Shown one piece after another: positions 1 to 64,000 of a DNA stretch of 64,000 nt. This DNA is from Microbacterium sp. zg-Y818 (lineage in GTDB: Bacteria; Actinomycetota; Actinomycetes; Actinomycetales; Microbacteriaceae). The notes beneath the pieces were generated by a model, which was not told where the DNA came from, ran no database searches, and was given only the letters and a program-made list of their open reading frames with translations. The stretch spans positions 2,108,001 through 2,172,000 of the forward strand of contig NZ_CP126741.1 in the NCBI RefSeq assembly GCF_030246905.1, given 5' to 3'. Both the position numbers and the translations under genes were made by a program. Position 1 is the stretch's first letter, and each line of letters begins with the position of its first letter.

Positions 1-1937
1 ACCGCGTCGAGCGCGGTCAGGTCGGCGTCGACGCGCTGCCACGCGGTGTGCACGTCGGCAAGTCCCAGCGGCACCTCGGGCAGCACGCCCGGCTCGACGT
101 AGCGCTGCCATTCGGCGCGCTGCTGCTGCACGCGCAGCAGCCCCGCGTGCATGTCGGTGACGTGCATCCCGGGGCGCACGTACTCGCGGGCCAGCTTCTT
201 GAGCCGTCGGCGGTTCGCCCCGGTCATCTCCGGCGCGTCGCGACGGTTGCCGTGCGCCTGGATCAACTCCGCGAGCGGCCGTTCGAAGACGGTCAGGCTG
301 AATCGGTCGAGCGAGTCGCGCATGCCCTGCAGCAGTCGCAGGTAGCCGCCGAGCTCGGCGACGGTCTGGAACGGACGCATGCGCGTCTGGCCGATCAGCT
401 CGTAGCCCCGCTCGAGCAGCGAGGGCACATCGGTGCGCTGCAGCCGCGAGGCGAGGGCGTGCGCGCCGCGGGCGTCTTCGGTCGTGGCGAAGCTGACGCC
501 GTACCACGGCGAGTCGTCGGGGCCGAAGCGGAACTCCCCCAGCCGGGCGGCCGCCGCGAGCTTGGCGCCTGCCTCGGTTCGCCGGGTCGACAGTCGCACC
601 AGTGTCGTGAGATCCAGCCGCGCGCTGGTCGAGGGCTGCGGATCCCGCGCGGCCAGCGTCGTAAGCGTGCGCAACGCCTCGAGCGGTGAGACGCCGATGG
701 TCGGATGCCGGGTCGTCAGCGCCCCGCGGTAGTCGCGCAGCACACTGCGCAGACGCACGAGCGCGTCGTCGATGTCGGCGACCTTGGGCTGCTCGGCCTT
801 CTCGTTGCGGGCGATCGCCCGCACGAGGTCGCGGTGAAGCTGCCGAGGAGTGACGGCGAGACCGGGCAGACCGATCCCGGCCAGACGGTGGCGCACGCCC
901 TCGAGGGTCGAGCGGCGGGCGCTGACGACGAGCACCCGCTTTCCCTCCTGCACCAGGGAACCGACGGCGTTGATGACGGTCTGCGTGCCGCCGGTGCCGG
1001 GGAGGGTGTGCACGACGAGCGACTGCCCCGCCGCGATGCGGGCGAGCACGCCTTCCTGCTCGGAGTCGGCATCGAGCAGAAGCGTGTCGGCGGTGGGCGA
1101 GCGCTCGTCGGCACCGAGCATGGGCGGCACCGTGCGCACCGCGGTGAGCTGCTCACGGTCGGCGGCGTGGCCGGCGAGCGCGTTGAGCACCGGGTGGTCG
1201 AGGCGGGCGAGGTCGGTCTCCATCGCCGAGCCGACGTCGGCGAAGGTCGACACGACCAGCCGAGGCTGCACCGTGAAGGTGGGGATGCGCGCGGTGAGGG
1301 CGCGCAGATGGTCGATGACCGGCTGCGGCTTGAACACGCCGCCGTCATACGCGAGCGCGGCGAGCGCCCGGCCGTCGAGCTCGATGCCGAAGTGTGTGCG
1401 GGCGGCACGCACCAGCTCGGGGTTGATCGTGAACGAGCCGTGCAGCTTCAGCTCGAAGTCGCTGTGATGCCGACGGATCGCCAGCGGACGCAGCAGCACC
1501 GGGGCGCTGCAGGCGAGCCCGCCCATGCGCCAGGTGGCCAGGCCCACGGCCAGGTTCACGGTGTCGAGGCCACGCGCCGTGCGCAGTTCGACGTCGCGCG
1601 CCGTGATGCGCTCGGCGGCGAGCCGCGCGCCGCGGAGGGCCACCTCGTCGCGGAACAGGTTCGACAGCAGGGTCGAGCGACCGGTGATGAACTGCGGCAG
1701 GCTTCCCGGATGGGCCTTGGTGATCTCGATGCCCGCGTCGCCGGCGTCGACGTAGTGAAGGAGGCTGGACCGTCCGCCCAGGCGGGCCGCCTCATGCCTC
1801 AGTCGTGCCCGCTCGCCCTCGGCGACGTGCGTCACCGTCACACCGGGGTCGGCCACGCCGAGATCGCCGGGCGCCACAGACGCGGCACGATCCGCTTCCG
1901 CGGCATCCACCGTCGCACTGCCGTCTCCTCGCCACAC
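1..1937 (-). CDS. Helicase-like P-loop protein, N-terminal part (runs off the left edge)
   Basis: About 645 codons are visible and the C-terminus lies outside the window. The segment SSLLHYVDAGDAGIEITK followed by HPGSLPQFITGRSTLLSN is typical of large actinobacterial proteins annotated as DNA helicase or AAA_11/DUF4011 ATPase, so a superfamily-1-like nucleic-acid role is inferred. The nucleotide-binding loop reads LPGTGGTQTV, with Gln at the usual Walker A lysine. The GTG start is preceded on the coding strand by TAGTCT and a 7-nt spacer, which fits a leaderless transcript, and no better start lies upstream in frame. Motor motifs beyond the P-loop are not all in view, so helicase activity is family inference only. 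Confidence 0.7.
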   Translation of the reverse strand, partial: MWRGDGSATVDAAEADRAASVAPGDLGVADPGVTVTHVAEGERARLRHEAARLGGRSSLLHYVDAGDAGIEITKAHPGSLPQFITGRSTLLSNLFRDEVALRGARLAAERITARDVELRTARGLDTVNLAVGLATWRMGGLACSAPVLLRPLAIRRHHSDFELKLHGSFTINPELVRAARTHFGIELDGRALAALAYDGGVFKPQPVIDHLRALTARIPTFTVQPRLVVSTFADVGSAMETDLARLDHPVLNALAGHAADREQLTAVRTVPPMLGADERSPTADTLLLDADSEQEGVLARIAAGQSLVVHTLPGTGGTQTVINAVGSLVQEGKRVLVVSARRSTLEGVRHRLAGIGLPGLAVTPRQLHRDLVRAIARNEKAEQPKVADIDDALVRLRSVLRDYRGALTTRHPTIGVSPLEALRTLTTLAARDPQPSTSARLDLTTLVRLSTRRTEAGAKLAAAARLGEFRFGPDDSPWYGVSFATTEDARGAHALASRLQRTDVPSLLERGYELIGQTRMRPFQTVAELGGYLRLLQGMRDSLDRFSLTVFERPLAELIQAHGNRRDAPEMTGANRRRLKKLAREYVRPGMHVTDMHAGLLRVQQQRAEWQRYVEPGVLPEVPLGLADVHTAWQRVDADLTALDA

Positions 1938-2112
1938 ACGAGCCAGACTAAGCCGACCGCGCCGCTGCGGCCGGACATGCACCCGAGTTTCGCGGTATTG
2001 CCCGACACGCCGGGCTATCGGCGCTTCCTCCCCCGCGGCGAATACGGGCGGCCCATCCCCCGATCGGGCCCCATGCCCTCCGCAGCCGCAGACGCGCGGC
2101 CAGGATGGGCCT

Positions 2113-2622
2113 ATGACCTCCAGCGCGTACTCGGTGCACCCGACACCGGTCGGCGACGCCCTCATCGTGATGAGCGATGAGGGCCTCGTCGCCCTCCAGC
2201 TGATCGACGGGCCGGCGGGCGATGCGCTCGCCGCCCTGTCGGCGGCACTCGGCGCCGTTCCCGACCGCGATCCCGCCGCGACCGGCCGGGTCACCGCCGA
2301 GCTCGACGAGTACTTCGCCGGTCGGCGCCGCGCGTTCGACGTGCCGATCGACTGGCGCCTCACCAGGGGATTCATGCGCGAGGCGCTGCAGGTGGTGTGC
2401 CGCATCCCCTATGCCCAGACGGCGTCGTACGGCGAGGTCGCACTCGGCGCCGGCCACCCCAACGCTCACCGGGCCGTCGGCACCGCCTGCGCCCGCACCC
2501 CCTTCTCGCTGATCGTCCCCGTGCACCGGGTGGTGCGCTCCGACGGCTCGATCGGCGAGTATGGCGGCCACCCCGGCGTCAAGCGGTTCCTGCTCGACCT
2601 CGAAGCTGCGGCGGGCGAGTAG
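2113..2622 (+). CDS. MGMT/Ogt-like protein with catalytic Cys replaced by Val
   Basis: 169 residues, normal length for an O6-methylguanine-DNA methyltransferase of the Ogt type, with an N-terminal ribonuclease-H-like part and the C-terminal DNA-binding domain. Conserved landmarks are present: SYGEVA near residue 105, the arginine-finger segment NAHRAVG (Arg120) and GEYGG near 149. The active-site motif, canonically PCHRV, reads PVHRV (136-140), so the methyl-accepting cysteine is Val137. It therefore cannot act by the standard suicide mechanism. By analogy with alkyltransferase-like (ATL) proteins it may bind alkylated guanine and flag it for nucleotide excision repair; that is inference. It lies alone on the plus strand, ending in a shared hairpin with actP. 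Confidence 0.85.
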   Translation: MTSSAYSVHPTPVGDALIVMSDEGLVALQLIDGPAGDALAALSAALGAVPDRDPAATGRVTAELDEYFAGRRRAFDVPIDWRLTRGFMREALQVVCRIPYAQTASYGEVALGAGHPNAHRAVGTACARTPFSLIVPVHRVVRSDGSIGEYGGHPGVKRFLLDLEAAAGE

Positions 2623-2636
2623 GCCGCCCGCATGCA

Positions 2637-2667
2637 GAGCGGCCCCGGGCATCGCCCGGGGCCGCTC
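2637..2667. terminator. Bidirectional hairpin terminator
   Basis: Perfect inverted repeat with 14-bp arms (GAGCGGCCCCGGGC and its complement) around a 3-base loop ATC. It lies between the convergent alkyltransferase-like gene and actP and probably terminates both. Confidence 0.8.
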
Positions 2668-2683
2668 AATCGACGCGGTCGCG

Positions 2684-4300
2684 TCAGTGGTTGGTGGCCT
2701 TCTCCGCACCGAAGCCGGTGAGAGAGCGCACATCCATCTCGGCTGCCAGCCGCGGGTCCTCCTTCTTGCTGGAGGTCACCGTTCCGAGCCAGCCGAGGAA
2801 GAACCCGAGCGGGATCGAGACGATGCCCGGGTTGTTCAGCGGCCAGATCGCGGGGCCGGTGTCCTTGAACACGCTCGTCTCCGTGCCCCAGAAGACCGGG
2901 GACAGGAAGATGAGGATGACGGCGGCGGCGAGGCCTCCGTACATGCTCCACACCGCGCCGCGCGTGGTGAACTTGCGCCAGAACAGCGAGTACAGGATCG
3001 TCGGCAGGTTCGCCGAGGCGGCGACCGCGAAGGCCAGTGCCACGAGGAACGCCACGTTCTGGCCCTGCACTCCGATGCCACCGAGGATCGACAGCACGCC
3101 GATCACGATCACCGTGCGCCGAGCGATCTTGACCTCGGCGTCGGGTGCGACCTTGCCCTTCTTCACCACGTTGGCGTAGATGTCGTGGGCGAACGAGGCT
3201 GCCGCGGTGATGGTGAGCCCGGCGACGACCGCGAGGATCGTCGCGAACGCCACCGCCGAGATGAACCCGAGCAGGATCGGTCCGCCGAGCTCCAGCGCCA
3301 GCAGCGGGGCTGCGGAGTTCACACCACCAGGAGCGGCGGCGATGACCTCGGGCGTGACCAGGGCGCCGGCGCCGTAGCCCAGCACGAGGGTGAGCAGGTA
3401 GAACAGACCGATCAGCCAGATGGCCCAGACCACCGAGCGACGCGCCTCCTTGGCGGTCGGCACCGTGTAGAACCGCATCAGCACGTGCGGCAGACCCGCC
3501 GTGCCGAGCACCAGGGCCAGCGCGAGGGAGATGAAGTCCCACGGGTTGGCGCCGTACTGCAGGCCGGGGCCGAGCACGTCCTCGCCCGCCGGCGACGCGG
3601 CCACGGCGGCCTCGAGCAGCGAGTTGAAGTTGAAGCCGTAGAGCGCGAGCACCCAGATCGTCATGCCCAGCGCGCCACCGATGAGCAGGAACGCCTTGAC
3701 GATCTGCACCCACGTGGTGCCCTTCATGCCGCCGATGAGCACATAGAGGATCATCAGCAGGCCGACGACGGCGACCACGATCGACTGCCCGATCCTGTCG
3801 TCGATGCCCAGCAGCAGCGACACCAGACCGCCGGCGCCGGCCATCTGCGCGAGCAGGTAGAAGAAGCACACCGCGAGGGTCGTGATGGCCGCGGCCATGC
3901 GCACCGGAGCCTGCTTGAGACGGAACGACAGCACGTCGGCCATCGTGAACTTGCCGGTGTTGCGCATGAGCTCCGCCACCAGCAGCAGAGCGACCAGCCA
4001 CGCCACCAGGAAGCCGATGGAGTAGAGGAAGCCGTCGTAGCCGTTGATGGCGATGGCGCCGCAGATTCCAAGGAACGATGCCGCCGAGAGGTAGTCGCCC
4101 GAGATGGCGAACCCGTTCTGCGGTCCTGTGAACGAGCGCCCCGCCGCGTAGTAATCCGCCGCGGTCTTGTTGTTGCGGCTCGCCCTGATGACGATGAACA
4201 GCGTCACCGCGACGAACGCGCCGAAGATCGAGATGTTGAGGATGGGGTTGTTCTCCGCGGTCTGCACCGCGGCGTCGATCGCGCCGAAGATCTCGTTCAT
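2684..4300 (-). CDS. actP: Cation/acetate symporter (SSS family)
   Basis: 538 residues, close to the usual ActP length, with about thirteen hydrophobic spans. ADYYAAGRSFTGPQNG near residue 50, then SGDYLSAASFLG, is the signature of acetate-type sodium:solute symporters, as is YVLIGGMKGTTW in the middle. It should carry acetate and similar short monocarboxylates across the cytoplasmic membrane. Its ATG overlaps the stop of the upstream DUF485 gene by 4 bp, the standard ActP/YjcH arrangement. A RamA-like regulator is transcribed divergently from the same control region, so acetate-dependent regulation is likely. Confidence 0.93.
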   Translation of the reverse strand: MNEIFGAIDAAVQTAENNPILNISIFGAFVAVTLFIVIRASRNNKTAADYYAAGRSFTGPQNGFAISGDYLSAASFLGICGAIAINGYDGFLYSIGFLVAWLVALLLVAELMRNTGKFTMADVLSFRLKQAPVRMAAAITTLAVCFFYLLAQMAGAGGLVSLLLGIDDRIGQSIVVAVVGLLMILYVLIGGMKGTTWVQIVKAFLLIGGALGMTIWVLALYGFNFNSLLEAAVAASPAGEDVLGPGLQYGANPWDFISLALALVLGTAGLPHVLMRFYTVPTAKEARRSVVWAIWLIGLFYLLTLVLGYGAGALVTPEVIAAAPGGVNSAAPLLALELGGPILLGFISAVAFATILAVVAGLTITAAASFAHDIYANVVKKGKVAPDAEVKIARRTVIVIGVLSILGGIGVQGQNVAFLVALAFAVAASANLPTILYSLFWRKFTTRGAVWSMYGGLAAAVILIFLSPVFWGTETSVFKDTGPAIWPLNNPGIVSIPLGFFLGWLGTVTSSKKEDPRLAAEMDVRSLTGFGAEKATNH

Positions 4301-4647
4301 GCCCCCGCCTCCTGCTTCTCCAGCTGCTCACGAATCGCCGTCGCCTGAGGGTCCAGCTTGCGGTTGGCATACCAGACATAGGTCATGGTGATCGCGAACG
4401 TGGTCACGAACTGCCCCAGGCCGAAGAGCAGGCCCACCGTGATGTCCCCCGAGACGCGCTGGCTCATGAAGTCGGTCGCGAAGGACGACAGCAGCACGTA
4501 GACGAAGTACCAGACGAGGAACGCCACGGCCAAGGGAAAGACGAAACTGCGTTGACTGCGCTTGAGATTGCGGAATTGCGGTGAGTCCTCCACCGCGACG
4601 TAGTCGATCGCGCCCGGCGGGGCGGTCTCGTTGGGTCGTGCGGTCAT
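4297..4647 (-). CDS. DUF485 membrane protein, ActP partner
   Basis: 116 residues with two transmembrane helices (roughly 36-58 and 70-93), matching DUF485/YjcH proteins that accompany ActP symporters. FVFPLAVAFLVWYFVYVLL and the C-terminal TYVWYANRKLDP are typical. The start is placed at MTARPNE because homologues are about 110 residues and the longer open frame upstream would run into the regulator's promoter. It is the first gene of the operon and overlaps actP by 4 bp. Its exact role is unknown; it is assumed to be an accessory subunit or stabiliser of the symporter. Confidence 0.88.
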   Translation of the reverse strand: MTARPNETAPPGAIDYVAVEDSPQFRNLKRSQRSFVFPLAVAFLVWYFVYVLLSSFATDFMSQRVSGDITVGLLFGLGQFVTTFAITMTYVWYANRKLDPQATAIREQLEKQEAGA

Positions 4648-4825
4648 CTGTGCGGCCTCCTTGCCACTCGTGCTGTCCGCTCGGGAGCTCCGCGCCTGTG
4701 CGGGGCTTCCCCTCGCGAGGGGTCTCACAACCCACGGAGAGCCCGGGATCTGCCCCCCGCCGCGTGATAGCGTCGACGCTACGAAAGTCGGCGATGGCGC
4801 CGTCACCCCCGGAAGTAGGTAGTGC
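4648..4825. promoter_or_regulatory. Divergent actP-operon / ramA-like control region
   Basis: 178-bp spacer between the symporter operon and the LuxR-type regulator. It contains cytosine runs (TGCCCCCCG near 4751 and CACCCCCGG near 4805) that loosely resemble the short C/G-run sites bound by RamA in Corynebacterium. No clean -35/-10 pair stands out. Confidence 0.4.
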
Positions 4826-5683
4826 GTGGCAGCACAAACCGGATTCGACACAGATGACCAACTGATAGCGCGTGCGGTCGGCGACCTCTCGCGCCGCACC
4901 CGATTCCCCGTCGTCTTCGGCGGCCTCGAACGTTCCGGCGCCATTCACGTCTCGGCCATCGCCGGCGCACGCACGCGCAGCATCGAAGGGCTTGTGGTGC
5001 AGGCCAGCAAAGGTCTGGGCGGAGCCTCCTTCGTCGAGGGTCGCCCCCGCCTGGCACTGGATTACCGCACCAGCCGCAGCATCACCCACGATTACGACCG
5101 CGCCATCCTCGGCGAAGGCATCTCAACTCTTCTGGCCGTACCGGTGATGGTGTCGGGCCGTGCGCGAGGCATCATCTACTGCGGCTCCTGGCAGCGCTCC
5201 CCCGTCGGCGACGTGGTGTCACGGCCGGTGTTCGCGGCCGCCGAGTCACTGTCGACCGAGTTGCGCGTGCGAGACGAGGTGCGTCGTCGACTGGCGCTCT
5301 CACCCACCACCGAGGCCGCGGCGCGGCTGCCCACGGCAGCGCGCGAAGAGCTCCGGGAGAGCTACGCCGAGCTGCGCAGCATCGCCGCGTCGGTGCAGGA
5401 TGCCGGCCTGCGCAACCGGCTCACACAGCTCGAGAAGCGGCTGGCGGCCCTCTCGGCCGACGGCAACCGCCCCGCTGAGCGGGTGGAATCCACGCTCTCG
5501 CCGCGCGAAGTCGACGTGCTGGCCTGCTGCGCGCTCGGCTCGACCAACGCCGAGATCGCGACGACGCTCGGGCTGAAAGAGGGGACGGTGAAGTCGTACC
5601 TCGCCTCGGCGATGTCGAAGCTCGACGCCTCCACCCGTCACGCGGCTGTGACGCGCGCGCGGCGCGTCGGAATCCTGCCCTGA
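4826..5683 (+). CDS. ramA: RamA-like GAF/LuxR regulator of acetate metabolism
   Basis: 285 residues (RamA of Corynebacterium glutamicum is about 282). The N-terminal 150 residues form a GAF-like sensor fold (GLVVQASKGLGGASF, GISTLLAVPVMVSGRARGII). A helical linker follows, and the C-terminal LuxR helix-turn-helix contains LSPREVDVLACCALGSTNAE and EGTVKSYLASAMSKLDA, close to RamA. RamA activates acetate-utilisation genes, and here the gene is divergent from an acetate symporter operon, which supports the same role. The start is GTG. The ligand sensed by the GAF domain is unknown. Confidence 0.82.
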   Translation: MAAQTGFDTDDQLIARAVGDLSRRTRFPVVFGGLERSGAIHVSAIAGARTRSIEGLVVQASKGLGGASFVEGRPRLALDYRTSRSITHDYDRAILGEGISTLLAVPVMVSGRARGIIYCGSWQRSPVGDVVSRPVFAAAESLSTELRVRDEVRRRLALSPTTEAAARLPTAAREELRESYAELRSIAASVQDAGLRNRLTQLEKRLAALSADGNRPAERVESTLSPREVDVLACCALGSTNAEIATTLGLKEGTVKSYLASAMSKLDASTRHAAVTRARRVGILP

Positions 5684-5749
5684 TAACACACATCATGAGA
5701 ATGGGACGGGGCCTGTCGCAAAAGGCCTTATCGACAGTATGGTGTGCGC

Positions 5750-6106
5750 ATGGCCCGCAGAATTGTGCACCAGCTCGTCGACGACCTCGACGGAACCGAA
5801 CTCGAGGTCGGCTCGGGTGAGACCGTGCTTTTCTCGCTGGACGGCATCGCTTATGAGATCGATCTGACCGACGAAAATGCCCAGGCGCTGCGCAATGCTC
5901 TCGAGCCTTACGTGTCGGCGGGGCGTCGCGTCTCGGGCGGCCGCGGAGCATCGTCCGCCGGCAGCAACGGCGGACGAAAGCGCCGCCGCACCGGCCAGAA
6001 CGACTATGGCCCGATGCGGGAATGGGCCAAGGCGAACGGCTACACCGTCTCGGAGCGGGGCCGCGTGCCGGCCGCCGTGATCGAGGCCTACGAAGCCGCC
6101 CACTGA
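5750..6106 (+). CDS. lsr2: Lsr2-family nucleoid-associated protein
   Basis: 118 residues. The N-terminal dimerisation domain is recognisable (MARRIVHQLVDDLDG, IAYEIDLTDENAQALR). A basic Gly/Arg/Ser linker leads to the C-terminal AT-hook-like domain (MREWAKANGYTVSERGR then VPAAVIEAY), whose RGR tripeptide inserts into the AT-rich minor groove. Lsr2 silences AT-rich, often horizontally acquired DNA in actinobacteria. The ATG sits 6 nt after TATGGT with no ribosome-binding site, so the mRNA is probably leaderless. A hydrolase pair follows 5 bp downstream and may be co-transcribed. Confidence 0.95.
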   Translation: MARRIVHQLVDDLDGTELEVGSGETVLFSLDGIAYEIDLTDENAQALRNALEPYVSAGRRVSGGRGASSAGSNGGRKRRRTGQNDYGPMREWAKANGYTVSERGRVPAAVIEAYEAAH

Positions 6107-6111
6107 TCGGC

Positions 6112-6891
6112 GTGACGCGGGGCGTTTCTCCGGCGCGCACCGAGCAGCGAATTGTGCGCGGTTCGCTGCATTTCCGCGTGGTCGCGAGCGGCACGCCGTC
6201 GTCGGTGTCTCGACCGCCCATGGTGCTCGTTCACGGCATCGGAATGTCGCACCGCTATCTGACTCGGCTGCACGATGTACTGGCGGCGGACGGCACCGTC
6301 TTCTCGATAGACCTGCCGGGCTACGGCGGCATGCCCAAGCCCGACCATGATGTCGACGTCGCCGAAATGGCTGCCGAACTCGCCTCGGTCGTGAATTCTC
6401 TCGACATCGCCCCTGCGGTGCTGGTGGGGCATTCGATGGGTGCGCAGTGGGTCGTCGAGGCGGCCTGCCAGAGCCCCGAGTCCGTCGCCGGCGTCGTCGT
6501 GATCGGCCCCGTCTCGGACGACCGTCACCGCACCGTCCCCGCGCAGGCCGGCACGCTGGCGCTGGACACCCTCGGTGAGTCCCCGATCACCAACGCCATC
6601 GTGTTCACCGACTACCTCCGCTGCGGCGTTCCGTACTACCTCGCGCAGGTGCGCCACATGGTGAGCTACCCCATCGAGCAGCGCGTGGGCGATCTCGCCG
6701 CGCCTCTGCTGATCATCCGCGGCGAGCACGACCCGATCGCGGGCCTCTCCTGGTGTCGCCGTCTGGCAGCCCGCGCGCGCGACGCCGCGGTGGTGATGAT
6801 CCCCGGCGGTCATCACGTGGCGCATCGCACCGCACCCAAAGCCGTGGCGTCGGCCATCGTGGCGCATATCGGCGTGCCGGCGGCGGTGTGA
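6112..6891 (+). CDS. Alpha/beta hydrolase
   Basis: About 259 residues from a GTG five bases after the lsr2 stop. The oxyanion region MVLVHGIGMS, nucleophile elbow VGHSMGAQW (Gly-His-Ser-Met-Gly), acid RGEHDPI and C-terminal histidine in PGGHHVAH give a complete Ser-Asp-His triad. It resembles the MhpC/BphD-like esterase and carbon-carbon hydrolase group, but the substrate cannot be read from sequence. Its stop overlaps the GTG of the next hydrolase gene (GTGA), so the two are translationally coupled. Confidence 0.85.
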   Translation: MTRGVSPARTEQRIVRGSLHFRVVASGTPSSVSRPPMVLVHGIGMSHRYLTRLHDVLAADGTVFSIDLPGYGGMPKPDHDVDVAEMAAELASVVNSLDIAPAVLVGHSMGAQWVVEAACQSPESVAGVVVIGPVSDDRHRTVPAQAGTLALDTLGESPITNAIVFTDYLRCGVPYYLAQVRHMVSYPIEQRVGDLAAPLLIIRGEHDPIAGLSWCRRLAARARDAAVVMIPGGHHVAHRTAPKAVASAIVAHIGVPAAV

Positions 6892-7559
6892 TCGACGCCG
6901 CGAAGGCTGCCGCCTGGTGGGTGCGGGACTACGCATACGCTTCGGCGTGGCAGATACGGGCGCTGTTCAACCGCACCCATCCCGAATCGTTCCTCAGCGG
7001 CGAGCGCACGCCGGTGGTCGTCCTCCCCGGAATCTACGAGACCTGGAAGTTCCTCCAGCCGCTCGTCGCGGCGATCCACGAGCGCGGGCATCCGGTGCAC
7101 GTGTTGGATGCCCTGCACCGCAACGAACGCCCCGTGGTCGAGGCGGCCGAGCAGGTGACCGCGTACCTCACTGAGCAGAACCTCCACGACGTGATCATCG
7201 TCGCCCACAGCAAGGGCGGCCTCATCGGCAAGCAGGTCATGATCGGCCCCTCCGCCGACCGGGTGCGCAGCATGCTCGCCGTCTCGACGCCCTTCGGCGG
7301 CTCCCGCTACGCCCTGCTGATGCTCCCGCCCACCCTGCGCATCTTCTCCCCGATGGATGCCACGATCGTGGCGCTGGCCCGCCAAGAGACGGTCAACTCC
7401 CGCATCGTGTCGGTCTACGGCCGGTTCGACCCGCACATCCCCGGGGGCAGCGAACTTGCCGGCGCGAAGAACGTCAAGCTCGAGACGGGCGGACACTTCC
7501 GCATCCTCGCCCACCCGCGGGTGCTCGCGGAGTTCACGCTGCTCGCCCGGGCGCGGTGA
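6888..7559 (+). CDS. Lipase-like alpha/beta hydrolase
   Basis: 223 residues; GTG start overlapping the previous stop. VVVLPGIYETW forms the oxyanion strand-loop, and the nucleophile elbow reads VAHSKGGLIG (His-Ser-Lys-Gly-Gly), as in triacylglycerol-lipase-like and PGAP1-like hydrolases. Asp in YGRFDPHIPGG and His in TGGHFRILAHP are the likely acid and base. The N-terminal WWVRDYAYASAWQIRALF could associate with the membrane but is not a signal peptide. It probably works with the preceding hydrolase on ester or lipid substrates; this is context inference only. Confidence 0.82.
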   Translation: MIDAAKAAAWWVRDYAYASAWQIRALFNRTHPESFLSGERTPVVVLPGIYETWKFLQPLVAAIHERGHPVHVLDALHRNERPVVEAAEQVTAYLTEQNLHDVIIVAHSKGGLIGKQVMIGPSADRVRSMLAVSTPFGGSRYALLMLPPTLRIFSPMDATIVALARQETVNSRIVSVYGRFDPHIPGGSELAGAKNVKLETGGHFRILAHPRVLAEFTLLARAR

Positions 7560-7577
7560 CAACTGCCCGCGGCATCC

Positions 7578-8498
7578 TCAGCCCTTGACCGCCCCCTGCG
7601 TCACGCCCTCCACCACCCACCGCTGGGTGAACAGGTAGACGATGATCGCCGGCGCCATGGCCATGAGGTACGAGGCGAAAGCGACGTTGTAGTTGTTGCT
7701 GAACTGGGTCTGGAAGATGTTCTGCACCACCGGCAGCGTCTGCGATCCGGGGTCCGAGATGATGAGCGACGGCATCATGAAGTCGTTCCACGACGCCAGG
7801 AAGGCGAAGATGCCGACCGTGGCGCTCATGGGTGCCAGCAGCGGGAAGATCAGCTGCCAGAACGTCTGCCAGGTGCTGGCGCCGTCGATGCGGGCGCTCT
7901 CCTCGAGCTCGGCGGGGATCGAGCGCAGAAACGCGGTGAAGAGCAGGATGCTGAAGCTCAGCTGGAACATGATGTGCAGGATCGTCACCCCGACCGGATT
8001 GTCGAGCCCGGTGAGCCCCGTCAGCTGGATCTGCGGCAGCGCGACGACGGGGAACGGCAGGAACATCGCCGCGAGCAGGTAGTAGAAGGAGTAGCGGAAG
8101 AGCTTGCGGTCCCAGTTGCGCGAGATCGCGAACGACGCGAGGGCCGCCAGCAGCACCGTGCCGGCGACGGTGAAGGCGGTCACGAGCGCGGAGATGAGGA
8201 ACGCGCGGGGAAAGTCGGTCAGCTCCCACGCCTCGACGAAGCCGTCGATGCTGAACGGCGCCGGCAGCGAGAACGCGTTGCCGTCGACGGACTGCGACCT
8301 CGTCTTGAACGCCATCGACACCGTGACGTACAGCGGCACGAGCACCGTGAGCGCGCAGAGGATGAGGATGACGGTGCCCGACCAGTTCCACCGCTCCCCC
8401 CGCTGGCGGGCGGCGGGCTTCTTGCGGGGACTGTCGCCGTCGAGCACGCGCTCGGCGTTGACGTCTTCGACGGCCAGGGAGATCTGCGTGGAGGACAT
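7578..8498 (-). CDS. Carbohydrate ABC transporter permease, MalG/LacG type
   Basis: 306 residues with six predicted membrane spans. The EAA loop is clear: EESARIDGASTWQTFWQLIF, the MalG-type contact with the ATPase. The N-terminal 40 residues are cytoplasmic and charged. Its ATG overlaps the stop of the MalF-type gene by one base (TGATG), so the permeases are translationally coupled. No ATPase gene is linked, which is usual in actinobacteria, where one MsiK-like ATPase serves several sugar importers. The sugar is unknown. Confidence 0.92.
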   Translation of the reverse strand: MSSTQISLAVEDVNAERVLDGDSPRKKPAARQRGERWNWSGTVILILCALTVLVPLYVTVSMAFKTRSQSVDGNAFSLPAPFSIDGFVEAWELTDFPRAFLISALVTAFTVAGTVLLAALASFAISRNWDRKLFRYSFYYLLAAMFLPFPVVALPQIQLTGLTGLDNPVGVTILHIMFQLSFSILLFTAFLRSIPAELEESARIDGASTWQTFWQLIFPLLAPMSATVGIFAFLASWNDFMMPSLIISDPGSQTLPVVQNIFQTQFSNNYNVAFASYLMAMAPAIIVYLFTQRWVVEGVTQGAVKG

Positions 8499-9445
8499 CA
8501 GAACACGTTCCTTCCGCGGGTGAGCCGCAGCTGCAGCAGCGAGAGCACGACGGCGATGAGGAAGAACAGCGTCGCGTTGGCCATCTGGTAGGCGTAGTCG
8601 CCGCCCGAGAACCCGGTGAAGATCGTCATCGCGATGCTGCGGGTCGCCGTTCCCGGGCCACCGTTGGTGAGGCCAACGATGATGTCGTAGGCGTTAAGGA
8701 AGTTCTTGAACCCGAGGATCACGTTGATGACGACGTACCCTGCCACCAGCGGCAGGGTGATGCGCAGCATCTGCTGGCCTTTGCCGGCGCCGTCGATGGA
8801 CGCCGCCTCGTACACCTCGCCGGGAATGGAGAGCAGTCCGGCGATGTAGATGAGCAGCGTTCCGGGAATCGCCTGCCAAGAAGCGACGATCACGATCGCC
8901 AGCCACGCCAGGTCTGGGTTGGCCAGCACGCTCTGGCTCAGCCAGCCGATCCCCCACGCCTCGCCCAGCGCGGGGATGGAGTTGGAGAAGAGGAAGTTGA
9001 AGACGTAGGCGATGATGATGCCCGAGATCACCATCGGAATGACGAACACCGCCCGCAGCCCGGTCTTCAGCCGGATGTTCGAGGTGAGGCCCACCGCGAG
9101 CAGGAACGCCACCACGTTCACCACGATCACGGTGGTGATGGCGAAGAAGAACGTGAACAGGTAGCTCTGCAGAATCGCCGGGTCGCTGAACACGGCGATG
9201 TAGTTGATCAGCCCGATGAACTCCCAGTCGCCGAAGCCGATCGAGTTGGTGAAGCTGAAGAAGATGCCGATCACCGCGGGCAGCGTGATCGCGAGCGTGA
9301 AGAGGATCAGGCTCGGCAGCAGGAAGAGGTAGTAGACCCCGTCGACCTTGCGCTTGGCGCGGGCCTTCACCTTCACATTCGCGGCGCCGCGGCCGCGCGC
9401 TCTGAGCGCGGGAGGTGCTCCCGCCGTCACCGTCGTGGATGCCAT
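8498..9445 (-). CDS. Carbohydrate ABC transporter permease, MalF/UgpA type
   Basis: 315 residues from MASTTV, preceded by a GGGAGA ribosome-binding site. A basic N-terminal stretch (KVKARAKRK) leads into the first of six membrane spans. The EAA loop EVYEAASIDGAGKGQQMLRI is typical of the MalF-side permease, and the following LTNGGPGTATRSIAM motif is shared by MalF/UgpA/LacF proteins. It lies between the binding-protein gene and the MalG-type gene in one operon. Confidence 0.92.
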   Translation of the reverse strand: MASTTVTAGAPPALRARGRGAANVKVKARAKRKVDGVYYLFLLPSLILFTLAITLPAVIGIFFSFTNSIGFGDWEFIGLINYIAVFSDPAILQSYLFTFFFAITTVIVVNVVAFLLAVGLTSNIRLKTGLRAVFVIPMVISGIIIAYVFNFLFSNSIPALGEAWGIGWLSQSVLANPDLAWLAIVIVASWQAIPGTLLIYIAGLLSIPGEVYEAASIDGAGKGQQMLRITLPLVAGYVVINVILGFKNFLNAYDIIVGLTNGGPGTATRSIAMTIFTGFSGGDYAYQMANATLFFLIAVVLSLLQLRLTRGRNVF

Positions 9446-9467
9446 CTGTCTCCCCTTTCGGCCCGGG

Positions 9468-10739
9468 CTACTGGCGCAGCGCCAGTCGAGCCCAATCGGC
9501 ATCCAGCGTCCGCAGCATGCGCTGGGGATCCGCTCCGGTCACGATGCCCTGCATGTAGTTGTCGGTCGGGATGGTCAGCGGGATCGCCTTCGACGGCCCC
9601 TGGTAGAACCGCGCCGAATCGTAGTACTCCTTCATGCCGACGATGCGCTCGTCGGTCACCGGCGCAGCCTCGGTGGTGGTGCCGTACCCGAGGAAGGCGG
9701 CGTTGTACTCGTCCATCACTTCCTGGTCGAACAGGTAGCTCAAGAAGTCCCGTGCTTCTTGCTGATGGGCGGATGCCTCGGGGATCCACGCCGCCAGGTC
9801 GATGTTGACGCGCACGCGCAGGTCGTCTGGGTCGTCGGTCATCGGCAGCGGGAACGTGCCCAGCTGCATCTGGTCGTTGGTCTTGGCGATCTCGCCGAAC
9901 GCCCACGGCCCCTGCAGGTACATCGCCGCCTCGCCGTTGGCGAAGGCGAGGTTGCCGTCGCCGTACGCGCGACTGGCGGCATCCGGGTTGACGTAGGCGG
10001 AGGTCAGCTCGGTCATGCGCTCGACGGGCTCGGCGAGGGTGGTCGCGAACGACACCTCGGAGTCAGGGCCGACGTCGGTGCCCAGCTCGTTCAGTTCCTC
10101 GAAGAAACCGGCGACGTCGACCGAGCCGCCGACGGTGTAGTCGAACCATCCCTGCCCCACCGTCCAAGGGTCCTTGAAGGTCGCGTAGAACGGAGTGATG
10201 CCGGCATCCAGCAGCTGGTCGCAGACCGCTTTCAGCTCATCCCACGTCTGCGGCACCTCGAGACCTTGCTGCTCGAAGATCTCCTGGTTGTAGATGACCG
10301 ATGCCGCCATCACCGAGTACGGCAGCACGCTGGTGCGGCCGGGGTAGGTGGCGTACTGGTCGACGAGGTCCTGCACCTCGGGGAGGATGCGGTCGGCCTC
10401 GGGCATGTCGCTGAGGTCGCTGAGGGCGCCGCGCTCCATGAAGCGGGCCATCTCCATGTTGTAGTTGAGCAGCCCGAGGTCGGGCGGGTTGCCGCGCAAG
10501 AACCCGGCCTGCAGGTTGGACGAGGTGTCGAAGACGACGCGCACGTCGTCTTGCGAGGAGTTGTACTCCGAGATGAGCTCCCGGAAGTACGGGATCGCCT
10601 CGGGCTTGCTGAGGTGGAAGCGGATCTCGGTGGGGCCGCTGCCGCCGGCGCAGGCGGCGAGGGTCACGGCGAGCGCCGCGGTGAGGGTGGCGCCGATCGC
10701 TCGGCGTGTGCGCCTCGTCGACCGTGTGGAAACAGGCAT
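9468..10739 (-). CDS. Sugar ABC transporter substrate-binding lipoprotein
   Basis: 423 residues. The start at MPVSTRS is supported by an AAGGAC ribosome-binding site and gives a twin-arginine-rich, then hydrophobic signal peptide ending in a lipobox (LAACAGG), so it is lipid-anchored outside the membrane. The body is a family-1 sugar-binding fold (NPPDLGLLNYNMEMARFME, WDELKAVCDQLLDAGITPF, NGEAAMYLQGPWAFGEI). It is the first gene of the importer operon and delivers ligand to the two downstream permeases. A dyad resembling a LacI-family operator lies about 45 bp upstream. Confidence 0.92.
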   Translation of the reverse strand: MPVSTRSTRRTRRAIGATLTAALAVTLAACAGGSGPTEIRFHLSKPEAIPYFRELISEYNSSQDDVRVVFDTSSNLQAGFLRGNPPDLGLLNYNMEMARFMERGALSDLSDMPEADRILPEVQDLVDQYATYPGRTSVLPYSVMAASVIYNQEIFEQQGLEVPQTWDELKAVCDQLLDAGITPFYATFKDPWTVGQGWFDYTVGGSVDVAGFFEELNELGTDVGPDSEVSFATTLAEPVERMTELTSAYVNPDAASRAYGDGNLAFANGEAAMYLQGPWAFGEIAKTNDQMQLGTFPLPMTDDPDDLRVRVNIDLAAWIPEASAHQQEARDFLSYLFDQEVMDEYNAAFLGYGTTTEAAPVTDERIVGMKEYYDSARFYQGPSKAIPLTIPTDNYMQGIVTGADPQRMLRTLDADWARLALRQ

Positions 10740-10783
10740 CCGTCGTCCTTCCGCCGCCTCGTTGCGCAGCGCCCTGGGGAAAC

Positions 10784-10801
10784 GCTTGCGCTGATGCAAG
10801 C
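10784..10801. promoter_or_regulatory. Dyad upstream of the sugar importer operon (candidate LacI-family operator)
   Basis: GCTTGC-N6-GCAAGC, an 18-bp inverted repeat immediately next to a GGGGAAACG run. Half-sites of the TTGC/GCAA type are common for LacI-family repressors of sugar operons. No LacI-type gene is linked in this window, so the regulator would act from elsewhere. Confidence 0.45.
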
Positions 10802-10872
10802 ACATGGCCACCGGCGCGGACAGTGATTGAGTCGCGCCCGCCAGAGGTCTACCATTCCCGCGCAAGCCTGCA

Positions 10873-10916
10873 CCGGCCGTTGAGCGGGGGCGCGCCGCGC
10901 CCGAGACGAAACGCGC
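10873..10916. repeat. Extragenic GTTGAGCG...GAGACGAAAC repeat, copy 1
   Basis: GC-rich element starting CCGGCCGTTGAGCG and ending GAGACGAAACGCGC, in the spacer between the sugar importer and the P-type ATPase. It belongs to the same family as the copies at 14.2 kb and 48.3 kb. I know such elements as dispersed intergenic repeats in Microbacterium genomes; their function is not established. Confidence 0.6.
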
Positions 10917-10980
10917 ACCCTCCCGCCGCGCCGCCCGCCCGCCTACTCTGAACGCGTACCGACAGGCGTGCGGAGGCCCC

Positions 10981-13359
10981 ATGGATGCTGCTGTCTCGGG
11001 CCTCACCGCGCAGGAGGTGCAGCAGCGCGTCACGGCCGGGCAGACCAACGCCTACCAGGAGCACACCAGCCGCAGCGCGTGGAGCATCATCCGCGCCAAC
11101 GTGCTGACCCTGTTCAACGCGCTCGTGCTGGGCTGCTTCACGCTGCTGCTCGTGATCGGCCGCTGGCAGGATGCCCTCTTCGGACTGAGCGCGCTGGCCA
11201 ACACCGTGATCGGCAGCGTGCAGGAGTTCCGCGCCAAGGGGGCGCTGGACCGGCTGGCCCTGCTCAACGCGCCGACCGCCCGGGTACGGCGCGACGGCGA
11301 CGAGGCAACCGTCGCGGTGGACGACGTCGTGCTCGGCGACCTGCTCGTGCTGCGAGCGGGAGATCAGATCCCGGCGGATGCCGAGGTGATCGATGCCGAC
11401 GGCCTGCAGGTGGACGAATCCCTCCTCACCGGCGAATCCGAGCCCGTGGACAAGACGTCCGGCGACCGAGTGCTGTCGGGTTCGGTCATCGTCGAGGGTT
11501 CGGGACTGGCCCGCGTCGACCGCGTCGGCGCGGAATCGTTCGCCAACTCACTCACCGACGAGGCGAAGCGGTTCTCGCTCGTGGCATCCGAGCTGCGTTC
11601 CTCGATCGACCGCGTGCTCACCTGGGTGACGTGGATCATCTTCCCGGTGGCCCTGCTGGTGCTCAACTCGCAGATGGTCGCGCAGGGCGGGTGGGCGCAG
11701 GCGTGGCAGAGCGGCGCGTGGCGTGAGGCGGCGACCTCCGCGATCGCCGCGATCATCGCCATGATCCCCCTGGGACTGGTGCTGATGACGAGCATCGCGT
11801 TCGCGGTGGGCGCCGTGCGGCTGGCCGGCCAGCAGGTGCTGGTGCAGGAACTGGCCGCGGTCGAGGGGCTCGCCCGCGTCGACGTGATCTGCCTGGACAA
11901 GACCGGCACCCTCACGCAGGGCGACGTGGTGTTCGACGCTTCCTATCCTCTGGTCGAGGTGCCCGGGTGGAACCAGGTGCTCGGCTGGTACGCGGTGCAG
12001 CCCGCGGCCAACGCGACGGCCGGCAGCCTCGCTGCATCGTTCACCGAGGCGCGGGAGGAGGAGGCGTCAAACCAGGTGCCGTTCTCCTCCGCCCGCAAGT
12101 GGAGCGCGGTCACCTTCGCCGACGGCATGTGGGTGATGGGCGCCCCCGAGATGGTCTTCGCCGGCACCGCACCGCCCGATTCGGACGTCGGCCGCATGGC
12201 GGCGCAGGCCGCGGAGCTGGCGGCGCGCGGGCGCCGCACCCTCGTGCTCGCGCGCGGCACCCGCACCGGCGACGAGACGGTGCCCGCTGACGCCGTGCCC
12301 GTCGCGCTGCTGACCTTTCGCGAGCGGATCCGCCCGGATGCCGCGCAGACCCTGTCCTATTTCGCCGCGCAGGACGTCGCGGTGCGCATCCTCTCAGGCG
12401 ACAACCCGCAGACGGTTGCGGCCATCGCCCGCGACGTGGGGCTCGACGTCGCGCACGGCTTCGACGCCCGCCGGCTGCCCGACGACGACGGCGAGCTCGC
12501 CCGCGTGCTCGAGCAGAACGTCGTGTTCGGCCGGGTCACGCCCGACCAGAAGCGGCGCATGGTGGTCGCGCTGAAGGCGGCGGGCCACACCGTCGCGATG
12601 ACCGGCGACGGAGTCAACGACGCGCTCGCGATCAAAGAGGCCGACATCGGCGTCGCGATGAACTCCGGCTCCGCCGCCACCAAGGCCGTCGCGCGCCTCG
12701 TGCTGCTGGACGGCAAGTTCTCGCACCTGCCGGCGGTGGTGGCCGAGGGCCGGCAGGTGATCGCCAACATCGAGCGGGTGTCGATGCTGTTCCTCACGAA
12801 GACGGCGTACGCCACGGTGCTGGCGATCACCTTCGGGGTGCTCTTCCTCCCCTTCCCGTTCCTCCCCCGGCAGCTGTCGCTCACCGACGGGCTCACCATC
12901 GGCATCCCGGCGTTCTTCCTCGCGTTCATCCCGAACGCGCGCCGCTACATCCCGGGGTTTCTGCGGCGGTCGCTGTCGTTCGCGGTGCCGGCGGGCGTCG
13001 TCGTCGCGGCGGGCATCGCCGTCTACACCCGCGTGCTCGCCGCGCGCGGCATCCCCGAGATCGAGGTGCGCGCCGGCGCGACGCTCGTGCTCGGCATGCT
13101 GGGGCTGTGGATCCTCGCTGTGCTGGCGCGGCCGCTCACCCTCGTCACCGTGGGGATCGTCGCCGCCATGATCGGCGGCCTGGCGCTGATGTACCTCGTG
13201 CCGATCTCGCGCGACTTCTTCGAGCTCGTCACGCTGGGCCCGACGACCGTGACCGCCGTCGCCGTCACGGCCGGCGCCGGCGCCGTGTTCATCACGGTGG
13301 TGCGACTGGTGCAGCGCCGCGTGCTCGCACGCGACGCGGGGGTGGGGCGCCGGGGGTGA
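10981..13359 (+). CDS. ctpE: CtpE-like P-type cation-transporting ATPase
   Basis: 792 residues (mycobacterial CtpE is about 797). All catalytic landmarks are present: actuator LLTGESEP, phosphorylation motif CLDKTGTLT, and hinge TGDGVNDALAIKEADIG. The membrane-4 motif is IPLGLVLMTSIAFAVG, with Leu where calcium pumps of the PMCA/SERCA type have Glu (PEGL); this PLGL form is characteristic of CtpE, linked to calcium handling in mycobacteria. The C-terminal part has several further membrane spans. A GGAGG ribosome-binding site precedes the ATG. It stands alone after the sugar importer. The transported ion is assigned by family only. Confidence 0.88.
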   Translation: MDAAVSGLTAQEVQQRVTAGQTNAYQEHTSRSAWSIIRANVLTLFNALVLGCFTLLLVIGRWQDALFGLSALANTVIGSVQEFRAKGALDRLALLNAPTARVRRDGDEATVAVDDVVLGDLLVLRAGDQIPADAEVIDADGLQVDESLLTGESEPVDKTSGDRVLSGSVIVEGSGLARVDRVGAESFANSLTDEAKRFSLVASELRSSIDRVLTWVTWIIFPVALLVLNSQMVAQGGWAQAWQSGAWREAATSAIAAIIAMIPLGLVLMTSIAFAVGAVRLAGQQVLVQELAAVEGLARVDVICLDKTGTLTQGDVVFDASYPLVEVPGWNQVLGWYAVQPAANATAGSLAASFTEAREEEASNQVPFSSARKWSAVTFADGMWVMGAPEMVFAGTAPPDSDVGRMAAQAAELAARGRRTLVLARGTRTGDETVPADAVPVALLTFRERIRPDAAQTLSYFAAQDVAVRILSGDNPQTVAAIARDVGLDVAHGFDARRLPDDDGELARVLEQNVVFGRVTPDQKRRMVVALKAAGHTVAMTGDGVNDALAIKEADIGVAMNSGSAATKAVARLVLLDGKFSHLPAVVAEGRQVIANIERVSMLFLTKTAYATVLAITFGVLFLPFPFLPRQLSLTDGLTIGIPAFFLAFIPNARRYIPGFLRRSLSFAVPAGVVVAAGIAVYTRVLAARGIPEIEVRAGATLVLGMLGLWILAVLARPLTLVTVGIVAAMIGGLALMYLVPISRDFFELVTLGPTTVTAVAVTAGAGAVFITVVRLVQRRVLARDAGVGRRG

Positions 13360-13452
13360 CGCAGCTGGGCGCGGACCCAAGCCGCACGAACTGCGAGCGA
13401 CCAGTGCACGGATGCCGCCGGGCGAGCGTCCTCGAGCCGGTAGCCTTCACAG

Positions 13453-14199
13453 GTGATCGAAGAGCAGGCCCTCGCGGGCGGCAACGCCAGCGGCGCCGAG
13501 GTCGTGCGCGTGGGCGACACCGTCCGCAAGCCGTGGACGGCCTCGACGCCGAGCGTCGTCCGCTACGTCGAGACCCTCCGCGCCGCCGGCATCGATGCCC
13601 CCGCTCCTCTGGGCCGCGACGACCAGGGGCGACAGGTTCAGGAATTCATCCCGGGCACGCTCGCAATCGACGCCGGCCGATTCTCGCCCGCCGACCTGCA
13701 CCGCGTGGGGTCGATCGTCCGAGGCATCCACGACGCGAGCGCGACGTACATCGCGGAGCCCGACGCGATCTGGGAGACGGCGATTCCGGCGCCCGGCGAC
13801 GAGCTGATCTGCCACAACGACCTCGCCCCCTGGAACCTGCTCATCGGGGAGCGATGGGTCTTCATCGACTGGGATGCCGCAGCGCCCAGCACCCGCCTGT
13901 GGGACCTCGCCTACGCGGCTCAGTCGTTCACACTGAGCGACACCACGCGCCCCCCCGACGAGTCGGCGCAGGACCTCGCGGCGTTCGTCGACGGATACGG
14001 CGCCGACCCGCGCATGAGGAGCGACCTCCCCGCGGCGATGATCCGGCGGACCGAGGCGATGTACGACCTGCTGCGCTCCTCGCACCACGACGGCACCGAG
14101 CCCTGGGCGTCGATGTTCACCGCAGGTCACGGCGAGCACTGGCACGCGGTCTCCCGCTACGTGCAAGCCCACGAAGGGGTATGGCGCGCGGCCCTCTAA
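13453..14199 (+). CDS. Aminoglycoside-phosphotransferase-fold kinase
   Basis: 248 residues with a protein-kinase-like APH fold. The catalytic loop ICHNDLAPWNLL supplies the His-x-Asp...Asn motif and FIDWDAAAPSTRLWDLA is the metal-binding Asp segment. Proteins of this type phosphorylate small molecules such as aminoglycosides, macrolides, choline or homoserine-like metabolites, and the substrate is not predictable here. The GTG start lies 6 nt after TAGCCT with no ribosome-binding site, which suggests leaderless expression. The gene is monocistronic and convergent with the copper/DyP operon. Confidence 0.82.
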   Translation: MIEEQALAGGNASGAEVVRVGDTVRKPWTASTPSVVRYVETLRAAGIDAPAPLGRDDQGRQVQEFIPGTLAIDAGRFSPADLHRVGSIVRGIHDASATYIAEPDAIWETAIPAPGDELICHNDLAPWNLLIGERWVFIDWDAAAPSTRLWDLAYAAQSFTLSDTTRPPDESAQDLAAFVDGYGADPRMRSDLPAAMIRRTEAMYDLLRSSHHDGTEPWASMFTAGHGEHWHAVSRYVQAHEGVWRAAL

Positions 14200-14203
14200 C
14201 CCA

Positions 14204-14303
14204 CCCCGGTCGTTGAGCGAGGACGCGAAGCGCCCGAAACGAAACCCCGAGACAACTGTCGGACGCACCGCGTTTCGACTCGCTCCGCTCGCTCAACGCC
14301 CGG
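14204..14303. terminator. Inverted pair of extragenic repeats between convergent genes
   Basis: One repeat copy (14204-14245, containing GGTCGTTGAGCGAGGACGCG) is followed by a second copy in opposite orientation (14270-14303, ending CTCGCTCAACGCCCGG). Together they can form a long hairpin between the convergent phosphotransferase gene and DyP gene, so a bidirectional terminator role is likely. Confidence 0.6.
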
Positions 14304-14314
14304 CATCCGTCCGC

Positions 14315-15556
14315 TCACCCGAGCAGGGTCTCGCCGATATACCCGCCTTCGGCGCACCCGGGCGGGACGGCGAAGACGGCCGAGCCGATCGGGGTCGTCC
14401 ACTCGTTGAGCAGGTCGAGCTCATCCAGGCGCCGCTGTATCGGGACGAACTGGCGCTCGACGTCGGCCTGGAACGCCACGAAGATGAGCCCGGCGTTGGA
14501 GATCTGCCCCGCCGCCGGGGTGTCGTCGTAGTTGTATGCCCGGCGGAACATGCGCTCCTGCGGGTTGTCGCTGCGTGAGCGGCGCAGGTGCGAGAACTCC
14601 GGGATGACGGGGAACCCGAGAGCCGTCGTCGCCTCGAAGTCCGGCTCGTCGAACTCGTCGGTGCCGGTGAGCGGGGCGCCGTTGGACTGGAACCGCCCGA
14701 CGCTCTGGTCGCGGCCGGGGCGGTCGAGGCGGTCCCATTTGTCGAGGTCCATCGCGATGCGCCGGATGACCATGCCGGTGCCGCCGGCAGCCCACCCGTC
14801 GGTCGTGTTCCACACCACAGTGTCGAAGTCGGTGGTGCCCGGCTGCGGGTTGGTGGTGCCGTCGACCTGGCCGAAGAGGTTGCGCATGGTCGTGCCGGGC
14901 CGCACCGAGCCGTGCGCCCGCCGGAAGCCCTGCTGCGTCCAGCGCAGCGACGCGAAGCTGCGGGCATCCTTCAGCAGCATCCGCGAGGCGTGGGCGACCG
15001 TGATCGGGTCGTCGGCGGCGATCTGGATGACGAGGTCGCCGTCGCTGTATTCCGGCTGCAGGCGGTCGATGCCGAACGGCGGCAGCGGGGCCAGCCACCG
15101 CGGGCCCGAGGCGCCGGCGCGCGCGACCAATCCCGGCCCGAACCCGAAGGTCACCGTCAGCCGGGCCGGGGCCATGGCGAGCTCCGGTTCCGAGTCGGCC
15201 AGCGCCGGGCGACCCTGCGTCATCCGCGCCGCGTCGTCGGTGAGGATGCGCATCATCCGCCGCAACCCGTCCCGATCGGTGCCGGGCAGCAGGTCGAGCG
15301 CGAGAAAGACGCCGTGCGCCTGCGCGTCGGTGTCAATACCGGCCTGGTGCGCGCCGTAGAACGGCACGGTCACCTCGCCATTGAGCGGCACCGAGGCGCC
15401 GGCATCCACCTGCCCGGAGTCGGCTGCGCTGCGCAGGGCGGCGTCGATCCCGATGGCACTGACGGCGCCGACGCCGGCGACGGCTCCCCCGAAGAGGAAC
15501 TGTCGCCGCGTGGGTCCGGGGCGACCAGAACGGCCGGCCCGATCGCGGGTGCCCAT
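14315..15556 (-). CDS. TAT-exported DyP-type haem peroxidase (DtpA/EfeB-like)
   Basis: 413 residues. The N-terminus has a twin-arginine signal (TRRQFLFGGAVAG), so the folded haem enzyme is exported. The DyP signature GxxDG appears as LFGQVDGTTNP, and EFSHLRRS holds the likely haem-ligating His followed by basic residues. Two homologous routes are possible: EfeB in ferrous-iron uptake or DtpA in extracytoplasmic copper handling. Its ATG overlaps the PCuAC stop (TGATG), and CopC lies in the same operon, as in the Streptomyces lividans ecuC-dtpA locus; no efeU or efeO is seen. DtpA-like is therefore preferred. Confidence 0.88.
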   Translation of the reverse strand: MGTRDRAGRSGRPGPTRRQFLFGGAVAGVGAVSAIGIDAALRSAADSGQVDAGASVPLNGEVTVPFYGAHQAGIDTDAQAHGVFLALDLLPGTDRDGLRRMMRILTDDAARMTQGRPALADSEPELAMAPARLTVTFGFGPGLVARAGASGPRWLAPLPPFGIDRLQPEYSDGDLVIQIAADDPITVAHASRMLLKDARSFASLRWTQQGFRRAHGSVRPGTTMRNLFGQVDGTTNPQPGTTDFDTVVWNTTDGWAAGGTGMVIRRIAMDLDKWDRLDRPGRDQSVGRFQSNGAPLTGTDEFDEPDFEATTALGFPVIPEFSHLRRSRSDNPQERMFRRAYNYDDTPAAGQISNAGLIFVAFQADVERQFVPIQRRLDELDLLNEWTTPIGSAVFAVPPGCAEGGYIGETLLG

Positions 15557-16095
15557 CAGTGGTCGGTCTTCTCGTGCATGTCCTCACCCTCGTAGGTCTC
15601 GTTCGCGCCGGCGTAGTCCTTCACGGGTGCGGTGAAGGCGTACGTCGTGTCGTCCGAGAAGATGAGGGTGACCTCGACTTCCTCGCCCGCGGCCAGCGGA
15701 GCGGTGAGGCCCATGAGCATGAGGTGGTTGCCGCCGGGCTCGAGCGTGAGCGCGCCGTTCGCCGGGATGACGAAGCCGCCCTCGACCTCGCGCATGACCG
15801 TCTGACCGCTATCGTCGGCGGCGGTTTCGTGCAGCTCGACCGTCGATGCGGCTTCGGTCGTGGCCGAGACCACGGTGACGTCGGTGTCGCCGTCGTTGAT
15901 GAGCTCGCCGAAGCCGGCGGACATGCCGGACTCTGCGACCTTCACCCAGGCGTCGCTGATGGTGACGACGTCGCCCGCGGCAATGGCGACCGGGTCGGTC
16001 TCGGCTGCGGGCGTGGCGGATGCGCAGCCGCTGAGGGCGAGGGCGCCGGCGGCGAGAAGAGCGCCGAGACGGATGCGGGTGGAGCGAGTGATCAC
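15556..16095 (-). CDS. PCuAC-type periplasmic copper chaperone lipoprotein
   Basis: 179 residues from a GTG preceded by AAAGG. The signal peptide ends in a lipobox (LALSGCASA). The copper site H(M)-x10-M-x21-H-x-M of the PCuAC family is visible: VELHETAADD, TVMREVEGG, and GNHLMLMGL. The C-terminal tail is His/Asp/Glu-rich (EGEDMHEKTDH) and might add metal affinity. The protein should carry Cu(I) outside the membrane, typically for cytochrome oxidase or DyP maturation. It is coupled to the downstream peroxidase and follows copC. Confidence 0.9.
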   Translation of the reverse strand: MITRSTRIRLGALLAAGALALSGCASATPAAETDPVAIAAGDVVTISDAWVKVAESGMSAGFGELINDGDTDVTVVSATTEAASTVELHETAADDSGQTVMREVEGGFVIPANGALTLEPGGNHLMLMGLTAPLAAGEEVEVTLIFSDDTTYAFTAPVKDYAGANETYEGEDMHEKTDH

Positions 16096-16126
16096 AGAAT
16101 TGCCTTTCAGAAAGCCGATGCGGGTC

Positions 16127-16726
16127 TCAGTTGCCCGACTCGTCGGTGCCACCGGCGGAGCGCCGGCGGCGAAGGAAGTGGATGCCGGCGAAGGCGGCGA
16201 CAGCGACCGCTGCCCCGGCCGCGCCGATGACGGCGACCCGGGCAAGACCGCCGTCCTGCGAGGTGTTCTGACTCTGCTGTTCCGGCTCCGAGGTGGATGC
16301 CGCGTCGTCGGCGCCGGTGTCGGCATCGGCATCCGCCGGCCGCTGCAGCGGTTCGGCGTCGCCCACCGTGAACGGGATCACGCCGGAGATGGGGTGGCCG
16401 TCCGACGAGACGACGCGCCACCGCACTTCATAGCCGCCCTCGGGCATGCCCTCCTCCACCGGCACCGTCACGGTGCTGTACTCGACGACCGGTTCGCCGG
16501 CCGCCCAGTCGCCGCCGTCGGCGTCGGCGATCATGACGAGCGCGCCCACCTGCATCACATCGGCGGTGAACTCCAACGACACCGATGCCGGCGCGGTTTC
16601 CAGCCGCTCGTCGGCGGCCGGGCTGCTCGACGACAGTTCGTCGTGGGCCGAGGCGGGGCCGGCGACCGCCAGCACCACGACGACAGCGGCGGCCACACCG
16701 GCGGTGAACTTGCGGAACGGGGACAT
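16127..16726 (-). CDS. copC: CopC-domain copper resistance protein, membrane-anchored
   Basis: 199 residues starting at MSPFRK after a GAAAGG ribosome-binding site. A Sec signal peptide ends at ASA-HDEL, leaving the mature N-terminal His that is a copper ligand in CopC. SSSPAADERLETAPASVSLE and GGYEVRWRVVSSDGHPISG are CopC signatures (second His in DGHP). An Asp/Glu/Ser-rich linker leads to a C-terminal membrane span and RRRR stop-transfer, so the domain is tethered outside. It sits between the membrane protein and the copper chaperone in one operon. Confidence 0.9.
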   Translation of the reverse strand: MSPFRKFTAGVAAAVVVVLAVAGPASAHDELSSSSPAADERLETAPASVSLEFTADVMQVGALVMIADADGGDWAAGEPVVEYSTVTVPVEEGMPEGGYEVRWRVVSSDGHPISGVIPFTVGDAEPLQRPADADADTGADDAASTSEPEQQSQNTSQDGGLARVAVIGAAGAAVAVAAFAGIHFLRRRRSAGGTDESGN

Positions 16727-16833
16727 GACAGACCTTTCGCCAGCGCCCGGCACACGGGCGCGCAGACAGCGGGCGCTCGGAACGAGCGCAGAACACGCCG
16801 AAGCGGCCCGCTATCGGGATGCGTCGGCGAACG

Positions 16834-17457
16834 TCAGAACGTCAGGGTGAGCGGTGGGCCGCGACGGGCGACCGACGAGGCGAACCGCGGGCGAAGCGGA
16901 CGCGCAGGTTCGGCGGAGGACACAGCGGGACGGCGTGACGGCGCAGGCGCCGGCAGGCACACCACGGGGATGAGACGACGTCGCGCCCAGCGCGCGAACT
17001 CCCCCGCGACGGCCCGCATCCGCATGAGCGCGCGCTCTCCCCGATACAGCGCGGCCACAGTCACGACGGCGGCGAGGCCGTGCATCAGCCACATCGTGGC
17101 ATCCGCCGGAGGCTGCGCCGAGACGAGCGTGTCGGCAAGCGGGGTCGACGCAGCGGCGCCGTGCGCATGGTGACCGGGAGTGCCGCCCGCCGCAGCGGAG
17201 GACGAGAACGTGCCGAGCACGAAGAGGGTGTGAAACAGCGCCTGGCTGAGGGCGACGCCGAGCGAGAGCCGCCACAGCGACAGCCGGCGACCCACCAGAA
17301 CGGTGCACACGGCGAGCGAGAGGATCAGCGGGACGACGATGCCGACCCAGCCGGGCATCTGGCCGCCGGCGGTGACGTGCGACACCAAAGCGACGAAGGT
17401 CGCCACCGCAGCCGCGAGCGCGCCGCGGACGACGCGGGAGGCTCGGGACGGGTGCAC
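16834..17457 (-). CDS. Multi-pass membrane protein of the copper operon
   Basis: About 207 residues from a GTG (VHPSRASRVV), with four hydrophobic spans and a His-containing loop (GGTPGHHAHGAAAS) that would face outside and could bind metal. I do not recognise a named family. First-gene position ahead of copC, PCuAC and the DyP peroxidase suggests a role in copper trafficking. The C-terminus is Arg/Pro-rich. An alternative reading frame start further upstream exists, but the GTG after GGGAC keeps the hydrophobic core intact. Confidence 0.65.
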   Translation of the reverse strand: MHPSRASRVVRGALAAAVATFVALVSHVTAGGQMPGWVGIVVPLILSLAVCTVLVGRRLSLWRLSLGVALSQALFHTLFVLGTFSSSAAAGGTPGHHAHGAAASTPLADTLVSAQPPADATMWLMHGLAAVVTVAALYRGERALMRMRAVAGEFARWARRRLIPVVCLPAPAPSRRPAVSSAEPARPLRPRFASSVARRGPPLTLTF

Positions 17458-17745
17458 CGTCCCATTCTGGCAGGCCCGCCCGGTTGCGCCCTCCCCTGCG
17501 CAGCCGTATCGCGGCGCGGCCCGCTCCGCCAAGATGAGCGCATGGATTCGTCGTCGCGGGCGTGCCCGAGCCGCACGCCGCCACCCTGGCCACGGCGGCG
17601 ATGGGTGCACGTCCGCGGGACGGCACGCCCTCGGGGCGGGCAAGCGAAAGCAGGCGGGTGAGCGAAGCGCAACCCCCGGCAACACACAGACAGAGTGGGG
17701 TAAAACCTACGAGGAGGTATGTACCGACCTCCCGAAGGAGGATCA

Positions 17746-18768
17746 GTGCCCGGTAACGCCACCGCCCGCTTCGATAACGTCGCGTTGCTCTCGGTCGCGA
17801 GGGTTCTCCCCGGTCGGGTGACCACCTCGGACGACATCGAGGAGCGTCTCGCGCCCTCGCTCAAGCGCCTCCGGCTCCACAGCGGAATGCTGAAGCGCGT
17901 CGCCGGAGTGCTCGAGCGGCGCAACTGGGCGGCGGGCGAAACCGTCGACGCCGCCACGATCGCCGCGGGTAAGCAAGCGCTCGCGGATGCCGGGGTCAGC
18001 CCATCCGAGGTCGGCCTGCTGATCAACACCTCGGTCACGCGCACGAACCTGGAGCCCTCCGTGGCCGTGGCCCTCCACCACGGCCTGGACCTGCCGAGCT
18101 CGGCCATCAACTTCGACGTCGCCAACGCCTGCCTCGGGTTCATCAACGGCATGTCGCTCGCGGCGACGATGATCGATTCCGGCCAGATCCGTTACGCCAT
18201 CGTGGTCGCCGGCGAGGACGCCGATGAGATCCAGGTCAACACGATCGAGCGACTACTGCAGTCCGAGAGCGGCCGCGCCGGCTTCCTGAGCGAGTTCGCC
18301 TCCCTCACCCTCGGTTCGGGGTCCGCCGCGGCGGTGCTGGGGCGCGCCGACGAGCACCCCGCGGGCCACCGCATCCTCGGCGGCGTGACGCGTGCCGCCA
18401 CCGAATTCCACCGCCTCTGCGTCGGCAGCGTCGACGGCATGTTCACCGACGCCAAAGCGCTCTTGAAGGGCGGCCTCGCGCTCGTCGTGTCGGCGTGGAA
18501 AGAGGCGGCGGCGGAATGGGACTGGAAGTCGATGAACCGCTACATCACGCACCAGGTGTCGTCGGTGCACACCGACGCCATCGTCAAGGCGGTGAACCTC
18601 GATAGGGACCGCGTGCCGACGACGTTCCCCCGGCTCGGCAACATCGGCCCGGCATCCGTCCCCATCACCCTCGTCGAAGAGCAAGCGACGCTGCAGCGGG
18701 GCGACCGGGTTCTGCTCATGGGCGTCGGCTCGGGGCTCAACACCGCGATGATGGAACTCGCCTGGTGA
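17746..18768 (+). CDS. oleA: OleA, acyl-CoA head-to-head condensing thiolase
   Basis: 340 residues of the thiolase superfamily. The GTG start follows a strong AAGGAGG ribosome-binding site. The catalytic Cys is in DVANACLGFINGM (Cys129), with His in YITHQVSS and Asn in RLGNIGPAS completing the triad. Glu in NLEPSVAVALHH matches the glutamate that reaches the partner active site in OleA. The enzyme condenses two fatty acyl-CoAs into a beta-keto acid, the first step of long-chain olefin (cis-alkene) synthesis. It leads an operon with oleBC and oleD, and its stop overlaps the GTG of oleBC. Confidence 0.93.
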   Translation: MPGNATARFDNVALLSVARVLPGRVTTSDDIEERLAPSLKRLRLHSGMLKRVAGVLERRNWAAGETVDAATIAAGKQALADAGVSPSEVGLLINTSVTRTNLEPSVAVALHHGLDLPSSAINFDVANACLGFINGMSLAATMIDSGQIRYAIVVAGEDADEIQVNTIERLLQSESGRAGFLSEFASLTLGSGSAAAVLGRADEHPAGHRILGGVTRAATEFHRLCVGSVDGMFTDAKALLKGGLALVVSAWKEAAAEWDWKSMNRYITHQVSSVHTDAIVKAVNLDRDRVPTTFPRLGNIGPASVPITLVEEQATLQRGDRVLLMGVGSGLNTAMMELAW

Positions 18769-21425
18769 ACGGCGGGGTCGCCGAGGCCCTCGCGGGCCTC
18801 CCCGGTCTCGACGTCCGCTTCAGTCGCACATGCGTCGTCACCGAGCGCCAGACGGATGCCGCGCACGAGTGGCACTACCTCGACACCGGCGATGAGCTCG
18901 CGCGGCTCGGTGTCGAGGTCGTCGGCACGATCCTCGCGGTGCACGGCAACCCGACCTGGTCCTACCTCTGGCGGCGCCTCGTGTCGGCCTCGCTGCGCGC
19001 GGCCGAGGAGGGGCAGCCGGCCTGGCGCGTGATCGCCGTCGACCAGCTCGACATGGGGTTCTCGGCCCGCACCGGTGCGCCGCGCGCCCTCGCGCAGCGC
19101 GTGCGCGATCTCGGCGCGTTCACCGACGCGCTGGGCCTCGAGGGCCCGGTCGTCACCCTCGGCCACGACTGGGGCGGCGTGGTCTCGCTCGGCTGGGCGG
19201 TCGACCACCCGGCACTGCTCGCGGGAGTCGTCGCGCTCAACACCGCCGTGCACCACCCGGCCGGCGAACCGATCCCCGCCCCGCTGCGCCTCGCCGGAAC
19301 GCGCGGTGTGCTCGCGGCATCCACCGTCGCCACGCCCGCGTTCCTCGACACGACGCTGGCGCTCGCCCACCCCGCGCTCGAACCGGATGTGAAGGACGCC
19401 TACCGCGCGCCCTACCGCACCGCCGCCCGCCGGCAGGGCATCGGCGCGTTCGTCGCGGACATTCCGGTGGATGGCGCGCACGAGAGCTTCGACGAGCTGC
19501 AGCGCATCGCCGCCGGCGTCGCCGACCTCGACGTGCCGGCGCTGCTGCTGTGGGGGCCGGCCGATCCGATCTTCAGCGACCGTTATCTCGACGACCTCGT
19601 CGACCGGATGCCGCACGCCGACGTCCACCGCTTCGAAGGCGCCGGCCACCTGATCGCCGAGGACCGGCCGTACGCCGACGCCATCCTCACGTGGCTGGGC
19701 GACAACGCCGCGCGTCTGACCGGCGATGCCGGCCCCGCAGCGCCCGAGCCCGCCGGCGCCGCGCCCGCCGACCACAGCCCCGCGGACTTCACCCCCCTGT
19801 GGGCCGCCCTCGACGCCCGCCACGACGACGACGACGTCGCCGTCATCGACATGGCCACGCGGGGCGGCGGCGAGGGCCGCGTCACCTGGCGGCAGCTCGA
19901 CGACCGCGTGCGGTGCCTGGCGTCCGGTCTCGCGCGCATGGGGGTGCAGAAGGGTCAGCGCGTCTCGGTGCTCGTCCCGCCGGGGCCCACCCTCACGGCC
20001 GTGGTCTATGCGTGCCTGCGCATCGGCGCCGTCGTCGTCGTTGCGGACGCCGGGCTCGGGGTGCGGGGACTCTCCCGCGCCGTGCGCGGCGCGTGGCCCG
20101 ACGTCGTCATCGGCGAGCTGCCGGGCCTGGGCGCCGCCCGCGCGCTGGGGTGGCCCGGCATCCGCATCTCGGTGCCGCGGCTGCCCGCGGCATCCGCGAA
20201 GCTGCTCGGGGTCGCTGCCGACCTCACCACGGTGGCCGCGTTCGGGGCAGGCGCTCCCCTCCCCGACGAGCCGGCACCCGACGACCCTGCGGCGATCCTC
20301 TTCACCTCCGGGTCGACAGGGCCGGCGAAGGGCGTCGCCTATACGCATCGGCAGCTCTCGGCGCTGCGCGACGTGCTCGCCGCCCACTTCGACGTGACAG
20401 GCGACACCGGGCTCGTCACGGGCTTCGCACCGTTCGCCCTGCTCGGCCCGGCGCTCGGCACCCGCTCGGCGACCCCCGACATGGACGTCTCGGCGCCCCG
20501 CACCCTCACGGCGCGAGCCGTCGCCGCCGCGGTGCGGGCCTCCGACGCCCGCATCGTGTTCCTGTCGCCGGCGGCGATCCTCAACGTCGTCGCCACGGCC
20601 GATGCGCTGTCGGACGACGACCGCCGCGCGCTCGCCACGGTGCGCACGTTCCTCTCGACCGGAGCACCGGTCGGCGAGTCGCTGCTGGCGGCCGCGGCGG
20701 AGCTCATGCCGAACGCCGAGCCGCACACCCCCTACGGCATGACCGAGTGCCTGCTCGTCACGGACGTGACGCTCGACGGCATCCGTGCCGTGGCGGATGC
20801 CGCCGACCGCGGCGTCTGCGTCGGCTCGCCGATCGGGGTGAACCAGGTGCTGATCAGCGCTCTGGATGCCGATGGTCGGGCGACCGGCATCCCGAGCGCC
20901 GAGCCCGGTGTGCTCGGGGAGGTCGTCGTGTCGGCGCCGCACCTGAAGGCGTCGTACGACCGACTGTGGCTCACCGACCGCCGCGCCGTGCTCGACACCC
21001 CTGCCGAAGGGCGCTGGCACCGCACCGGCGACGTCGGGCACCTCGACGCCAAGGGCCGGCTCTGGATCGAGGGCCGGCTGCCGCACGTGCTGGCCACCGC
21101 CGACGGGCCGGTCGCGCCCGTCGGTGCGGAGCAGGACGTCGAAGGTGCCGACGGGGTACGGCGTGCCGCGGTCGTCGGCATCGGCCCGCACCGGCTGCGG
21201 CAGGCCGTCGCCGTCGTCGAGACGGTCCCGGCCGTCGCTCGGCCGGGGCTGGCGTCGCCTGAGCTGACTGCCGAGCTGCGTCGGCGCACGGATCTTCCGC
21301 TCGTCGCGGTGCTGGCGGTGCCGCAGCTGCCCACCGACATCCGCCACAACTCCAAGATCGACCGCACCCGGCTGTCGCAGTGGGCCGAGCGCACGCTCGC
21401 CGGCGGACGGGTGGGCCGGCCGTGA
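18765..21425 (+). CDS. oleBC: OleBC fusion: beta-lactone decarboxylase plus beta-lactone synthetase
   Basis: 886 residues. Residues 1 to about 310 are the OleB alpha/beta hydrolase of the haloalkane-dehalogenase group (HGNPTWSYLWRR, nucleophile Asp in GHDWGGVVS, His in GAGHLIAED). A Pro/Ala-rich linker follows, then an OleC-type AMP-ligase with ILFTSGSTGPAKG, TPYGMTE, RTGDVGHLD and the C-terminal HNSKIDR lysine. OleC makes a cis-beta-lactone from the beta-hydroxy acid and OleB decarboxylates it to the alkene. Fusion of the two is known from actinobacteria such as Micrococcus luteus. The gene is GTGA-coupled on both sides, to oleA and to oleD. Confidence 0.93.
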   Translation: MNGGVAEALAGLPGLDVRFSRTCVVTERQTDAAHEWHYLDTGDELARLGVEVVGTILAVHGNPTWSYLWRRLVSASLRAAEEGQPAWRVIAVDQLDMGFSARTGAPRALAQRVRDLGAFTDALGLEGPVVTLGHDWGGVVSLGWAVDHPALLAGVVALNTAVHHPAGEPIPAPLRLAGTRGVLAASTVATPAFLDTTLALAHPALEPDVKDAYRAPYRTAARRQGIGAFVADIPVDGAHESFDELQRIAAGVADLDVPALLLWGPADPIFSDRYLDDLVDRMPHADVHRFEGAGHLIAEDRPYADAILTWLGDNAARLTGDAGPAAPEPAGAAPADHSPADFTPLWAALDARHDDDDVAVIDMATRGGGEGRVTWRQLDDRVRCLASGLARMGVQKGQRVSVLVPPGPTLTAVVYACLRIGAVVVVADAGLGVRGLSRAVRGAWPDVVIGELPGLGAARALGWPGIRISVPRLPAASAKLLGVAADLTTVAAFGAGAPLPDEPAPDDPAAILFTSGSTGPAKGVAYTHRQLSALRDVLAAHFDVTGDTGLVTGFAPFALLGPALGTRSATPDMDVSAPRTLTARAVAAAVRASDARIVFLSPAAILNVVATADALSDDDRRALATVRTFLSTGAPVGESLLAAAAELMPNAEPHTPYGMTECLLVTDVTLDGIRAVADAADRGVCVGSPIGVNQVLISALDADGRATGIPSAEPGVLGEVVVSAPHLKASYDRLWLTDRRAVLDTPAEGRWHRTGDVGHLDAKGRLWIEGRLPHVLATADGPVAPVGAEQDVEGADGVRRAAVVGIGPHRLRQAVAVVETVPAVARPGLASPELTAELRRRTDLPLVAVLAVPQLPTDIRHNSKIDRTRLSQWAERTLAGGRVGRP

Positions 21426-22396
21426 TCGTCGCCGTCACCGGAGCGTCCGGCTACCTCGGGCGCGCAGTCGCCGCCGAGCTCGTCGCCGCCGGCCACGAGG
21501 TGCGCGCGCTGCAGCGACGGCCCAGCCGCGTCGAGGGCGTCACCGACGTTCTCGGGTCCGTCACCGATTCGCAGGCCGTCGCCCGCGTCGTCGACGGCGC
21601 CGAGGGCATCGTCCACCTCGCCGCCAAGGTGTCGCTGGCGGGAGACCCCGCCGAGTTCCATGAGGTCAACGTCGAGGGCACGCGAGCCCTGCTCGTCGCG
21701 GCAGAGCACGCCGGGGCATCCCGCTTCGTACAGGTGTCGTCGCCCTCGGTGGCGCACGCCGGAGTGGCGCTTGCAGGCGTGGGGGCCGAACCGGCATCCC
21801 CGCAGCACGCCCGCGGCGAATATGCGCGGACGAAAGCCGAGGCCGAGCTCATCGCCCTCGACCGCGACTCCCCCGCGATGCGCGTCGTGGCCGTGCGCCC
21901 CCACCTCGTGTGGGGGCCGGGCGACACCCAGCTGGTCGGCCGCATCGTCGACCGCGCGCGGCGGGGACGCCTGCCGCTGCTCGACGGCGGGCGGGCGCTC
22001 ATCGACTCCACCTACGTCGACAACGCGGCCACCGGCATCGTCGCCGCGTTGCACCGCGCCGACGAGGCGCACGGCCGCGCGTTCGTGATCACGAACGGCG
22101 AGCCGCGGCCGGTCGGCGAGCTGCTGGCGGGCATCTGCCTCGCGGCGGGCGTCACCCCGCCGCGGTGGAGCGTGCCCTCGGGCCTCGCGCGCGCCGCCGG
22201 CTCGCTCATCGAGCGCGCCTGGGCGCTGCGGCCCGGAGCGGACGAGCCGCCCATGACGCGGTTCCTGGCCGAGCAGCTGTCGACGGCGCACTGGTTCGAC
22301 CAGCGCGAGACCCGCCGGGCGCTCGCGTGGGCGCCGTCGGTGAGCATCGATGAGGGGCTGCGGCGGCTCGCGGCGCACGCGGCCGCGACCGCCTGA
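21422..22396 (+). CDS. oleD: OleD, NAD(P)H-dependent 2-alkyl-3-ketoalkanoate reductase
   Basis: 324 residues of the extended short-chain dehydrogenase/3-beta-HSD type. The Rossmann motif VTGASGYLGRAV is at the N-terminus, and the catalytic Ser and Tyr-x3-Lys appear as QVSSPSV and EYARTKAEAE. The enzyme reduces the OleA beta-keto acid to the beta-hydroxy acid used by OleC. The GTG start overlaps the oleBC stop. It is the last gene of the olefin operon and ends in a hairpin shared with the convergent repressor gene. Confidence 0.92.
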   Translation: MIVAVTGASGYLGRAVAAELVAAGHEVRALQRRPSRVEGVTDVLGSVTDSQAVARVVDGAEGIVHLAAKVSLAGDPAEFHEVNVEGTRALLVAAEHAGASRFVQVSSPSVAHAGVALAGVGAEPASPQHARGEYARTKAEAELIALDRDSPAMRVVAVRPHLVWGPGDTQLVGRIVDRARRGRLPLLDGGRALIDSTYVDNAATGIVAALHRADEAHGRAFVITNGEPRPVGELLAGICLAAGVTPPRWSVPSGLARAAGSLIERAWALRPGADEPPMTRFLAEQLSTAHWFDQRETRRALAWAPSVSIDEGLRRLAAHAAATA

Positions 22397-22410
22397 CGCC
22401 GCGGTCAGGC
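22391..22410. terminator. Short shared hairpin between oleD and the repressor gene
   Basis: GCCTGAC-GCCGCG-GTCAGGC: 7-bp arms with a 6-base loop that contain both stop codons. The convergent genes are only 8 bp apart, so a minimal bidirectional terminator is plausible. Confidence 0.55.
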
Positions 22411-22698
22411 CAGCGAGAGGAAGAGCTTCTCCAGCTCCTCGGGGTTCGAGCTGCCCTCGGCGTCGGGGTCGTTCAGGCACTCCTTGAGCGCGGTGGAGAT
22501 CACCAGGAACCCGGCGCGGTCGAGCGCCTTCGACACGGCCGAGAGCTGCTGCACGATGTCGCGGCACGAGGCGTCGGACTCGACGGCGGCGATCACTGCG
22601 GCCAGCTGACCATGCGCGCGGCGCAGCCGGTTGGCGATCTTGCGCTGCGCCTCGGGGTCGTGGACGACGACGGCCGCGGTAGCGGTGGAGTCGGTCAT
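22405..22698 (-). CDS. CsoR/CstR-family metal- or persulfide-sensing repressor
   Basis: 97 residues, all-helical DUF156 family (RKIANRLRRAHGQLAAVI). Two cysteines sit at the family sensor positions, Cys45 (SDASCRDIV) and Cys74 (LKECL). The His that lies four residues before the second Cys in copper-sensing CsoR is Ala70 here. Cys-Cys without His is the pattern of CstR-type persulfide sensors rather than Cu(I) sensors; that reading is inference. The gene is divergent from two cysteine-rich miniprotein genes, and two ATACCCC-type palindromes of the family lie between them, so autoregulation and repression of the miniproteins are expected. Confidence 0.88.
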   Translation of the reverse strand: MTDSTATAAVVVHDPEAQRKIANRLRRAHGQLAAVIAAVESDASCRDIVQQLSAVSKALDRAGFLVISTALKECLNDPDAEGSSNPEELEKLFLSLA

Positions 22699-22736
22699 AG
22701 GGAGCCTTCCTCGGTGCGGCCGATTTGACATCCACA

Positions 22737-22752
22737 ATACCCCACGGGGTAT
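22737..22752. promoter_or_regulatory. CsoR-family operator, site 1
   Basis: ATACCCC-AC-GGGGTAT, a perfect 16-bp inverted repeat with a 2-bp centre, matching the known ATACCC/GGGTAT operator type of CsoR and CstR proteins. It lies nearer the repressor gene. Confidence 0.85.
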
Positions 22753-22759
22753 GTTCGAG

Positions 22760-22775
22760 ATACCCCAGGGGGTAT
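22760..22775. promoter_or_regulatory. CsoR-family operator, site 2
   Basis: ATACCCC-AG-GGGGTAT, a second perfect palindrome 7 bp after the first (centres 23 bp apart, about two helical turns). It lies nearer the miniprotein genes. The pair suggests side-by-side tetramer binding controlling both directions. Confidence 0.85.
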
Positions 22776-22807
22776 GACCCCTCCCCCTCGAACGAAGGAA
22801 ACACGAC

Positions 22808-22993
22808 ATGTGTCGAGCAGTGACCTGCCGCGTCTGCGGCAAGACGACCTGGGCCGGCTGCGGCCAGCACGTGCAGAGCGTGAAGCGCAGCGTGGCGGCA
22901 TCCGATTGGTGCAACGGCTCGCACACCGCCGACCAGATCGCGGCGTCGAAGAGCCACCGCGGCGGATTCTTCGCCCGCCTGTTCGGCCGCTGA
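22808..22993 (+). CDS. Cysteine-rich miniprotein, 61 residues
   Basis: Pattern MCxxVTCxxCGKTTWxGCGQHV: Cys2, Cys7, Cys10, Cys18 and His21 cluster in the first 21 residues, with another Cys near 35. The C-terminal tail is basic (SHRGGFFARLFGR). This is a probable metal- or sulfur-binding microdomain. A GAAGGAA ribosome-binding site precedes the ATG. The gene is 33 bp after the second operator and shares its N-terminal pattern with the next small gene, so they are tandem paralogues. Control by the divergent CstR-like repressor suggests sulfide/persulfide or metal stress. No characterised homologue is known to me. Confidence 0.8.
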   Translation: MCRAVTCRVCGKTTWAGCGQHVQSVKRSVAASDWCNGSHTADQIAASKSHRGGFFARLFGR

Positions 22994-23046
22994 TCCCGGC
23001 CCCTCACCTCCACCCAGCCCGAGAACCCCGAAAGAAAGACACCACC

Positions 23047-23160
23047 ATGTGCGCACGCGTCACCTGCCCCCGCTGCCTGAAGCCGACCTGGGACGGTTGC
23101 GGCAACCACATCGAAGAAGCTCTAGCCGGGGTCGCCCCCGCCGACCGCTGCAGCTGCTGA
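23047..23160 (+). CDS. Cysteine-rich miniprotein, 37 residues (paralogue)
   Basis: Begins MCARVTCPRCLKPTWDGCGN and ends DRCSC. Cys2, Cys7, Cys10, Cys18 and His21 align with the preceding miniprotein, and two further cysteines close the chain. It lacks that protein's basic tail, so it is nearly a bare metal- or sulfur-binding motif. A GAAAGAAAG stretch supplies a ribosome-binding site 53 bp after the first miniprotein gene, so the two should be co-transcribed under the paired CsoR-type operators. Confidence 0.75.
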   Translation: MCARVTCPRCLKPTWDGCGNHIEEALAGVAPADRCSC

Positions 23161-23185
23161 CCCCGCTCTTCTCCTGAGGACTCCC

Positions 23186-23263
23186 ATGCCCCGCTTTCTC
23201 CCCGCCGACCTCGGCTCCGTGTCGCACGCCTCGGACGCGACGGGGCTTCCGCTCGTGCGCTGA
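23186..23263 (+). CDS. Possible 25-residue peptide after the miniproteins
   Basis: ATG preceded by TGAGGA at good spacing and 25 bp after the second miniprotein, encoding MPRFLPADLGSVSHASDATG and five more residues. It contains no cysteine and matches no family I know. It could be a third small gene of the operon, the remnant start of a lost gene, or chance. Confidence 0.3.
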   Translation: MPRFLPADLGSVSHASDATGLPLVR

Positions 23264-23307
23264 CCGCCGACCCGCGTCGACGACGACCGAAGGCCCGTTC
23301 CGCCGCG

Positions 23308-23967
23308 TCAGCCGCCGAACGCCGCTTCGCCCTCCGGAAACGGCCACGGCGCCCACAGCTCATCGCGCGGCAGGAGCGGCGCCGCGACGAGCAGGCGGTC
23401 GGCGGGATAGTCCTCGGCACGCCCCGATCCCGAAGACGTGGCGACGCCCGGCTCGTCGAGCGAGAAGAACACCGGCAACTGGCGCCGCCGATCGATCCCC
23501 TCGGCGAACCCGCCCTCGACCACGGTGCGCACCGTCCACTCCATCTCATCCGCACCCCGCTCCCACGTCTCGTCGCAGGCGTCGCACCCGCACACCGGGA
23601 ACGGAAAATCGTGCAGCAGCCCGGCGTGCAGGATCACTCCGGGAAAGGCCGTGAACACGAAGGTGAGCACGGCGGCATCCGGGTCGCTGGGCGTCACCCG
23701 CACTGCCCGCGTCACCGACGCGGGCAGGCGCAGCAGATCATCGGATGCCGCAGGGTCGTCGACGACGGCGACGTCGAAGGTCTCGGCGAGCCACGCGATG
23801 AGGGCCTCGGCGACGGCGTGCAGCGGGGCGAACCGCTCACGGTTGCTCACGACGGAGTAGGACTCCGACGGGGGCGACTGCGGCCACCGACCGCCGTAGT
23901 CGACGGTGGTGCCGGCCTCGTCGGTGAAGGTCTGCGGCGCAACGTCGGGCCGCACGTAGTCGGTCAT
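23308..23967 (-). CDS. Uncharacterised soluble protein, resembles DUF6226
   Basis: 219 residues, no signal peptide or membrane span. A central CGCDACDETW motif offers three cysteines that may bind zinc, and Trp/Pro-rich segments (DELWAPWPFPEG) close the protein. From memory it resembles the DUF6226 family of Microbacteriaceae; I have no function to offer. TACCGT lies 6 nt before the ATG with no ribosome-binding site, so the start is probably leaderless. Direct repeats CCAGGTCACT at 24002 and 24034, 32 bp apart, lie just upstream. Confidence 0.65.
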   Translation of the reverse strand: MTDYVRPDVAPQTFTDEAGTTVDYGGRWPQSPPSESYSVVSNRERFAPLHAVAEALIAWLAETFDVAVVDDPAASDDLLRLPASVTRAVRVTPSDPDAAVLTFVFTAFPGVILHAGLLHDFPFPVCGCDACDETWERGADEMEWTVRTVVEGGFAEGIDRRRQLPVFFSLDEPGVATSSGSGRAEDYPADRLLVAAPLLPRDELWAPWPFPEGEAAFGG

Positions 23968-24075
23968 GCCGGAACGGTACCGCGCGGGGGCCGCGGCGTC
24001 ACCAGGTCACTCAGAGCGGACGGCGTCGATGACCCAGGTCACTGCGAATCGATCGGTGAGACGTCGTGACCGTGC

Positions 24076-24513
24076 TCAGTCCTCGGGCCGGCGGCGCAGC
24101 CGCTTGACGTCGGTGCGCTGCTTCTTCGCGGTCAGGCGCCGCTCCTTCGCTCCCCGGGTCGGCTTCGTCGCGCGGCGGGATGGCGCCGGTGGTCGCAGTG
24201 CGTCGGCGACGAGCGCCGCCAGCCGTTCGCGCGCGGCGTCGCGGTTGCGCACCTGGGCGCGATGCTCGGATGCCGTGATGGTCAGCACTCCCCCGATCAG
24301 ACGACCCGACAGTCGCTGGAGGATCCGCTCGCGCTGATGCGGGGTCAGGGATGCCGAGCCGGCGGCATCCCATACCAGCTCCACCCGCGAGTCGGTGGTG
24401 TTCACGCCCTGCCCGCCGGGTCCAGAGGAGCGTGAGAATCGCCAGGTCAGCTCTGACTCCGCGATCGTCAGCCCAGGCGTGACGCGCAGTCCGGGTCGAT
24501 AGGCGGCGGGCAT
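24076..24513 (-). CDS. arfB: ArfB/YaeJ-type ribosome-rescue peptidyl-tRNA hydrolase
   Basis: 145 residues (E. coli ArfB is 140). The release-factor catalytic loop is intact: FSRSSGPGGQGVNTTDSRV, with the GGQ that hydrolyses peptidyl-tRNA. The C-terminus is a lysine/arginine-rich tail (RRATKPTRGAKERRLTAKK) that enters the empty mRNA channel of stalled ribosomes. A domain-2 stop-codon-recognition region is absent, as expected. It is a stand-alone gene. Confidence 0.92.
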   Translation of the reverse strand: MPAAYRPGLRVTPGLTIAESELTWRFSRSSGPGGQGVNTTDSRVELVWDAAGSASLTPHQRERILQRLSGRLIGGVLTITASEHRAQVRNRDAARERLAALVADALRPPAPSRRATKPTRGAKERRLTAKKQRTDVKRLRRRPED

Positions 24514-24587
24514 GGGTTCATTCTGGCGTCTGGGCGATGGGAGGTCACCCGGAGACGCCCGTCGCCATCGTCGCTACCGTGGGGCGC

Positions 24588-24950
24588 ATGATGGCTCACG
24601 CCGACGCACTCTTGACCTCCGCCCGCGCCACCGAGGAGGCGATGCTGACTCCTGAGCTCCGGCGCGATCCCAAGCGGGTGCGAGAACTGCTGCACCCGGA
24701 CTTCGTCGAGGTGGGCCGGTCGGGCCGGCGCTGGTCTCGCGACGATATCGTGACGGCCCTCGTCGACGAACACCCCCTCCCGGTCGTGACCGACGAGTGG
24801 GAGGCAGTGCAGCTCGCGCCGGATTTGGCGCTGGTCACCTACACGATCACCGGACCTGGGCAGCCGAGCCGGCATTCGTCCCTGTGGGTGCAATCCGACG
24901 GACGCGTACGGCTGCGCTTCCATCAGGGAACGTTCGTCGCGCAGGAGTGA
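24588..24950 (+). CDS. NTF2/SnoaL-like (DUF4440-type) protein
   Basis: 120 residues with the cone-shaped NTF2-like pattern: ELRRDPKRVRELLHPDFVEV near the N-terminus, SRDDIVTAL, then beta strands ending SSLWVQSDGRVRLRFHQGTF. Such proteins are small dimeric binding proteins or enzymes of varied function. TACCGT lies 7 nt before the first of two adjacent ATGs and there is no ribosome-binding site, so leaderless translation at MMAHAD is likely. Confidence 0.75.
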   Translation: MMAHADALLTSARATEEAMLTPELRRDPKRVRELLHPDFVEVGRSGRRWSRDDIVTALVDEHPLPVVTDEWEAVQLAPDLALVTYTITGPGQPSRHSSLWVQSDGRVRLRFHQGTFVAQE

Positions 24951-25003
24951 CGGCGGAGCCGCGTGCACGTCGGGCATGCGTTCGGGCTACGGGCGGGCGA
25001 GCG

Positions 25004-25396
25004 TCACTCCCCGCGCAGCTGGGCGAGCAGTTCGGCGGCGCCGCTGCCGGTGGCCTCGACGATCCGCCCGTTGGCCACGCGGTAGAAGGCGAACTCCGCC
25101 ACATTGACGTGACGACGCGTCGACGCGATGCCCCGGAAAGCGTTCTGGTGCGTGCCGCTGCCGCGCAGGTGCGCGGCGACGCGGTCGTCTTCGACGACGA
25201 GCTGAATGCGGCGCCAGCGCCAGTCCGGAAAGGCGTGGAACAGATCCGCGAGATCCTCGATCCACGCATCCGCCCCTCCCGGAAGGTGCGCCCGACGCAC
25301 AGCCGGGTCGAGGAACGACCGGATGGCCTCGAGGTCGTGGCGATTGACCGCGTCGACGTAGTCCGCGAACCACTCGCGCAGCTCCCACGACTCCAT
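25004..25396 (-). CDS. SnoaL-like polyketide-cyclase-fold protein
   Basis: 130 residues from MESWELREWFADYVDAVNRH, a classic SnoaL N-terminus, followed by LADLFHAFPDWRWRRIQLVV and a conserved GTHQNAFRGI segment. The fold is NTF2-like, and members include cyclases, isomerases and orphan proteins. The longer upstream frame is rejected because homologues start here and GATAAT lies 6 nt before this ATG. It is unrelated in sequence to the other NTF2-like gene just upstream. Confidence 0.78.
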   Translation of the reverse strand: MESWELREWFADYVDAVNRHDLEAIRSFLDPAVRRAHLPGGADAWIEDLADLFHAFPDWRWRRIQLVVEDDRVAAHLRGSGTHQNAFRGIASTRRHVNVAEFAFYRVANGRIVEATGSGAAELLAQLRGE

Positions 25397-25439
25397 CCGT
25401 CCATTATCGAGGCGGATGCCGACACGGAGCCGGTCGGCG

Positions 25440-26051
25440 TCACCCGAGCAGCGGGCGCAGTGCCTCCACGAACGGATGCATCCGCCGCGCCATGACCGTG
25501 TCGAGCGGCTCACTCACCTCGGGGGCAGCGGCCCAGTCCGAGGTCGCGCGCTCGCCGATGGCCATGAGCGCGCGGATCACATCCCCCGCGCGGTCACGAT
25601 CGAGCTCGGGCGCGCACCGGTGCACGTGCTCCAGGATCTCCCCGCTGAGCGCCGCGGTGCGCAGAGCCGCCGCCGCCCGCAGCTCGTCATCGGCATCCAC
25701 GATGCGCCAGCGTGCGGTGAACGACGCGCGGTCGGCGGTGCTGTAGTGCGCGAGGGCGAGGATCGCGGCGACGATGGCGTCCATCGCGGGCAGACCCTCG
25801 GAAGCCGCCAAGCTCTGCCGCATCCGCTCGGCCCGTGCGTCGAACTCGTCCCACATGAGGTCGCGCTTGGCAGGGAAGTACGAGAACAGCGTCGTGCGGC
25901 TGACGCCGACCTCCCGCGCGATCTCGGTGAGCGACGTCGCGGCGTACCCCTGCTTCGCGAACAGGCCGATGGCGATGGCGCGCACCTCGTCCCGGCTCGC
26001 GCGCCGCGGGCGTCCCGGGCCTTTGGCCGCCATTCCACCGTTCGCGCTCAC
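25440..26051 (-). CDS. TetR-family repressor
   Basis: 203 residues. The N-terminal helix-turn-helix is clear: GLFAKQGYAATSLTEIAREV then GVSRTTLFSYFPAKRDLMWD. The C-terminal ligand domain is Ala-rich and helical. A 17-bp palindrome lies 17 bp before its start and 60 bp before the divergent dehydrogenase gene, so it should repress itself and that gene. The ligand is presumably the dehydrogenase substrate or a related alcohol or ketone; that is inference. Confidence 0.9.
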   Translation of the reverse strand: MSANGGMAAKGPGRPRRASRDEVRAIAIGLFAKQGYAATSLTEIAREVGVSRTTLFSYFPAKRDLMWDEFDARAERMRQSLAASEGLPAMDAIVAAILALAHYSTADRASFTARWRIVDADDELRAAAALRTAALSGEILEHVHRCAPELDRDRAGDVIRALMAIGERATSDWAAAPEVSEPLDTVMARRMHPFVEALRPLLG

Positions 26052-26067
26052 CCCGTCACTCTACATT

Positions 26068-26084
26068 TCCGAACACCGTTCGGA
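26068..26084. promoter_or_regulatory. TetR operator between repressor and dehydrogenase
   Basis: TCCGAAC-ACC-GTTCGGA, a perfect 7-bp-arm palindrome. TATTGT begins directly after it and could be the -10 box of the dehydrogenase promoter, so bound repressor would block polymerase. Confidence 0.75.
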
Positions 26085-26143
26085 TATTGTGGAATCGGTC
26101 GGGAAACCCCGCCGACCAGACCCGAAGGCATCAGGAGGCCGCC

Positions 26144-27160
26144 ATGAAATCCGTCCACGTCACCGGTGTGAACCAGATCGACTGGGTCGAGGTCGACAAG
26201 CCCGAGGTCGGCCCGCGGGATGTGCTGCTGCGCATCCGCGCGTGCGGCATCTGCGGCTCCGACGCCATGTACGCCAGCTACGGCGGCATCCCGCCCCGTC
26301 AGGGTGCCACTCCCCTCGGGCACGAGCCTGCCGCCGAGATCGTCGAGGTCGGCGCCGAGGTCGAGGGCTTCGCCGTGGGCGACCACGTCGTCATCGACAC
26401 CATGCGCTTCACCGACGGGCTGCTCGGCTCCGGCGGCGCCCAGGGCGGCTTCACCCCCTACGTCGTCGTGCGCGACGCCACCCCGGGAGTGCAGCTGAAG
26501 GTCATCCCCGACCACGTGCCGTGGGATGTCGCCGCGCTGAACGAACCGATGGCCGTGGCCCTGCACGCCGTCAACCGCACTGGCGTGAAGGAGGGCGACA
26601 AGGTCGTCATCTTCGGCGCCGGCCCCATCGGCCTGGGCGCGCTGCTCGGCTACCGCCGCAAGGGCGCGAGCCACATCGTCGTCGTCGACGTGATCCCCTC
26701 CCGCCTCGAGAAGGCGCTGGAGATCGGCGCGGATGCCGTCATCGACTCCTCCAAGGAGGACGTCGGCACACGCCTGGTCGAACTCCACGGCGACGGCGCG
26801 ACCCCGTGGGTGCGAGGCGTCCGCCCCGCCACCGACATCTACCTGGATGCCGCGGGTGTCGCCGTCGTACCCCAGACCGTCACCCGCATCGCCAAGCACG
26901 GCGCAACGCTCGGCGTCGTCGCGGTGCACAAGAAGCCGGTCGAGCTCGACTTCGGCGGCATCCTCCAGAGCGAGATGAACATCGTGTGGGCGATGGGCTA
27001 CCCGACCGAGATCTTCGAGGTGACCGACGACATCGTGGAGAACTGGGAGAAGTACGCCAAGATCATCAGCCACCGGTTCCCGTTCGAGCAGACCCTTGAG
27101 GCGCTCGAGCTCGCCGCGACGCCGGGCGCGGCAGACAAGGTGACCGTCGTCTTCGACTGA
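26144..27160 (+). CDS. Zinc-type medium-chain alcohol dehydrogenase
   Basis: 338 residues of the MDR superfamily. Catalytic-zinc residues are in ACGICGSD (Cys34/Cys37) and GHEPAAE (His60, Glu61), and the NAD(P) Rossmann loop is VVIFGAGPIGLGALL. The four-cysteine structural-zinc lobe usually found near residues 90-115 is absent; that segment reads MRFTDGLLGSGGAQGG. This matches sorbitol/threonine-dehydrogenase-like relatives that lack the lobe. An AGGAGG ribosome-binding site precedes the ATG. The gene is controlled by the divergent TetR gene and ends in a strong hairpin. The substrate is unknown. Confidence 0.88.
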   Translation: MKSVHVTGVNQIDWVEVDKPEVGPRDVLLRIRACGICGSDAMYASYGGIPPRQGATPLGHEPAAEIVEVGAEVEGFAVGDHVVIDTMRFTDGLLGSGGAQGGFTPYVVVRDATPGVQLKVIPDHVPWDVAALNEPMAVALHAVNRTGVKEGDKVVIFGAGPIGLGALLGYRRKGASHIVVVDVIPSRLEKALEIGADAVIDSSKEDVGTRLVELHGDGATPWVRGVRPATDIYLDAAGVAVVPQTVTRIAKHGATLGVVAVHKKPVELDFGGILQSEMNIVWAMGYPTEIFEVTDDIVENWEKYAKIISHRFPFEQTLEALELAATPGAADKVTVVFD

Positions 27161-27175
27161 CACCGCGCGCTGAAC

Positions 27176-27211
27176 GGCGGCCCGTCTCTGCGATTCGCGG
27201 GGCGGGCCGCC
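27176..27211 (+). terminator. Hairpin terminator of the dehydrogenase gene
   Basis: GGCGGCCCG and CGGGCCGCC form a 9-bp GC stem around an 18-nt loop, 16 bp after the stop codon. Confidence 0.6.
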
Positions 27212-27260
27212 CTCATTCGTCAGGTGCCCGAAGCGCGCCTTCGGGGATAGGGTCCACCGC

Positions 27261-27422
27261 ATGGACCTCCCGAAGATCGGCGCACCCGCAGGCCGTGCCC
27301 TGGAGCAGGCTCAGATCCGCACGATGGACGATGTGCGACGCGTGGGGCTGGATCACATCGCGACGCTTCACGGAGTGGGCCCGAAGGCCATCGAGCTGCT
27401 GCGAGAGGCACTGACGGACTGA
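27261..27422 (+). CDS. Small helix-hairpin-helix protein, 53 residues
   Basis: Encodes MDLPKIGAPAGRALEQAQIR followed by a HhH-like core, LDHIATLHGVGPKAIELLRE. The GVGPKA hairpin is the DNA-backbone-binding turn of HhH motifs, and DLPKIGAPA is a related first hairpin, as in small 'pathogenicity-locus-like' HhH proteins. TAGGGT lies 7 nt before the ATG, consistent with a leaderless transcript. It is convergent with the next gene. Its function is unknown beyond probable nucleic-acid binding. Confidence 0.75.
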   Translation: MDLPKIGAPAGRALEQAQIRTMDDVRRVGLDHIATLHGVGPKAIELLREALTD

Positions 27423-27430
27423 CCCGGCGC

Positions 27431-28102
27431 TCACCCGGAGGTGTCGGTCCACGAGGCGATGTCGACGCCGTGGTTGTCCGGGGAGGCCAGCGACCACCAC
27501 GCCGGCGCCTGGGTGTCATCGACCAGGCGGCCACCTGCGGCGAGCGCGGCATCCACCCGCGCCTGCGCCCGATCGGCGGGAACGAAGACATCGAAGTGCG
27601 TGCGCCCGCGCGCCGGGGTGTCCCCGGTGATCGGGTTGAACGCCAGCTGCGGGCCACACCGCAGCGGGTCGATGGCATCCGTCTCGCCGAGCGGCTCGTA
27701 GCCGAGCGCCGCCAGGAAGAACGGCCGCACGTCGACCTGCGAGTGCTGTGCCACGTAGATGCCGACCGACTGGGCCAGCGACGGGTCAGCGGTCAATCCG
27801 TGTTCGGCGGCAGCGAGCGAGACCGCGGCGGCGAACTGCGGCGCGGCCGCGGGGATGCCCTGCTGCGTGCGGTTGGGCACGCGCACGACGACGCCTTCGG
27901 GCCGCAGGTCGACATCGGGCAGGATGCCGAAGCGTTCGGCCGCGGCGACGATCGGGCCGATGAGCTCGGCTGCCTGCGCCAGCGACGTCGCGGTGAAGAC
28001 GGCGTGCGGGCCGACCTCGGTGACCCGCCAGTCCACGACGTCGGGGGCACGGTGAAACTCCGCAGCGGAAATGCCCGCGGGCGCGTTCGTCGACTCGTCC
28101 AT
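27431..28102 (-). CDS. Pterin-dehydratase-like domain fused to a VOC domain
   Basis: 223 residues. Residues 20 to about 110 follow the pterin-4a-carbinolamine dehydratase fold (HAVFTATSLAQAAELIGPIV, then ILPDVDLRPEGVVVRVPNRT), but the catalytic histidine pair normally seen as HHPD is replaced by GILPDVD. The C-terminal half is a vicinal-oxygen-chelate domain (PLGETDAIDPLRCGPQLAF, RGRTHFDVFVPADRAQARVD) as in glyoxalase/bleomycin-resistance proteins. The fusion may use the first domain for binding only. It is convergent with the small HhH gene. Confidence 0.75.
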   Translation of the reverse strand: MDESTNAPAGISAAEFHRAPDVVDWRVTEVGPHAVFTATSLAQAAELIGPIVAAAERFGILPDVDLRPEGVVVRVPNRTQQGIPAAAPQFAAAVSLAAAEHGLTADPSLAQSVGIYVAQHSQVDVRPFFLAALGYEPLGETDAIDPLRCGPQLAFNPITGDTPARGRTHFDVFVPADRAQARVDAALAAGGRLVDDTQAPAWWSLASPDNHGVDIASWTDTSG

Positions 28103-28413
28103 CGGAAGAACCCCTTCTGCAGCGGCATCGTCATCATCGGCGGCGCCTGGCGGGCAACACGGTACTCGCGGAGGCGGGTGGGCGATACGTCAGGGCCGGG
28201 CGCCGATGCCGTCGGCATCCGCCCGTCGGGGGCTACGGGCGCCCGATCTGGCGCTCGCGACGTGCATGATCGTCGGATCCGCGCGATGCAGTCGCCACTT
28301 CTCCCCGCGCCGCGGTTTGGCCTCGACGATCCCAAAAAGGTATGGTCCGGTGCGGCACTACCGGCCGTCAATCCCGCCGGGGAGCAGTCGTTTTCGCGAG
28401 CCCTGGGAGGGTG
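28103..28413. other. 311-bp spacer before the cupin gene
   Basis: No convincing reading frame on either strand. It contains a short AT-richer patch (CCCAAAAAGGTATGG, around 28331-28345) about 70 bp before the cupin gene that could hold its promoter. Nothing else recognisable. Confidence 0.5.
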
Positions 28414-28776
28414 ATGATGGAGTTCTACCGGTTCGATGCTGGCAGCGGCGAGAAGGTCTCGCACTTCGACTCGGACTTCGTTCTCTCCCGCATCGTCCGC
28501 ACCGACAGCGCCGTGAACATCGGCTGCATGCATTTGGGCGCGAACGGCGTTGTCGGATATCACCAGACGGCGGCGCCTCAGCTGCTGCTCGTCGTCAGCG
28601 GGCAGGGCGCCGTCCGAAGCGGAGAGGAATCCGTCCGCATCGGCCCAGGGGATGCCGTCTTCTGGACGAGGGGCGAGTGGCACGAGACGACATCCGAACA
28701 GGGATTGACCGCGCTTGTCATCGAGAGCGCGGAGCTCGACCCCGCCCGCTACATGCCTTCGAGGTCGATGTCGTGA
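28414..28776 (+). CDS. Single-domain cupin protein
   Basis: 120 residues from one of two adjacent ATGs after a GGGAGG ribosome-binding site. Cupin motif 1 appears around GVVGYHQTAAPQLLLVVSGQ and motif 2 around RIGPGDAVFWTRGEWHETTS. The metal-ligand His of motif 1 and the motif-2 His are present, while the second motif-1 His is replaced by Gln in APQ. It is likely a small sugar- or metabolite-binding or isomerase-type cupin; the reaction is unknown. Confidence 0.8.
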   Translation: MMEFYRFDAGSGEKVSHFDSDFVLSRIVRTDSAVNIGCMHLGANGVVGYHQTAAPQLLLVVSGQGAVRSGEESVRIGPGDAVFWTRGEWHETTSEQGLTALVIESAELDPARYMPSRSMS

Positions 28777-28786
28777 GCCGTTGAGG

Positions 28787-28999
28787 TCACGCAGCTGACG
28801 ACGGCGTACCTTTCGGCACGCCCTCGAGCCCCGCGGTGACGAGGTGGGTCAGATCGACCGAGAAGATCGGCCGCACACCGATGTCGCTCGGCTGAGGCAG
28901 GGGAATGTCATCCCTCCGGGGAACCGTCGCACGGTGACCGGGCACCACCGCGCGAGACGACCGAGCCGGCGAACCGGTGGTGGACCTATTCGTCGCCAT
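28787..28999 (-). CDS. Possible small protein overlapping the end of the membrane gene
   Basis: 70 codons from an ATG inside the last codons of the upstream gene, preceded by GGGGGG. The third-position GC is high and the frame ends VTAGLEGVPKGTPSSAA. No known family and no membrane span. It could be the last gene of the MerR-linked operon or a chance frame in GC-rich DNA. Confidence 0.35.
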   Translation of the reverse strand: MATNRSTTGSPARSSRAVVPGHRATVPRRDDIPLPQPSDIGVRPIFSVDLTHLVTAGLEGVPKGTPSSAA

Positions 29000-29681
29000 C
29001 GAACAGCCCCCCGTCGAGGATGCGGTTGTAGCGCAGCCGTAGCGCGCGTTCCGTGCTGGCGGCCAGGCCTGCCACGACCAGCGAGATGTTCAGCCACGCC
29101 GGCAGCCGGATGGGACTGACGAATGTGCCGATCCGCTCCGCGATCAGCGGGAACTGCGTGACGGTCTCGATGAACTGCGGCACGGCGAGCACGAGAGCCA
29201 CGACGAGCACGATCAGCGAGGCGGCGCTGATCGCGTGGCTGAGCGCCGGGGCGGTCCGGTCCAGCCGTGCGCGCCGACCCTCGGCGGATGCCGGGTCGGG
29301 GGTGAGCTGCCGTTCCGACCCGTCGTACGCGACGTAATGCGCGCGCCGCAGCCCGAAGCCGCTGGTCACCACCTCGATGCGTCCGCCCGGCACCGGGAAC
29401 ACCCCCGGAAGCCGTGACCGGCCTGCGTGACGACCGTCGCGGTAGAGGTCGGCCCACACCACGCCGTCGTCGTCTCCCCCGTGCCGCACGTCGACCGACC
29501 ACGTCCCGAGCCGACCGCTGGGGTCGACGAGGCGGAGATGAAAGAGCGAGCGGGCGAAGGACTGCCACCAGCGAAAGCGCGGCAGCGGGTGCCCGTCTCC
29601 GGCGGCGGAATGGCGCGACGGGCGATGCGTGCCACCCCAGGCCATTCCGCCGTCCAGCGGCTCGTCGGATTGCGAAGCCAT
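28986..29681 (-). CDS. Membrane protein of unknown function
   Basis: 231 residues. An N-terminal soluble part is Trp/Arg-rich (RFRWWQSFARSLFHLRLVDP) and contains a beta-rich segment (GTWSVDVRHGGDDDGVVWAD). Two C-terminal membrane spans (about 147-169 and 190-210) follow. I do not recognise the family. It starts 7 bp after the small-export gene and is probably co-transcribed under the MerR-type promoter, so a role in the same stress response is inferred. Confidence 0.7.
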   Translation of the reverse strand: MASQSDEPLDGGMAWGGTHRPSRHSAAGDGHPLPRFRWWQSFARSLFHLRLVDPSGRLGTWSVDVRHGGDDDGVVWADLYRDGRHAGRSRLPGVFPVPGGRIEVVTSGFGLRRAHYVAYDGSERQLTPDPASAEGRRARLDRTAPALSHAISAASLIVLVVALVLAVPQFIETVTQFPLIAERIGTFVSPIRLPAWLNISLVVAGLAASTERALRLRYNRILDGGLFDGDE

Positions 29682-29688
29682 CGCCGCT

Positions 29689-30273
29689 TCACACCCCCAC
29701 GACGTAGGTCAGGGCGAGCCAGAACCCGACGGTGGTCACCGTCGTCCACAGCACGATGGCGACGGCCTGCCAGAGCAGCACCCACGCCCGCGAGGTTCCT
29801 GCGGCGACGAGCATGGCCGAGGTGAACTGGGTCGGGATCGCGAGAGGCCCGAGAATGCTCGCACCCGGCACCCCGAAGCGCACGAGCCACGTCTTGACGC
29901 GCTGGCGCCCCTTCGATTCGGGCTTGGCGGATGCCGGCGGCACGATGGCCGCGGCATCCCCCTCGTCCTCGAGACCAGCGAGCGACGAAGCGCCCACGGT
30001 CGCGCCGACCCGCGCGCTGCTGCGGTTGACGACGGCGGTGCGTGCCTGCGACGTGAGCAGCACGATGATCAGCACGGTCAGGAAGTTGCCCGCAACCGCG
30101 GCCGCTGCCGCGGCGACCGGGTGCATCCCGCCGATCATGCCGATCACCGCCCCCACCTCCCCCTCGACCATCGGGATCGCGGCGGCGAGCGCGACGACGA
30201 GAGGTTTGACGAGCTCGGGCACCTGGGTGGCGAGCTCTTGCAGGTTCAGGATGAGTTCTTGCACGAAGTTCAT
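29689..30273 (-). CDS. Small multidrug-export-type membrane protein (pfam06695-like)
   Basis: 194 residues, four to five membrane spans. The N-terminal half (PLVVALAAAIPMVEGEVGAV) has the acidic EGE motif of the small multidrug export family, and the C-terminal half (ILGPLAIPTQFTSAMLVAAG) has its Gly/Pro loop; the two are separated by a charged cytoplasmic linker. Presumed substrate export is by family only. The gene lies just downstream of merR, and a 19-bp palindrome with an overlapping TTGACC box sits directly upstream, so MerR control is likely. Confidence 0.75.
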   Translation of the reverse strand: MNFVQELILNLQELATQVPELVKPLVVALAAAIPMVEGEVGAVIGMIGGMHPVAAAAAAVAGNFLTVLIIVLLTSQARTAVVNRSSARVGATVGASSLAGLEDEGDAAAIVPPASAKPESKGRQRVKTWLVRFGVPGASILGPLAIPTQFTSAMLVAAGTSRAWVLLWQAVAIVLWTTVTTVGFWLALTYVVGV

Positions 30274-30308
30274 GGCATTTCCATTTCTGTTGTGGTGGGC
30301 GGAGAGTA

Positions 30309-30339
30309 AGGAGATCCCCTGTTCTCAGAACAGGGTCAA
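30309..30339 (-). promoter_or_regulatory. MerR-type promoter/operator 1
   Basis: On the minus strand: TTGACC, then TCTCCT after a 19-nt spacer, the long spacing typical of MerR-activated promoters. Inside it is the perfect palindrome CCCTGTTC-TGA-GAACAGGG (30317-30335). The central TGA is the stop codon of the merR gene itself. Related TTGACCC sites precede the genes at 34.3 kb and 35.1 kb. Confidence 0.7.
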
Positions 30340-31086
30340 ATCGTCGGATCGTGCGGCTGTCAGCACTCGCTCCTGCACGAGCAAGCCGGCGCGGGAGAGC
30401 ACGTCGATCTGCGCGGGGTTGTAAAGCTCCCCCACCGCCTCGACGAAGGTCTGCCGCGTCACGCGCGCGCTGTGGGACGCATGCCCTGCGGGGTCGTAGA
30501 GCCACGGATAGTCGATGAGGTTCTGCGCCAGGGTCGGCGCGAGCCGCTCGGCGAGCCGCTGGCGGGTCGCCTCGTCGGCGTCGGCCGGCAGGGCGGTGAT
30601 CTCATCGCCGACCGCGCCGGTCGCGGCATCCACTTCGACCATGCGGCGCAGATCCGCCATCGCCTCCTGGTCGTAGAGCCGGCTATAGATGTGGAGGATC
30701 GAGCTGTCGGCCTCGGAGAGGTGCGCCGCAACCGACGCGAACCCGGCGGGGGCATCGGCGGGGGCGTCATCACGCAGGATCTCGGCGATGTCCGCGCGTG
30801 CCTGCTGCAGGCGCTCGATGTGGGCCGCGAGCTCCGCATCCAGCGCCCGCAACGCGGCGGGCATCCTCTCGTCGCCCGAGCCCACGGGACCCACTTGAGA
30901 GAGGGGGATGCCGAGCTGCACCAACCGACGGATGCGCAGCAGCCGCACGAGGTGCCGCACCCCGTACTGCTTGTAGCCGTTGTAGCGGCGTTCGGGCTCG
31001 TCGAGCAGGCCGAGCCGGTGGTAGTGCCGGATCGTGTTGACGGTCGTGCCCGCCAGGTCGGCGAGCTCGCGGGTGCTCCACGCCAT
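30325..31086 (-). CDS. MerR-family transcriptional regulator
   Basis: 253 residues. The winged helix reads STRELADLAGTTVNTIRHYH RLGLLDEPERRYNGYKQYG, then the second helix-turn-helix and a coiled coil (LDAELAAHIERLQQARADIA). The C-terminal 140 residues are a helical effector domain without the TipA cysteine or metal-binding cysteines, so an organic ligand is more likely than a metal. The stop codon forms the centre of the operator for the next gene. It lies 9 bp after a small upstream gene, and probable target sites occur at three places in the neighbourhood. Confidence 0.9.
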   Translation of the reverse strand: MAWSTRELADLAGTTVNTIRHYHRLGLLDEPERRYNGYKQYGVRHLVRLLRIRRLVQLGIPLSQVGPVGSGDERMPAALRALDAELAAHIERLQQARADIAEILRDDAPADAPAGFASVAAHLSEADSSILHIYSRLYDQEAMADLRRMVEVDAATGAVGDEITALPADADEATRQRLAERLAPTLAQNLIDYPWLYDPAGHASHSARVTRQTFVEAVGELYNPAQIDVLSRAGLLVQERVLTAARSDDLTLF

Positions 31087-31095
31087 GGCTCGCTC

Positions 31096-31287
31096 CTACT
31101 GTGCGATGCCGGCGCCGCGTGCGCCCAGCAGGATGCCGGCGAGGGCTGCGGCCAGGCTGACGGCAACCGCGTCATGCGTGTCGGCGTCGTCCCGCGCTAG
31201 AGGTGCGCGGGTCAGGCTGCCGGGCGTCGGTACGGTGGGCGGTCGGACGACGGCGCCGACCTCCGCCGCGGGTGATGAGGTGCTCAT
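31096..31287 (-). CDS. Small hypothetical protein preceding merR
   Basis: 63 residues from MSTSSPA, with an AAGGAAAGGGA ribosome-binding site. A Pro/Thr-rich N-terminal half is followed by one hydrophobic helix (AVAVSLAAALAGILLGARG). A single-span membrane peptide is possible. It is separated from merR by only 9 bp and is probably co-transcribed. No known family. Confidence 0.55.
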   Translation of the reverse strand: MSTSSPAAEVGAVVRPPTVPTPGSLTRAPLARDDADTHDAVAVSLAAALAGILLGARGAGIAQ

Positions 31288-31447
31288 CGGGGTCCCTTTC
31301 CTTGATGGTCCCGTCAGGCTCGCACCGGCGCCCTCACCGTCGCGTCGGTAGCCGTCCCTACGCGAAAAGCCCGCAGACCGCGGGGGTATTTGTTCGCGTC
31401 GGTGACAATCACCTAGTACGGTGGCGACCACCCGAAGGGAGCCACCC

Positions 31448-34201
31448 GTGACCCACCTTCTCGGCCGACATGCCGAGCGCGAAGCAGTCGAAAAGCTCCT
31501 CACCCGGGCACGAAGCGGGCACAGCGGAGCGCTCGTGCTGCACGGTGAGGCCGGCATCGGAAAGACCGCGCTGCTTGACCACGCCCGTGCGGCCGCGGCG
31601 GCGTCGGGGTTCCGGGTGGAGATCTCGGTCGGTGTGGAGTCGGAGTCGCAGTTCGCGTTCGCCGGCCTGCACCAGTTGTGCGCGTCGCTGCTGCATCACG
31701 CGAGCACCCTGCCCGAACCGCAGCAGACCGCGCTGGGGGTGGCGTTGGGACAGCAGGCGGGCGATCCCCCCGACCGTTTTCTCGTCGGGCTCGCGACCCT
31801 CAACCTGCTGGCCGAAGTGGCCGAGGAGCGGCCGCTGCTGTGCCTCGTCGACGATGCGCAGTGGCTCGACGATGCCTCTTCGCAGGTGCTCGCGTTCGTG
31901 GCGCGACGGGTGTCAGCCGAGCGGTTCGCGCTCCTGTTCGCGGTGCGCGACGCCGCGCGGGAGGATGCCGCAGCAGAGCCGGCGGCGCTGGCCGACTTGC
32001 CGCGCATGCGCCTCGACGCTCTCTGCGAGGCGCATGCGCGGGAACTGCTGACGTCGGGGCTGCCCGCTCCGCTCGACGAGAGGGTATTCGAGCGGATCAT
32101 CGCCGAGTCATACGGCAATCCGCTTGCGCTGGTCGAATTGCCACTCAGTGCGGCGGCCGCACAGCTGGCCGGCGGATACGAGGTGCCGAGCGCTCTGGAT
32201 GTGCCGCGCCGCGTCGAAGAGAGCTTCCGCCGCCGATCCCGCAGCCTGCCCGCCGACACCCAGCTGCTGCTGCTCGCCGCGGCAGCGGACCCCACCGGAG
32301 ACGCGGCGCTGCTGTGCCGCGTGTCGGCGCAGCTCGGCGTCGCTGAAGACGCCCTCGCACCTGCCGAGGCCGCCGGGCTGCTGGTTGTCGACAATCGGGT
32401 CACCTTCCGGCATCCGCTCGTACGCTCGGCCGTCTATCGTGATGCGCCGCCGCCCGACGTGCGTCGCGCGCACGACGCCCTGGCGGCCGCCACCGACCCC
32501 GACACCGACCCCGACCGCCGCGCCTGGCACCGCGCCCAGGCGGTGCAGGGCACCGATGAGGATGCCGCCGCCGAGCTGGAGCGGTCGGCGGGTCGCGCAC
32601 GTGCCCGCGGCGGGCTGGCCGCATCGGCGGCGTTCATGCAGCAGGCGGCGACGCTTACTCCGGAGCCGGGCGCGCGGGCGCGCCGCGCGCTGGAAGCTGC
32701 GCACACCAAGCACGAGGCCGGCGCGTCCGAAGCGGCATCCGAACTGCTGGCGATGGCCGGCGCGGGGCCGCTCGACGCGCTGCAGCAGGCCCGCCTGGAG
32801 TTGCTGCGCGCTCGGATCGCCTACCATGTCGCACGCGACGGTGAGGGGCCGGTGATGCTGTTGAAGGCGGCCGAGAGCCTTGCCCCCCTGCATCCGGCGC
32901 TCTCACGCGAAACCTACCTCGACGCACTCGACGCCGCGATCAGCACCGGCGACCCCGGGATGGGCTCCGCGGTGCGGGACGTGGCTGAGGCCGCCCGCAG
33001 GGCACCCGCCCCGCCTGGGTCACCACGACCGGCGGATCTGCTGCTCGACGGGCTGGTGACCACGTTCACCCGGGGGCACGCGGCGGGCGTGCCGGAGTTG
33101 CGGCAGGCGCTGGCCGCATTCTGCGACGGCGTAAGCGGTGACCCGGCGGCCGACGCAGACATCCGCCGCTGGGGATGGCTCGCGGCGCGGACGGCGATGA
33201 CGGTCTTCGACGAGGACCTCTTCTTCACGCTCGGCGCGCACCATATGCGGTCGGCCCGTGAAGCCGGCGCGCTGGCCACGCTCCCCGCGGCTCTCCTCGT
33301 CCAGTCCGTCATGCTCGTGCTCTCCGGTGAGTTCACCCGGGCGGCCGAGCAGACCGAGGCCGCAGCGGCCACCAAGGCCGGACTCCACCTCCACGCGCGC
33401 CTCATCCTGGCTGCGTGGCGCGGCCATGCCGAGGAGACCGCGGAGATCACCTCAATGATCGGCCAGGCGGGCCCCGCCCGCGGGCGCAGCGCCGAGATGA
33501 CCATTGCCGGGTACGCCTTGGCGGTGTTGCACAACGGTTCGGGCGACTACGCGGCGGCACAGAGCGCCGCGGCACGCGGCACCGAATCCGAAGGCCTGAA
33601 GTACAACAACCTCATCTACTCCGAACTCATCGAGGCGGCCAGCCGTTCCGGCCAGCCCGAGAGCGCGACCGAAGCACTCGCAGAGCTCACAGCACGAGCG
33701 AACGCCGCCGGCACCCCCTGGGCCCTCGGACTGGCCGCCCGCTCGCAAGCGTTGACCACCCCTGGGCCGGCCGCCGAGGACCACTACCGCGAGGCGATCG
33801 ACCACCTCGCGCGCAGCCGCATGGCGGCCCACCTGGCCCGCACGCACCTCGTCTACGGCGAGTGGCTGCGCCGCGAGGGCCGGCGTCAGGACGCCCGCGA
33901 ACAGCTGCGCACCGCCCACGACATGCTGACGACCATGGGCGCCGAGGCGTTCGCCCAACGCGCGGCCCGCGAGCTGCGCGCCACCGGCGAGCATCCCCAG
34001 AAGCGCACCGCTCAGCCGACCGACGCCCTCACCGCCCAGGAGCTGCACATCGCACGGCTGGTGGCGGCGGGCGCGACGTCGCGCGAGGTCGGCACGCAGC
34101 TGTTCCTCAGCCCGCGCACGATCGAGGCGCACCTGCGCAACATCTTCCGCAAGCTCGGCATCACGTCCCGCCGGCAACTGCGCGACATGCCGCTGTCCTG
34201 A
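31448..34201 (+). CDS. LAL-type (MalT-like) ATP-binding LuxR regulator
   Basis: 917 residues. The N-terminal AAA/STAND ATPase has Walker A GEAGIGKT (33-40) and Walker B LLCLVDDAQWLDD. A long TPR-like helical middle region follows, and the C-terminal LuxR helix-turn-helix contains LTAQELHIARLVAAGATSRE and LSPRTIEAHLRNIFRKLGI. Such regulators act as signal-triggered transcription activators. The GTG start is chosen over an earlier frame start because AAGGGAG lies at proper spacing. TAGTAC/TACGGT boxes precede it. Its targets are unknown; the oxidoreductase and ABC genes downstream appear MerR-linked instead. Confidence 0.9.
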   Translation: MTHLLGRHAEREAVEKLLTRARSGHSGALVLHGEAGIGKTALLDHARAAAAASGFRVEISVGVESESQFAFAGLHQLCASLLHHASTLPEPQQTALGVALGQQAGDPPDRFLVGLATLNLLAEVAEERPLLCLVDDAQWLDDASSQVLAFVARRVSAERFALLFAVRDAAREDAAAEPAALADLPRMRLDALCEAHARELLTSGLPAPLDERVFERIIAESYGNPLALVELPLSAAAAQLAGGYEVPSALDVPRRVEESFRRRSRSLPADTQLLLLAAAADPTGDAALLCRVSAQLGVAEDALAPAEAAGLLVVDNRVTFRHPLVRSAVYRDAPPPDVRRAHDALAAATDPDTDPDRRAWHRAQAVQGTDEDAAAELERSAGRARARGGLAASAAFMQQAATLTPEPGARARRALEAAHTKHEAGASEAASELLAMAGAGPLDALQQARLELLRARIAYHVARDGEGPVMLLKAAESLAPLHPALSRETYLDALDAAISTGDPGMGSAVRDVAEAARRAPAPPGSPRPADLLLDGLVTTFTRGHAAGVPELRQALAAFCDGVSGDPAADADIRRWGWLAARTAMTVFDEDLFFTLGAHHMRSAREAGALATLPAALLVQSVMLVLSGEFTRAAEQTEAAAATKAGLHLHARLILAAWRGHAEETAEITSMIGQAGPARGRSAEMTIAGYALAVLHNGSGDYAAAQSAAARGTESEGLKYNNLIYSELIEAASRSGQPESATEALAELTARANAAGTPWALGLAARSQALTTPGPAAEDHYREAIDHLARSRMAAHLARTHLVYGEWLRREGRRQDAREQLRTAHDMLTTMGAEAFAQRAARELRATGEHPQKRTAQPTDALTAQELHIARLVAAGATSREVGTQLFLSPRTIEAHLRNIFRKLGITSRRQLRDMPLS

Positions 34202-34220
34202 CCCGCGTTCACGCCCCCTC

Positions 34221-34250
34221 TTGACCCGGTGGCGGGAACAGGGGGTGGAG
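34221..34250 (+). promoter_or_regulatory. MerR-type promoter/operator 2
   Basis: TTGACC followed at 19 nt by TGGAGT. The interior has CCC near the left edge and GAACAGGG as a perfect right half-site (34236-34243), in the same register as the palindrome next to merR. The left half is degenerate. Confidence 0.5.
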
Positions 34251-34287
34251 TGTGTCCCACGTCGTCTTCGACGAAGGGAGCATGGGA

Positions 34288-34959
34288 ATGAAGGTCTTCA
34301 TCATCGGGGTCAGCGGGGCCGTCGGAGGGCTGCTGGCGCGAGAGCTGCGTGACCGAGGCGACGAGGTCTCGGGTCTCGTGCGCCGCGAGCAGCAGCGAAC
34401 CGAGCTGGCTGCCCGTGGCGTGGACGCGCGCGTCGGCGACCTTGCCTCCATGAAGCCCGACGCGATGGCATCCCTGCTGACGGGAATGGATGCCGTCGTC
34501 TACACCGCCGGCTCGAACGCCGGTGCCCGCCCCGATACTGTCGCGATCGACGGCGAAGGAGTGGTGACGGCCCTCGAGGCCGTGTCCCTCGCCGGAGTGC
34601 GGCGCTTCGCGCTGGTGTCGGTACTGCCCGAGGCCGGTCGCGGGCAGAATCTCAGCGCCGACGAGGAGTTCTACTACGCCGTGAAGAAGCTCGTCGACGT
34701 CACCGTCAGCATGAGCGACGTCGACTGGCTGATCCTGCGACCGTCGATGCTCGTGGATGATCCCGCGAACGGCACCGTGGCGCTCGGCCCCGCCCAGCCG
34801 CACGACGAGATCCCCCGCGAAGACGTCGCCACCACCCTCGCTGAGCTGCTGCACGAGCCCGGGATCTCCCGGCAGATCCTCGAACTCACCCAGGGCGCGA
34901 CGCCGATCGCGCAGGCGGTTCGGGCCGCCCGTCCGCGCGCCGTCTGCAGCGGCTTCTGA
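34288..34959 (+). CDS. NAD(P)-binding SDR/NmrA-like oxidoreductase
   Basis: 223 residues, atypical short-chain dehydrogenase fold. MKVFIIGVSGAVGGLLAREL gives the dinucleotide loop, GVDARVGDLAS the adenine-contact Asp, and YYAVKKLVD the YxxxK-like pair. The segment VDWLILRPSMLVDDPANGTV is typical of YwnB/YtfG-like quinone-oxidoreductase and flavin-reductase relatives. The start is set at MKVF because GAAGGGAG lies 7 nt upstream. The reaction is unknown. A MerR-type promoter element precedes it, which suggests a role in electrophile or redox stress. Confidence 0.82.
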   Translation: MKVFIIGVSGAVGGLLARELRDRGDEVSGLVRREQQRTELAARGVDARVGDLASMKPDAMASLLTGMDAVVYTAGSNAGARPDTVAIDGEGVVTALEAVSLAGVRRFALVSVLPEAGRGQNLSADEEFYYAVKKLVDVTVSMSDVDWLILRPSMLVDDPANGTVALGPAQPHDEIPREDVATTLAELLHEPGISRQILELTQGATPIAQAVRAARPRAVCSGF

Positions 34960-34980
34960 CGGGTGAGTTCCCGCCCCCGC

Positions 34981-35010
34981 TTGACCCTGTGCCGACAACA
35001 CGGTGTCCAC
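34981..35010 (+). promoter_or_regulatory. MerR-type promoter/operator 3
   Basis: TTGACC followed at 19 nt by TCCACT. The interior CCCTGTGCCGACAACACGG aligns with the merR palindrome at CCCTGT, AACA and GG. It lies about 80 bp before the ABC ATPase gene. Confidence 0.5.
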
Positions 35011-35088
35011 TGGGTTCGTCCCGCGGGAGCCGCCTCGACTCCCCCCTCTCACAGCGTCATCGGACGCAGAAACACCTGGAGCATCTCC

Positions 35089-36003
35089 GTGATCGAAGCA
35101 AACTCTCTGACCAAGCGCTACGGCGCGAAGACCGCCGTCGACGGCATCGACTTCACTGTGCGTTCCGGGGTGGTGACCGGGTTTCTGGGTCCCAATGGGG
35201 CCGGAAAGTCCACCACGATGCGCATGATCATGGGCCTGGACCGCCCGTCGTACGGTTCGGTGACGGTCAACGGCATGCCGTACGCGCGGCACCGGACCCC
35301 GCTTCGTCAGGTGGGCGCACTGCTGGATGCCAACGCGGTGCATCCCGGGCGCAGCGCCCGCAACCATCTGCTCGCGGTGGCAGCAACGCATCGCATCGGG
35401 TCGAAGCGCGTGGACGAGGTGATTGCGCTCACCGGGCTCGACTCCGTCGCGCGCAAGCGCGTGGGTGGGTTCTCGCTGGGCATGGGTCAGCGGCTCGGGC
35501 TCGCCGTCGCGCTGCTGGGAGACCCGGCGACCCTCATCCTCGACGAGCCGGTGAACGGGCTCGACCCCGAAGGCGTGGTGTGGGTGCGCCGGCTCGCGCG
35601 AAGCCTCGCGGCGGAGGGGCGCACCGTCTTTCTCTCCTCTCATCTGATGAGCGAGATGGCGCAGACGGCCGATCACCTCATCATCCTCGGCCGTGGCCGC
35701 ATCGTCGCCGACGCTCCCGTGAGCGAGATCCTCGCGGGCACCGAGGGCGAGTCGGTGCAGGTGCGCACGCCGCGGGTCGTCGGGCTCTCCCGCCTGCTCG
35801 AAACGGAGGGTGCGACCGTGACGCCCCTGGAACACGACCTGGTGTCGGTGATCGGACTCACCGCGCCGCGCATCGCCGAGATCGCCGCAGCCGCCGGCAT
35901 CGTCGTGTACGGACTCACCCCCGTGGCCCGGACTCTCGAAGATGCCTACCTGGAGCTGACTCGAGACGACGTCGAATACCGCAGCACGGAGGCGACCCGA
36001 TGA
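35089..36003 (+). CDS. ABC transporter ATPase, bacitracin/lantibiotic-type exporter
   Basis: 304 residues from a GTG after CTGGAG. Walker A is GPNGAGKS, the signature is FSLGMGQRLGLAVAL (a Gly-Met-Gly-Gln form), Walker B is LILDEPVNGLDPEG and the switch His is in FLSSHLMSEM. The C-terminal 80 residues are the accessory domain typical of BcrA/CcmA-like exporters. It is coupled to the permease gene by an ATGA overlap. It probably exports a hydrophobic or peptide compound or contributes resistance to one. Confidence 0.92.
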   Translation: MIEANSLTKRYGAKTAVDGIDFTVRSGVVTGFLGPNGAGKSTTMRMIMGLDRPSYGSVTVNGMPYARHRTPLRQVGALLDANAVHPGRSARNHLLAVAATHRIGSKRVDEVIALTGLDSVARKRVGGFSLGMGQRLGLAVALLGDPATLILDEPVNGLDPEGVVWVRRLARSLAAEGRTVFLSSHLMSEMAQTADHLIILGRGRIVADAPVSEILAGTEGESVQVRTPRVVGLSRLLETEGATVTPLEHDLVSVIGLTAPRIAEIAAAAGIVVYGLTPVARTLEDAYLELTRDDVEYRSTEATR

Positions 36004-36872
36004 GCACCACCGCCACGCACCCCGCCCTCTCCCCCGTCGGTCACGATCTGCGCTTCACCGGTGTGGTGCGCGCGGAGTGGATCAAGCTCCGCAGCATCCG
36101 CTCCACCTGGTGGGCCTACGCGATCCTGGTGGTGCTCACGGTCGGATTCGGGGCGCAGATGTCCGCGTCGCTCAGCTTCCAGGGCGTCGAAGCCGTTCCC
36201 ACCCAAGACGCGGTGCAGGACATGGCGGTGTACGCCGTGATGGTCAGCACCGACGTCGGCGCACTCATCGTGAGCGTGCTCGGCGTGCTCATCATCGCCG
36301 GCGAATACGGCACCGGCATGATCCGGTCGACCCTCACTACCGTGCCGAAGCGCGTGCCTGCGCTGCTCGCCAAGGCGCTCGTCTTCGCCGCCGTGACCTT
36401 CGTCGTGAGCGCCGTTACGTTCGCGATCACGGCTCCGGTCTCGGCGGCGCTGTTCGCAGCCGACGGCCTCTATGTCGCCCTCGACGACCCGCAGTACTGG
36501 CTCGCGCTGCTCGGGGGTGTGGGCTACCTCGTGCTGGTGGGTCTCATCGCGTTCGGCATCGGAGCGCTCCTGCGCAATACCGCCGGAGGCATCGCGGTGG
36601 CCCTCGGCCTGGTGCTGGCGGCACCGCTCGTGCTGGCCCTCGTGATCGGCTTCGCGTCGCCGGGCTGGGTGGAGAACCTCGCGATGCTGCTGCCCTCGAC
36701 CGCCGGCAGCATCCTCTTCAGCTACCCGACGGAGCAGAGCTGGGTGGACCTTCTCGCACCGGAATCCGCCGGCTGGCTCACCGAACCGTGGCAGGGCGGG
36801 CTCGTGCTCGTTGCCTGGGCCGTGGTGCTGTTCACCGCCGCAGCCGTGCTTCTCAAGCGCCGGGATGCCTGA
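36000..36872 (+). CDS. ABC-2-type exporter permease
   Basis: 290 residues with six membrane spans. The cytosolic start FTGVVRAEWIKLRSIRSTWW and the segment GEYGTGMIRSTLTTVPKR are hallmark ABC-2 permease motifs that contact the ATPase. It is translationally coupled to the ATPase gene. Two subunits with two ATPases form the exporter. The substrate is unknown. Confidence 0.92.
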   Translation: MSTTATHPALSPVGHDLRFTGVVRAEWIKLRSIRSTWWAYAILVVLTVGFGAQMSASLSFQGVEAVPTQDAVQDMAVYAVMVSTDVGALIVSVLGVLIIAGEYGTGMIRSTLTTVPKRVPALLAKALVFAAVTFVVSAVTFAITAPVSAALFAADGLYVALDDPQYWLALLGGVGYLVLVGLIAFGIGALLRNTAGGIAVALGLVLAAPLVLALVIGFASPGWVENLAMLLPSTAGSILFSYPTEQSWVDLLAPESAGWLTEPWQGGLVLVAWAVVLFTAAAVLLKRRDA

Positions 36873-36921
36873 GCTTCACGGCCCCGGGTTTCGAACCATG
36901 GCTACAGACAAGGAGAAGGAC

Positions 36922-37317
36922 ATGACTCAGGAGACGACGACCGCCGCGGGCGAAACCGCGACAGTGCACCTCACTATCGGGGAACGGATCAGCAGTCACA
37001 TCGCGAGGTTCGCCGACGGGCGCGTCGCCGGACGGGCGGACTTCATCGACGCGCCGGAGGGACGTGCCGAGCGGATCTTCTTCCATACCGAGGTCGATCC
37101 GGCGTACGGCGGCCGTGGCATCGGCGTGCTGCTGCTGCGCGAGGCGCTTGCCGACAGCATCCGCCAGGGCGTCACCGTGGTGCCGGTGTGCCCGCTGTTC
37201 GCCCGCCACCTCACGAAGCACGGCGGGGAGTACGTCGCCGAGGGCGGTGCCTATCGCACGCCCCGGCTGGCGGACATCGATCTCGTGAAGCGCGCGGTCA
37301 CAGGTCCTGCACGCTGA
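36922..37317 (+). CDS. Small GNAT-family acetyltransferase (YjdJ-like)
   Basis: 131 residues. GRADFIDAPEGRAERIFFHT and the acetyl-CoA loop EVDPAYGGRGIGVLLLREAL mark the short single-domain GNAT type (pfam14542). AGGAGAAGG at proper spacing decides the start over an in-frame ATG 24 bp earlier. It lies 49 bp after the ABC permease gene and may be the last gene of that unit. The substrate is unknown; a link to resistance with the exporter is speculative. Confidence 0.82.
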   Translation: MTQETTTAAGETATVHLTIGERISSHIARFADGRVAGRADFIDAPEGRAERIFFHTEVDPAYGGRGIGVLLLREALADSIRQGVTVVPVCPLFARHLTKHGGEYVAEGGAYRTPRLADIDLVKRAVTGPAR

Positions 37318-37369
37318 GCTTGTGCCCACTGCGCTCGACCCAGGGTGGGCACCCGCGGCGGCGTGACAC

Positions 37370-40186
37370 TCACACCGTCCGGCGCCGGCGGAGGACGTAC
37401 ATGAGCCCGCCCGCGCAGAGCAGCGCGGCGCTGAGGAGCGCGATGCCCCACGGCGCCTCGGCGCCGGTGATCCCGAGCGCACCCGCGCGCAGCACTGTGA
37501 TGGGCGTGCGGATGTCGGACTCCCCTGCCGCGCTGATGACGAGGGCATGTGCACCGACTGGGAACGACGCCGGGATCGCCACCCGGAACTCGACCCGCCC
37601 CTCCGGGCCCGCCGCAGGCACGTTCCGCACCACCAGCGGATCGCTCTGCACCTCGGCGCCGATCTGCTGTCCCGGGGTGAGCCCGCTGACGCGCACGAGC
37701 AGGGTGCCACCCTGCGCGACCCGGCCGTCGCCCACATCCACGATTGCCCAAGCACCGGCATCCGGATCCGTCGGGTCCGGGGCAGGGACGGTCGGAACCG
37801 GCGTCGGTGCGGGCGTCGGGTCGACGGGCGCGTCCGCCACGGCCGCACTGGGTGCCGAGACCCGGGTCACCGCGATCCGATCGGCCATGCTCGCGCCGAC
37901 GCGCACGGTGAGCGCCGATCCGCGCTGATCCTCGGTGACGACGAAGGTGGCGCCCTGCGCGCCGGCGATGGGAAAACCGTCCGCCAGCCACTGGTAGGTC
38001 AGCGTGGCGGAGTTGTCGCCCGCCACGTCGACCGTCAGTTCACGGCCGATCCATGCGTCGCCGCGCAACTGCGGCTCGCCCAGCTCCGCGCGCTGCGTGG
38101 TCCCGAAGTCCAGCCAGGTGCCGCTCAGTTCGGCATACCCCTGGCTGGGCTTGCTCCAGTCGCACACGCCGTCTGCGAAGACGTTCTGCAGCTCCTGCCA
38201 TTGCTCGTCCGTCAGGACGGGGTAGTCGCCGCGAACAGGAGCGGTGAGCTCGCACTTGAGCACGTCACGCGTGAGCGGCTCCCCTGCCTCGAAGCGCGGG
38301 TCGGAGTGGTACGGGTATAGCTGGTTGCAGGCCTTCGCCGGGTCGGCGTAGTCCAGCGGTTCGGCGATGAACGTACCCGAGGCGTCGAAGCACCCGTCGG
38401 TCAGTCCTGCCGGACGTGCCTCGATGGTGCGTTCCCGCGATTCCTGGCCGCCCCGCGCGATGATGTTGTCGAGCCACTGCTCGAGCTGCGTCAGCGCTTG
38501 CGCGCGCATCGGCCCGGAGCTGGCAGGACTCGAGCCGCTCGTCCAGCTCACGTGGGTGGCCGCGTCGCCGTGCGCCGCCAGCATGCGCTCCCGGATGATG
38601 GCGGACCGGTACCGGTCGTGGAAGTCGCCGGTGAGATCGGCGTAAGGGCGGATCTCGATCACGGGGGTGAAGGCGAGCCCACCGGTCATGGTGTTGACCC
38701 GCCCGGTCTCGAACGCGCGCGTGATCGCCACGATGCTGGCCTCGGAACGGGATGCGGTGCGGGCGCCGTCGATGTCGAAGCCACCCGCGTTCGCGTTCAG
38801 ACTCAGGAACTGGTCGACCGAGATGACGCCGTCCTGAAGCGCCGACAGGCCGTACTGCAGACCCACACCGTCAGGGATGGGGCGGAGTGCCCGCCCCTGC
38901 TCGTCGACGCCGTAGACGTTCTTGACCATGTCCGAGATCGTGCACCGCAGACCGTCCGGATTCGCCGTGGACCAGCGCTCTTCCGCGGGGATGAGGGCGT
39001 TGCAGGCGGCCGGATCGGTGTCGACACCGGTGAACCAGCTGAATCCGACGCAGGTCTGCATCACGGCCTGACCGGTCACCGCCAGCTTCTGCTCGTCGGT
39101 CCAGCCGGCACCCTCGGCCGAAGCCCAGTAGCCCAGCAGGTTGCTGCAGTCGTGTCCGGTCACGGTGGTGGTGCGCTCGTCCGGGTACCCGATCTCCCCC
39201 AAGACACCGTCGATGATGCCGGGGTAGTTGTTCGACAGCAGCAATTGCTGCATCGTGCCGGCCGAGCCGCCCCATCCGATCGTGTACGTGACGGGGCCGA
39301 ACTGTTCGATGACGTGCTCCTTGACCATCATCGCCGTCTCCGCGCTGGTGACGTCGTTGCAGTTCTGCGCGTAGACGTTGAACGTGGCGGATGCCACGGC
39401 ATACCCCCGAGCCAGCAGCTCATCCGTGAGCACCCCGCCCGTGCCGGTGCCCTGCCAGTAGCCGACCCCGCAGGCCCCGCCGAACGTGTAGGCGAGTCTC
39501 CCGTTCCACCCGGACGGCGCGGCGCCCGGCGCCGGCGCAGGCTCGCCGGGCTGGTGCAGCACGGCCGTCTCGTACACGGCCCGGTTGATCGTCCCTCGTT
39601 CCAGTCGGACGACATACGGGACGGTGCGTCCGTCGATCGTCGCGGTGACGAGGTCGCCCGGGACGGTCCCGTCGGCGGGATAGGGCAGGAAGCGACCGTC
39701 CGTCGTGCGGTACTGGTAGCTCACCGTGGGCTCGGCGACATGGCAGTTCTCATCGACCTCGCCGAGGTTCCACGGGGGCGTCGAGGCGGTGCAGTACATC
39801 GGATGCTGGGGGCCCGAGAACACCGGGCCAGTGATCGGGTGGTTCTCCAGCTCGACCGACGCGCGGTCACCACCGGATTCGACCACGACATCGCTCACCC
39901 CCAGCGGGAGCTGCTCGACCAGGCCGATCAGCCCGTCGTCGTGGGGTGCGAAGACACCGGTCACGTCGACGCCCGCAGCGGTTACGCGCACGTCGCCCTG
40001 TGCGGCGCTGATGCGCAGGAGCGCATCGCCACCGGTGACGCTATCGGGCCGGCTCGAGACGACCGAGACGTCCAGCGCGGCATCGCCGACCGCGGCGGTC
40101 GCCGGCAACGGAAGTGCCAGCGAGATGATCAGGCCGGCCAACGCAGCAGCGCAGGCCCCCGGGCGTACGAACGGTCGGTGACTCAT
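37370..40186 (-). CDS. Large secreted, cell-surface alpha/beta-hydrolase-like protein (resembles DUF6351)
   Basis: 938 residues. The Sec signal peptide (ALAGLIISLALPLPATAAVG) is followed by an N-terminal beta domain, a central region with an alpha/beta-hydrolase nucleophile elbow (YTIGWGGSAGTMQQLLL) and eleven or more cysteines that could pair outside the cell, then Ig-like C-terminal domains separated by a Pro/Thr linker, and a final membrane span with RRRR anchor. From memory the central region matches DUF6351, a family related to tannases and feruloyl esterases. A GGAGGA site and a TACTAT -10 box precede the start. It is divergent from a PaaX-type regulator that may control it. Confidence 0.82.
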   Translation of the reverse strand: MSHRPFVRPGACAAALAGLIISLALPLPATAAVGDAALDVSVVSSRPDSVTGGDALLRISAAQGDVRVTAAGVDVTGVFAPHDDGLIGLVEQLPLGVSDVVVESGGDRASVELENHPITGPVFSGPQHPMYCTASTPPWNLGEVDENCHVAEPTVSYQYRTTDGRFLPYPADGTVPGDLVTATIDGRTVPYVVRLERGTINRAVYETAVLHQPGEPAPAPGAAPSGWNGRLAYTFGGACGVGYWQGTGTGGVLTDELLARGYAVASATFNVYAQNCNDVTSAETAMMVKEHVIEQFGPVTYTIGWGGSAGTMQQLLLSNNYPGIIDGVLGEIGYPDERTTTVTGHDCSNLLGYWASAEGAGWTDEQKLAVTGQAVMQTCVGFSWFTGVDTDPAACNALIPAEERWSTANPDGLRCTISDMVKNVYGVDEQGRALRPIPDGVGLQYGLSALQDGVISVDQFLSLNANAGGFDIDGARTASRSEASIVAITRAFETGRVNTMTGGLAFTPVIEIRPYADLTGDFHDRYRSAIIRERMLAAHGDAATHVSWTSGSSPASSGPMRAQALTQLEQWLDNIIARGGQESRERTIEARPAGLTDGCFDASGTFIAEPLDYADPAKACNQLYPYHSDPRFEAGEPLTRDVLKCELTAPVRGDYPVLTDEQWQELQNVFADGVCDWSKPSQGYAELSGTWLDFGTTQRAELGEPQLRGDAWIGRELTVDVAGDNSATLTYQWLADGFPIAGAQGATFVVTEDQRGSALTVRVGASMADRIAVTRVSAPSAAVADAPVDPTPAPTPVPTVPAPDPTDPDAGAWAIVDVGDGRVAQGGTLLVRVSGLTPGQQIGAEVQSDPLVVRNVPAAGPEGRVEFRVAIPASFPVGAHALVISAAGESDIRTPITVLRAGALGITGAEAPWGIALLSAALLCAGGLMYVLRRRRTV

Positions 40187-40283
40187 GTGCGTCCTCCGCT
40201 ATCGACGTCGTCGTCGTCGGGGCCCCGTCGCCCCGTGGCACTGATAGTAGAAAGCTAGGTGACGCGCGTCAATGAGCCGTGAA

Positions 40284-41168
40284 CTATTGAACGGCATCCT
40301 CCTCACCGAGGCGTTGCGGCGTGACGAACGCCGCAAGCGCGTCGTCGACGGCACGCACGTGGTCCCGCATCCGCTCCTCCGCACTCTCGCCGAGGGCGTC
40401 GTACGTGCGGACGAACACGCCCCGTGCGGCGGCGCGGGGCCAGTCAGCCGGCAGAAGCCGGGCGGGATGACCGGGATCGATGTGACGGAACGCCTGCCAG
40501 TCGAGCATCAGGTCGGTGCGCGTCGCGAGGGCCGCTCCCCCGGCTTCGGTGCGCGGCCCGGCGGCGAGGCGGTCGAGGAAGCGCGCGTACTCCTGCCGGA
40601 CGGCCGCGATGCCCCATGCCCGCAGCGGCCCGTCCGTCGACGTCATGGCCAGCGGTGCACGCAGCGACGTGACGTCCAACACGCCCGCGGCGCGCAACTG
40701 AGCGGTCGTGTCCTCGACGGAACCGGTAGGGGAGATCCAGACCCCGTCGTAGAGAGGCGCGTAGCCGGACCACCGCAGGATGGCGCGAGCCCGGTGGCGC
40801 AGCGCGCGCTCGGCCTCGGGGATCGAGAACATCAGCACGCTCCAGCATCCATCCCACTCCGGCTCGATCCTGCCGAACCGGCGCAGCCAGCCGGCCTCCT
40901 CCCGTACGAGCTCCGCCCCGCGAGAAGCGAGCGCATGGCTCGTGCGGCGGCCTGCGCGGGAGACCTCGAGAATGCCGTCCTGCGTCATCCGCACCAGAGC
41001 GGCGCGCGCAGCGGGCTGCTTGACCCCGAGGTCCGCCATCGCCGCCAGGATCGCGCCGGTGGGCAACGGCTTCTTCACGCCCCACCAGTAGTCCCCGAAC
41101 AGCGTCAGCACCTGCAGGACGGGAGACCGACGTCGCACGGATCGGGCGGGCGGGAGCACTTCTGACAC
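40284..41168 (-). CDS. PaaX-family transcriptional regulator
   Basis: About 294 residues from a GTG. The N-terminal winged helix reads VLQVLTLFGDYWWGVKKPLP then LGVKQPAARAALVRMTQDGI, and the PaaX-like domains follow (GYAPLYDGVWISPTGSVED; FVRTYDALGE at the C-terminus). PaaX proteins repress aromatic-catabolic genes and respond to acyl-CoA ligands. The upstream gene on the opposite strand encodes a secreted esterase-like protein, a plausible target if it releases phenolic acids; this is context inference. Confidence 0.85.
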   Translation of the reverse strand: MSEVLPPARSVRRRSPVLQVLTLFGDYWWGVKKPLPTGAILAAMADLGVKQPAARAALVRMTQDGILEVSRAGRRTSHALASRGAELVREEAGWLRRFGRIEPEWDGCWSVLMFSIPEAERALRHRARAILRWSGYAPLYDGVWISPTGSVEDTTAQLRAAGVLDVTSLRAPLAMTSTDGPLRAWGIAAVRQEYARFLDRLAAGPRTEAGGAALATRTDLMLDWQAFRHIDPGHPARLLPADWPRAAARGVFVRTYDALGESAEERMRDHVRAVDDALAAFVTPQRLGEEDAVQ

Positions 41169-41195
41169 GGCCCCATCCTCACATCTGCCGCTTCT

Positions 41196-41657
41196 TCGCG
41201 GAGTACGCGTCCCGCACGCGGGGCCGGCGCCGATCGCGCTCTTCCGCGTCGCGGGTGGATGGGCGCGGGGGCCCGGGCGGGGCTCGTGCTCGGCATCGTC
41301 GTCTCGAGCGTGGTGTTCGCCATCGTCCACCTCTCGAGCGATGTGTGGCTGAACGCCTGGTACCTCGTCTTCGCCGTCGGGCTGTCGCTGATCACCTGGC
41401 GCACGGGTGCCATCGAGATTGCGATCGTGCTGCACACGATGTTCAACACCGTGAACTTCGTGTTCGACGTGGCACTGCGCGTGGACATGGCCACCGCGTA
41501 CGACCGGTCGGCGGGCGTGGCCTCGGTGGAGACGCTGGCGCCGATGGCCGTGATCGTCATCGCCGTCGCGGTGGTGTGGGTGCGCACGCGGGGTGCGGCG
41601 GCGGTGCGGACGCCTGTGGATGCCGAGGCTCGCGCGGAGGCGGTACGGGCGGTCTAG
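41196..41657 (+). pseudogene. 5'-truncated, frameshifted CPBP-protease copy
   Basis: From about 41259 the DNA is nearly identical to positions 57700-58060, including the run SLITWRTGAIEIAIVLHTMF and SVETLAPMAVIVIAVAVVW. Upstream similarity fades within about 60 bp, the catalytic EExxxR segment is destroyed, and a 1-nt deletion shifts the frame near 41265. Only the C-terminal membrane half is readable. This copy and the longer one bracket about 16 kb, so it is either a recombination scar or a decayed duplicate. Confidence 0.8.
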
Positions 41658-41730
41658 GGACGGGGTGCCCGCCGGTCCCCACCGGTGCCGACTCCCGGCT
41701 CCAGGTCGGCCGGGCTCCGTCGCGAGCCGT

Positions 41731-42099
41731 CTACAGTCTCGTCGTGTGCGTGTCGATCCAGTCGACCACTTCGGCGAACTCCAGCCGACCGTCACCCACT
41801 GCCCGAACGAATTCGTCACCATCGCGAACATTCTCGGCAGCCAGATGATGCCCGTTAAGGGCAAGGAACGCCTTCGCGACCAGCCAGGAGAGCCTCTTGT
41901 TCCCGTCCGAGAGAGGATGATCGCGATTGATCGCGATCATCAACGCGGCAGCCTTGTCGTGGAGCGCTGGATAGACCTCTTCGCCAAAGACAGGCAGCGG
42001 CGCGGCAAGTGCTGAGAGCAGAAGATTTCGGTCGCGAAGGTGGAAACCCACCAACTCGATGAGGTCTTCAACGTCGCTGGGCTCGAGGTAATCCGTCAC
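41731..42099 (-). CDS. doc: Doc-like Fic toxin
   Basis: 122 residues (P1 Doc is 126). The Fic motif reads HPLSDGNKR (61-69), with Leu where most Fic proteins have Phe. The N-terminal LEPSDVEDLIELVGFHLRDR and NLLLSALAAPLPVFG segments are typical of death-on-curing proteins, which phosphorylate EF-Tu. The GTG start overlaps the antitoxin stop (GTGA). The pair is a type II toxin-antitoxin module, whose P1 relative is phd-doc. Confidence 0.9.
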   Translation of the reverse strand: MTDYLEPSDVEDLIELVGFHLRDRNLLLSALAAPLPVFGEEVYPALHDKAAALMIAINRDHPLSDGNKRLSWLVAKAFLALNGHHLAAENVRDGDEFVRAVGDGRLEFAEVVDWIDTHTTRL

Positions 42100-42299
42100 T
42101 GCGAAAGTGCGTCCAGCAGGGCAGCGTCCTCGTCGAGGATCCGCTGGAAGATGGCGCGAGTTCGCGCGCTCTTGTCAGCTCTGGCCGCGCGCTCCTCGAT
42201 CGCAAGCTTGACGACTTCTGTCTTGGTGCGCCGCTCCTGAGCGGCGAGCGCGTCGAGGAGTTCCTCGTGCGCCGCGTCGAGACGTAGATTCATCGCCAT
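42096..42299 (-). CDS. Ribbon-helix-helix antitoxin of the Doc module
   Basis: 67 residues from MAMNLRLDAAHEELLDALAA, followed by QERRTKTEVVKLAIEERAAR, a ribbon-helix-helix DNA-binding layout rather than the Phd fold of the P1 system. The C-terminal tail (AIFQRILDEDAALLDALSQ) should be the toxin-wrapping segment. It is the first gene of the module and probably represses it. The ATG two codons downstream is an alternative start. Confidence 0.82.
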   Translation of the reverse strand: MAMNLRLDAAHEELLDALAAQERRTKTEVVKLAIEERAARADKSARTRAIFQRILDEDAALLDALSQ

Positions 42300-42451
42300 G
42301 CGAAAGCCCCTCCCTGAGTACGTGCTTCGACGGTAACACGGAAGGTACCACGCGGTACCATCCGGGCACAGTGCTGCTTGTCTCCCGCCGCAGCGTGAGT
42401 AGGCTGACCCCACCGAGCACTCCCTGACCCCACATCCAAGGTGGTGATGGC

Positions 42452-42724
42452 ATGCCGTACTTCGTCATCGAGCGAACCTTCGACGAACCGGTGGCCCTGC
42501 CCGTGGATGCCGCGGACGACATCAACCTCATCAACGATGAAGAAGATGTGCGGTGGGTGTTCTCCTATCTCTCCCTCGACCGAACCAAGACCTACTGTCT
42601 CTACGAGGCGCCCTCGGCAGAGGCGATCCGCGCCGCCGCCGAGCGGGCCGGCCTCCCTGCGGACAGCGTGATCGAAGTCGCCGGCCGCGTCATGCCCAAT
42701 GGCCACCTCATCGAAGCGGAGTAG
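42452..42724 (+). CDS. DUF4242 protein (SCO4226-like)
   Basis: 90 residues beginning MPYFVIERTFDEPVALP, a DUF4242 signature; SCO4226 of Streptomyces is a nickel-binding member. YLSLDRTKTYCLYEAPSAEA and PADSVIEVAGRVMPNG match the ferredoxin-like barrel of the family. It ends 9 bp from the convergent end of the large regulator gene. Metal binding is inferred from the family only. Confidence 0.82.
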   Translation: MPYFVIERTFDEPVALPVDAADDINLINDEEDVRWVFSYLSLDRTKTYCLYEAPSAEAIRAAAERAGLPADSVIEVAGRVMPNGHLIEAE

Positions 42725-42733
42725 TGCGCACCG

Positions 42734-45628
42734 TCACATCAAGCCCTCATCTCGGGCGTAGCGGACGGCATGGGATCGGTTGGAACTCGAGGTCTTGGTG
42801 AAGATGCTGCGCATGTGGTTGGCCACGGTGTGCTCGCTGATGAACAGCCGGGCGGCGATGTCGCGATTGGTCAGGCCCTGATCGATCAGACGGAGGATCT
42901 CGATCTCGCGGGGGGTCAGCCCGTCGGCGCGACCGCGCAGTCTCGCATCCCGCTCGACCGCGCGCATCACGCGGGCCCAGCCTGCGGCTGTGGCATCCGC
43001 CCACACGCGCTCGGCGAGGACGAGCGCCTCTCGCGACCGGGCATCGCGCGAGACCAGCCAGTGCGCCAAGGCGGTGCGGGTGTGGGCGGCATCCAGCGCC
43101 GCGCCGAGCCGATCGTCCAGCGCCAGCGCAGCGTCGAAAGAGGTCTGCGGGTCGCCGGAATCCAGCAGACCATCGAGCTGTCCGAGGTAACGGTCCGCCG
43201 AGCCGAAGCACGAGACGAAGTAGCCCGACATGAGGTTCAGACCGGCGTACTCCAGGATCAGAGGGCGCAGCCGCGCGGCCGCGTCGCGGTCCTCGAGGAA
43301 CATCGCAGCCTCGGCGAGCAGTGCCAGCACGGCGGGCCACTCCGCGGACTCATGCGCCATGGCGGTGTCCTGATCCAGCAGCCACGCCAGCATCCTCGCC
43401 GCCGGCCGCCTCATCTCGAACTCGGTGTACAGGCCGAGCAGCCCCGGCGCCCAGTGCTCGTGGGGTGATTCGGTTCCGGTGATGATCCCGCGCACCGGCG
43501 CGAGCTGTCCGAGTTCTCGCTTGATCATGTACAGCTGCTGTGCGGCGACGCTGGACCGCGCATCCGACAGGAACGTGGCTTCGGCTCGCGCTGCCCGCCG
43601 GTATGCGGTTCTTGCTGCCCCCAGCCGGCCGGCGATGAAGTGCCGGCCGTAGTCGACGCAGTCGCGCCAGTACTGCCAGTAGCTTCCCGCGCGCGCCGCT
43701 GCCGCGATGAGGGCTGTTTCGGCCTGCTCCAGTCCGCCTTTGTCGCCGAGGACGTACGCTGCGGCGGCCCGATAGTTGGGGGCGGCATACAACCACTCGC
43801 CGATGTCCGCCGGGCTGGTCGCACCCGCGGTGCCGACTGTCCAGATCTCGCCGGCATGGTCGTACGCCTCTCTGAGGATCTGGGGCCGGAGGCTGTGAAG
43901 ATATGCGGTCCGCAGCACCCGCAACAGCAGCTGCGCATCACCGAGCGCGCGAGCCTGCCGAGTGGCCTCTGTCGCCCGCACCCGCGCCTCGTCCAGGCGC
44001 CCCGAAAACGACGTCGCCCGCGCGAGCGCCGCGAGCGCCTCCACCCGTTCCGCGCGAGAACCGGGCTCGGCGGGAAAGTCCAGCGCGCCCATCAGCAGCT
44101 CCACCGCCCGCCCGCCGTGGATGCCCGGCCGCCAGGTCGCTTCTTCGTACTGGATCGCGCCGCGCAGCTGATCGAGCGGGGTACCCAGCGCGCAGACCCG
44201 CTCGGCGAGAGCGCGCGCTCGGGCGAAATCTGCCGCGAGTAGCCAGTTGCGCGCTGCCGCCAGGCGCAGCTCGTCGCGCCCGCTCGGCGACTGGGTCAGG
44301 TCCGCCGCCTGCTCGAACAGTCGCGCCGCCTCTTCGTACGCGATTCTGGATGCCGCGAGCTCCGCCGCCGCGGCCGTGTACGAAACCGCCTCATCCCGGA
44401 ATCCGAGGCTGAGTGCGTGGACGTAGTGGTAGGCGAGCCGCTGCGTCAGCCGGGCGGGGGTGGGCGCACGCTGCTCGAGCATCGCGGCCGCGCGTGCGTG
44501 CAGTGCCGGCCGGTCTCGCGCGGGAATGCCGTCGAGCACCGCCTGCCGCGCGATCGCGTGCGGAAAGCGCAGGTCGTCGCCTGCGCCATGGGGCGCTTCG
44601 AGCAGTCCCGCCGCCAGGGCCCGCTCGAGCGCATCCAGCACGGTCTCGGCCGATTCCCCGGAGATCGCGGCCAACTCGACCACAACAACGTCCATGCCCA
44701 GCACCGCTGCCGCCTCGAGAAGATGGCGCTGCGCGGGATCGATCGTGTCCAGCCTTGTGTACAGCAGATCGTTGACCGACTCGGGCAAGGAGATGCCGAC
44801 GACATCGGGGCCGGCGATGTCGCCGGCATAGCGCCACGCCTCGCGCAGCAGAAAGGGGTTGCCTCCCGTCAGGAACCGCAGTCGCGTTGCCACCTCGAGC
44901 AGGTCTGTGGCGGATGCCGTCGCCCGGGTGCGCACATAGGTGAGCACCTCGTCCAGCGTCAGCGCCCGCAGCGAGATGCGCCGCATTCCTTCGAAGGACG
45001 AGAGGTTCGCCAGGACCCGGTCCACGACCGCTGAGCGATCCGGATGCGTGGACCGCACACCGCCGAGCAGCAGCACCGAGCTGTCTTCGAGTCCGGCGAG
45101 CATCCTGGGCAGCAGCCGCAGCACGGCCTCATCGGCCCAGTGCAGATCGTCCAGGACGATCACGATGGGCCGGCTCTCGGCGGCCTCACTCAGCAGACCG
45201 ACGATCGCCGTCGCCAGCCGGTGCTGATCGCCCGGGTCCCGTGCCTCCGGCCCAGGGTCTGCGCGGTCCGCCGTGATGGCCTGGCGTATCAAGCGGCTGG
45301 CGGCATCCGTCGCCGTCGCCCCCCGGACAAGGTCCAGCAGCCTGCGCAACGGGGCGTCGAGCGGCTCGAACGGCGCACCGAACTCGGCGACGCACGAGCC
45401 TGCGAAGACGGCGGCACCGTGCGCGCTGAGCCGGGTCGCGGCTTCGGCGATGAGCCTGGTCTTGCCGACTCCCGGCTCTCCCGTGACGAAGACGCAGTGC
45501 ACCGACCCGCTCACCACGTCGGGCCACACCGAGACCACGGCATCCAGTTCCTCTTCCCGCGCGACGAACGGCGGCTGATCGGAGCTGCGCCATGCGCGGG
45601 GCAAGAGCGGTGGTTTCCAGGCCCGCAT
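42734..45628 (-). CDS. Large LAL-type ATPase/LuxR regulator of the 45-48 kb cluster
   Basis: 964 residues. Walker A is GEPGVGKT, Walker B is IVLDDLHWADEAVL, the middle is helical-repeat, and the C-terminal LuxR helix-turn-helix has LTPREIEILRLIDQGLTNRD and ISEHTVANHMRSIFTKTSSS. The start MRAWKPP is chosen because TATGTT lies 6 nt upstream (leaderless), and because the longer frame would make the 55-bp promoter repeat coding. It is divergent from three genes of unknown function and is the obvious candidate to control them through the palindrome in that repeat. Confidence 0.88.
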   Translation of the reverse strand: MRAWKPPLLPRAWRSSDQPPFVAREEELDAVVSVWPDVVSGSVHCVFVTGEPGVGKTRLIAEAATRLSAHGAAVFAGSCVAEFGAPFEPLDAPLRRLLDLVRGATATDAASRLIRQAITADRADPGPEARDPGDQHRLATAIVGLLSEAAESRPIVIVLDDLHWADEAVLRLLPRMLAGLEDSSVLLLGGVRSTHPDRSAVVDRVLANLSSFEGMRRISLRALTLDEVLTYVRTRATASATDLLEVATRLRFLTGGNPFLLREAWRYAGDIAGPDVVGISLPESVNDLLYTRLDTIDPAQRHLLEAAAVLGMDVVVVELAAISGESAETVLDALERALAAGLLEAPHGAGDDLRFPHAIARQAVLDGIPARDRPALHARAAAMLEQRAPTPARLTQRLAYHYVHALSLGFRDEAVSYTAAAAELAASRIAYEEAARLFEQAADLTQSPSGRDELRLAAARNWLLAADFARARALAERVCALGTPLDQLRGAIQYEEATWRPGIHGGRAVELLMGALDFPAEPGSRAERVEALAALARATSFSGRLDEARVRATEATRQARALGDAQLLLRVLRTAYLHSLRPQILREAYDHAGEIWTVGTAGATSPADIGEWLYAAPNYRAAAAYVLGDKGGLEQAETALIAAAARAGSYWQYWRDCVDYGRHFIAGRLGAARTAYRRAARAEATFLSDARSSVAAQQLYMIKRELGQLAPVRGIITGTESPHEHWAPGLLGLYTEFEMRRPAARMLAWLLDQDTAMAHESAEWPAVLALLAEAAMFLEDRDAAARLRPLILEYAGLNLMSGYFVSCFGSADRYLGQLDGLLDSGDPQTSFDAALALDDRLGAALDAAHTRTALAHWLVSRDARSREALVLAERVWADATAAGWARVMRAVERDARLRGRADGLTPREIEILRLIDQGLTNRDIAARLFISEHTVANHMRSIFTKTSSSNRSHAVRYARDEGLM

Positions 45629-45692
45629 GCGGCCAACATATGCCCGCCACCGGCTCACGTCGATCCCCGCATCAGCGGTTCGAACGCCACGG

Positions 45693-45747
45693 CGAAATGG
45701 GCATTTCATGTCATGTGGCGGTCAGCCCCTCACGCTTAGCGTCGCCC
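45693..45747 (+). repeat. 55-bp promoter repeat, copy 1
   Basis: Identical to copy 2 (47453-47507) except at one base. It contains the palindrome GAAATG-GG-CATTTC (45694-45707) and a TAGCGT -10 box (45737-45742), with no good -35, so activation by a bound regulator is likely. It lies between the divergent LAL regulator and the 233-residue protein gene. Confidence 0.85.
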
Positions 45748-45790
45748 TTGTCACGGCTGGACGTCAGTCGGACTCAGGAGAGGAAGCATC

Positions 45791-46492
45791 ATGGTCGCCA
45801 CACACGCAACGACGATCACGCCGGAGGCAGCCGGAAGGAAGACCCCCCGACCGTCCGCCGCGCCGCCCACGGAAGCTATCGCCGAGGTGGCCGGAAAGCT
45901 CAAGCAGTGGCGCATCCTGCTGCCGGGCACTGGTGGGCAACTACGCCAGAAGCCGGAATTCGGGGTCCAGCGTGAGCGCAATTTCGCCCTCTACGGCACC
46001 GTCCCCGATCGGTACCTGCAGCACGAAGATCAGGCGTACGGCATCAACCTCGGCTGGACGGACGATGACTCGGCAGCCACCCGGGCCAAGGTGACCCGCT
46101 GGTTCGTGGATCGTCCGGGGTCCGCCGACGGGCCCGTGACCTTCGGCGAGCGCATTGCGCTCGGCAACGGCAAAGATCCGTCGTTCATCCGCTATGCCGA
46201 CCGTTTTGTGGGCGTGAACCTCGACTGGTCGAACAAACCGGTCTACGAATGGCGGTTCGTCGGGGGAACGCCGGGCACGCCGATCAAGGATGGCGCCAGC
46301 GTCGCCATCTACAACGACGAAGCCGGCTCCGACGCCTCGCCGGGCAACTTCCTCATCTACTTCGACCGCACGGTCGGAGGCGACCTGGGATGGCCCGACA
46401 GCAAGACGTGGTGGGACCAGGCGAAATCCAAACTGGGACCCCTCGCATGGGCCGCTGCCAAGGAGTTGCTCAAGGACTACCTCGGGGTGTGA
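45791..46492 (+). CDS. Novel three-repeat protein of the LAL cluster
   Basis: 233 residues with no known family. No signal peptide; a Pro/Thr-rich N-terminal 30 residues precede a body made of three imperfect ~55-residue units, each ending in a similar motif: YGINLGW (83-89), VGVNLDW (140-146), VGGDLGW (195-201). Each unit carries a preceding [FV]..GE or DGAS strand followed by short beta segments, so a threefold beta fold such as a trefoil is possible. An AGGAGAGGAAG ribosome-binding site precedes the ATG. It is probably co-transcribed with the next gene. Confidence 0.75.
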   Translation: MVATHATTITPEAAGRKTPRPSAAPPTEAIAEVAGKLKQWRILLPGTGGQLRQKPEFGVQRERNFALYGTVPDRYLQHEDQAYGINLGWTDDDSAATRAKVTRWFVDRPGSADGPVTFGERIALGNGKDPSFIRYADRFVGVNLDWSNKPVYEWRFVGGTPGTPIKDGASVAIYNDEAGSDASPGNFLIYFDRTVGGDLGWPDSKTWWDQAKSKLGPLAWAAAKELLKDYLGV

Positions 46493-46575
46493 CACCCGAT
46501 CCGACCGCGGTCCCTCGACGACGCTGCTCGTCGAGGGACCCGGCCTCTGCCGATGCCGCAACGAGGGGACTGCTC

Positions 46576-47436
46576 GTGTCCATCAACCCGGAACGCCAGA
46601 CCGTGTGGCAGCGGGCGAAGGGCGTCGTCGTCAGCGCCGGCGCCCTGGCCACCGCCGTGATCGCCGTGGTGGGCGTCTGGAATTGGCTGAGTCCTCGCGA
46701 CGTGCAGGATGCAGCGAGCGTGGAGCTCGCTCTCGTGAGCCGATCCACGCTGCACGAGTATTCGTTCCAGACCCAGCAGGACTTCGACGGGCTCCCGCAA
46801 CATCCCGTCGACGCGGGACTCGCTCTCGTCGTTGCCACACCGCAGCCGGCCGCACCGCCACGACCGTCCGAGACGGCACCACCGACCCCATCGCCCACGC
46901 CGCAGACGGATCAGGACCGCAACACCGTGCCTTCCACGGGCGGCACCATGGCGACCGACCCCCCGGTGGACGCGTATCAACTCACGGAGGAGGAGAAGCG
47001 GGCCTTGGCACTCATCACGAGCGTCGAAGATGTGTCACTCGACGGTCCATCGCCGATGCCGCTGACGAGCGATGAGGTGGAGACATCGCTCGCGGAAGCC
47101 CTGGCTGAGGTGGAGGCGGTGACGACGCAGGACTCCGTAGATCCACTGGGCTACAGAGTGGCCGTCAACTTCGTCTTCGACGGCTTGGCGGGAGTGCCGC
47201 TCGTGCTGACCTGGTCCCTCAACGGCGTGGACGTCAGTGCGAACTGGCGAGCGCCGCGTCTCGGTATCCGTCTTGAGCCGACGACCGACCATGACAGCGG
47301 CAGTGTGGACATCTGGGTCCCCAACCTCAGTTCGCCGGGCGACTACATCGTCGAGGTCAAGATCGTCCGCGCGTCCGGTGGGGCGGCACTGACAAGCGGC
47401 AACCTCCTGGTCACCGCAACAACCACCGGAGAGTAG
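46576..47436 (+). CDS. Membrane-anchored protein with conserved C-terminal domain (paralogue 1)
   Basis: 286 residues from a GTG after GAGGGG. One N-terminal membrane span (VVSAGALATAVIAVVGVW) anchors it with the rest outside. A Pro/Thr linker leads to a C-terminal domain shared with the next gene: DSVDPLGYRVAVNF, GVPLVLTWSLNGVDVSANW, VDIWVPNLSSPGDYIVEV. An STLHE segment near residue 55 is also shared. The domain looks immunoglobulin-like (inference). No repeat promoter lies directly upstream, so it depends on the preceding gene's promoter. Confidence 0.75.
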   Translation: MSINPERQTVWQRAKGVVVSAGALATAVIAVVGVWNWLSPRDVQDAASVELALVSRSTLHEYSFQTQQDFDGLPQHPVDAGLALVVATPQPAAPPRPSETAPPTPSPTPQTDQDRNTVPSTGGTMATDPPVDAYQLTEEEKRALALITSVEDVSLDGPSPMPLTSDEVETSLAEALAEVEAVTTQDSVDPLGYRVAVNFVFDGLAGVPLVLTWSLNGVDVSANWRAPRLGIRLEPTTDHDSGSVDIWVPNLSSPGDYIVEVKIVRASGGAALTSGNLLVTATTTGE

Positions 47437-47452
47437 GCCGCGCCATGCGCGT

Positions 47453-47507
47453 CGAAATGGGCATTTCATGTCATGTGGCGGTCAGCCCCTCACGCCTAGC
47501 GTCGCCC
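47453..47507 (+). repeat. 55-bp promoter repeat, copy 2
   Basis: Second copy of the element at 45693, one mismatch (C for T at 47496). It carries the same GAAATG-GG-CATTTC palindrome and TAGCGT box and ends 35 bp before the lipoprotein start. Confidence 0.85.
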
Positions 47508-47542
47508 GTATCAGGTCACGCTCATTCGAGAGGAAGTGGATC

Positions 47543-48304
47543 GTGTCCATCAACAGCACAATTCCGACTGGACCGCAGCGGAAGAACACACTCGTCATCA
47601 GTGCGGGTATCGCCACCGGAATGATCGCTGTCGTCGGCCTCAGCGGGTGCACGAGCCCCGGCCAGGGGCAGGATGCCGCCGGCGTCGACCTCGCCCTCAC
47701 CGGCGAATCGACACTGCACGAGTTCGACTTTCCGGCGAGAAATGCGTTCAGCGGTCCCCGAAATATCAGGGGCGTGCCGCTGCCGGATCCCATGGCGGCA
47801 ACGCCGAGCGCCGCAGTGTACGACCAGCGCTTGGAACCGTACCGGCTGACGACGGAGGAGGCTATGGCGTTGTCGCCCCTGCCCACGGCCACCGCCCACG
47901 ACATCTCCCCCACGCATCCCCATGACCGGGCGGTGACCACCGGCGCCCTGGCGAGTCATCTCGCGGCGGTCCTGTGGGAGGTCGATGCTGTCGCAGTGAA
48001 TGACTCCGTGGATCCCCTCGGCTACACCGTCACCGTCGATGTCACCACCGACGGCATCGCCGGGGTGCCGCTGCTGGTGACCTGGTCACTCAGCGGTGCG
48101 GATGTCAGCGCCCATTGGGGTGCCAGTCGTCTGGGAGCCCGGCTGCAGCCCACCACCGATGACGGCGCCAGCGTCGACATCTGGATCCCCAACCTCCGTG
48201 GCGATGGTGACTACACCCTCGATGTCGATGTCGTCGGTGCGTCCGACGGCGTTGCTATCGCCGGCGCCAGCTTGCTCGTGGAAGCCGACGCGTCGGCCGA
48301 GTGA
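47543..48304 (+). CDS. Lipoprotein paralogue 2 of the LAL cluster
   Basis: 253 residues from a GTG after GAGAGGAAG. The signal peptide ends in a lipobox (VVGLSGCTSPG), so it is lipid-anchored rather than having paralogue 1's membrane span. The remainder aligns with paralogue 1 along its length: STLHEFDFPARNAF, DSVDPLGYTVTVDV, GVPLLVTWSLSGADVSAHW, VDIWIPNLRGDGDYTLDV. It has its own copy of the 55-bp promoter repeat. Tandem duplication with a change of anchoring mode is the simplest history. Function unknown. Confidence 0.78.
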   Translation: MSINSTIPTGPQRKNTLVISAGIATGMIAVVGLSGCTSPGQGQDAAGVDLALTGESTLHEFDFPARNAFSGPRNIRGVPLPDPMAATPSAAVYDQRLEPYRLTTEEAMALSPLPTATAHDISPTHPHDRAVTTGALASHLAAVLWEVDAVAVNDSVDPLGYTVTVDVTTDGIAGVPLLVTWSLSGADVSAHWGASRLGARLQPTTDDGASVDIWIPNLRGDGDYTLDVDVVGASDGVAIAGASLLVEADASAE

Positions 48305-48316
48305 GCGACTGTGCAG

Positions 48317-48379
48317 CCCCGGTCGTTGAGCGAGCGGGCCTGCGGCCCCGGTCGCGGAGCGAACCCAGCAAGACGAAAC
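48317..48379. repeat. Extragenic GTTGAGCGAG...GACGAAAC repeat
   Basis: CCCCGGTCGTTGAGCGAGCG at the left and AAGACGAAAC at the right, the same family as the elements at 10.9 and 14.2 kb. It lies directly after the lipoprotein gene. Confidence 0.6.
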
Positions 48380-48454
48380 ACACGAGCTGAGTGGGCGTTC
48401 ACACGGCTGGCGGGGCGGTTCGCGGCGGCGGGCGGAGCGCCGCCGGCCGCCTGA

Positions 48455-48730
48455 CGCCTGTCCGAAGACCTCGAACCATTGGATCGCTATGTCGAGGCGC
48501 ACGTCCACGGGGGCGTCACCTTCGCAACGGATGTCGAAGCAATCGTTCTCGACCCCTGTCACCGAGGAACGGCCGTTCATCCGGCAGCGGCGCGCCTTTC
48601 GCAGGTCGACTTCCATCCCGGCTTCAGCGTCAAGACCAGCACGCTCGACCCCGGGTACCGAGGGCCGCGGTACGCAGCCCTCGCGGCATCCGCGCGGTAT
48701 GGGCGGCGCGCGGACGACCAAGCCAGCTAG
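48455..48730 (+). pseudogene. C-terminal remnant of a DUF3626 gene
   Basis: The frame reads LDRYVEAHVHGGVTFATDVE, then AIVLDPCHRGTAVHPAA, VDFHPGFSV and YRGPRYAALAASAR, matching the C-terminal part of DUF3626 proteins, which are normally several hundred residues. There is no start, no ribosome-binding site and no upstream portion, and the last codons are unrelated. Its end overlaps the end of the convergent CPBP gene. Confidence 0.7.
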
Positions 48731-49617
48731 TTGTTCTTCCCCGGCAGGTTGTGAACGGGTGAGGTGGACACGGGTTCTGCCGTCACCTCTGACCGAGGAT
48801 GACCCAATCGTCCGCGCGTCGCGGCAATCGTGATGGCCGCGAGCCCCGCGAGGCCGAGCGCAGCGGGCCAGTTGTTGGCGACCGCCTCACCAGAGAAGGT
48901 GCCTACCGCGAAGAGCGCCCAGTTGATGCCGTTGTGCCCGAGGATCACCAAGAGCACAGAGCCGCGAGATCCGTTGAAGAGCCACGACATGACGAACGAC
49001 ATACTGACCACCAGCACGAGGTACGCCAGAAACTGGCTCGGCTCCTGTCGCGCGGTATCCCATTCGGCAGTCAGAAACAGCGGCGCGTGCCACAAACAGT
49101 GGATGACTCCGAGAGCAAGCGCCGCCGTCATCGGGTGAAGCCGTTGCTGCAGCCGCGGCAGCGCAAAGCCTCGCCAGCCCGGCTCCTCCTGAATCGGACC
49201 CCCGAGCAGGTAGGTCACGTAGGTGATCGCGAGCAACCCCAGCACAGCGATGAAGCCGCCCTCCAGGGCGAAGGACGTTCCGGGCAGCAAGAAGTAGCCG
49301 AGTGCCGTTGCGAGCGGGATGACGAGGAGGGCGAGGAGATACCAGGCCGGCCGGGCGCGCCACTTCACCATGCTCAGCTGGAGTCGCCGCGCCCCCTGGC
49401 GCCCCTCGCAGACGCGGGTGACCAAGAAAGCCGCTGCGAACGGACCCGCAAACAGACCCACTTGGTTGATGCCTGCGATGGCAGCAAAGGGAAGCTGGAA
49501 CGGCAGCAGTCCGATGCCACTCTGCGACAGCCACCACGGGCTCCAGGCCACCCACGAGCCGAGAAAGGCCAGGATGAAGAACGCGGTCAGCGGGCGTCGT
49601 TGAATCAGATCGGTCAT
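48727..49617 (-). CDS. CPBP-family intramembrane metalloprotease
   Basis: 296 residues, about eight membrane spans. The CPBP (Abi) catalytic motifs are intact: EEPGWRG (EExxxR), HCLWHAP and HNGIN. Members are CAAX-protease-like and include bacteriocin self-immunity and stress proteins. It is coupled by ATGA to the upstream PadR-type gene, so PadR probably controls it. It is unrelated in sequence to the CPBP copies at 41.2 and 57.3 kb. Confidence 0.85.
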   Translation of the reverse strand: MTDLIQRRPLTAFFILAFLGSWVAWSPWWLSQSGIGLLPFQLPFAAIAGINQVGLFAGPFAAAFLVTRVCEGRQGARRLQLSMVKWRARPAWYLLALLVIPLATALGYFLLPGTSFALEGGFIAVLGLLAITYVTYLLGGPIQEEPGWRGFALPRLQQRLHPMTAALALGVIHCLWHAPLFLTAEWDTARQEPSQFLAYLVLVVSMSFVMSWLFNGSRGSVLLVILGHNGINWALFAVGTFSGEAVANNWPAALGLAGLAAITIAATRGRLGHPRSEVTAEPVSTSPVHNLPGKNN

Positions 49618-50150
49618 GGCTGTCTTTCGGTGTCGTCGAGCACGGATTGCCAGAAGGCCAGGTCTGCGCGCACGGTCATTCGACCCCACGACAGGACTCG
49701 CTGATGGCTGGGTTGCGCACCGCCCAGACCCGGCTGTTCGAGAAAGTGGAGCGTCTCGGTCAGTTCGCGGATGCGGCTTTGCGCCAGGGAGGTGACGAGG
49801 CTCGGCGCGGCATCCATGAAGAACAGCCGCAGCATCGCGGGATCGCGGTACTGGGAAGGCTCCGGAGTCTCTCCGAGCCACTGCACCAGAGCGCGATGTC
49901 CGTCTTCGGTGATGGTGAAGGTGCGGCGTCGGCGGCCAGTCGACTCCTGCGTCGACGATACGAGACCCAGTCCGACGAGTCGTTGCGGCTCCGCATACAG
50001 CTGGGAGCGGGTCACGTGCCAGAAGAACGACATGGATGCCTCGAAGTTCTGCTCGAGCTCATACGACGTCTGCGGGCCCACCGTCGCCAGCAGGCCGAGA
50101 ACGGTATAGGAAACCGGCCGTAACGGACGGTCCACATCGGACGATGGCAT
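49614..50150 (-). CDS. PadR-family transcriptional regulator
   Basis: 178 residues. The winged-helix region is VSYTVLGLLATVGPQTSYEL and FFWHVTRSQLYAEPQRLVGL, followed by the wing STGRRRRTFTITEDG, and the C-terminal dimerising helices are typical of the longer PadR subfamily. It is the first gene of a two-gene operon with the CPBP protease. PadR-like repressors usually control membrane or exporter genes next to them. Confidence 0.88.
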   Translation of the reverse strand: MPSSDVDRPLRPVSYTVLGLLATVGPQTSYELEQNFEASMSFFWHVTRSQLYAEPQRLVGLGLVSSTQESTGRRRRTFTITEDGHRALVQWLGETPEPSQYRDPAMLRLFFMDAAPSLVTSLAQSRIRELTETLHFLEQPGLGGAQPSHQRVLSWGRMTVRADLAFWQSVLDDTERQP

Positions 50151-50183
50151 CCGGCAACCGTAGCAGCCCAGGTGTCGGCGACG

Positions 50184-51362
50184 CTACGAGACCGGGGCGG
50201 GAGCCGCGGCGCGACGGTCCAGAGCCCGCGTGATGCGCTCGAAGCTCCACAGCCACGCCAGTTCGACCGGTCCGCGCGAGAAGCGCTTCAGCCAGATCCC
50301 CGCTGCGGTGACCACCACAACCACGACCACGACGTAGATCCCGATCGTCGCCGGCACGCGCGCGGCGGGGTCGAGGCGTGCCGCAAGACCCAGCCCCCAG
50401 CCGTAACAGATGGCGGATGCCACAAGATTCTGAAGGACGTACGAACTCAACGCGGTACGCCCGACATCCTGGATGCGTCGACCCACGAAGCCCCGCCCGG
50501 GTCGACGCTCGACGAACTCGACGACGAGAGCGAGGATCCCCAGCGCCACCAGCGGCGCCGTGCCGTATCGGGTGAAGACGAGCCCAGCGATCCCGCCGCC
50601 GAGGCCGATCACCATGTCGGCGACGAACGCGACGCACCCGATGATCATCAGCCTCCGACGCAGTCGATGGCCCGTGGGATCGAGCAGGCCACGCCGAACC
50701 AGCAGTGCGCCCAGCAGGAACATCGCGATGGAGAGGGCGATGATCAGCACCGGCTCGAGCCGGAACACCACCAGGTTCTGCAGCCGGAACACCACGAGGT
50801 CGATCCAGGTTCCGTCGGCATAGGGATTGGGATCAAGTTGGCTGCCCCCGGACGCAACGGGAGCCACCGCGAGCACGACCGTCAGCGCGGTGATCAGCAC
50901 GAGATGCACGGCGGCGGCCGCGATCATCCACGCTCGCTGGGCTCGTTCCGTGGTGGCCAGCAGGTAGGCGACGACGATGCCGGTGACCGCGTACCCCATC
51001 AGCACGTCGAACTCGACGACGAGCACGAAATGCAGGATGCCGTCGATCAAGAGCAACGCGGCCCGCCACGGGTAGCGACCAGGCCAGGCCGCCCCCGCGC
51101 GCACGGCGGAGCGTCGCTGCAACTCGAGCCCGATCCCGAACATGAGTGTGAGCAACCCGAGGAACTTCCCCTGCGCGAACTGCTGGAGAACGGACTCCAC
51201 TGCCCGCCACACGGGCGGCGTGGTGGCAATGGTCGAGCCATTGAGATACCCGATGAACCCCTCTGGATTCGTGAAGATCCAGATGTTGGTTGCCAGTGTT
51301 CCGAGTATCGCGATCCCCCGCAGCAGGTCGAGGGATCCGTAGCGAACAGCGCCTGAGGACAT
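50184..51362 (-). CDS. DUF418 multi-pass membrane protein
   Basis: 392 residues, about ten membrane spans. The N-terminal LDLLRGIAILGTLATNIWIF and C-terminal DVGRTALSSYVLQNLVASAI are DUF418 signatures (acyltransferase-3-like, YeiB group). Function unknown in the family; a role in cell-envelope modification is often assumed. It is divergent from a TetR gene, with a palindromic operator between them. Confidence 0.85.
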   Translation of the reverse strand: MSSGAVRYGSLDLLRGIAILGTLATNIWIFTNPEGFIGYLNGSTIATTPPVWRAVESVLQQFAQGKFLGLLTLMFGIGLELQRRSAVRAGAAWPGRYPWRAALLLIDGILHFVLVVEFDVLMGYAVTGIVVAYLLATTERAQRAWMIAAAAVHLVLITALTVVLAVAPVASGGSQLDPNPYADGTWIDLVVFRLQNLVVFRLEPVLIIALSIAMFLLGALLVRRGLLDPTGHRLRRRLMIIGCVAFVADMVIGLGGGIAGLVFTRYGTAPLVALGILALVVEFVERRPGRGFVGRRIQDVGRTALSSYVLQNLVASAICYGWGLGLAARLDPAARVPATIGIYVVVVVVVVTAAGIWLKRFSRGPVELAWLWSFERITRALDRRAAAPAPVS

Positions 51363-51377
51363 GCGAGCGACCGTACC

Positions 51378-51389
51378 ATACGATCGTAT
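51378..51389. promoter_or_regulatory. Candidate TetR operator
   Basis: ATACGATCGTAT, a perfect 12-bp palindrome in the 59-bp spacer between the divergent DUF418 and TetR genes. TetR proteins typically bind such central palindromes; control of both genes is expected. Confidence 0.65.
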
Positions 51390-51421
51390 TGTTGGGGTGG
51401 TCGCGTGTGTGAGAATGAGCT

Positions 51422-51988
51422 ATGCCGCCCCCGCCGGACCTCCTCGCCGCAGTCACCGCACTGCTCGTTGAGGAAGGCTTCGAGGGCATCAGCGTGCGCA
51501 AGGTCGCCGATCGCGCGGGCGTCTCGATCGGCGCCGTCCAGCACCACTTCCCGACCAAGGCCGCCATGCTCACCGCAGCCATGGATGCCGCCTCCCGGCA
51601 GTTCCGCGACAGACTCGAGCAGCGGGCCGGCCCCGACGCGTCAGCCGAACAGGCGCTGCGCGCGGTCGTGGATGAGCTGCTGGGGATGGGCCCGGAACGA
51701 CGAGCGGCTAGTGTGCTCTGGGTGGCCCGACTGGCACGATCCGCCATCGATCCCTCGTTTGCGGCCGCGCACGCCGCAGAGTGGCAGCAGGTGGAGGACC
51801 TCCTGGTCTGGCTCATCCAGCAGTGTCTGCCCCACCGCGACCCCGCATGGGCGCGCGACGAGGCAGCCACCCTTCTCGCCGTCATCGACGGTCTTGCGAC
51901 GGCCGCTCTCGTGGAGCCCCAGCGCATGCCCCCCGCCCGCGCGAGCGCGCTCATCGATGCGGTTCTTGCGCGACTTCTCGCCGGTTAG
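51422..51988 (+). CDS. TetR-family repressor
   Basis: 188 residues. The helix-turn-helix reads EEGFEGISVRKVADRAGVSI then GAVQHHFPTKAAMLTAAMD; the C-terminal domain is the TetR_C type with an aromatic/Leu-rich pocket. It is divergent from the DUF418 gene across a 12-bp palindrome, its likely target. GAGAAT lies 5 nt before the ATG with no ribosome-binding site. Confidence 0.88.
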   Translation: MPPPPDLLAAVTALLVEEGFEGISVRKVADRAGVSIGAVQHHFPTKAAMLTAAMDAASRQFRDRLEQRAGPDASAEQALRAVVDELLGMGPERRAASVLWVARLARSAIDPSFAAAHAAEWQQVEDLLVWLIQQCLPHRDPAWARDEAATLLAVIDGLATAALVEPQRMPPARASALIDAVLARLLAG

Positions 51989-52122
51989 GCCACGGGGCGC
52001 GGATCCGGGGCGGCGGCGTTCGCCCGACTGGCGCGGCGGTCTGCGGCCGCCGGCCGGTGACGGGCTCCCGTCCAGCTGACGAGAGCCCGCCCCAGGATGC
52101 GTGCGCGTCCGGTGCGCCCCCG

Positions 52123-53025
52123 TCAGTAGCCGACGGCGGCGAGCCCGGCGTTGGCCTGGTCCGGCGTGAAGCCGGAACCGTGCTCGCTGGTCAGCTGCTC
52201 GAACAGCCCATCGCGACTGAACGCCATCGCGTCCAGGTACGACTGAGCCGCCTCGGCCGCCTCGGCGTTCCAATCGACACGCCCAGACTGTTCGAGCGTG
52301 GCCACGGCGAACTCGGCATCCTCAGCCGCGAACCCGGAACCGTACTCGCTGCTCAGCTGCTGAATGAGCCCGGCGCGGCTGAACGGCATGACGTCGAGGT
52401 ACTGTTCGGCGTTGCGGATCGCGTTCTCCTGCGCGAGGGTCAACTTCGGCTTCTCCTGAAGCGTCAGCCGCACGGTGGACCCTTCTTCGGCCTGCGCGCC
52501 TGCGGCGACATCCTGTGTGGTGACCGGCATGGTGACGTCACCGCCAGCGACGTCGACCTGCAGGCCCACCGACGAAAGCGCCGCCTGAGCGTCCGCACCG
52601 GTCAGCCCCACGACGTTCGGGACGTCGACCATGACCGGCTCGACCTCTTCCTCGGCCTCGTCCTCGGTCCCTGTCGAGGGGGTCTGCGATGCGAGGGGCT
52701 TCTCAGCCGCGATGTCGTCGCCGCCACCGCCCAATGCGCCACCGATGCCGGAAACCACGATGATGCCACCGACAATGGCGACCGGGATGACGATGCCCTT
52801 GCGCTTGAACCACGGGCGTTTCGAGGCGTTCGCGGGCGCCACCGGCGCGGAGACCGCATCGGCGTGCGGGGCGGTGGGGGCTGCGGCGACCGTCCCCGGC
52901 GCTGAGATCGGGCGGACGTGCTCTGTCCAGGCGGTGCCGTCGTACCAGCGCTCAGTACCCGGCGCCTTGACATCGGCGTACCAGCCCGCTGCGAACGTAG
53001 GGCGGCCGTCATCGGAAGTAGTCAT
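52123..53025 (-). CDS. DUF2510-TM-PASTA-Ltp surface protein
   Basis: 300 residues in four parts. An N-terminal DUF2510 motif (GWYADVKAPGTERWYDGTAW) is cytoplasmic; one membrane span follows near 75-95; then a PASTA-like domain (VDVPNVVGLTGADAQAALSS); and at the C-terminus two Ltp repeats (YLDVMPFSRAGLIQQLSSEY, YLDAMAFSRDGLFEQLTSEH). Ltp repeats are known from a phage lipoprotein that blocks DNA injection by related phages. PASTA domains bind cell-wall fragments. A surface protein that senses or shields the wall is inferred; superinfection exclusion is possible but untested. Confidence 0.85.
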   Translation of the reverse strand: MTTSDDGRPTFAAGWYADVKAPGTERWYDGTAWTEHVRPISAPGTVAAAPTAPHADAVSAPVAPANASKRPWFKRKGIVIPVAIVGGIIVVSGIGGALGGGGDDIAAEKPLASQTPSTGTEDEAEEEVEPVMVDVPNVVGLTGADAQAALSSVGLQVDVAGGDVTMPVTTQDVAAGAQAEEGSTVRLTLQEKPKLTLAQENAIRNAEQYLDVMPFSRAGLIQQLSSEYGSGFAAEDAEFAVATLEQSGRVDWNAEAAEAAQSYLDAMAFSRDGLFEQLTSEHGSGFTPDQANAGLAAVGY

Positions 53026-53222
53026 CGAAGTTCCCCTTTAATGAATCGCCAAGGGTCGAGCGCCCCCAGTCATGACGCGCCCAACCGTCTCCCCAACGGT
53101 GAGTGATGCCGACTCTCTGCGAGTCGCTGCCTCTCCTCCGGCGCGTGATTTCACCATAGCGAACACATAGGACATTCCGTCAAGGACTGGAGCCCGACCC
53201 GGTCCGGGACTGCGCTCCGCCC

Positions 53223-54470
53223 CTACCGAGTCGCGGCATCCACTTCGCGAGTCGCAACCACGCTGCGGTCGTCGGGCGTGAGCTCGCCGCGCAGCGTGAC
53301 CGCCGCGAGCAGGTAGCACCCCACGAACACCACCGCTCCCCCGGCAACGGGAATCGTCAGGTCGATCGCCCCGAGCACGCCGCCCAGCGCAGATCCGGCG
53401 GCCAGGCCGAGCAGTCCGAGAACGCGCGTTGCGCCGCCGACCCGTCCGAGCAGGGCGTCGGGCACGAGACGCTGGCGCAATGAGAGTGCGCAGATGCTCC
53501 AGACGACGGCGTGCAGGATGTACAGCGCCAGGAGCACGCCGGCGAGGATCGGATCTGTCGTGACGGCAAGACCGCCCAGGCTCAGCGCACCCAGCAGCAG
53601 GCTGGCCACGATCGTCCACCGGTATCCCAGCCATGTGCGCAACCGGGGCGCGAGGAACGAGCCGAGCAGCCCACCGAGCGCAGAGAAGGCGAGCAGCAGT
53701 CCGTAACCGGTGGCGTCCAGCCCCAGCCGCTCCTCGGCGAACAGGACGAGGATCGAGAAGGGCAGCATGTAGCCGACGCTCGCGAGTGCTCCGATGAGCG
53801 CGAGGAAGCCGACCACCCGGTGCCGCGCGAACCAGGCGATCCCTTCTCGCGCCTCGGCGTACACCGAGGGCCGCGCGGGCGGCGCGTCAGCGTGCGGCTG
53901 CGTCGAGCGCCGAATCGGCAGCGCGAGGGCGACGAGCCCGGCAGCGGCCCACAGCCCGCCCATCGCCAAGACGGGCGCGGCCGCCGCCAGCGCGAACAGG
54001 AAGCCACCGAGCGGAGGACCGGCGAACTCATCGCAGATCAGCTGCGCGGCCGCAACGCGTCCGTTCGCGGAGCCGAGTCGTTTCCGGTCGACGAGGGAAG
54101 GAAGCATGGCCACGGCAGCGCTGTCGGCCACGCTCTCCAACGTGCCGACCACGGCCATCGCCGCGTACAGGATCACCAGCGATGAGACCCCGAACTGAAC
54201 GGTGAGCGCCAGCACGAGCAGCGCGACGCCTCGCAGCAGATTCGCCGCGACGATGAGGGTGCGGCGGTCCCACCGGTCGACCCAGACCCCGATTGGCAAG
54301 GCGACCAGCAGACGCACCAGCGCGTAGAGCGTGGCCAGCCCCGCGACCAGGCGCGGATCGTCGGTCATGGATGCCGCGAGCAGCGGCATCGATACGAAGG
54401 CGAGACCGTCGGCCAGGTTCGATAGAGCGTTCGCGCTCCAGAGCACGCCGAACCCGCGACCGCGCGACAT
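53223..54470 (-). CDS. MFS transporter
   Basis: 415 residues, twelve membrane spans. The N-terminal SANALSNLADGLAFVSMPLL and the loop motif IGVWVDRWDRRTLIVAANLL (Gly-x3-Asp-Arg-x-Asp-Arg) are typical of MFS exporters (DHA-like). A decayed second copy of the central part is found at 59.1-59.5 kb. The compound exported is unknown. Confidence 0.88.
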   Translation of the reverse strand: MSRGRGFGVLWSANALSNLADGLAFVSMPLLAASMTDDPRLVAGLATLYALVRLLVALPIGVWVDRWDRRTLIVAANLLRGVALLVLALTVQFGVSSLVILYAAMAVVGTLESVADSAAVAMLPSLVDRKRLGSANGRVAAAQLICDEFAGPPLGGFLFALAAAAPVLAMGGLWAAAGLVALALPIRRSTQPHADAPPARPSVYAEAREGIAWFARHRVVGFLALIGALASVGYMLPFSILVLFAEERLGLDATGYGLLLAFSALGGLLGSFLAPRLRTWLGYRWTIVASLLLGALSLGGLAVTTDPILAGVLLALYILHAVVWSICALSLRQRLVPDALLGRVGGATRVLGLLGLAAGSALGGVLGAIDLTIPVAGGAVVFVGCYLLAAVTLRGELTPDDRSVVATREVDAATR

Positions 54471-54499
54471 GTCGCCAGCCTATGGGCGGTCCTCTGCGG

Positions 54500-55822
54500 T
54501 TACCGCTCCGGCCACAGCCCTCTCGACTGCCGATACTCCGTGGCCTCGGCTTCCTCGGTGAACTCAAGGATGTTGCCGACCTTCTCCAGAAGGACTTCCC
54601 GAACCTCCGCCGGGCTCGCGAAGAAGAACTCCTTGCGCGGGTTTGCCTGGTTCACCGCTCTCGCGGCGAAGTGTCGATGCAGTTCCAACTCCAGCGTGAC
54701 GGCGTCCTCAGAGAAGTACAGAGCGTGTGTGTCGAACCTGAAGGGCACCGACGCCCCGCCAAGTTCGAAGATGCGCTCGCGAGGCTCAAGCCTTCGAGTA
54801 AGTCCGATTTTCACGACGTTTGCTCCGAATGCACCTTCATTAGAGATCACGTAAACATAGCCAGCACGAATATTCGCAAGGCGGAAGTCGTTCTGAGCGA
54901 TTGCTTCATCGACTTCCGCGAGCCGCGCGGAGAGGATCGGATCGTCCTCACCACGCGCCCGGAGCGCAGCGAGCGTGTTTTCAAGATGAGCCCGCTCCTT
55001 GTCCAGGCGCGCCCGCTCTTCGGCCAGCTCTTTGGCGACGCGGTGCTCCTCACGAAGGCGGGCGCGTTCCTCCCGCGCCGCCTCCTTCTCTTCCTGCTTC
55101 TTCATGAGCCAATCCGCTGTTAGCTCGAGCTCCTCAAAACGCAGATCGTGGTACGCGTCGCTGATCCGCATCTCCATCATGTTGCCCAGCCTGGCAATCG
55201 CAGTGCGAGAGGCGTCAAGCCGCCGCTTGGCCGTGTGGACGTTGCCCGCGCGCAGCGTCCGGAGCGCGTTGTCAGCTTCAGAGTTGTACGCGCGAAGCAT
55301 TAGCTTGGCGAGATCCTCGGTCATCCTCCGCCCCTGAGCGATCGAGTTGTTGAAGGTGAACATCTCAGACTTAACGATTGCCTGCCCCGACTTAACCATC
55401 TCGGCGACGCGCGATTCGATCGACTCCAGCCGCGTTTGATACGCCGCGGCAGATTCCAGTGGATGGTGGTAACGATAGATACCCACATGCTGAAGGACTA
55501 GTGCGTCGCTGAGTTCGACGGGCTCCTCAGAGCGGAGACTCTCTAGCTTTGCGCGCAGCGCATGGTTCTCCGCCTTTACCAGCGCGAGTTCCTTCTCGAT
55601 CCCTCCCGCCCCCTCCGATGCGACAGGAGGTTGGAGATCCGGCGTTTGCCCTTCGGACCGAAGCTCAGTTCCTTCGGCTGAACCTTCAGGTGCGAGCCAA
55701 AGCACCCAGTCGGTCGGCGGAGCCGGCCAACCCGGGTCGGGCTGCCAGCCGGCAGGGGGCTCCCAACCTGCTGGCGGCTTCGGCCATCCTGGTGGCGGGT
55801 TGAAAACGCGGCCGGCAGACAC
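54500..55822 (-). CDS. DUF4041/GIY-YIG (T5orf172-type) protein
   Basis: 440 residues. The N-terminus has repeated PP(A)GW units, then coiled coil, then a DUF4041-like helical region (KSGQAIVKSEMFTFNNSIAQ), a second highly charged coiled coil (240-290) and a C-terminal GIY-YIG fold (320-405: GYVYVISNEGAFGANVVKIG with conserved Arg and Glu in ELELHRHF). GIY-YIG of the T5orf172 type occurs in phage and defence proteins. The GTG start overlaps the stop of the upstream gene by one base (TAGTG), so the two proteins are made together. A nuclease module is inferred. Confidence 0.78.
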   Translation of the reverse strand: MSAGRVFNPPPGWPKPPAGWEPPAGWQPDPGWPAPPTDWVLWLAPEGSAEGTELRSEGQTPDLQPPVASEGAGGIEKELALVKAENHALRAKLESLRSEEPVELSDALVLQHVGIYRYHHPLESAAAYQTRLESIESRVAEMVKSGQAIVKSEMFTFNNSIAQGRRMTEDLAKLMLRAYNSEADNALRTLRAGNVHTAKRRLDASRTAIARLGNMMEMRISDAYHDLRFEELELTADWLMKKQEEKEAAREERARLREEHRVAKELAEERARLDKERAHLENTLAALRARGEDDPILSARLAEVDEAIAQNDFRLANIRAGYVYVISNEGAFGANVVKIGLTRRLEPRERIFELGGASVPFRFDTHALYFSEDAVTLELELHRHFAARAVNQANPRKEFFFASPAEVREVLLEKVGNILEFTEEAEATEYRQSRGLWPER

Positions 55823-57069
55823 TAGACGCGTCTCACCCCGCCCGCAGCGATCGCCACCAGTCCGTGCGGGTTCTTTGACAGAGCCGCGCCCAGGTGCTCG
55901 AGAGTCAGACCGGGTACTACCGCCGACAGGTCAAGCTCCTCGAAACGCACTCGCTCGGTCGCGACGGCGACAAAGGGCACATATGTCGGACGACCCGTGG
56001 CCGGGTTCGTAGTCTCGGTCCCGAGTTCGAGGGAGATTGCTCTGATCAAGCCTCTGCGGTCCGCCTCGAACACTTCATGCAATGTCCGGAGCGCGACGTT
56101 GTGGACGATGCTGGCGTAGCGGTCCTTCGTCTCCTTCTGCGTAGCAGCCACCGGAGTTATCTCGTCAGTTGCCTTCGTGAATTTGTAATGCTTGATCGCG
56201 GGGATGGTAGAGGGCCCAGGGATCAGAACGCGGATGACCAGCTCAGCGGTACTGGGCTCGAATGTCGCCGTGTGCGACACCGGGAACCAATCGGGGTAGA
56301 CCGAGTTCGCGAGAACGATGCTTACGTATTCTTGGACAGCTTCGACCGTGCCGTAACCCAGTCCAGCGATCAGCTGATCCAGCGCCTCATTCTGTTCCGC
56401 CGCTTCTTTCTCGAGGCGCTCACACTCGGCCTCATACTTCGCTGTCTCAAGCGACAGTTGCTCCGTGCGGCGCCGCTCAACCTCCTGGTGCTTCTCAACC
56501 TGCGCAGCTCTCTGCGTGGGCAGAGCATCCACCGCTGCTTGCCAGGCGTAATAGTCCGCCGCGTACTCGCGCTCCACTGCGGCGAGTTCCTCGGCTTCCT
56601 TTTTCTTCCTTCCCAAGAGCCCTTTGACCTCGGCAGGAGTGCGTCGGACAGGGAAGGGTGGGTCTGCGACGGGAGTGGGCGCGGGGAAGGGGCGCCGGAG
56701 GTCCGGGCGCGGAAACGCCGGGCGTTTAACCACCACTCGGAGCTTCTCGAGGTCCACGAAGTCGTCCACCTCGAGCGTGGCCTGCAGGAGTGAGTCCAGG
56801 ACTTCATACTGGCTGCGGAGGTCGGCATTCAAGTCCTCTACCTCTGCCATCTGCGCGGCGACGTGGGCATCTGCGGCCGCCTTCTCGAGCCGCTTGCGGT
56901 CCGCTTCAGACGCGCGCTGCGCGGCAAGTTGCGCCCGCTCAGCGGCGCGTTGTGCCTGCTCTGCACGGCGGACTCCCGCCGCCTGCTGCCGTAACGCTGC
57001 CTGCTGACGCTGCTCAGCGAGCTTCGCTTGGTGCTGCAACTCTGCAAAGAATCCACGACGACGTGCCAC
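55822..57069 (-). CDS. Coiled-coil protein with a conserved C-terminal domain (restriction-system-like)
   Basis: 415 residues. An Ala/Gln/Arg-rich coiled coil fills the first 90 residues, and a second coiled coil spans about 150-225. The C-terminal 180 residues form a conserved domain (YVSIVLANSVYPDWFPVSHT, RYASIVHNVALRTLHEVFEA, HLGAALSKNPHGLVAI). From memory, longer actinobacterial proteins with this domain are annotated as restriction-system proteins and add an Mrr-like nuclease that is absent here. The partner nuclease would be the coupled GIY-YIG protein. No signal peptide; cytoplasmic. Confidence 0.72.
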   Translation of the reverse strand: MARRRGFFAELQHQAKLAEQRQQAALRQQAAGVRRAEQAQRAAERAQLAAQRASEADRKRLEKAAADAHVAAQMAEVEDLNADLRSQYEVLDSLLQATLEVDDFVDLEKLRVVVKRPAFPRPDLRRPFPAPTPVADPPFPVRRTPAEVKGLLGRKKKEAEELAAVEREYAADYYAWQAAVDALPTQRAAQVEKHQEVERRRTEQLSLETAKYEAECERLEKEAAEQNEALDQLIAGLGYGTVEAVQEYVSIVLANSVYPDWFPVSHTATFEPSTAELVIRVLIPGPSTIPAIKHYKFTKATDEITPVAATQKETKDRYASIVHNVALRTLHEVFEADRRGLIRAISLELGTETTNPATGRPTYVPFVAVATERVRFEELDLSAVVPGLTLEHLGAALSKNPHGLVAIAAGGVRRV

Positions 57070-57269
57070 CTGTCCTCCAACGCTCGACTGCTCGTAGTCT
57101 ATGAGTCAGTCCGCACTTGAGTTCTCGCAGCGCCAGCTCCCCGAGGTCGGTGCCGTCCGACTTCTTCATCGAAGGCCAGCACGATGAAACCGGCCGTTAA
57201 CCGCACCCTCGATAGACTCCCGGAGCGCCGTGTCGCAGACGTACATGTACGTGCGGGATTGTCGCGATC

Positions 57270-58094
57270 GTGCTGTCGATCGGTGGGATCTTCTTCCTCA
57301 ACATCCTCTTCGCCGCTGTCGCGGTCATGGTGAACCAGGTTCAGCAGGACGGCGGTGCGGTCTACACGCCGCTACTCCACGCTGCGGGAATGGCATCGGC
57401 GGCACTGCTGACCCCGTGGAGCATGCTCATCCAGAAGTGGCTCTACGGCGTGAAGGGCGCGTCGCTGCACTCGGTGTTCTCGCGCTTCCGGTTCGACATC
57501 TTCGGGAAGGCGCTGCTGCTCGTCGTTCCGGCGTGGAGCATCGTCTCGGTCGTGCTGTACTGGTCGCCGCTGCCCGAGGCCAGTTGGAGCCACACGGATG
57601 TGCTCTGGTTCCTGCTGGCCACGATCCTGCTCACGCCGCTGCAGGGCGCAGGTGAGGAGTACGGCTTCCGCGGATTGATCTTCCGTGTCGCCGGCGGATG
57701 GGCGCGCGGCGCCCGGGCGGGGCTCGTGCTCGGCATCGTCGTCTCGAGCGTGGTGTTCGCCATCGTCCACCTCTCCACCGACGTCTGGCTGAACGCCTGG
57801 TACCTCGTCTTCGCCGTCGGGCTGTCGCTGATCACCTGGCGCACCGGTGGCATCGAGATCGCCATCGTGCTGCATGCAATGTTCAACACGGTGAACTTCG
57901 TGTTCGACGTCGCCCTGCGCGCGGACATGGCCACTGCGTACGACCGGTCGGCGGGCGTGGCCTCGGTGGAGACGCTGGCGCCGATGGCCGTGATCGTCAT
58001 CGCCGTCGCGGTCGTGTGGGTGTGGACGCGCGGGAAGGGGACGGTTCGGGTGCCGGTGGAGGCTGGGGAGCGCGAGGAGGCGGTGGCGGTCTAG
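57270..58094 (+). CDS. CPBP intramembrane protease, probably 5'-truncated
   Basis: 274 residues from a GTG. The catalytic motif is GEEYGFRGLIFR and a second His is in VFAIVHLSTD; a third motif is MFNTVNF. Relatives usually carry a further cytosolic N-terminus, and here the preceding 50 codons are open but unlike the family, so the true 5' end may have been lost. The last 360 bp are nearly identical to 41.26-41.62 kb. No ribosome-binding site is evident. Confidence 0.65.
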   Translation: MLSIGGIFFLNILFAAVAVMVNQVQQDGGAVYTPLLHAAGMASAALLTPWSMLIQKWLYGVKGASLHSVFSRFRFDIFGKALLLVVPAWSIVSVVLYWSPLPEASWSHTDVLWFLLATILLTPLQGAGEEYGFRGLIFRVAGGWARGARAGLVLGIVVSSVVFAIVHLSTDVWLNAWYLVFAVGLSLITWRTGGIEIAIVLHAMFNTVNFVFDVALRADMATAYDRSAGVASVETLAPMAVIVIAVAVVWVWTRGKGTVRVPVEAGEREEAVAV

Positions 58095-58380
58095 GCCCAG
58101 CGCGCACCGGACTAGCGTGAAACCACGCATGATGGGCCGGTTGTCGGGCTGAGTCATCGAGCGGGCGCCGGTCGATGGTCCCGTCTCTAGTGCGCGTCCG
58201 GCAACCGTTCGGGCCGGACCACGCAGCTGATGGGCGGGTGCCGCACTGACCGATGTCACCGATGTCGGCTCCACCTCAGAGGCGGCCGCCGCGACCGCGC
58301 CCCGTCGCGCGGTGAGTTACGAGGACCGCGCCGCAGCCTTCAGAATGCCTGGTGACGGCCGGATTCGGATGGTGAGTTAG
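58095..58380. other. 286-bp spacer without a gene
   Basis: No convincing reading frame on either strand, no hairpin terminator and no known repeat after the CPBP gene. The two TGAGTTA-like words near 58311 and 58373 (GGTGAGTTA) are a 62-bp-spaced direct repeat of unknown meaning. Confidence 0.4.
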
Positions 58381-58551
58381 TCAGCTGTTGCGCGGCTGGG
58401 CGGTCCGGCCGACGGCTGCCTTCTCACGCACGATGTAGCGCCCAGTAGGTCCTTGGCGCTCAACGGTGCGGCCGGAGCGTTCGAGGTTACGCTTGGCTTT
58501 CGCGACGAGTTCCTCGGCGAGTTGTTGGGACTGCTCGCTGTATCCGCTCAT
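58381..58551 (-). CDS. Small hypothetical basic protein
   Basis: 56 residues from MSGYSEQ, whose ATG overlaps the stop of the upstream membrane gene (ATGA). A helical segment rich in Lys/Arg/Glu (LAEELVAKAKRNLERSGRTV) is followed by ERQGPTGRYIVREKAAV. No family known. Tight coupling suggests it works with the membrane protein. Confidence 0.6.
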   Translation of the reverse strand: MSGYSEQSQQLAEELVAKAKRNLERSGRTVERQGPTGRYIVREKAAVGRTAQPRNS

Positions 58552-59030
58552 TTCCTCCCCCACCTCTTCTTTGGCTCTGGCCGTGTCGCTGGGTTGCTGA
58601 AGATGACGTTTGCAACGTCGACCACCATCACATTATCTTCCTCCCTCGCCCATGGGGCGTCTAGGAGCGCCTTGAGGACGGAGAGGCCCATCTCCGATTC
58701 CCCGTGCTTGGTGCTGACTGCCTTCTCGCAGCCCCACGTGAAGCGACCCCACCACGTGGTGCGATCGTCCGCTTCCCGATTCGCCCGGCGGTCGCGGTGC
58801 GAGTTGTACCACGTGATCATTGCGGCGATGATTGCGGCGACGACAGCAAGGCTGCCCGCGAACCCAGCGGAGGTAAGAAAGGTGCTCCACCATTGCCCAT
58901 CTGGGTAGAAGGGGGGCATGGCCCTTCCAACGGTGAAGCCGCCAACCATGCCTACGAGCGCTGCGATCACTAGTGGCCACCACCGCAACGACCGGACCGC
59001 CGCGGTCGCCCGAGCGTCAGTGCTGGCCAT
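58548..59030 (-). CDS. Two-span membrane protein of unknown function
   Basis: 160 residues from MASTDARA. Two membrane spans (about 17-37 and 52-72) precede a cytoplasmic part with YNSHRDRRANREADDRTTWW and GRFTWGCEKAVSTKHGESEM. Similar short proteins with an RR...WW.RFTW segment are common near accessory loci, but I know no function. It is the first gene of a two-gene operon with the small protein. Confidence 0.6.
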   Translation of the reverse strand: MASTDARATAAVRSLRWWPLVIAALVGMVGGFTVGRAMPPFYPDGQWWSTFLTSAGFAGSLAVVAAIIAAMITWYNSHRDRRANREADDRTTWWGRFTWGCEKAVSTKHGESEMGLSVLKALLDAPWAREEDNVMVVDVANVIFSNPATRPEPKKRWGRK

Positions 59031-59106
59031 CGCGGGTGAGTTCGATTTTGAGCTCTGCGGTTGACGGACTGGGCTGCGGCACTGCGGCCTCCTGTGGCTC
59101 GGACTC

Positions 59107-59490
59107 CTACATGATGCCGATGTACAGGCCAGCGCCACAAGGGACTTCTGACAGCAGGCTGAGACCTGAAAGGGGCACCAGATACCCAACGCTCGCGAGC
59201 GCCCCGATGAGCGCGAGCATGCCGATCAGCCGGTGGCGCGCGAGCCAGGTAACTCCTTTTCTCGCCTCGGCGCAGACCGAGCGCCGCACGGGCGGGATGT
59301 CAGCATATGGTTGGAGCGCCTGATGGGCAGCGCTTGAACGACCAACCCCGCGCCGACCCAGGGCCCGCCGCCCATCACCAAGACCTGCGCGGTGGCCGCC
59401 GACGCGAAGAGGATGCCACCGCGCGGAGGACCGGCGAACTCGTCGCAGACCAGCTGCGCGGCCGCGAGCCTCCGTTCGCCGTGGCCGTCG
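59107..59490 (-). pseudogene. Remnant of an MFS transporter gene
   Basis: Two frames on the minus strand together match the central part of the intact MFS transporter 5 kb away: AAAQLVCDEFAGPPRGGILF in one frame and AEARKGVTWLARHRLIGMLA then LIGALASVGYLVPLS in another, joined by a frameshift near 59330. Both ends are missing. It marks past duplication or exchange within this region. Confidence 0.7.
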
Positions 59491-59637
59491 CCCGCGAGGG
59501 ACCCGCTCCGCGTTCGCCTGACCGAGGATCCTCATACGGGCGGTGTCGAATGTGGGACTAATACGTGCACGCGATTGGCTGCCTGTGCGATCGTGGGGCC
59601 GGTTCTTTGGCCACGCTGACACACTAGGTTTCTCCAC

Positions 59638-60504
59638 ATGAACGACTGCGTAATCTGCGGGATCCGACCCGCCGCGGGCAAGGGAGAGCACGTCTGGCCG
59701 GCATGGTTCCTTAAAGACGCCGACGCCTCTGGGCCACCGTCCTTCGGGTGGTCGTCCAACGGTGAGGCCCTCCTCAACCGTGACCATGAGCCTCTGCATC
59801 TCCCCGAGCGTCAACGCTTGCTTGTGCCCGCTTGTGCGGACTGCAACGCAAACCTCAACACCCGTTTTGAGCAGCCAGCAAAGGAGGTCGTCCGGCGGTT
59901 AGCACCGAACACCTGGACCGGCGCGGCGAAGGCGAACGAGTGGGCGGCCGTAGGAATGTGGTTCGCGAAGATCCTTCTCCTCGCAACTCATCCGCTTGCT
60001 CTGCACCAGCATCCCGAGATCAATAAGCACCGAATCATCGGAGATTGGGAGACCGAAGACTTCGCGTGGCTCATCGGAGGCACTCCCCCGCCCCCCGGGC
60101 TCTCCCTGTGGGCGTTCCGCGCCGATCGAGAAAAGGGGGCGCCCGCTGCGCGCGTCTTTCTTCCAAAGGTGGTTCAACTCGACGACGGCAGCACGACACG
60201 CTTCCCGATGACGATGATCACGCTCGAAGGCATTTGCTTGACGCTCGTCTCCCATCCCGGATGGGACATCGAACATCCGCTAGTCGCTGGCGGCGCGGCG
60301 TGGGAACTCCTTCACTCTGCCCACAAGGGTGATCTCGCCGACCTCCCTCTCTTGCCCTTCAACGCGGTCACCTGGCGCCGTCCGAACACGGTAGTGCTCG
60401 CGGACGGGCTTCGCCTCGACGGCACACTCCCGCCCCTGGGCGCCATCACCGACTCCCCTGTTCCCGGCGCTCTCATCGACGTCATCCGGGCCGCCTCCTT
60501 CTGA
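59638..60504 (+). CDS. HNH-like zinc protein beside the restriction-modification genes
   Basis: 288 residues. The N-terminus gives CVICG (Cys4/Cys7), GEHVWPAWF (His18), then PACADCNANLN (Cys66/Cys69/Asn70), an HNH-endonuclease-like layout of zinc-binding pairs around a His and Asn. The remainder (HLPERQR, LLATHPLALHQHP, FPMTMITLEG) matches no family I know. TAGGTT lies 7 nt before the ATG, consistent with leaderless expression. It is convergent with the restriction endonuclease gene and its GC is lower than the flanks, so acquisition with that module is plausible. Confidence 0.65.
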   Translation: MNDCVICGIRPAAGKGEHVWPAWFLKDADASGPPSFGWSSNGEALLNRDHEPLHLPERQRLLVPACADCNANLNTRFEQPAKEVVRRLAPNTWTGAAKANEWAAVGMWFAKILLLATHPLALHQHPEINKHRIIGDWETEDFAWLIGGTPPPPGLSLWAFRADREKGAPAARVFLPKVVQLDDGSTTRFPMTMITLEGICLTLVSHPGWDIEHPLVAGGAAWELLHSAHKGDLADLPLLPFNAVTWRRPNTVVLADGLRLDGTLPPLGAITDSPVPGALIDVIRAASF

Positions 60505-60615
60505 TACGCAAACGCGCACTGCAGAACGGAGCATCGAGTGCGGTACAGCGTGGTGGGCCCTGGGCGCACGAGTGCATGTCCCGCACGCGAAGCATGACAG
60601 ACGGGAGCCGATCGG

Positions 60616-61356
60616 CTATCTGAGAAGCGCAGCCTCCGCTGCGATATGGGCCGCAAATGAGACGACGAATCGCCTAAAGCTCGTTGCGTCACTCATCTGG
60701 CCATATTCGCCTTCGAGCCCACCCCGTCGCGATGAGACGATGAGCGCCGCCTCGGTGTATAGCTTCTCCAGCACAAGGCGTCGGCACAGAGCTTCGTATC
60801 GCTGCAGATACGACATGTTCCTGAACTCGGGGAACACGGCGAAGTGCGGTTCCGTGACACGAACAGCACGATTCGATTCCGGCGCATCCTCAACATGCAT
60901 GAGCCACCCGACGAACGGAGTGGGTTGATCACCTAGGGCTCCTTCGCGGTAAGCGGTCCAGAGGTCAAGTGAGGAGCCGACTGCTTCTTCGGTGCGGTTA
61001 TTGAAGTTATTGCCGAATGACGGGCCGACCTGGCTCTTCAGCTCAATGGCCGCGATGAGGACCCCCTGTCGCATGACGAGTAGATCCCAGTCTTTCGTCG
61101 GGCGAAAATAGCCCGGCAGCGTGTTTACGCCCCGCGTCATAAAAAGATCGGCGTCGGGAAGACCGTTTGCTGCGACGAGATCTGCGATGAGCGTCACAAA
61201 GCCGTCCATGGTCTTGCCCCCGGTGACGGCCGACCGCTCCCCCTGATCAATGACACCGTTCAGCCGCTGACGCTCGACCGCAGCAGCACGCGTGTCCCAG
61301 AACACCCGCACCGCGTGTGATGTTCGTTCCTCGAAGTCTTCAAGATCGATGCCCAT
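60616..61356 (-). CDS. PaeR7I-family type II restriction endonuclease (CTCGAG)
   Basis: 246 residues, the same length as PaeR7I. The PD-(D/E)xK core reads KDWDLLV then AAIELKSQVGPSFGNNFNNR (Glu105, Lys107), a signature of the PaeR7I/XhoI isoschizomer family, which cleaves CTCGAG. Its ATG overlaps the methyltransferase stop (TAATG), so it is translated after it. The window holds many unprotected CTCGAG sites (for example at 900-905), so methylation is essential. No C-protein gene is seen. Confidence 0.9.
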   Translation of the reverse strand: MGIDLEDFEERTSHAVRVFWDTRAAAVERQRLNGVIDQGERSAVTGGKTMDGFVTLIADLVAANGLPDADLFMTRGVNTLPGYFRPTKDWDLLVMRQGVLIAAIELKSQVGPSFGNNFNNRTEEAVGSSLDLWTAYREGALGDQPTPFVGWLMHVEDAPESNRAVRVTEPHFAVFPEFRNMSYLQRYEALCRRLVLEKLYTEAALIVSSRRGGLEGEYGQMSDATSFRRFVVSFAAHIAAEAALLR

Positions 61357-63044
61357 TAGTTTTCCCCCAGGAACGCGAGGGTTCCGTCTTGAAGCTGATA
61401 GATGCGCTCCAGCAACGATGTGCTGAGCTTTTCGCCTGCCTCGCCCGCCCGGATCATCTCGGACTGATCCATGGGAGCAATTGACTCCCATAATGGCACA
61501 CGAATACGCTTGAGATTCTGCGCCTGGAATCGAAGATATCCGCCGCCGATCTTGACACTGTATGCGGCAACGAACATGTGCGCGATCCCCGTTCGTAGGA
61601 GCGCCTGCAACGCACGCAGGTTCCACGACTCTGACGTGATGAAGTACAAGTTGTGGTGCGGGTACAGCGTGCCCGGATCGAAGGCGATCGCGTCGCCATT
61701 ACCTTTGATGTCCGGGATGAGGAGCTTCGGCTCGTATGTCAGCGATGGAGTGATGCGGTCGATCGTCCTGTACCACTTTCGTTTCGTGTCGTTCTTCGCC
61801 GTGTGTCGACGCTCAAGCTGCTCCCGGAACTGCTCCAGGTGCGCCGCCAGCTTGGGATACTCGGCGAGGTCAACTAACCCGCCCTCGTCCCGCCAAGGAT
61901 TGACGACGCCCTTACCCGACCACACGAGCCGCCCTCCGGGGACGTCCTTGTTCGTGGCGAGCGGCAGCTTGCGATCCGCCTCAACGTCGAGCGATTCGAA
62001 CGGTCCGATGTACGCCTTGTCTGCCCCTGTTGCCACGCCGATTCCAACGCGGCACCCGGTTTCCACGAGTGTCGGGAATCGAGACTCCAAGTCGGAGATG
62101 ATCGCGAGGCTCGCGCTGGTCGACAACAACCACGGCGCAGGACCGCGCACCGCGTTTAGCACGATTACGTCTGGCCGGTCTATCTGGCCGGATTTCAAAC
62201 TCTCAGCCAATCCGTCTAGGTAATTCGCCGCGACCGAGGTGGCGCGGGCCACTTCAACGGGCCCCGCGGTGCTGCGCTCGATCACCGTGATCGACGGGTA
62301 GGCGCCAACCTGCACTTCGAATGCATCGAGCCCATACATGTCGACGTAATACGCGAGGTGGAACTCGTTGGCAATCTTGGCGCGGATTCCCCGGCCGTAA
62401 TCGTTCTTGACCCAGGCGTCTGCGCAGATGAAGCTGAGACGCCCGCCAGTGCGAAGCAGGTCCAGTGAGCGCTCCATGAACGCGATGTAAAGGTCGGCCC
62501 GCCCCACCATCGTCGGATAAGTGCTGCGATAGACCCGGAGCAGATCATCGGGGATCAGCTCCTGCCTCACGTAGGGCGGATTCCCGACAACGAAGTCGAA
62601 ATCCCGGTCGAATCCAGCGAGAAGGAAGTCCTCGTGCTTGATCCATGCGGAGACAAGCATCTCCGCGTCGCTTTCGGAGAGGCCCGACGAGACGAGATGG
62701 CTCCGAAGCACGGGACGGAACCGGTTAACCGTATCGGTGTCCAGTTCAACACACCGCAGGGCATCGACGAGGTCCTCGGCGTTAATCCCGCGGGCCGTAC
62801 GCCACGATTCGAGGAGGCGGTCAACCGCGGACAGAACGAACCTGCCTCCCCCGAACGATGGCTCCAGAATCGCCATCTGATGCAAAGGCCGGTCGGGTGT
62901 GTAACCGATCAGGTCTAGCATGAAGTCGACCACGGATTGGCGCGTGAAGATAGCGCCACGAGTTTTTTCTTCTAGGCCGTAGGCGGCCTCAGCGATGGGT
63001 AGCAGAACCGCTTCGGTTGCGGCATCGACGGGTGCGAGAGTCAT
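61356..63044 (-). CDS. Adenine-N6 DNA methyltransferase of the PaeR7I-type system
   Basis: 562 residues (M.PaeR7I is about 530). The AdoMet loop is [11 protein letters not shown] (60-69) and the catalytic motif is GNPPY (154-158), N6-adenine, gamma-class Eco57I-like order. The C-terminal half, including [20 protein letters not shown], is the target-recognition part. AGGAG precedes the ATG. It is the first gene of the pair and should methylate CTCGAG on the adenine. GC content is clearly lower than in the flanking genes, a sign of transfer. Confidence 0.9.
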
Positions 63045-63729
63045 TAGACTCCTAGGGTAACCAGGCGATCCGACACTGCCTGAGAGCCGCTCCGCTCGGC
63101 CGCGCAGCGGACTCGCTTCGAGCGGACCAGGTGTCCTGGTGGCCCACGATCGGTTGCGGGCGGGAGCAGCTGACCTAGAGCGACAGCTTGCCTAGCCGGC
63201 CCTCAACGCGGGTCTCTCAGCTCGACTGCGGGGGAACGCTTCCAGGCCGCGCTTGAGCACAGCGATCGTTCCGGCGTCCGAGCTTGCGGAGGATGGTTGC
63301 CGCGTGCTCATGTAGGAGGGCGGCGGCGATGGCCTCTCATCTCCGCAGCCTCGACCGCCTCCTAGCGAAGGGCGTGCGCCGATTCGAGTCGACCCCTCAC
63401 TTGCGCTGCCTACTGTGGCTCGGTCCTCAGAAGGTAGTCGGTGCCGTCGACTCTCCGCGCCGAACTGCGAAGGACACGCACCGCCGACAGGGGGCTGACG
63501 CCACCATATGGCTAGCCCGCTGGTGCTTCGCACCGGCCTTCGCGCTGGACGAAAGTGGGTCGGTTTCTCTCGGACCAGCTAGACAGCGACTGCCGAAACG
63601 GGAACACGACCAATATGAGGCGGAAATACGCAAGGCACGATACGCGGAACGTATGCGCGCGTTTGGCGCGAGTTGCAGGCCCACCCCCGAACCGCGTGAA
63701 TCCCAGATACGGGCCTCCGGACCACGTCT
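63045..63729. other. 685-bp stretch without a convincing gene
   Basis: Several overlapping open frames exist on both strands, but none has a ribosome-binding site, leaderless box, family match or consistent codon bias. A TACCCT box about 15 bp before the methyltransferase start is its likely promoter. The rest appears to be non-coding or decayed. Confidence 0.45.
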
Positions 63730-63924
63730 TCACCGACGCCCAGAGGGCGGATGTGGTCGACCCTCCCCAGGTTGCATGATCCGCACGCCGGGGCGGCCGG
63801 GTAAGGGAACCGCCCCGATGAGCACGATGTCGCACCACCTGCATTCGTAGCCGCGGAGGACGGAATACAGCACGGTCCCGCATATAGGGCACCGAGGTTG
63901 CGCGAGGTCATCGAGCGGGTCCAT
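63730..63924 (-). CDS. Small zinc-ribbon protein
   Basis: 64 residues from MDPLDDLAQPRCPICGTVLY, with a second pair in YECRWCDIV, giving CxxC-x14-CxxC, a zinc ribbon as found in many short actinobacterial proteins of unknown function. The C-terminal half is Pro/Gly-rich. It lies near the right edge with no informative neighbour. Confidence 0.55.
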   Translation of the reverse strand: MDPLDDLAQPRCPICGTVLYSVLRGYECRWCDIVLIGAVPLPGRPGVRIMQPGEGRPHPPSGRR

Positions 63925-64000
63925 GGATGGAGCGTAGATGGTGCGCGGCGCCAGCGCCGTCGTTTGTCCACCTGAGCGGCGTCACGTGCCACCTGAGTTC

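What the first reader, a model, noticed from the sequence alone, without database searches (positions are those of the whole stretch)
42734..48304. LAL regulator facing a duplicated promoter and three unknown surface or repeat proteins
A 964-residue LuxR-type ATPase is divergent from a three-repeat protein, and two tandem paralogues follow, one with a membrane span and one a lipoprotein. The same 55-bp element (one mismatch) precedes the first and third genes and holds the palindrome GAAATG-GG-CATTTC plus a TAGCGT box without a -35. Seen directly: the repeat, the paralogy and the anchors. Inferred: the regulator binds the palindrome and switches on a dedicated envelope-located system. I know of no described system with this layout.
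Basis: partly seen in the sequence, partly recalled or inferred. Interest (0 to 1): 0.72.

Follow-up and report, generated by a model that had tools for sequence, protein, structure and literature searches.

The report
Local LuxR-regulated envelope protein locus
A large LuxR-type switch gene faces a short conserved DNA signal that sits, copied twice, in front of poorly known membrane-anchored proteins; comparison with related bacteria supports the switch and its signal as a small unit, but what the proteins do is still a guess.

Summary
In detail: a 964-residue LAL regulator, a three-repeat protein (P1), two paralogues (P2 with a membrane span, P3 with a lipobox; 43% identical) and a 55-bp element with one mismatch, 1760 bp apart. 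Comparison supports half of the interpretation. The LAL orthologue (3 of 295 genomes), the exact palindrome 16-mer (3 of 295) and the P2/P3 family (3 of 366) fall in the same three Microbacterium genomes. Window and G089 share a 26-bp core, 26 of 26 identical, against 89 of 141 elsewhere in the intergenic; spacings are fixed. LAL, palindrome and one anchored Ig-like protein thus form a unit, probably a local activator circuit. P1 is not in the core: 1 of 295 genus genomes, no LAL near six relatives elsewhere, no export signal seen. P1 is predicted to be a beta-trefoil of the RyR/IP3R/MIR type. Binding, sign of control, inducer and function are untested.

The parts
42452..42724 (+). SCO4226-like (DUF4242) small protein, tail to tail with the LAL
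   Evidence: PF14026 E 1.7e-20; orthologue beside the LAL in G089 (84%) and G317 (99%), and beside the 44% LAL of G132 (65%)
42734..45628 (-). LAL regulator, 964 aa
   Evidence: AAA_16 and GerE domains; orthologues in G089 (75%) and G317 (about 95% in three pieces; broken by frameshifts as sequenced)
42755..42922 (-). LuxR-type HTH of the LAL
   Evidence: PF00196 match at residues 902-957 of the 963-residue query 45625-42734
45690..45753 (+). promoter element, copy 1
   Evidence: 60 of 64 identical to copy 2
45694..45707 (.). palindrome GAAATG-GG-CATTTC, copy 1, 65 nt from the LAL start codon
   Evidence: exact 16-mer in 3 of 295 genus genomes, all with the LAL orthologue; same 65-nt gap in the three divergent loci
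45737..45742 (+). TAGCGT, probable -10 box
   Evidence: first base 36.5 bp from the palindrome centre in 4 of 4 copies
45791..46492 (+). P1, predicted beta-trefoil protein without visible export signal
46576..47436 (+). P2, single N-terminal membrane span plus C-terminal domain shared with P3
   Evidence: paralogy; hydrophobic span; fold taken from the P3 model
47450..47513 (+). promoter element, copy 2
47454..47467 (.). palindrome, copy 2
47497..47502 (+). TAGCGT, probable -10 box, copy 2
47543..48304 (+). P3, predicted lipoprotein (Cys36) plus Ig-like C-terminal domain
   Evidence: lipobox LSGC read from the translation; sandwich over residues 149-246, pLDDT 71-83 by blocks of ten in a model of mean 56

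Best explanation
A local, probably self-contained activator circuit. The LAL, a MalT-like ATPase switch, answers an unknown signal and binds GAAATG-GG-CATTTC, perhaps with the conserved CATGTCATGT next to it, about 49 bp upstream of the predicted start of a promoter that has a TANNNT -10 and no recognisable -35. It thereby switches on the divergent gene(s), and may control its own gene from the same site. Its conserved output is an Ig-like domain held on the outside of the cell membrane by a span (as in P2) or a lipid (as in P3). In this strain the output has grown: gene and promoter are duplicated, so two copies of the operator drive P1-P2 and P3, and a patchily distributed beta-trefoil protein (P1) sits in the first slot. 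Shown: the anatomy, conservation, exact spacing, co-occurrence and near-absence of the site elsewhere in the genome. Inferred: binding, activation, autoregulation, membrane topology and a ligand-binding or adhesive role of the products.
For: LAL orthologue (75% or more), exact palindrome 16-mer and P2/P3 family in the same three genomes. 26-bp core fully identical between window and G089, rest 89 of 141; a run of 26 or more arose in 55 of 200000 simulations with independent columns at 63% identity. Palindrome-to-TAGCGT distance identical in 4 of 4 copies; palindrome-to-LAL-start 65 nt in 3 of 3 divergent loci. In the genome no further site within 1 mismatch, two more at 2 mismatches. Between the window stretch 36000-56000 and the G089 stretch the shared DNA is limited to LAL, SCO4226-like gene, intergenic and the P2/P3-family gene. 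Palindromic sites, its own promoter included, are footprinted for another LAL, SCO6993, a repressor (PMC9628970, passages seen); a LAL acts as activator in Rhodococcus (TpdR, PMC6099782, passages seen).
Against: No binding or expression data. LAL sites in the passages seen vary (palindromes for SCO6993, direct repeats for MalT and proposed for TpdR), so the palindrome cannot be assigned by sequence; the conserved core also holds short direct repeats. The 44% LAL of G132 has a closely similar recognition helix, but the 16-mer is not found in G132 within one mismatch. Three genomes, two of them close, are few independent cases. In G317 the regulator is broken by two small frameshifts as sequenced, although the palindrome and the P3-type gene are kept. 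The lack of a consensus -35 is close to what shuffles give. The P3 model is weak overall (mean pLDDT 56).
Confidence: 0.6

Rival explanations
1. The conserved core is the operator of a different regulator, or the LAL represses rather than activates; the divergent LAL is only linked to it.
For: The G132 LAL has a closely similar recognition helix without this palindrome. SCO6993, a LAL, is a repressor that binds palindromes (PMC9628970). G317 keeps site and gene although its LAL is broken as sequenced.
Against: The exact site occurs only where this LAL orthologue occurs (3 of 295) and, within one mismatch, nowhere else in the genome, which does not fit a regulator with a distant regulon of its own.
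Confidence: 0.25
2. The repeated element has no shared function: it is a by-product of the tandem duplication of P2/P3, too young to have diverged.
For: P2 and P3 are paralogues and the repeat extends beyond the palindrome. G317 looks as if the piece between the two repeats had been lost or had never been gained.
Against: P2 and P3 have diverged to 43% identity while the elements are 60 of 64 identical; the core is unchanged in G089, whose LAL is 75% identical. Recent gene conversion between the copies could explain the first point but not the second.
Confidence: 0.1
3. P1 is a foreign gene (or P1-P2 an acquired cassette) that landed at the promoter of an older LAL-anchored-protein pair and is unrelated to it in function. 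This is compatible with the best explanation for the regulatory part.
For: P1 is in 1 of 295 genus genomes while relatives are scattered over named genomes of several actinobacterial genera and of Siccirubricoccus and Dankookia. Relatives of P1 (P0002) and of P2 (P0086) were each reported on a contig of exactly 5752 bases from the same source, perhaps one contig, so P1-P2 linkage may be older than this strain.
Against: P2 belongs to the same family as the single genes behind the palindrome in G089 and G317, so P2 does not look foreign; P1 may.
Confidence: 0.3

Closest known systems
LAL regulators of actinobacteria (MalT type; SCO6993 and TpdR as described cases)
   Same: N-terminal AAA_16 ATPase, C-terminal LuxR HTH; palindromic sites and self-binding in SCO6993 (PMC9628970, passages); activator of a catabolic operon in TpdR (PMC6099782, passages).
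   Different: Those cases control antibiotic or catabolic genes; here the output is unnamed, probably envelope-located proteins and the operator is copied in front of two transcription units.
SCO4226 nickel-binding protein family (PF14026)
   Same: The neighbour at 42452-42724 matches over the full model.
   Different: The SCO4226 paper does not mention LuxR regulators in its main text (term count 0, PMC4186839, passages); the link to a LAL seen here is genomic only. Metal binding was not tested.
Beta-trefoil N-terminal/MIR domains (RyR, IP3R, Pmt4, SDF2)
   Different: No trefoil family among the Pfam hits of 27 members except PF08709 in one at E 0.15; no PDB chain matched by the profile; 7-16% identity; bacterial; free-standing.
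Ig/FnIII-like domains of GH2 enzymes and of RbmA

Membership tests
LAL (large ATP-binding LuxR) regulators | N-terminal ATPase with Walker A | tested here: met
   AAA_16 E 1e-28; GEPGVGKT in the translation
LAL (large ATP-binding LuxR) regulators | C-terminal LuxR/GerE HTH and a length near 900 aa | tested here: met
   GerE E 1e-16, 964 aa; the size rule is recalled
LAL (large ATP-binding LuxR) regulators | ATP- and inducer-dependent DNA binding | not testable with these tools
   needs purified protein
SCO4226-like (PF14026) | match above the curated cut-off | tested here: met
   73.4 bits against 28.5
SCO4226-like (PF14026) | nickel binding | not testable with these tools
   biochemical
MIR / RyR-IP3R trefoil family (P1) | beta-trefoil fold | tested here: met
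   predicted model and VIA-align; a prediction, not a structure; Foldseek alone had no match at E 0.001
MIR / RyR-IP3R trefoil family (P1) | sequence match to the family models | tested here: not met
   27 members scanned: the only related hit is PF08709 in 1 of 27 at E 0.15; P1 itself 0 families at E up to 1
Bacterial lipoprotein (P3) | signal peptide and lipobox ending in Cys | tested here: met
   read from the sequence, LSGC at residues 33-36, hydrophobic stretch 16-33; no dedicated predictor run
RbmA-type FnIII scaffold proteins (P2/P3) | FnIII fold and sequence match | tested here: inconclusive
Known anti-phage defence systems | PADLOC model match for P1, P2 or P3 | tested here: not met
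   0 families for P1-P3 at E 0.01; the LAL matches two CARF-named models, but only over its HTH region, residues 883-947

The most novel reading that the evidence does not exclude
An undescribed actinobacterial signalling unit: a SCO4226-like small protein and a LAL as sensor and switch, one palindrome type as a private operator, and an exchangeable set of membrane-anchored Ig-like proteins with, here, a trefoil protein as a plug-in output. The operator is copied along with each new output gene, so the unit grows by duplication.
Probability: 0.3. Interest if true: 0.55.

Novelty: new member of a known kind. Interest (0 to 1): 0.36.

Why it matters
It gives a testable operator for a LAL, a regulator class whose binding sites and signals are poorly known (own knowledge, and the SCO6993 passages), and hands over two unnamed protein families: a scattered bacterial trefoil family and a rare membrane-anchored Ig-like family. 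The neighbourhood of some LAL regulators and SCO4226-like proteins may point to a partner for these switches. None of this overturns known biology.

Tried and rejected
Defence system: PADLOC gives nothing for P1-P3. Mobile element: P1 has no tblastn match at E 1e-3 in 72,556 plasmid or 50,697 phage records. Of the window stretch 36000-56000, the pieces that match G317 are 91-95% identical (plus weak matches between the paralogues), but about 37356-41240 and 48692-53218 have no match in the G317 stretch, so local gains and losses are common here. P1 surroundings elsewhere (L006-L010): no shared partner seen in a rough ORF listing. The Amycolatopsis neighbour with a weak CARDB match (below cut-off) is unlike the P2/P3 profile (hhalign probability 0.1%). 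L011 (Variovorax, 29% over 72 residues) was not followed. G281, which has the 16-mer with one mismatch, shows only a LuxR HTH of another regulator 7 kb away and no LAL, P1, P2 or P3; treated as chance. G018: the P3 hit (E 6.7e-4) is gone with the A2 profile, and its stretch gave no LAL, P2 or P3 hit. The weak A3 hits in G050 and G629 were not inspected. P0089-P0092 were seen as sequences only. A P2/P3 tree of 14 rows puts the five lipobox rows on one side of one branch (100/100), which fits one change of anchor; but the G089 protein, which has a P2-like anchor, groups weakly with the lipobox rows (83/79) and not with P2, and long outgroup branches leave the root unsure. The first scan of genome contigs with P1 alone found nothing. 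Papers: seven searches of the held open-access library; among the rows listed none describes this layout by its title or abstract start (one search listed 15 of 80, 8 of 28, 8 of 236). Only passages of three papers were read.
Full report
WHAT IS THERE. The window lies in a 3.23-Mb single-contig genome. The genus is taken as Microbacterium because its genus mate G089 has a 3,409,839-base contig, the same length as the longest contig given for P0085, a protein named from unclassified Microbacterium and identical in letters to the G089 frame. The LAL gene runs 45628-42734 on the minus strand, 964 aa, with AAA_16 and GerE domains. P1, P2 and P3 follow on the plus strand. None of the three has a Pfam match at E up to 1; NCBIfam gives one match each for P2 and P3, far below cut-off, and none for P1. 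P2 and P3 are 43% identical. The repeated element is real: 60 of 64 bases, with one difference in the 55 bp 45693-45747.

THE SITE. By itself the palindrome is unremarkable: a 6-bp-arm inverted repeat appears in 30% of 500 shuffles of the intergenic. Its distribution is what counts. The genome has two exact copies, no other site within one mismatch and two more at two mismatches. Over 295 genus genomes the 16-mer GAAATGGGCATTTCAT is found exactly in three (G000 twice, G089, G317), and with one mismatch in G281. The LAL at E 1e-200 or better is found in four of 295: the same three (100%; G089 75%; G317 95%, counted over residues 1-484) and G132 at 44%. The P2/P3 profile hits the same three of 366; the single P3 sequence had also touched G018 weakly (4 of 295). 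Aligned intergenics of window and G089 share a run of 26 identical bases over palindrome plus CATGTCATGTGG, while the other 141 columns hold 89 identities. The TAGCGT box starts 36.5 bp from the palindrome centre in all four copies, and the palindrome starts 65 nt from the LAL start codon in all three divergent loci. With TAGCGT read as a -10 box (TANNNT, recalled), the palindrome centre falls near -49, a place where an activator can help polymerase at a promoter without a -35. No consensus promoter was found, but about none was expected.

THE OUTPUT CHANGES, THE SWITCH STAYS. In G317 the palindrome is followed directly by a P3-type gene (89%), in G089 directly by a gene whose product has a P2-like span and no lipobox Cys (46% to P2 over its length, 48% to P3 over 208 columns); neither genome has P1. 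In a tree of 14 rows the five lipobox rows form one side of one branch (100/100); the G089 row joins them weakly (83/79), so 'P2-like' describes the anchor, not descent. The core is thus LAL, operator and one anchored Ig-like protein; the window's strain shows two family genes and two operators, plus P1. Whether G317 lost the P1-P2 piece by recombination between the two elements or never had it cannot be told. Its LAL frame stops after 538 aa counted from an upstream ATG and is interrupted by two small frameshifts as sequenced: real decay or assembly error.

THE NEIGHBOUR. The gene at 42452-42724 is SCO4226-like. This family is rare in the genus, 6 of 99 genomes. It lies tail to tail with the LAL in G000, G089 and G317, and with the 44% LAL of G132. 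Of 9 gene copies whose surroundings I looked at, 6 have a LAL-like gene alongside and 3 (G028 C1, G064, G004) do not; a second copy in G132 was not looked at. This count is biased, because G317 and G132 were looked at for their LAL: in the 99-genome draw alone it is 4 of 7 copies, and without the orthologous loci G000 and G089 2 of 5. Still, the small protein is a better candidate for a functional partner of the regulator than P1.

HOW IT MOST LIKELY WORKS. See the best explanation. Shown here: anatomy, conservation, spacing, co-occurrence. Inferred: binding, sign of control, topology, function. SCO6993 shows that a LAL can bind palindromes, its own promoter included, as a repressor (PMC9628970, passages); TpdR shows activation by a LAL (PMC6099782, passages). 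The G132 LAL, with a similar recognition helix but no such palindrome, and the broken LAL of G317, count against a simple story.

VERDICT. The system is a new, small, local member of a known kind of regulation, with unnamed products. It is of moderate interest.

Noticed in passing
window 42452-42724 and LAL 42734-45628: SCO4226-like gene, rare in the genus (6 of 99 genomes), lies beside a LAL-like gene in 6 of 9 copies looked at, 4 of 7 in the unbiased draw.
   Followed up: partly
L019 9014-11905 (G317): LAL orthologue interrupted by two small frameshifts with stops in the stretch between them; the pieces are 95-96% identical to the window's protein.
   Followed up: partly
window 41731-42301: Fic/Doc-family gene (PF02661) directly downstream of a small same-strand gene (about 42101-42301) that looks like an antitoxin; the second label is by eye, from no call.
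   Followed up: no
window 37370-40186: 938-aa tannase-like DUF6351 protein (PF19878, E 5.5e-216).
   Followed up: no
window 52123-53025: Protein with DUF2510, PASTA and Ltp lipoprotein repeats.
   Followed up: no
window 48727-50150: Rce1-like CPBP membrane protease frame next to a PadR regulator frame on the same strand; the region is not matched in the G317 stretch.
   Followed up: no
L034 8251-8268 (G132): The 44% LAL of G132 has its own short inverted repeat, ATGGTCA-ATCC-TGACCAT, just upstream of its start; seen by eye in the printed sequence, place.
   Followed up: no
window 45702-45716 and 47462-47476: The conserved core continues from the palindrome as CATTT-CATGT-CATGT, three 5-bp direct repeats, kept in all four copies.
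   Followed up: no
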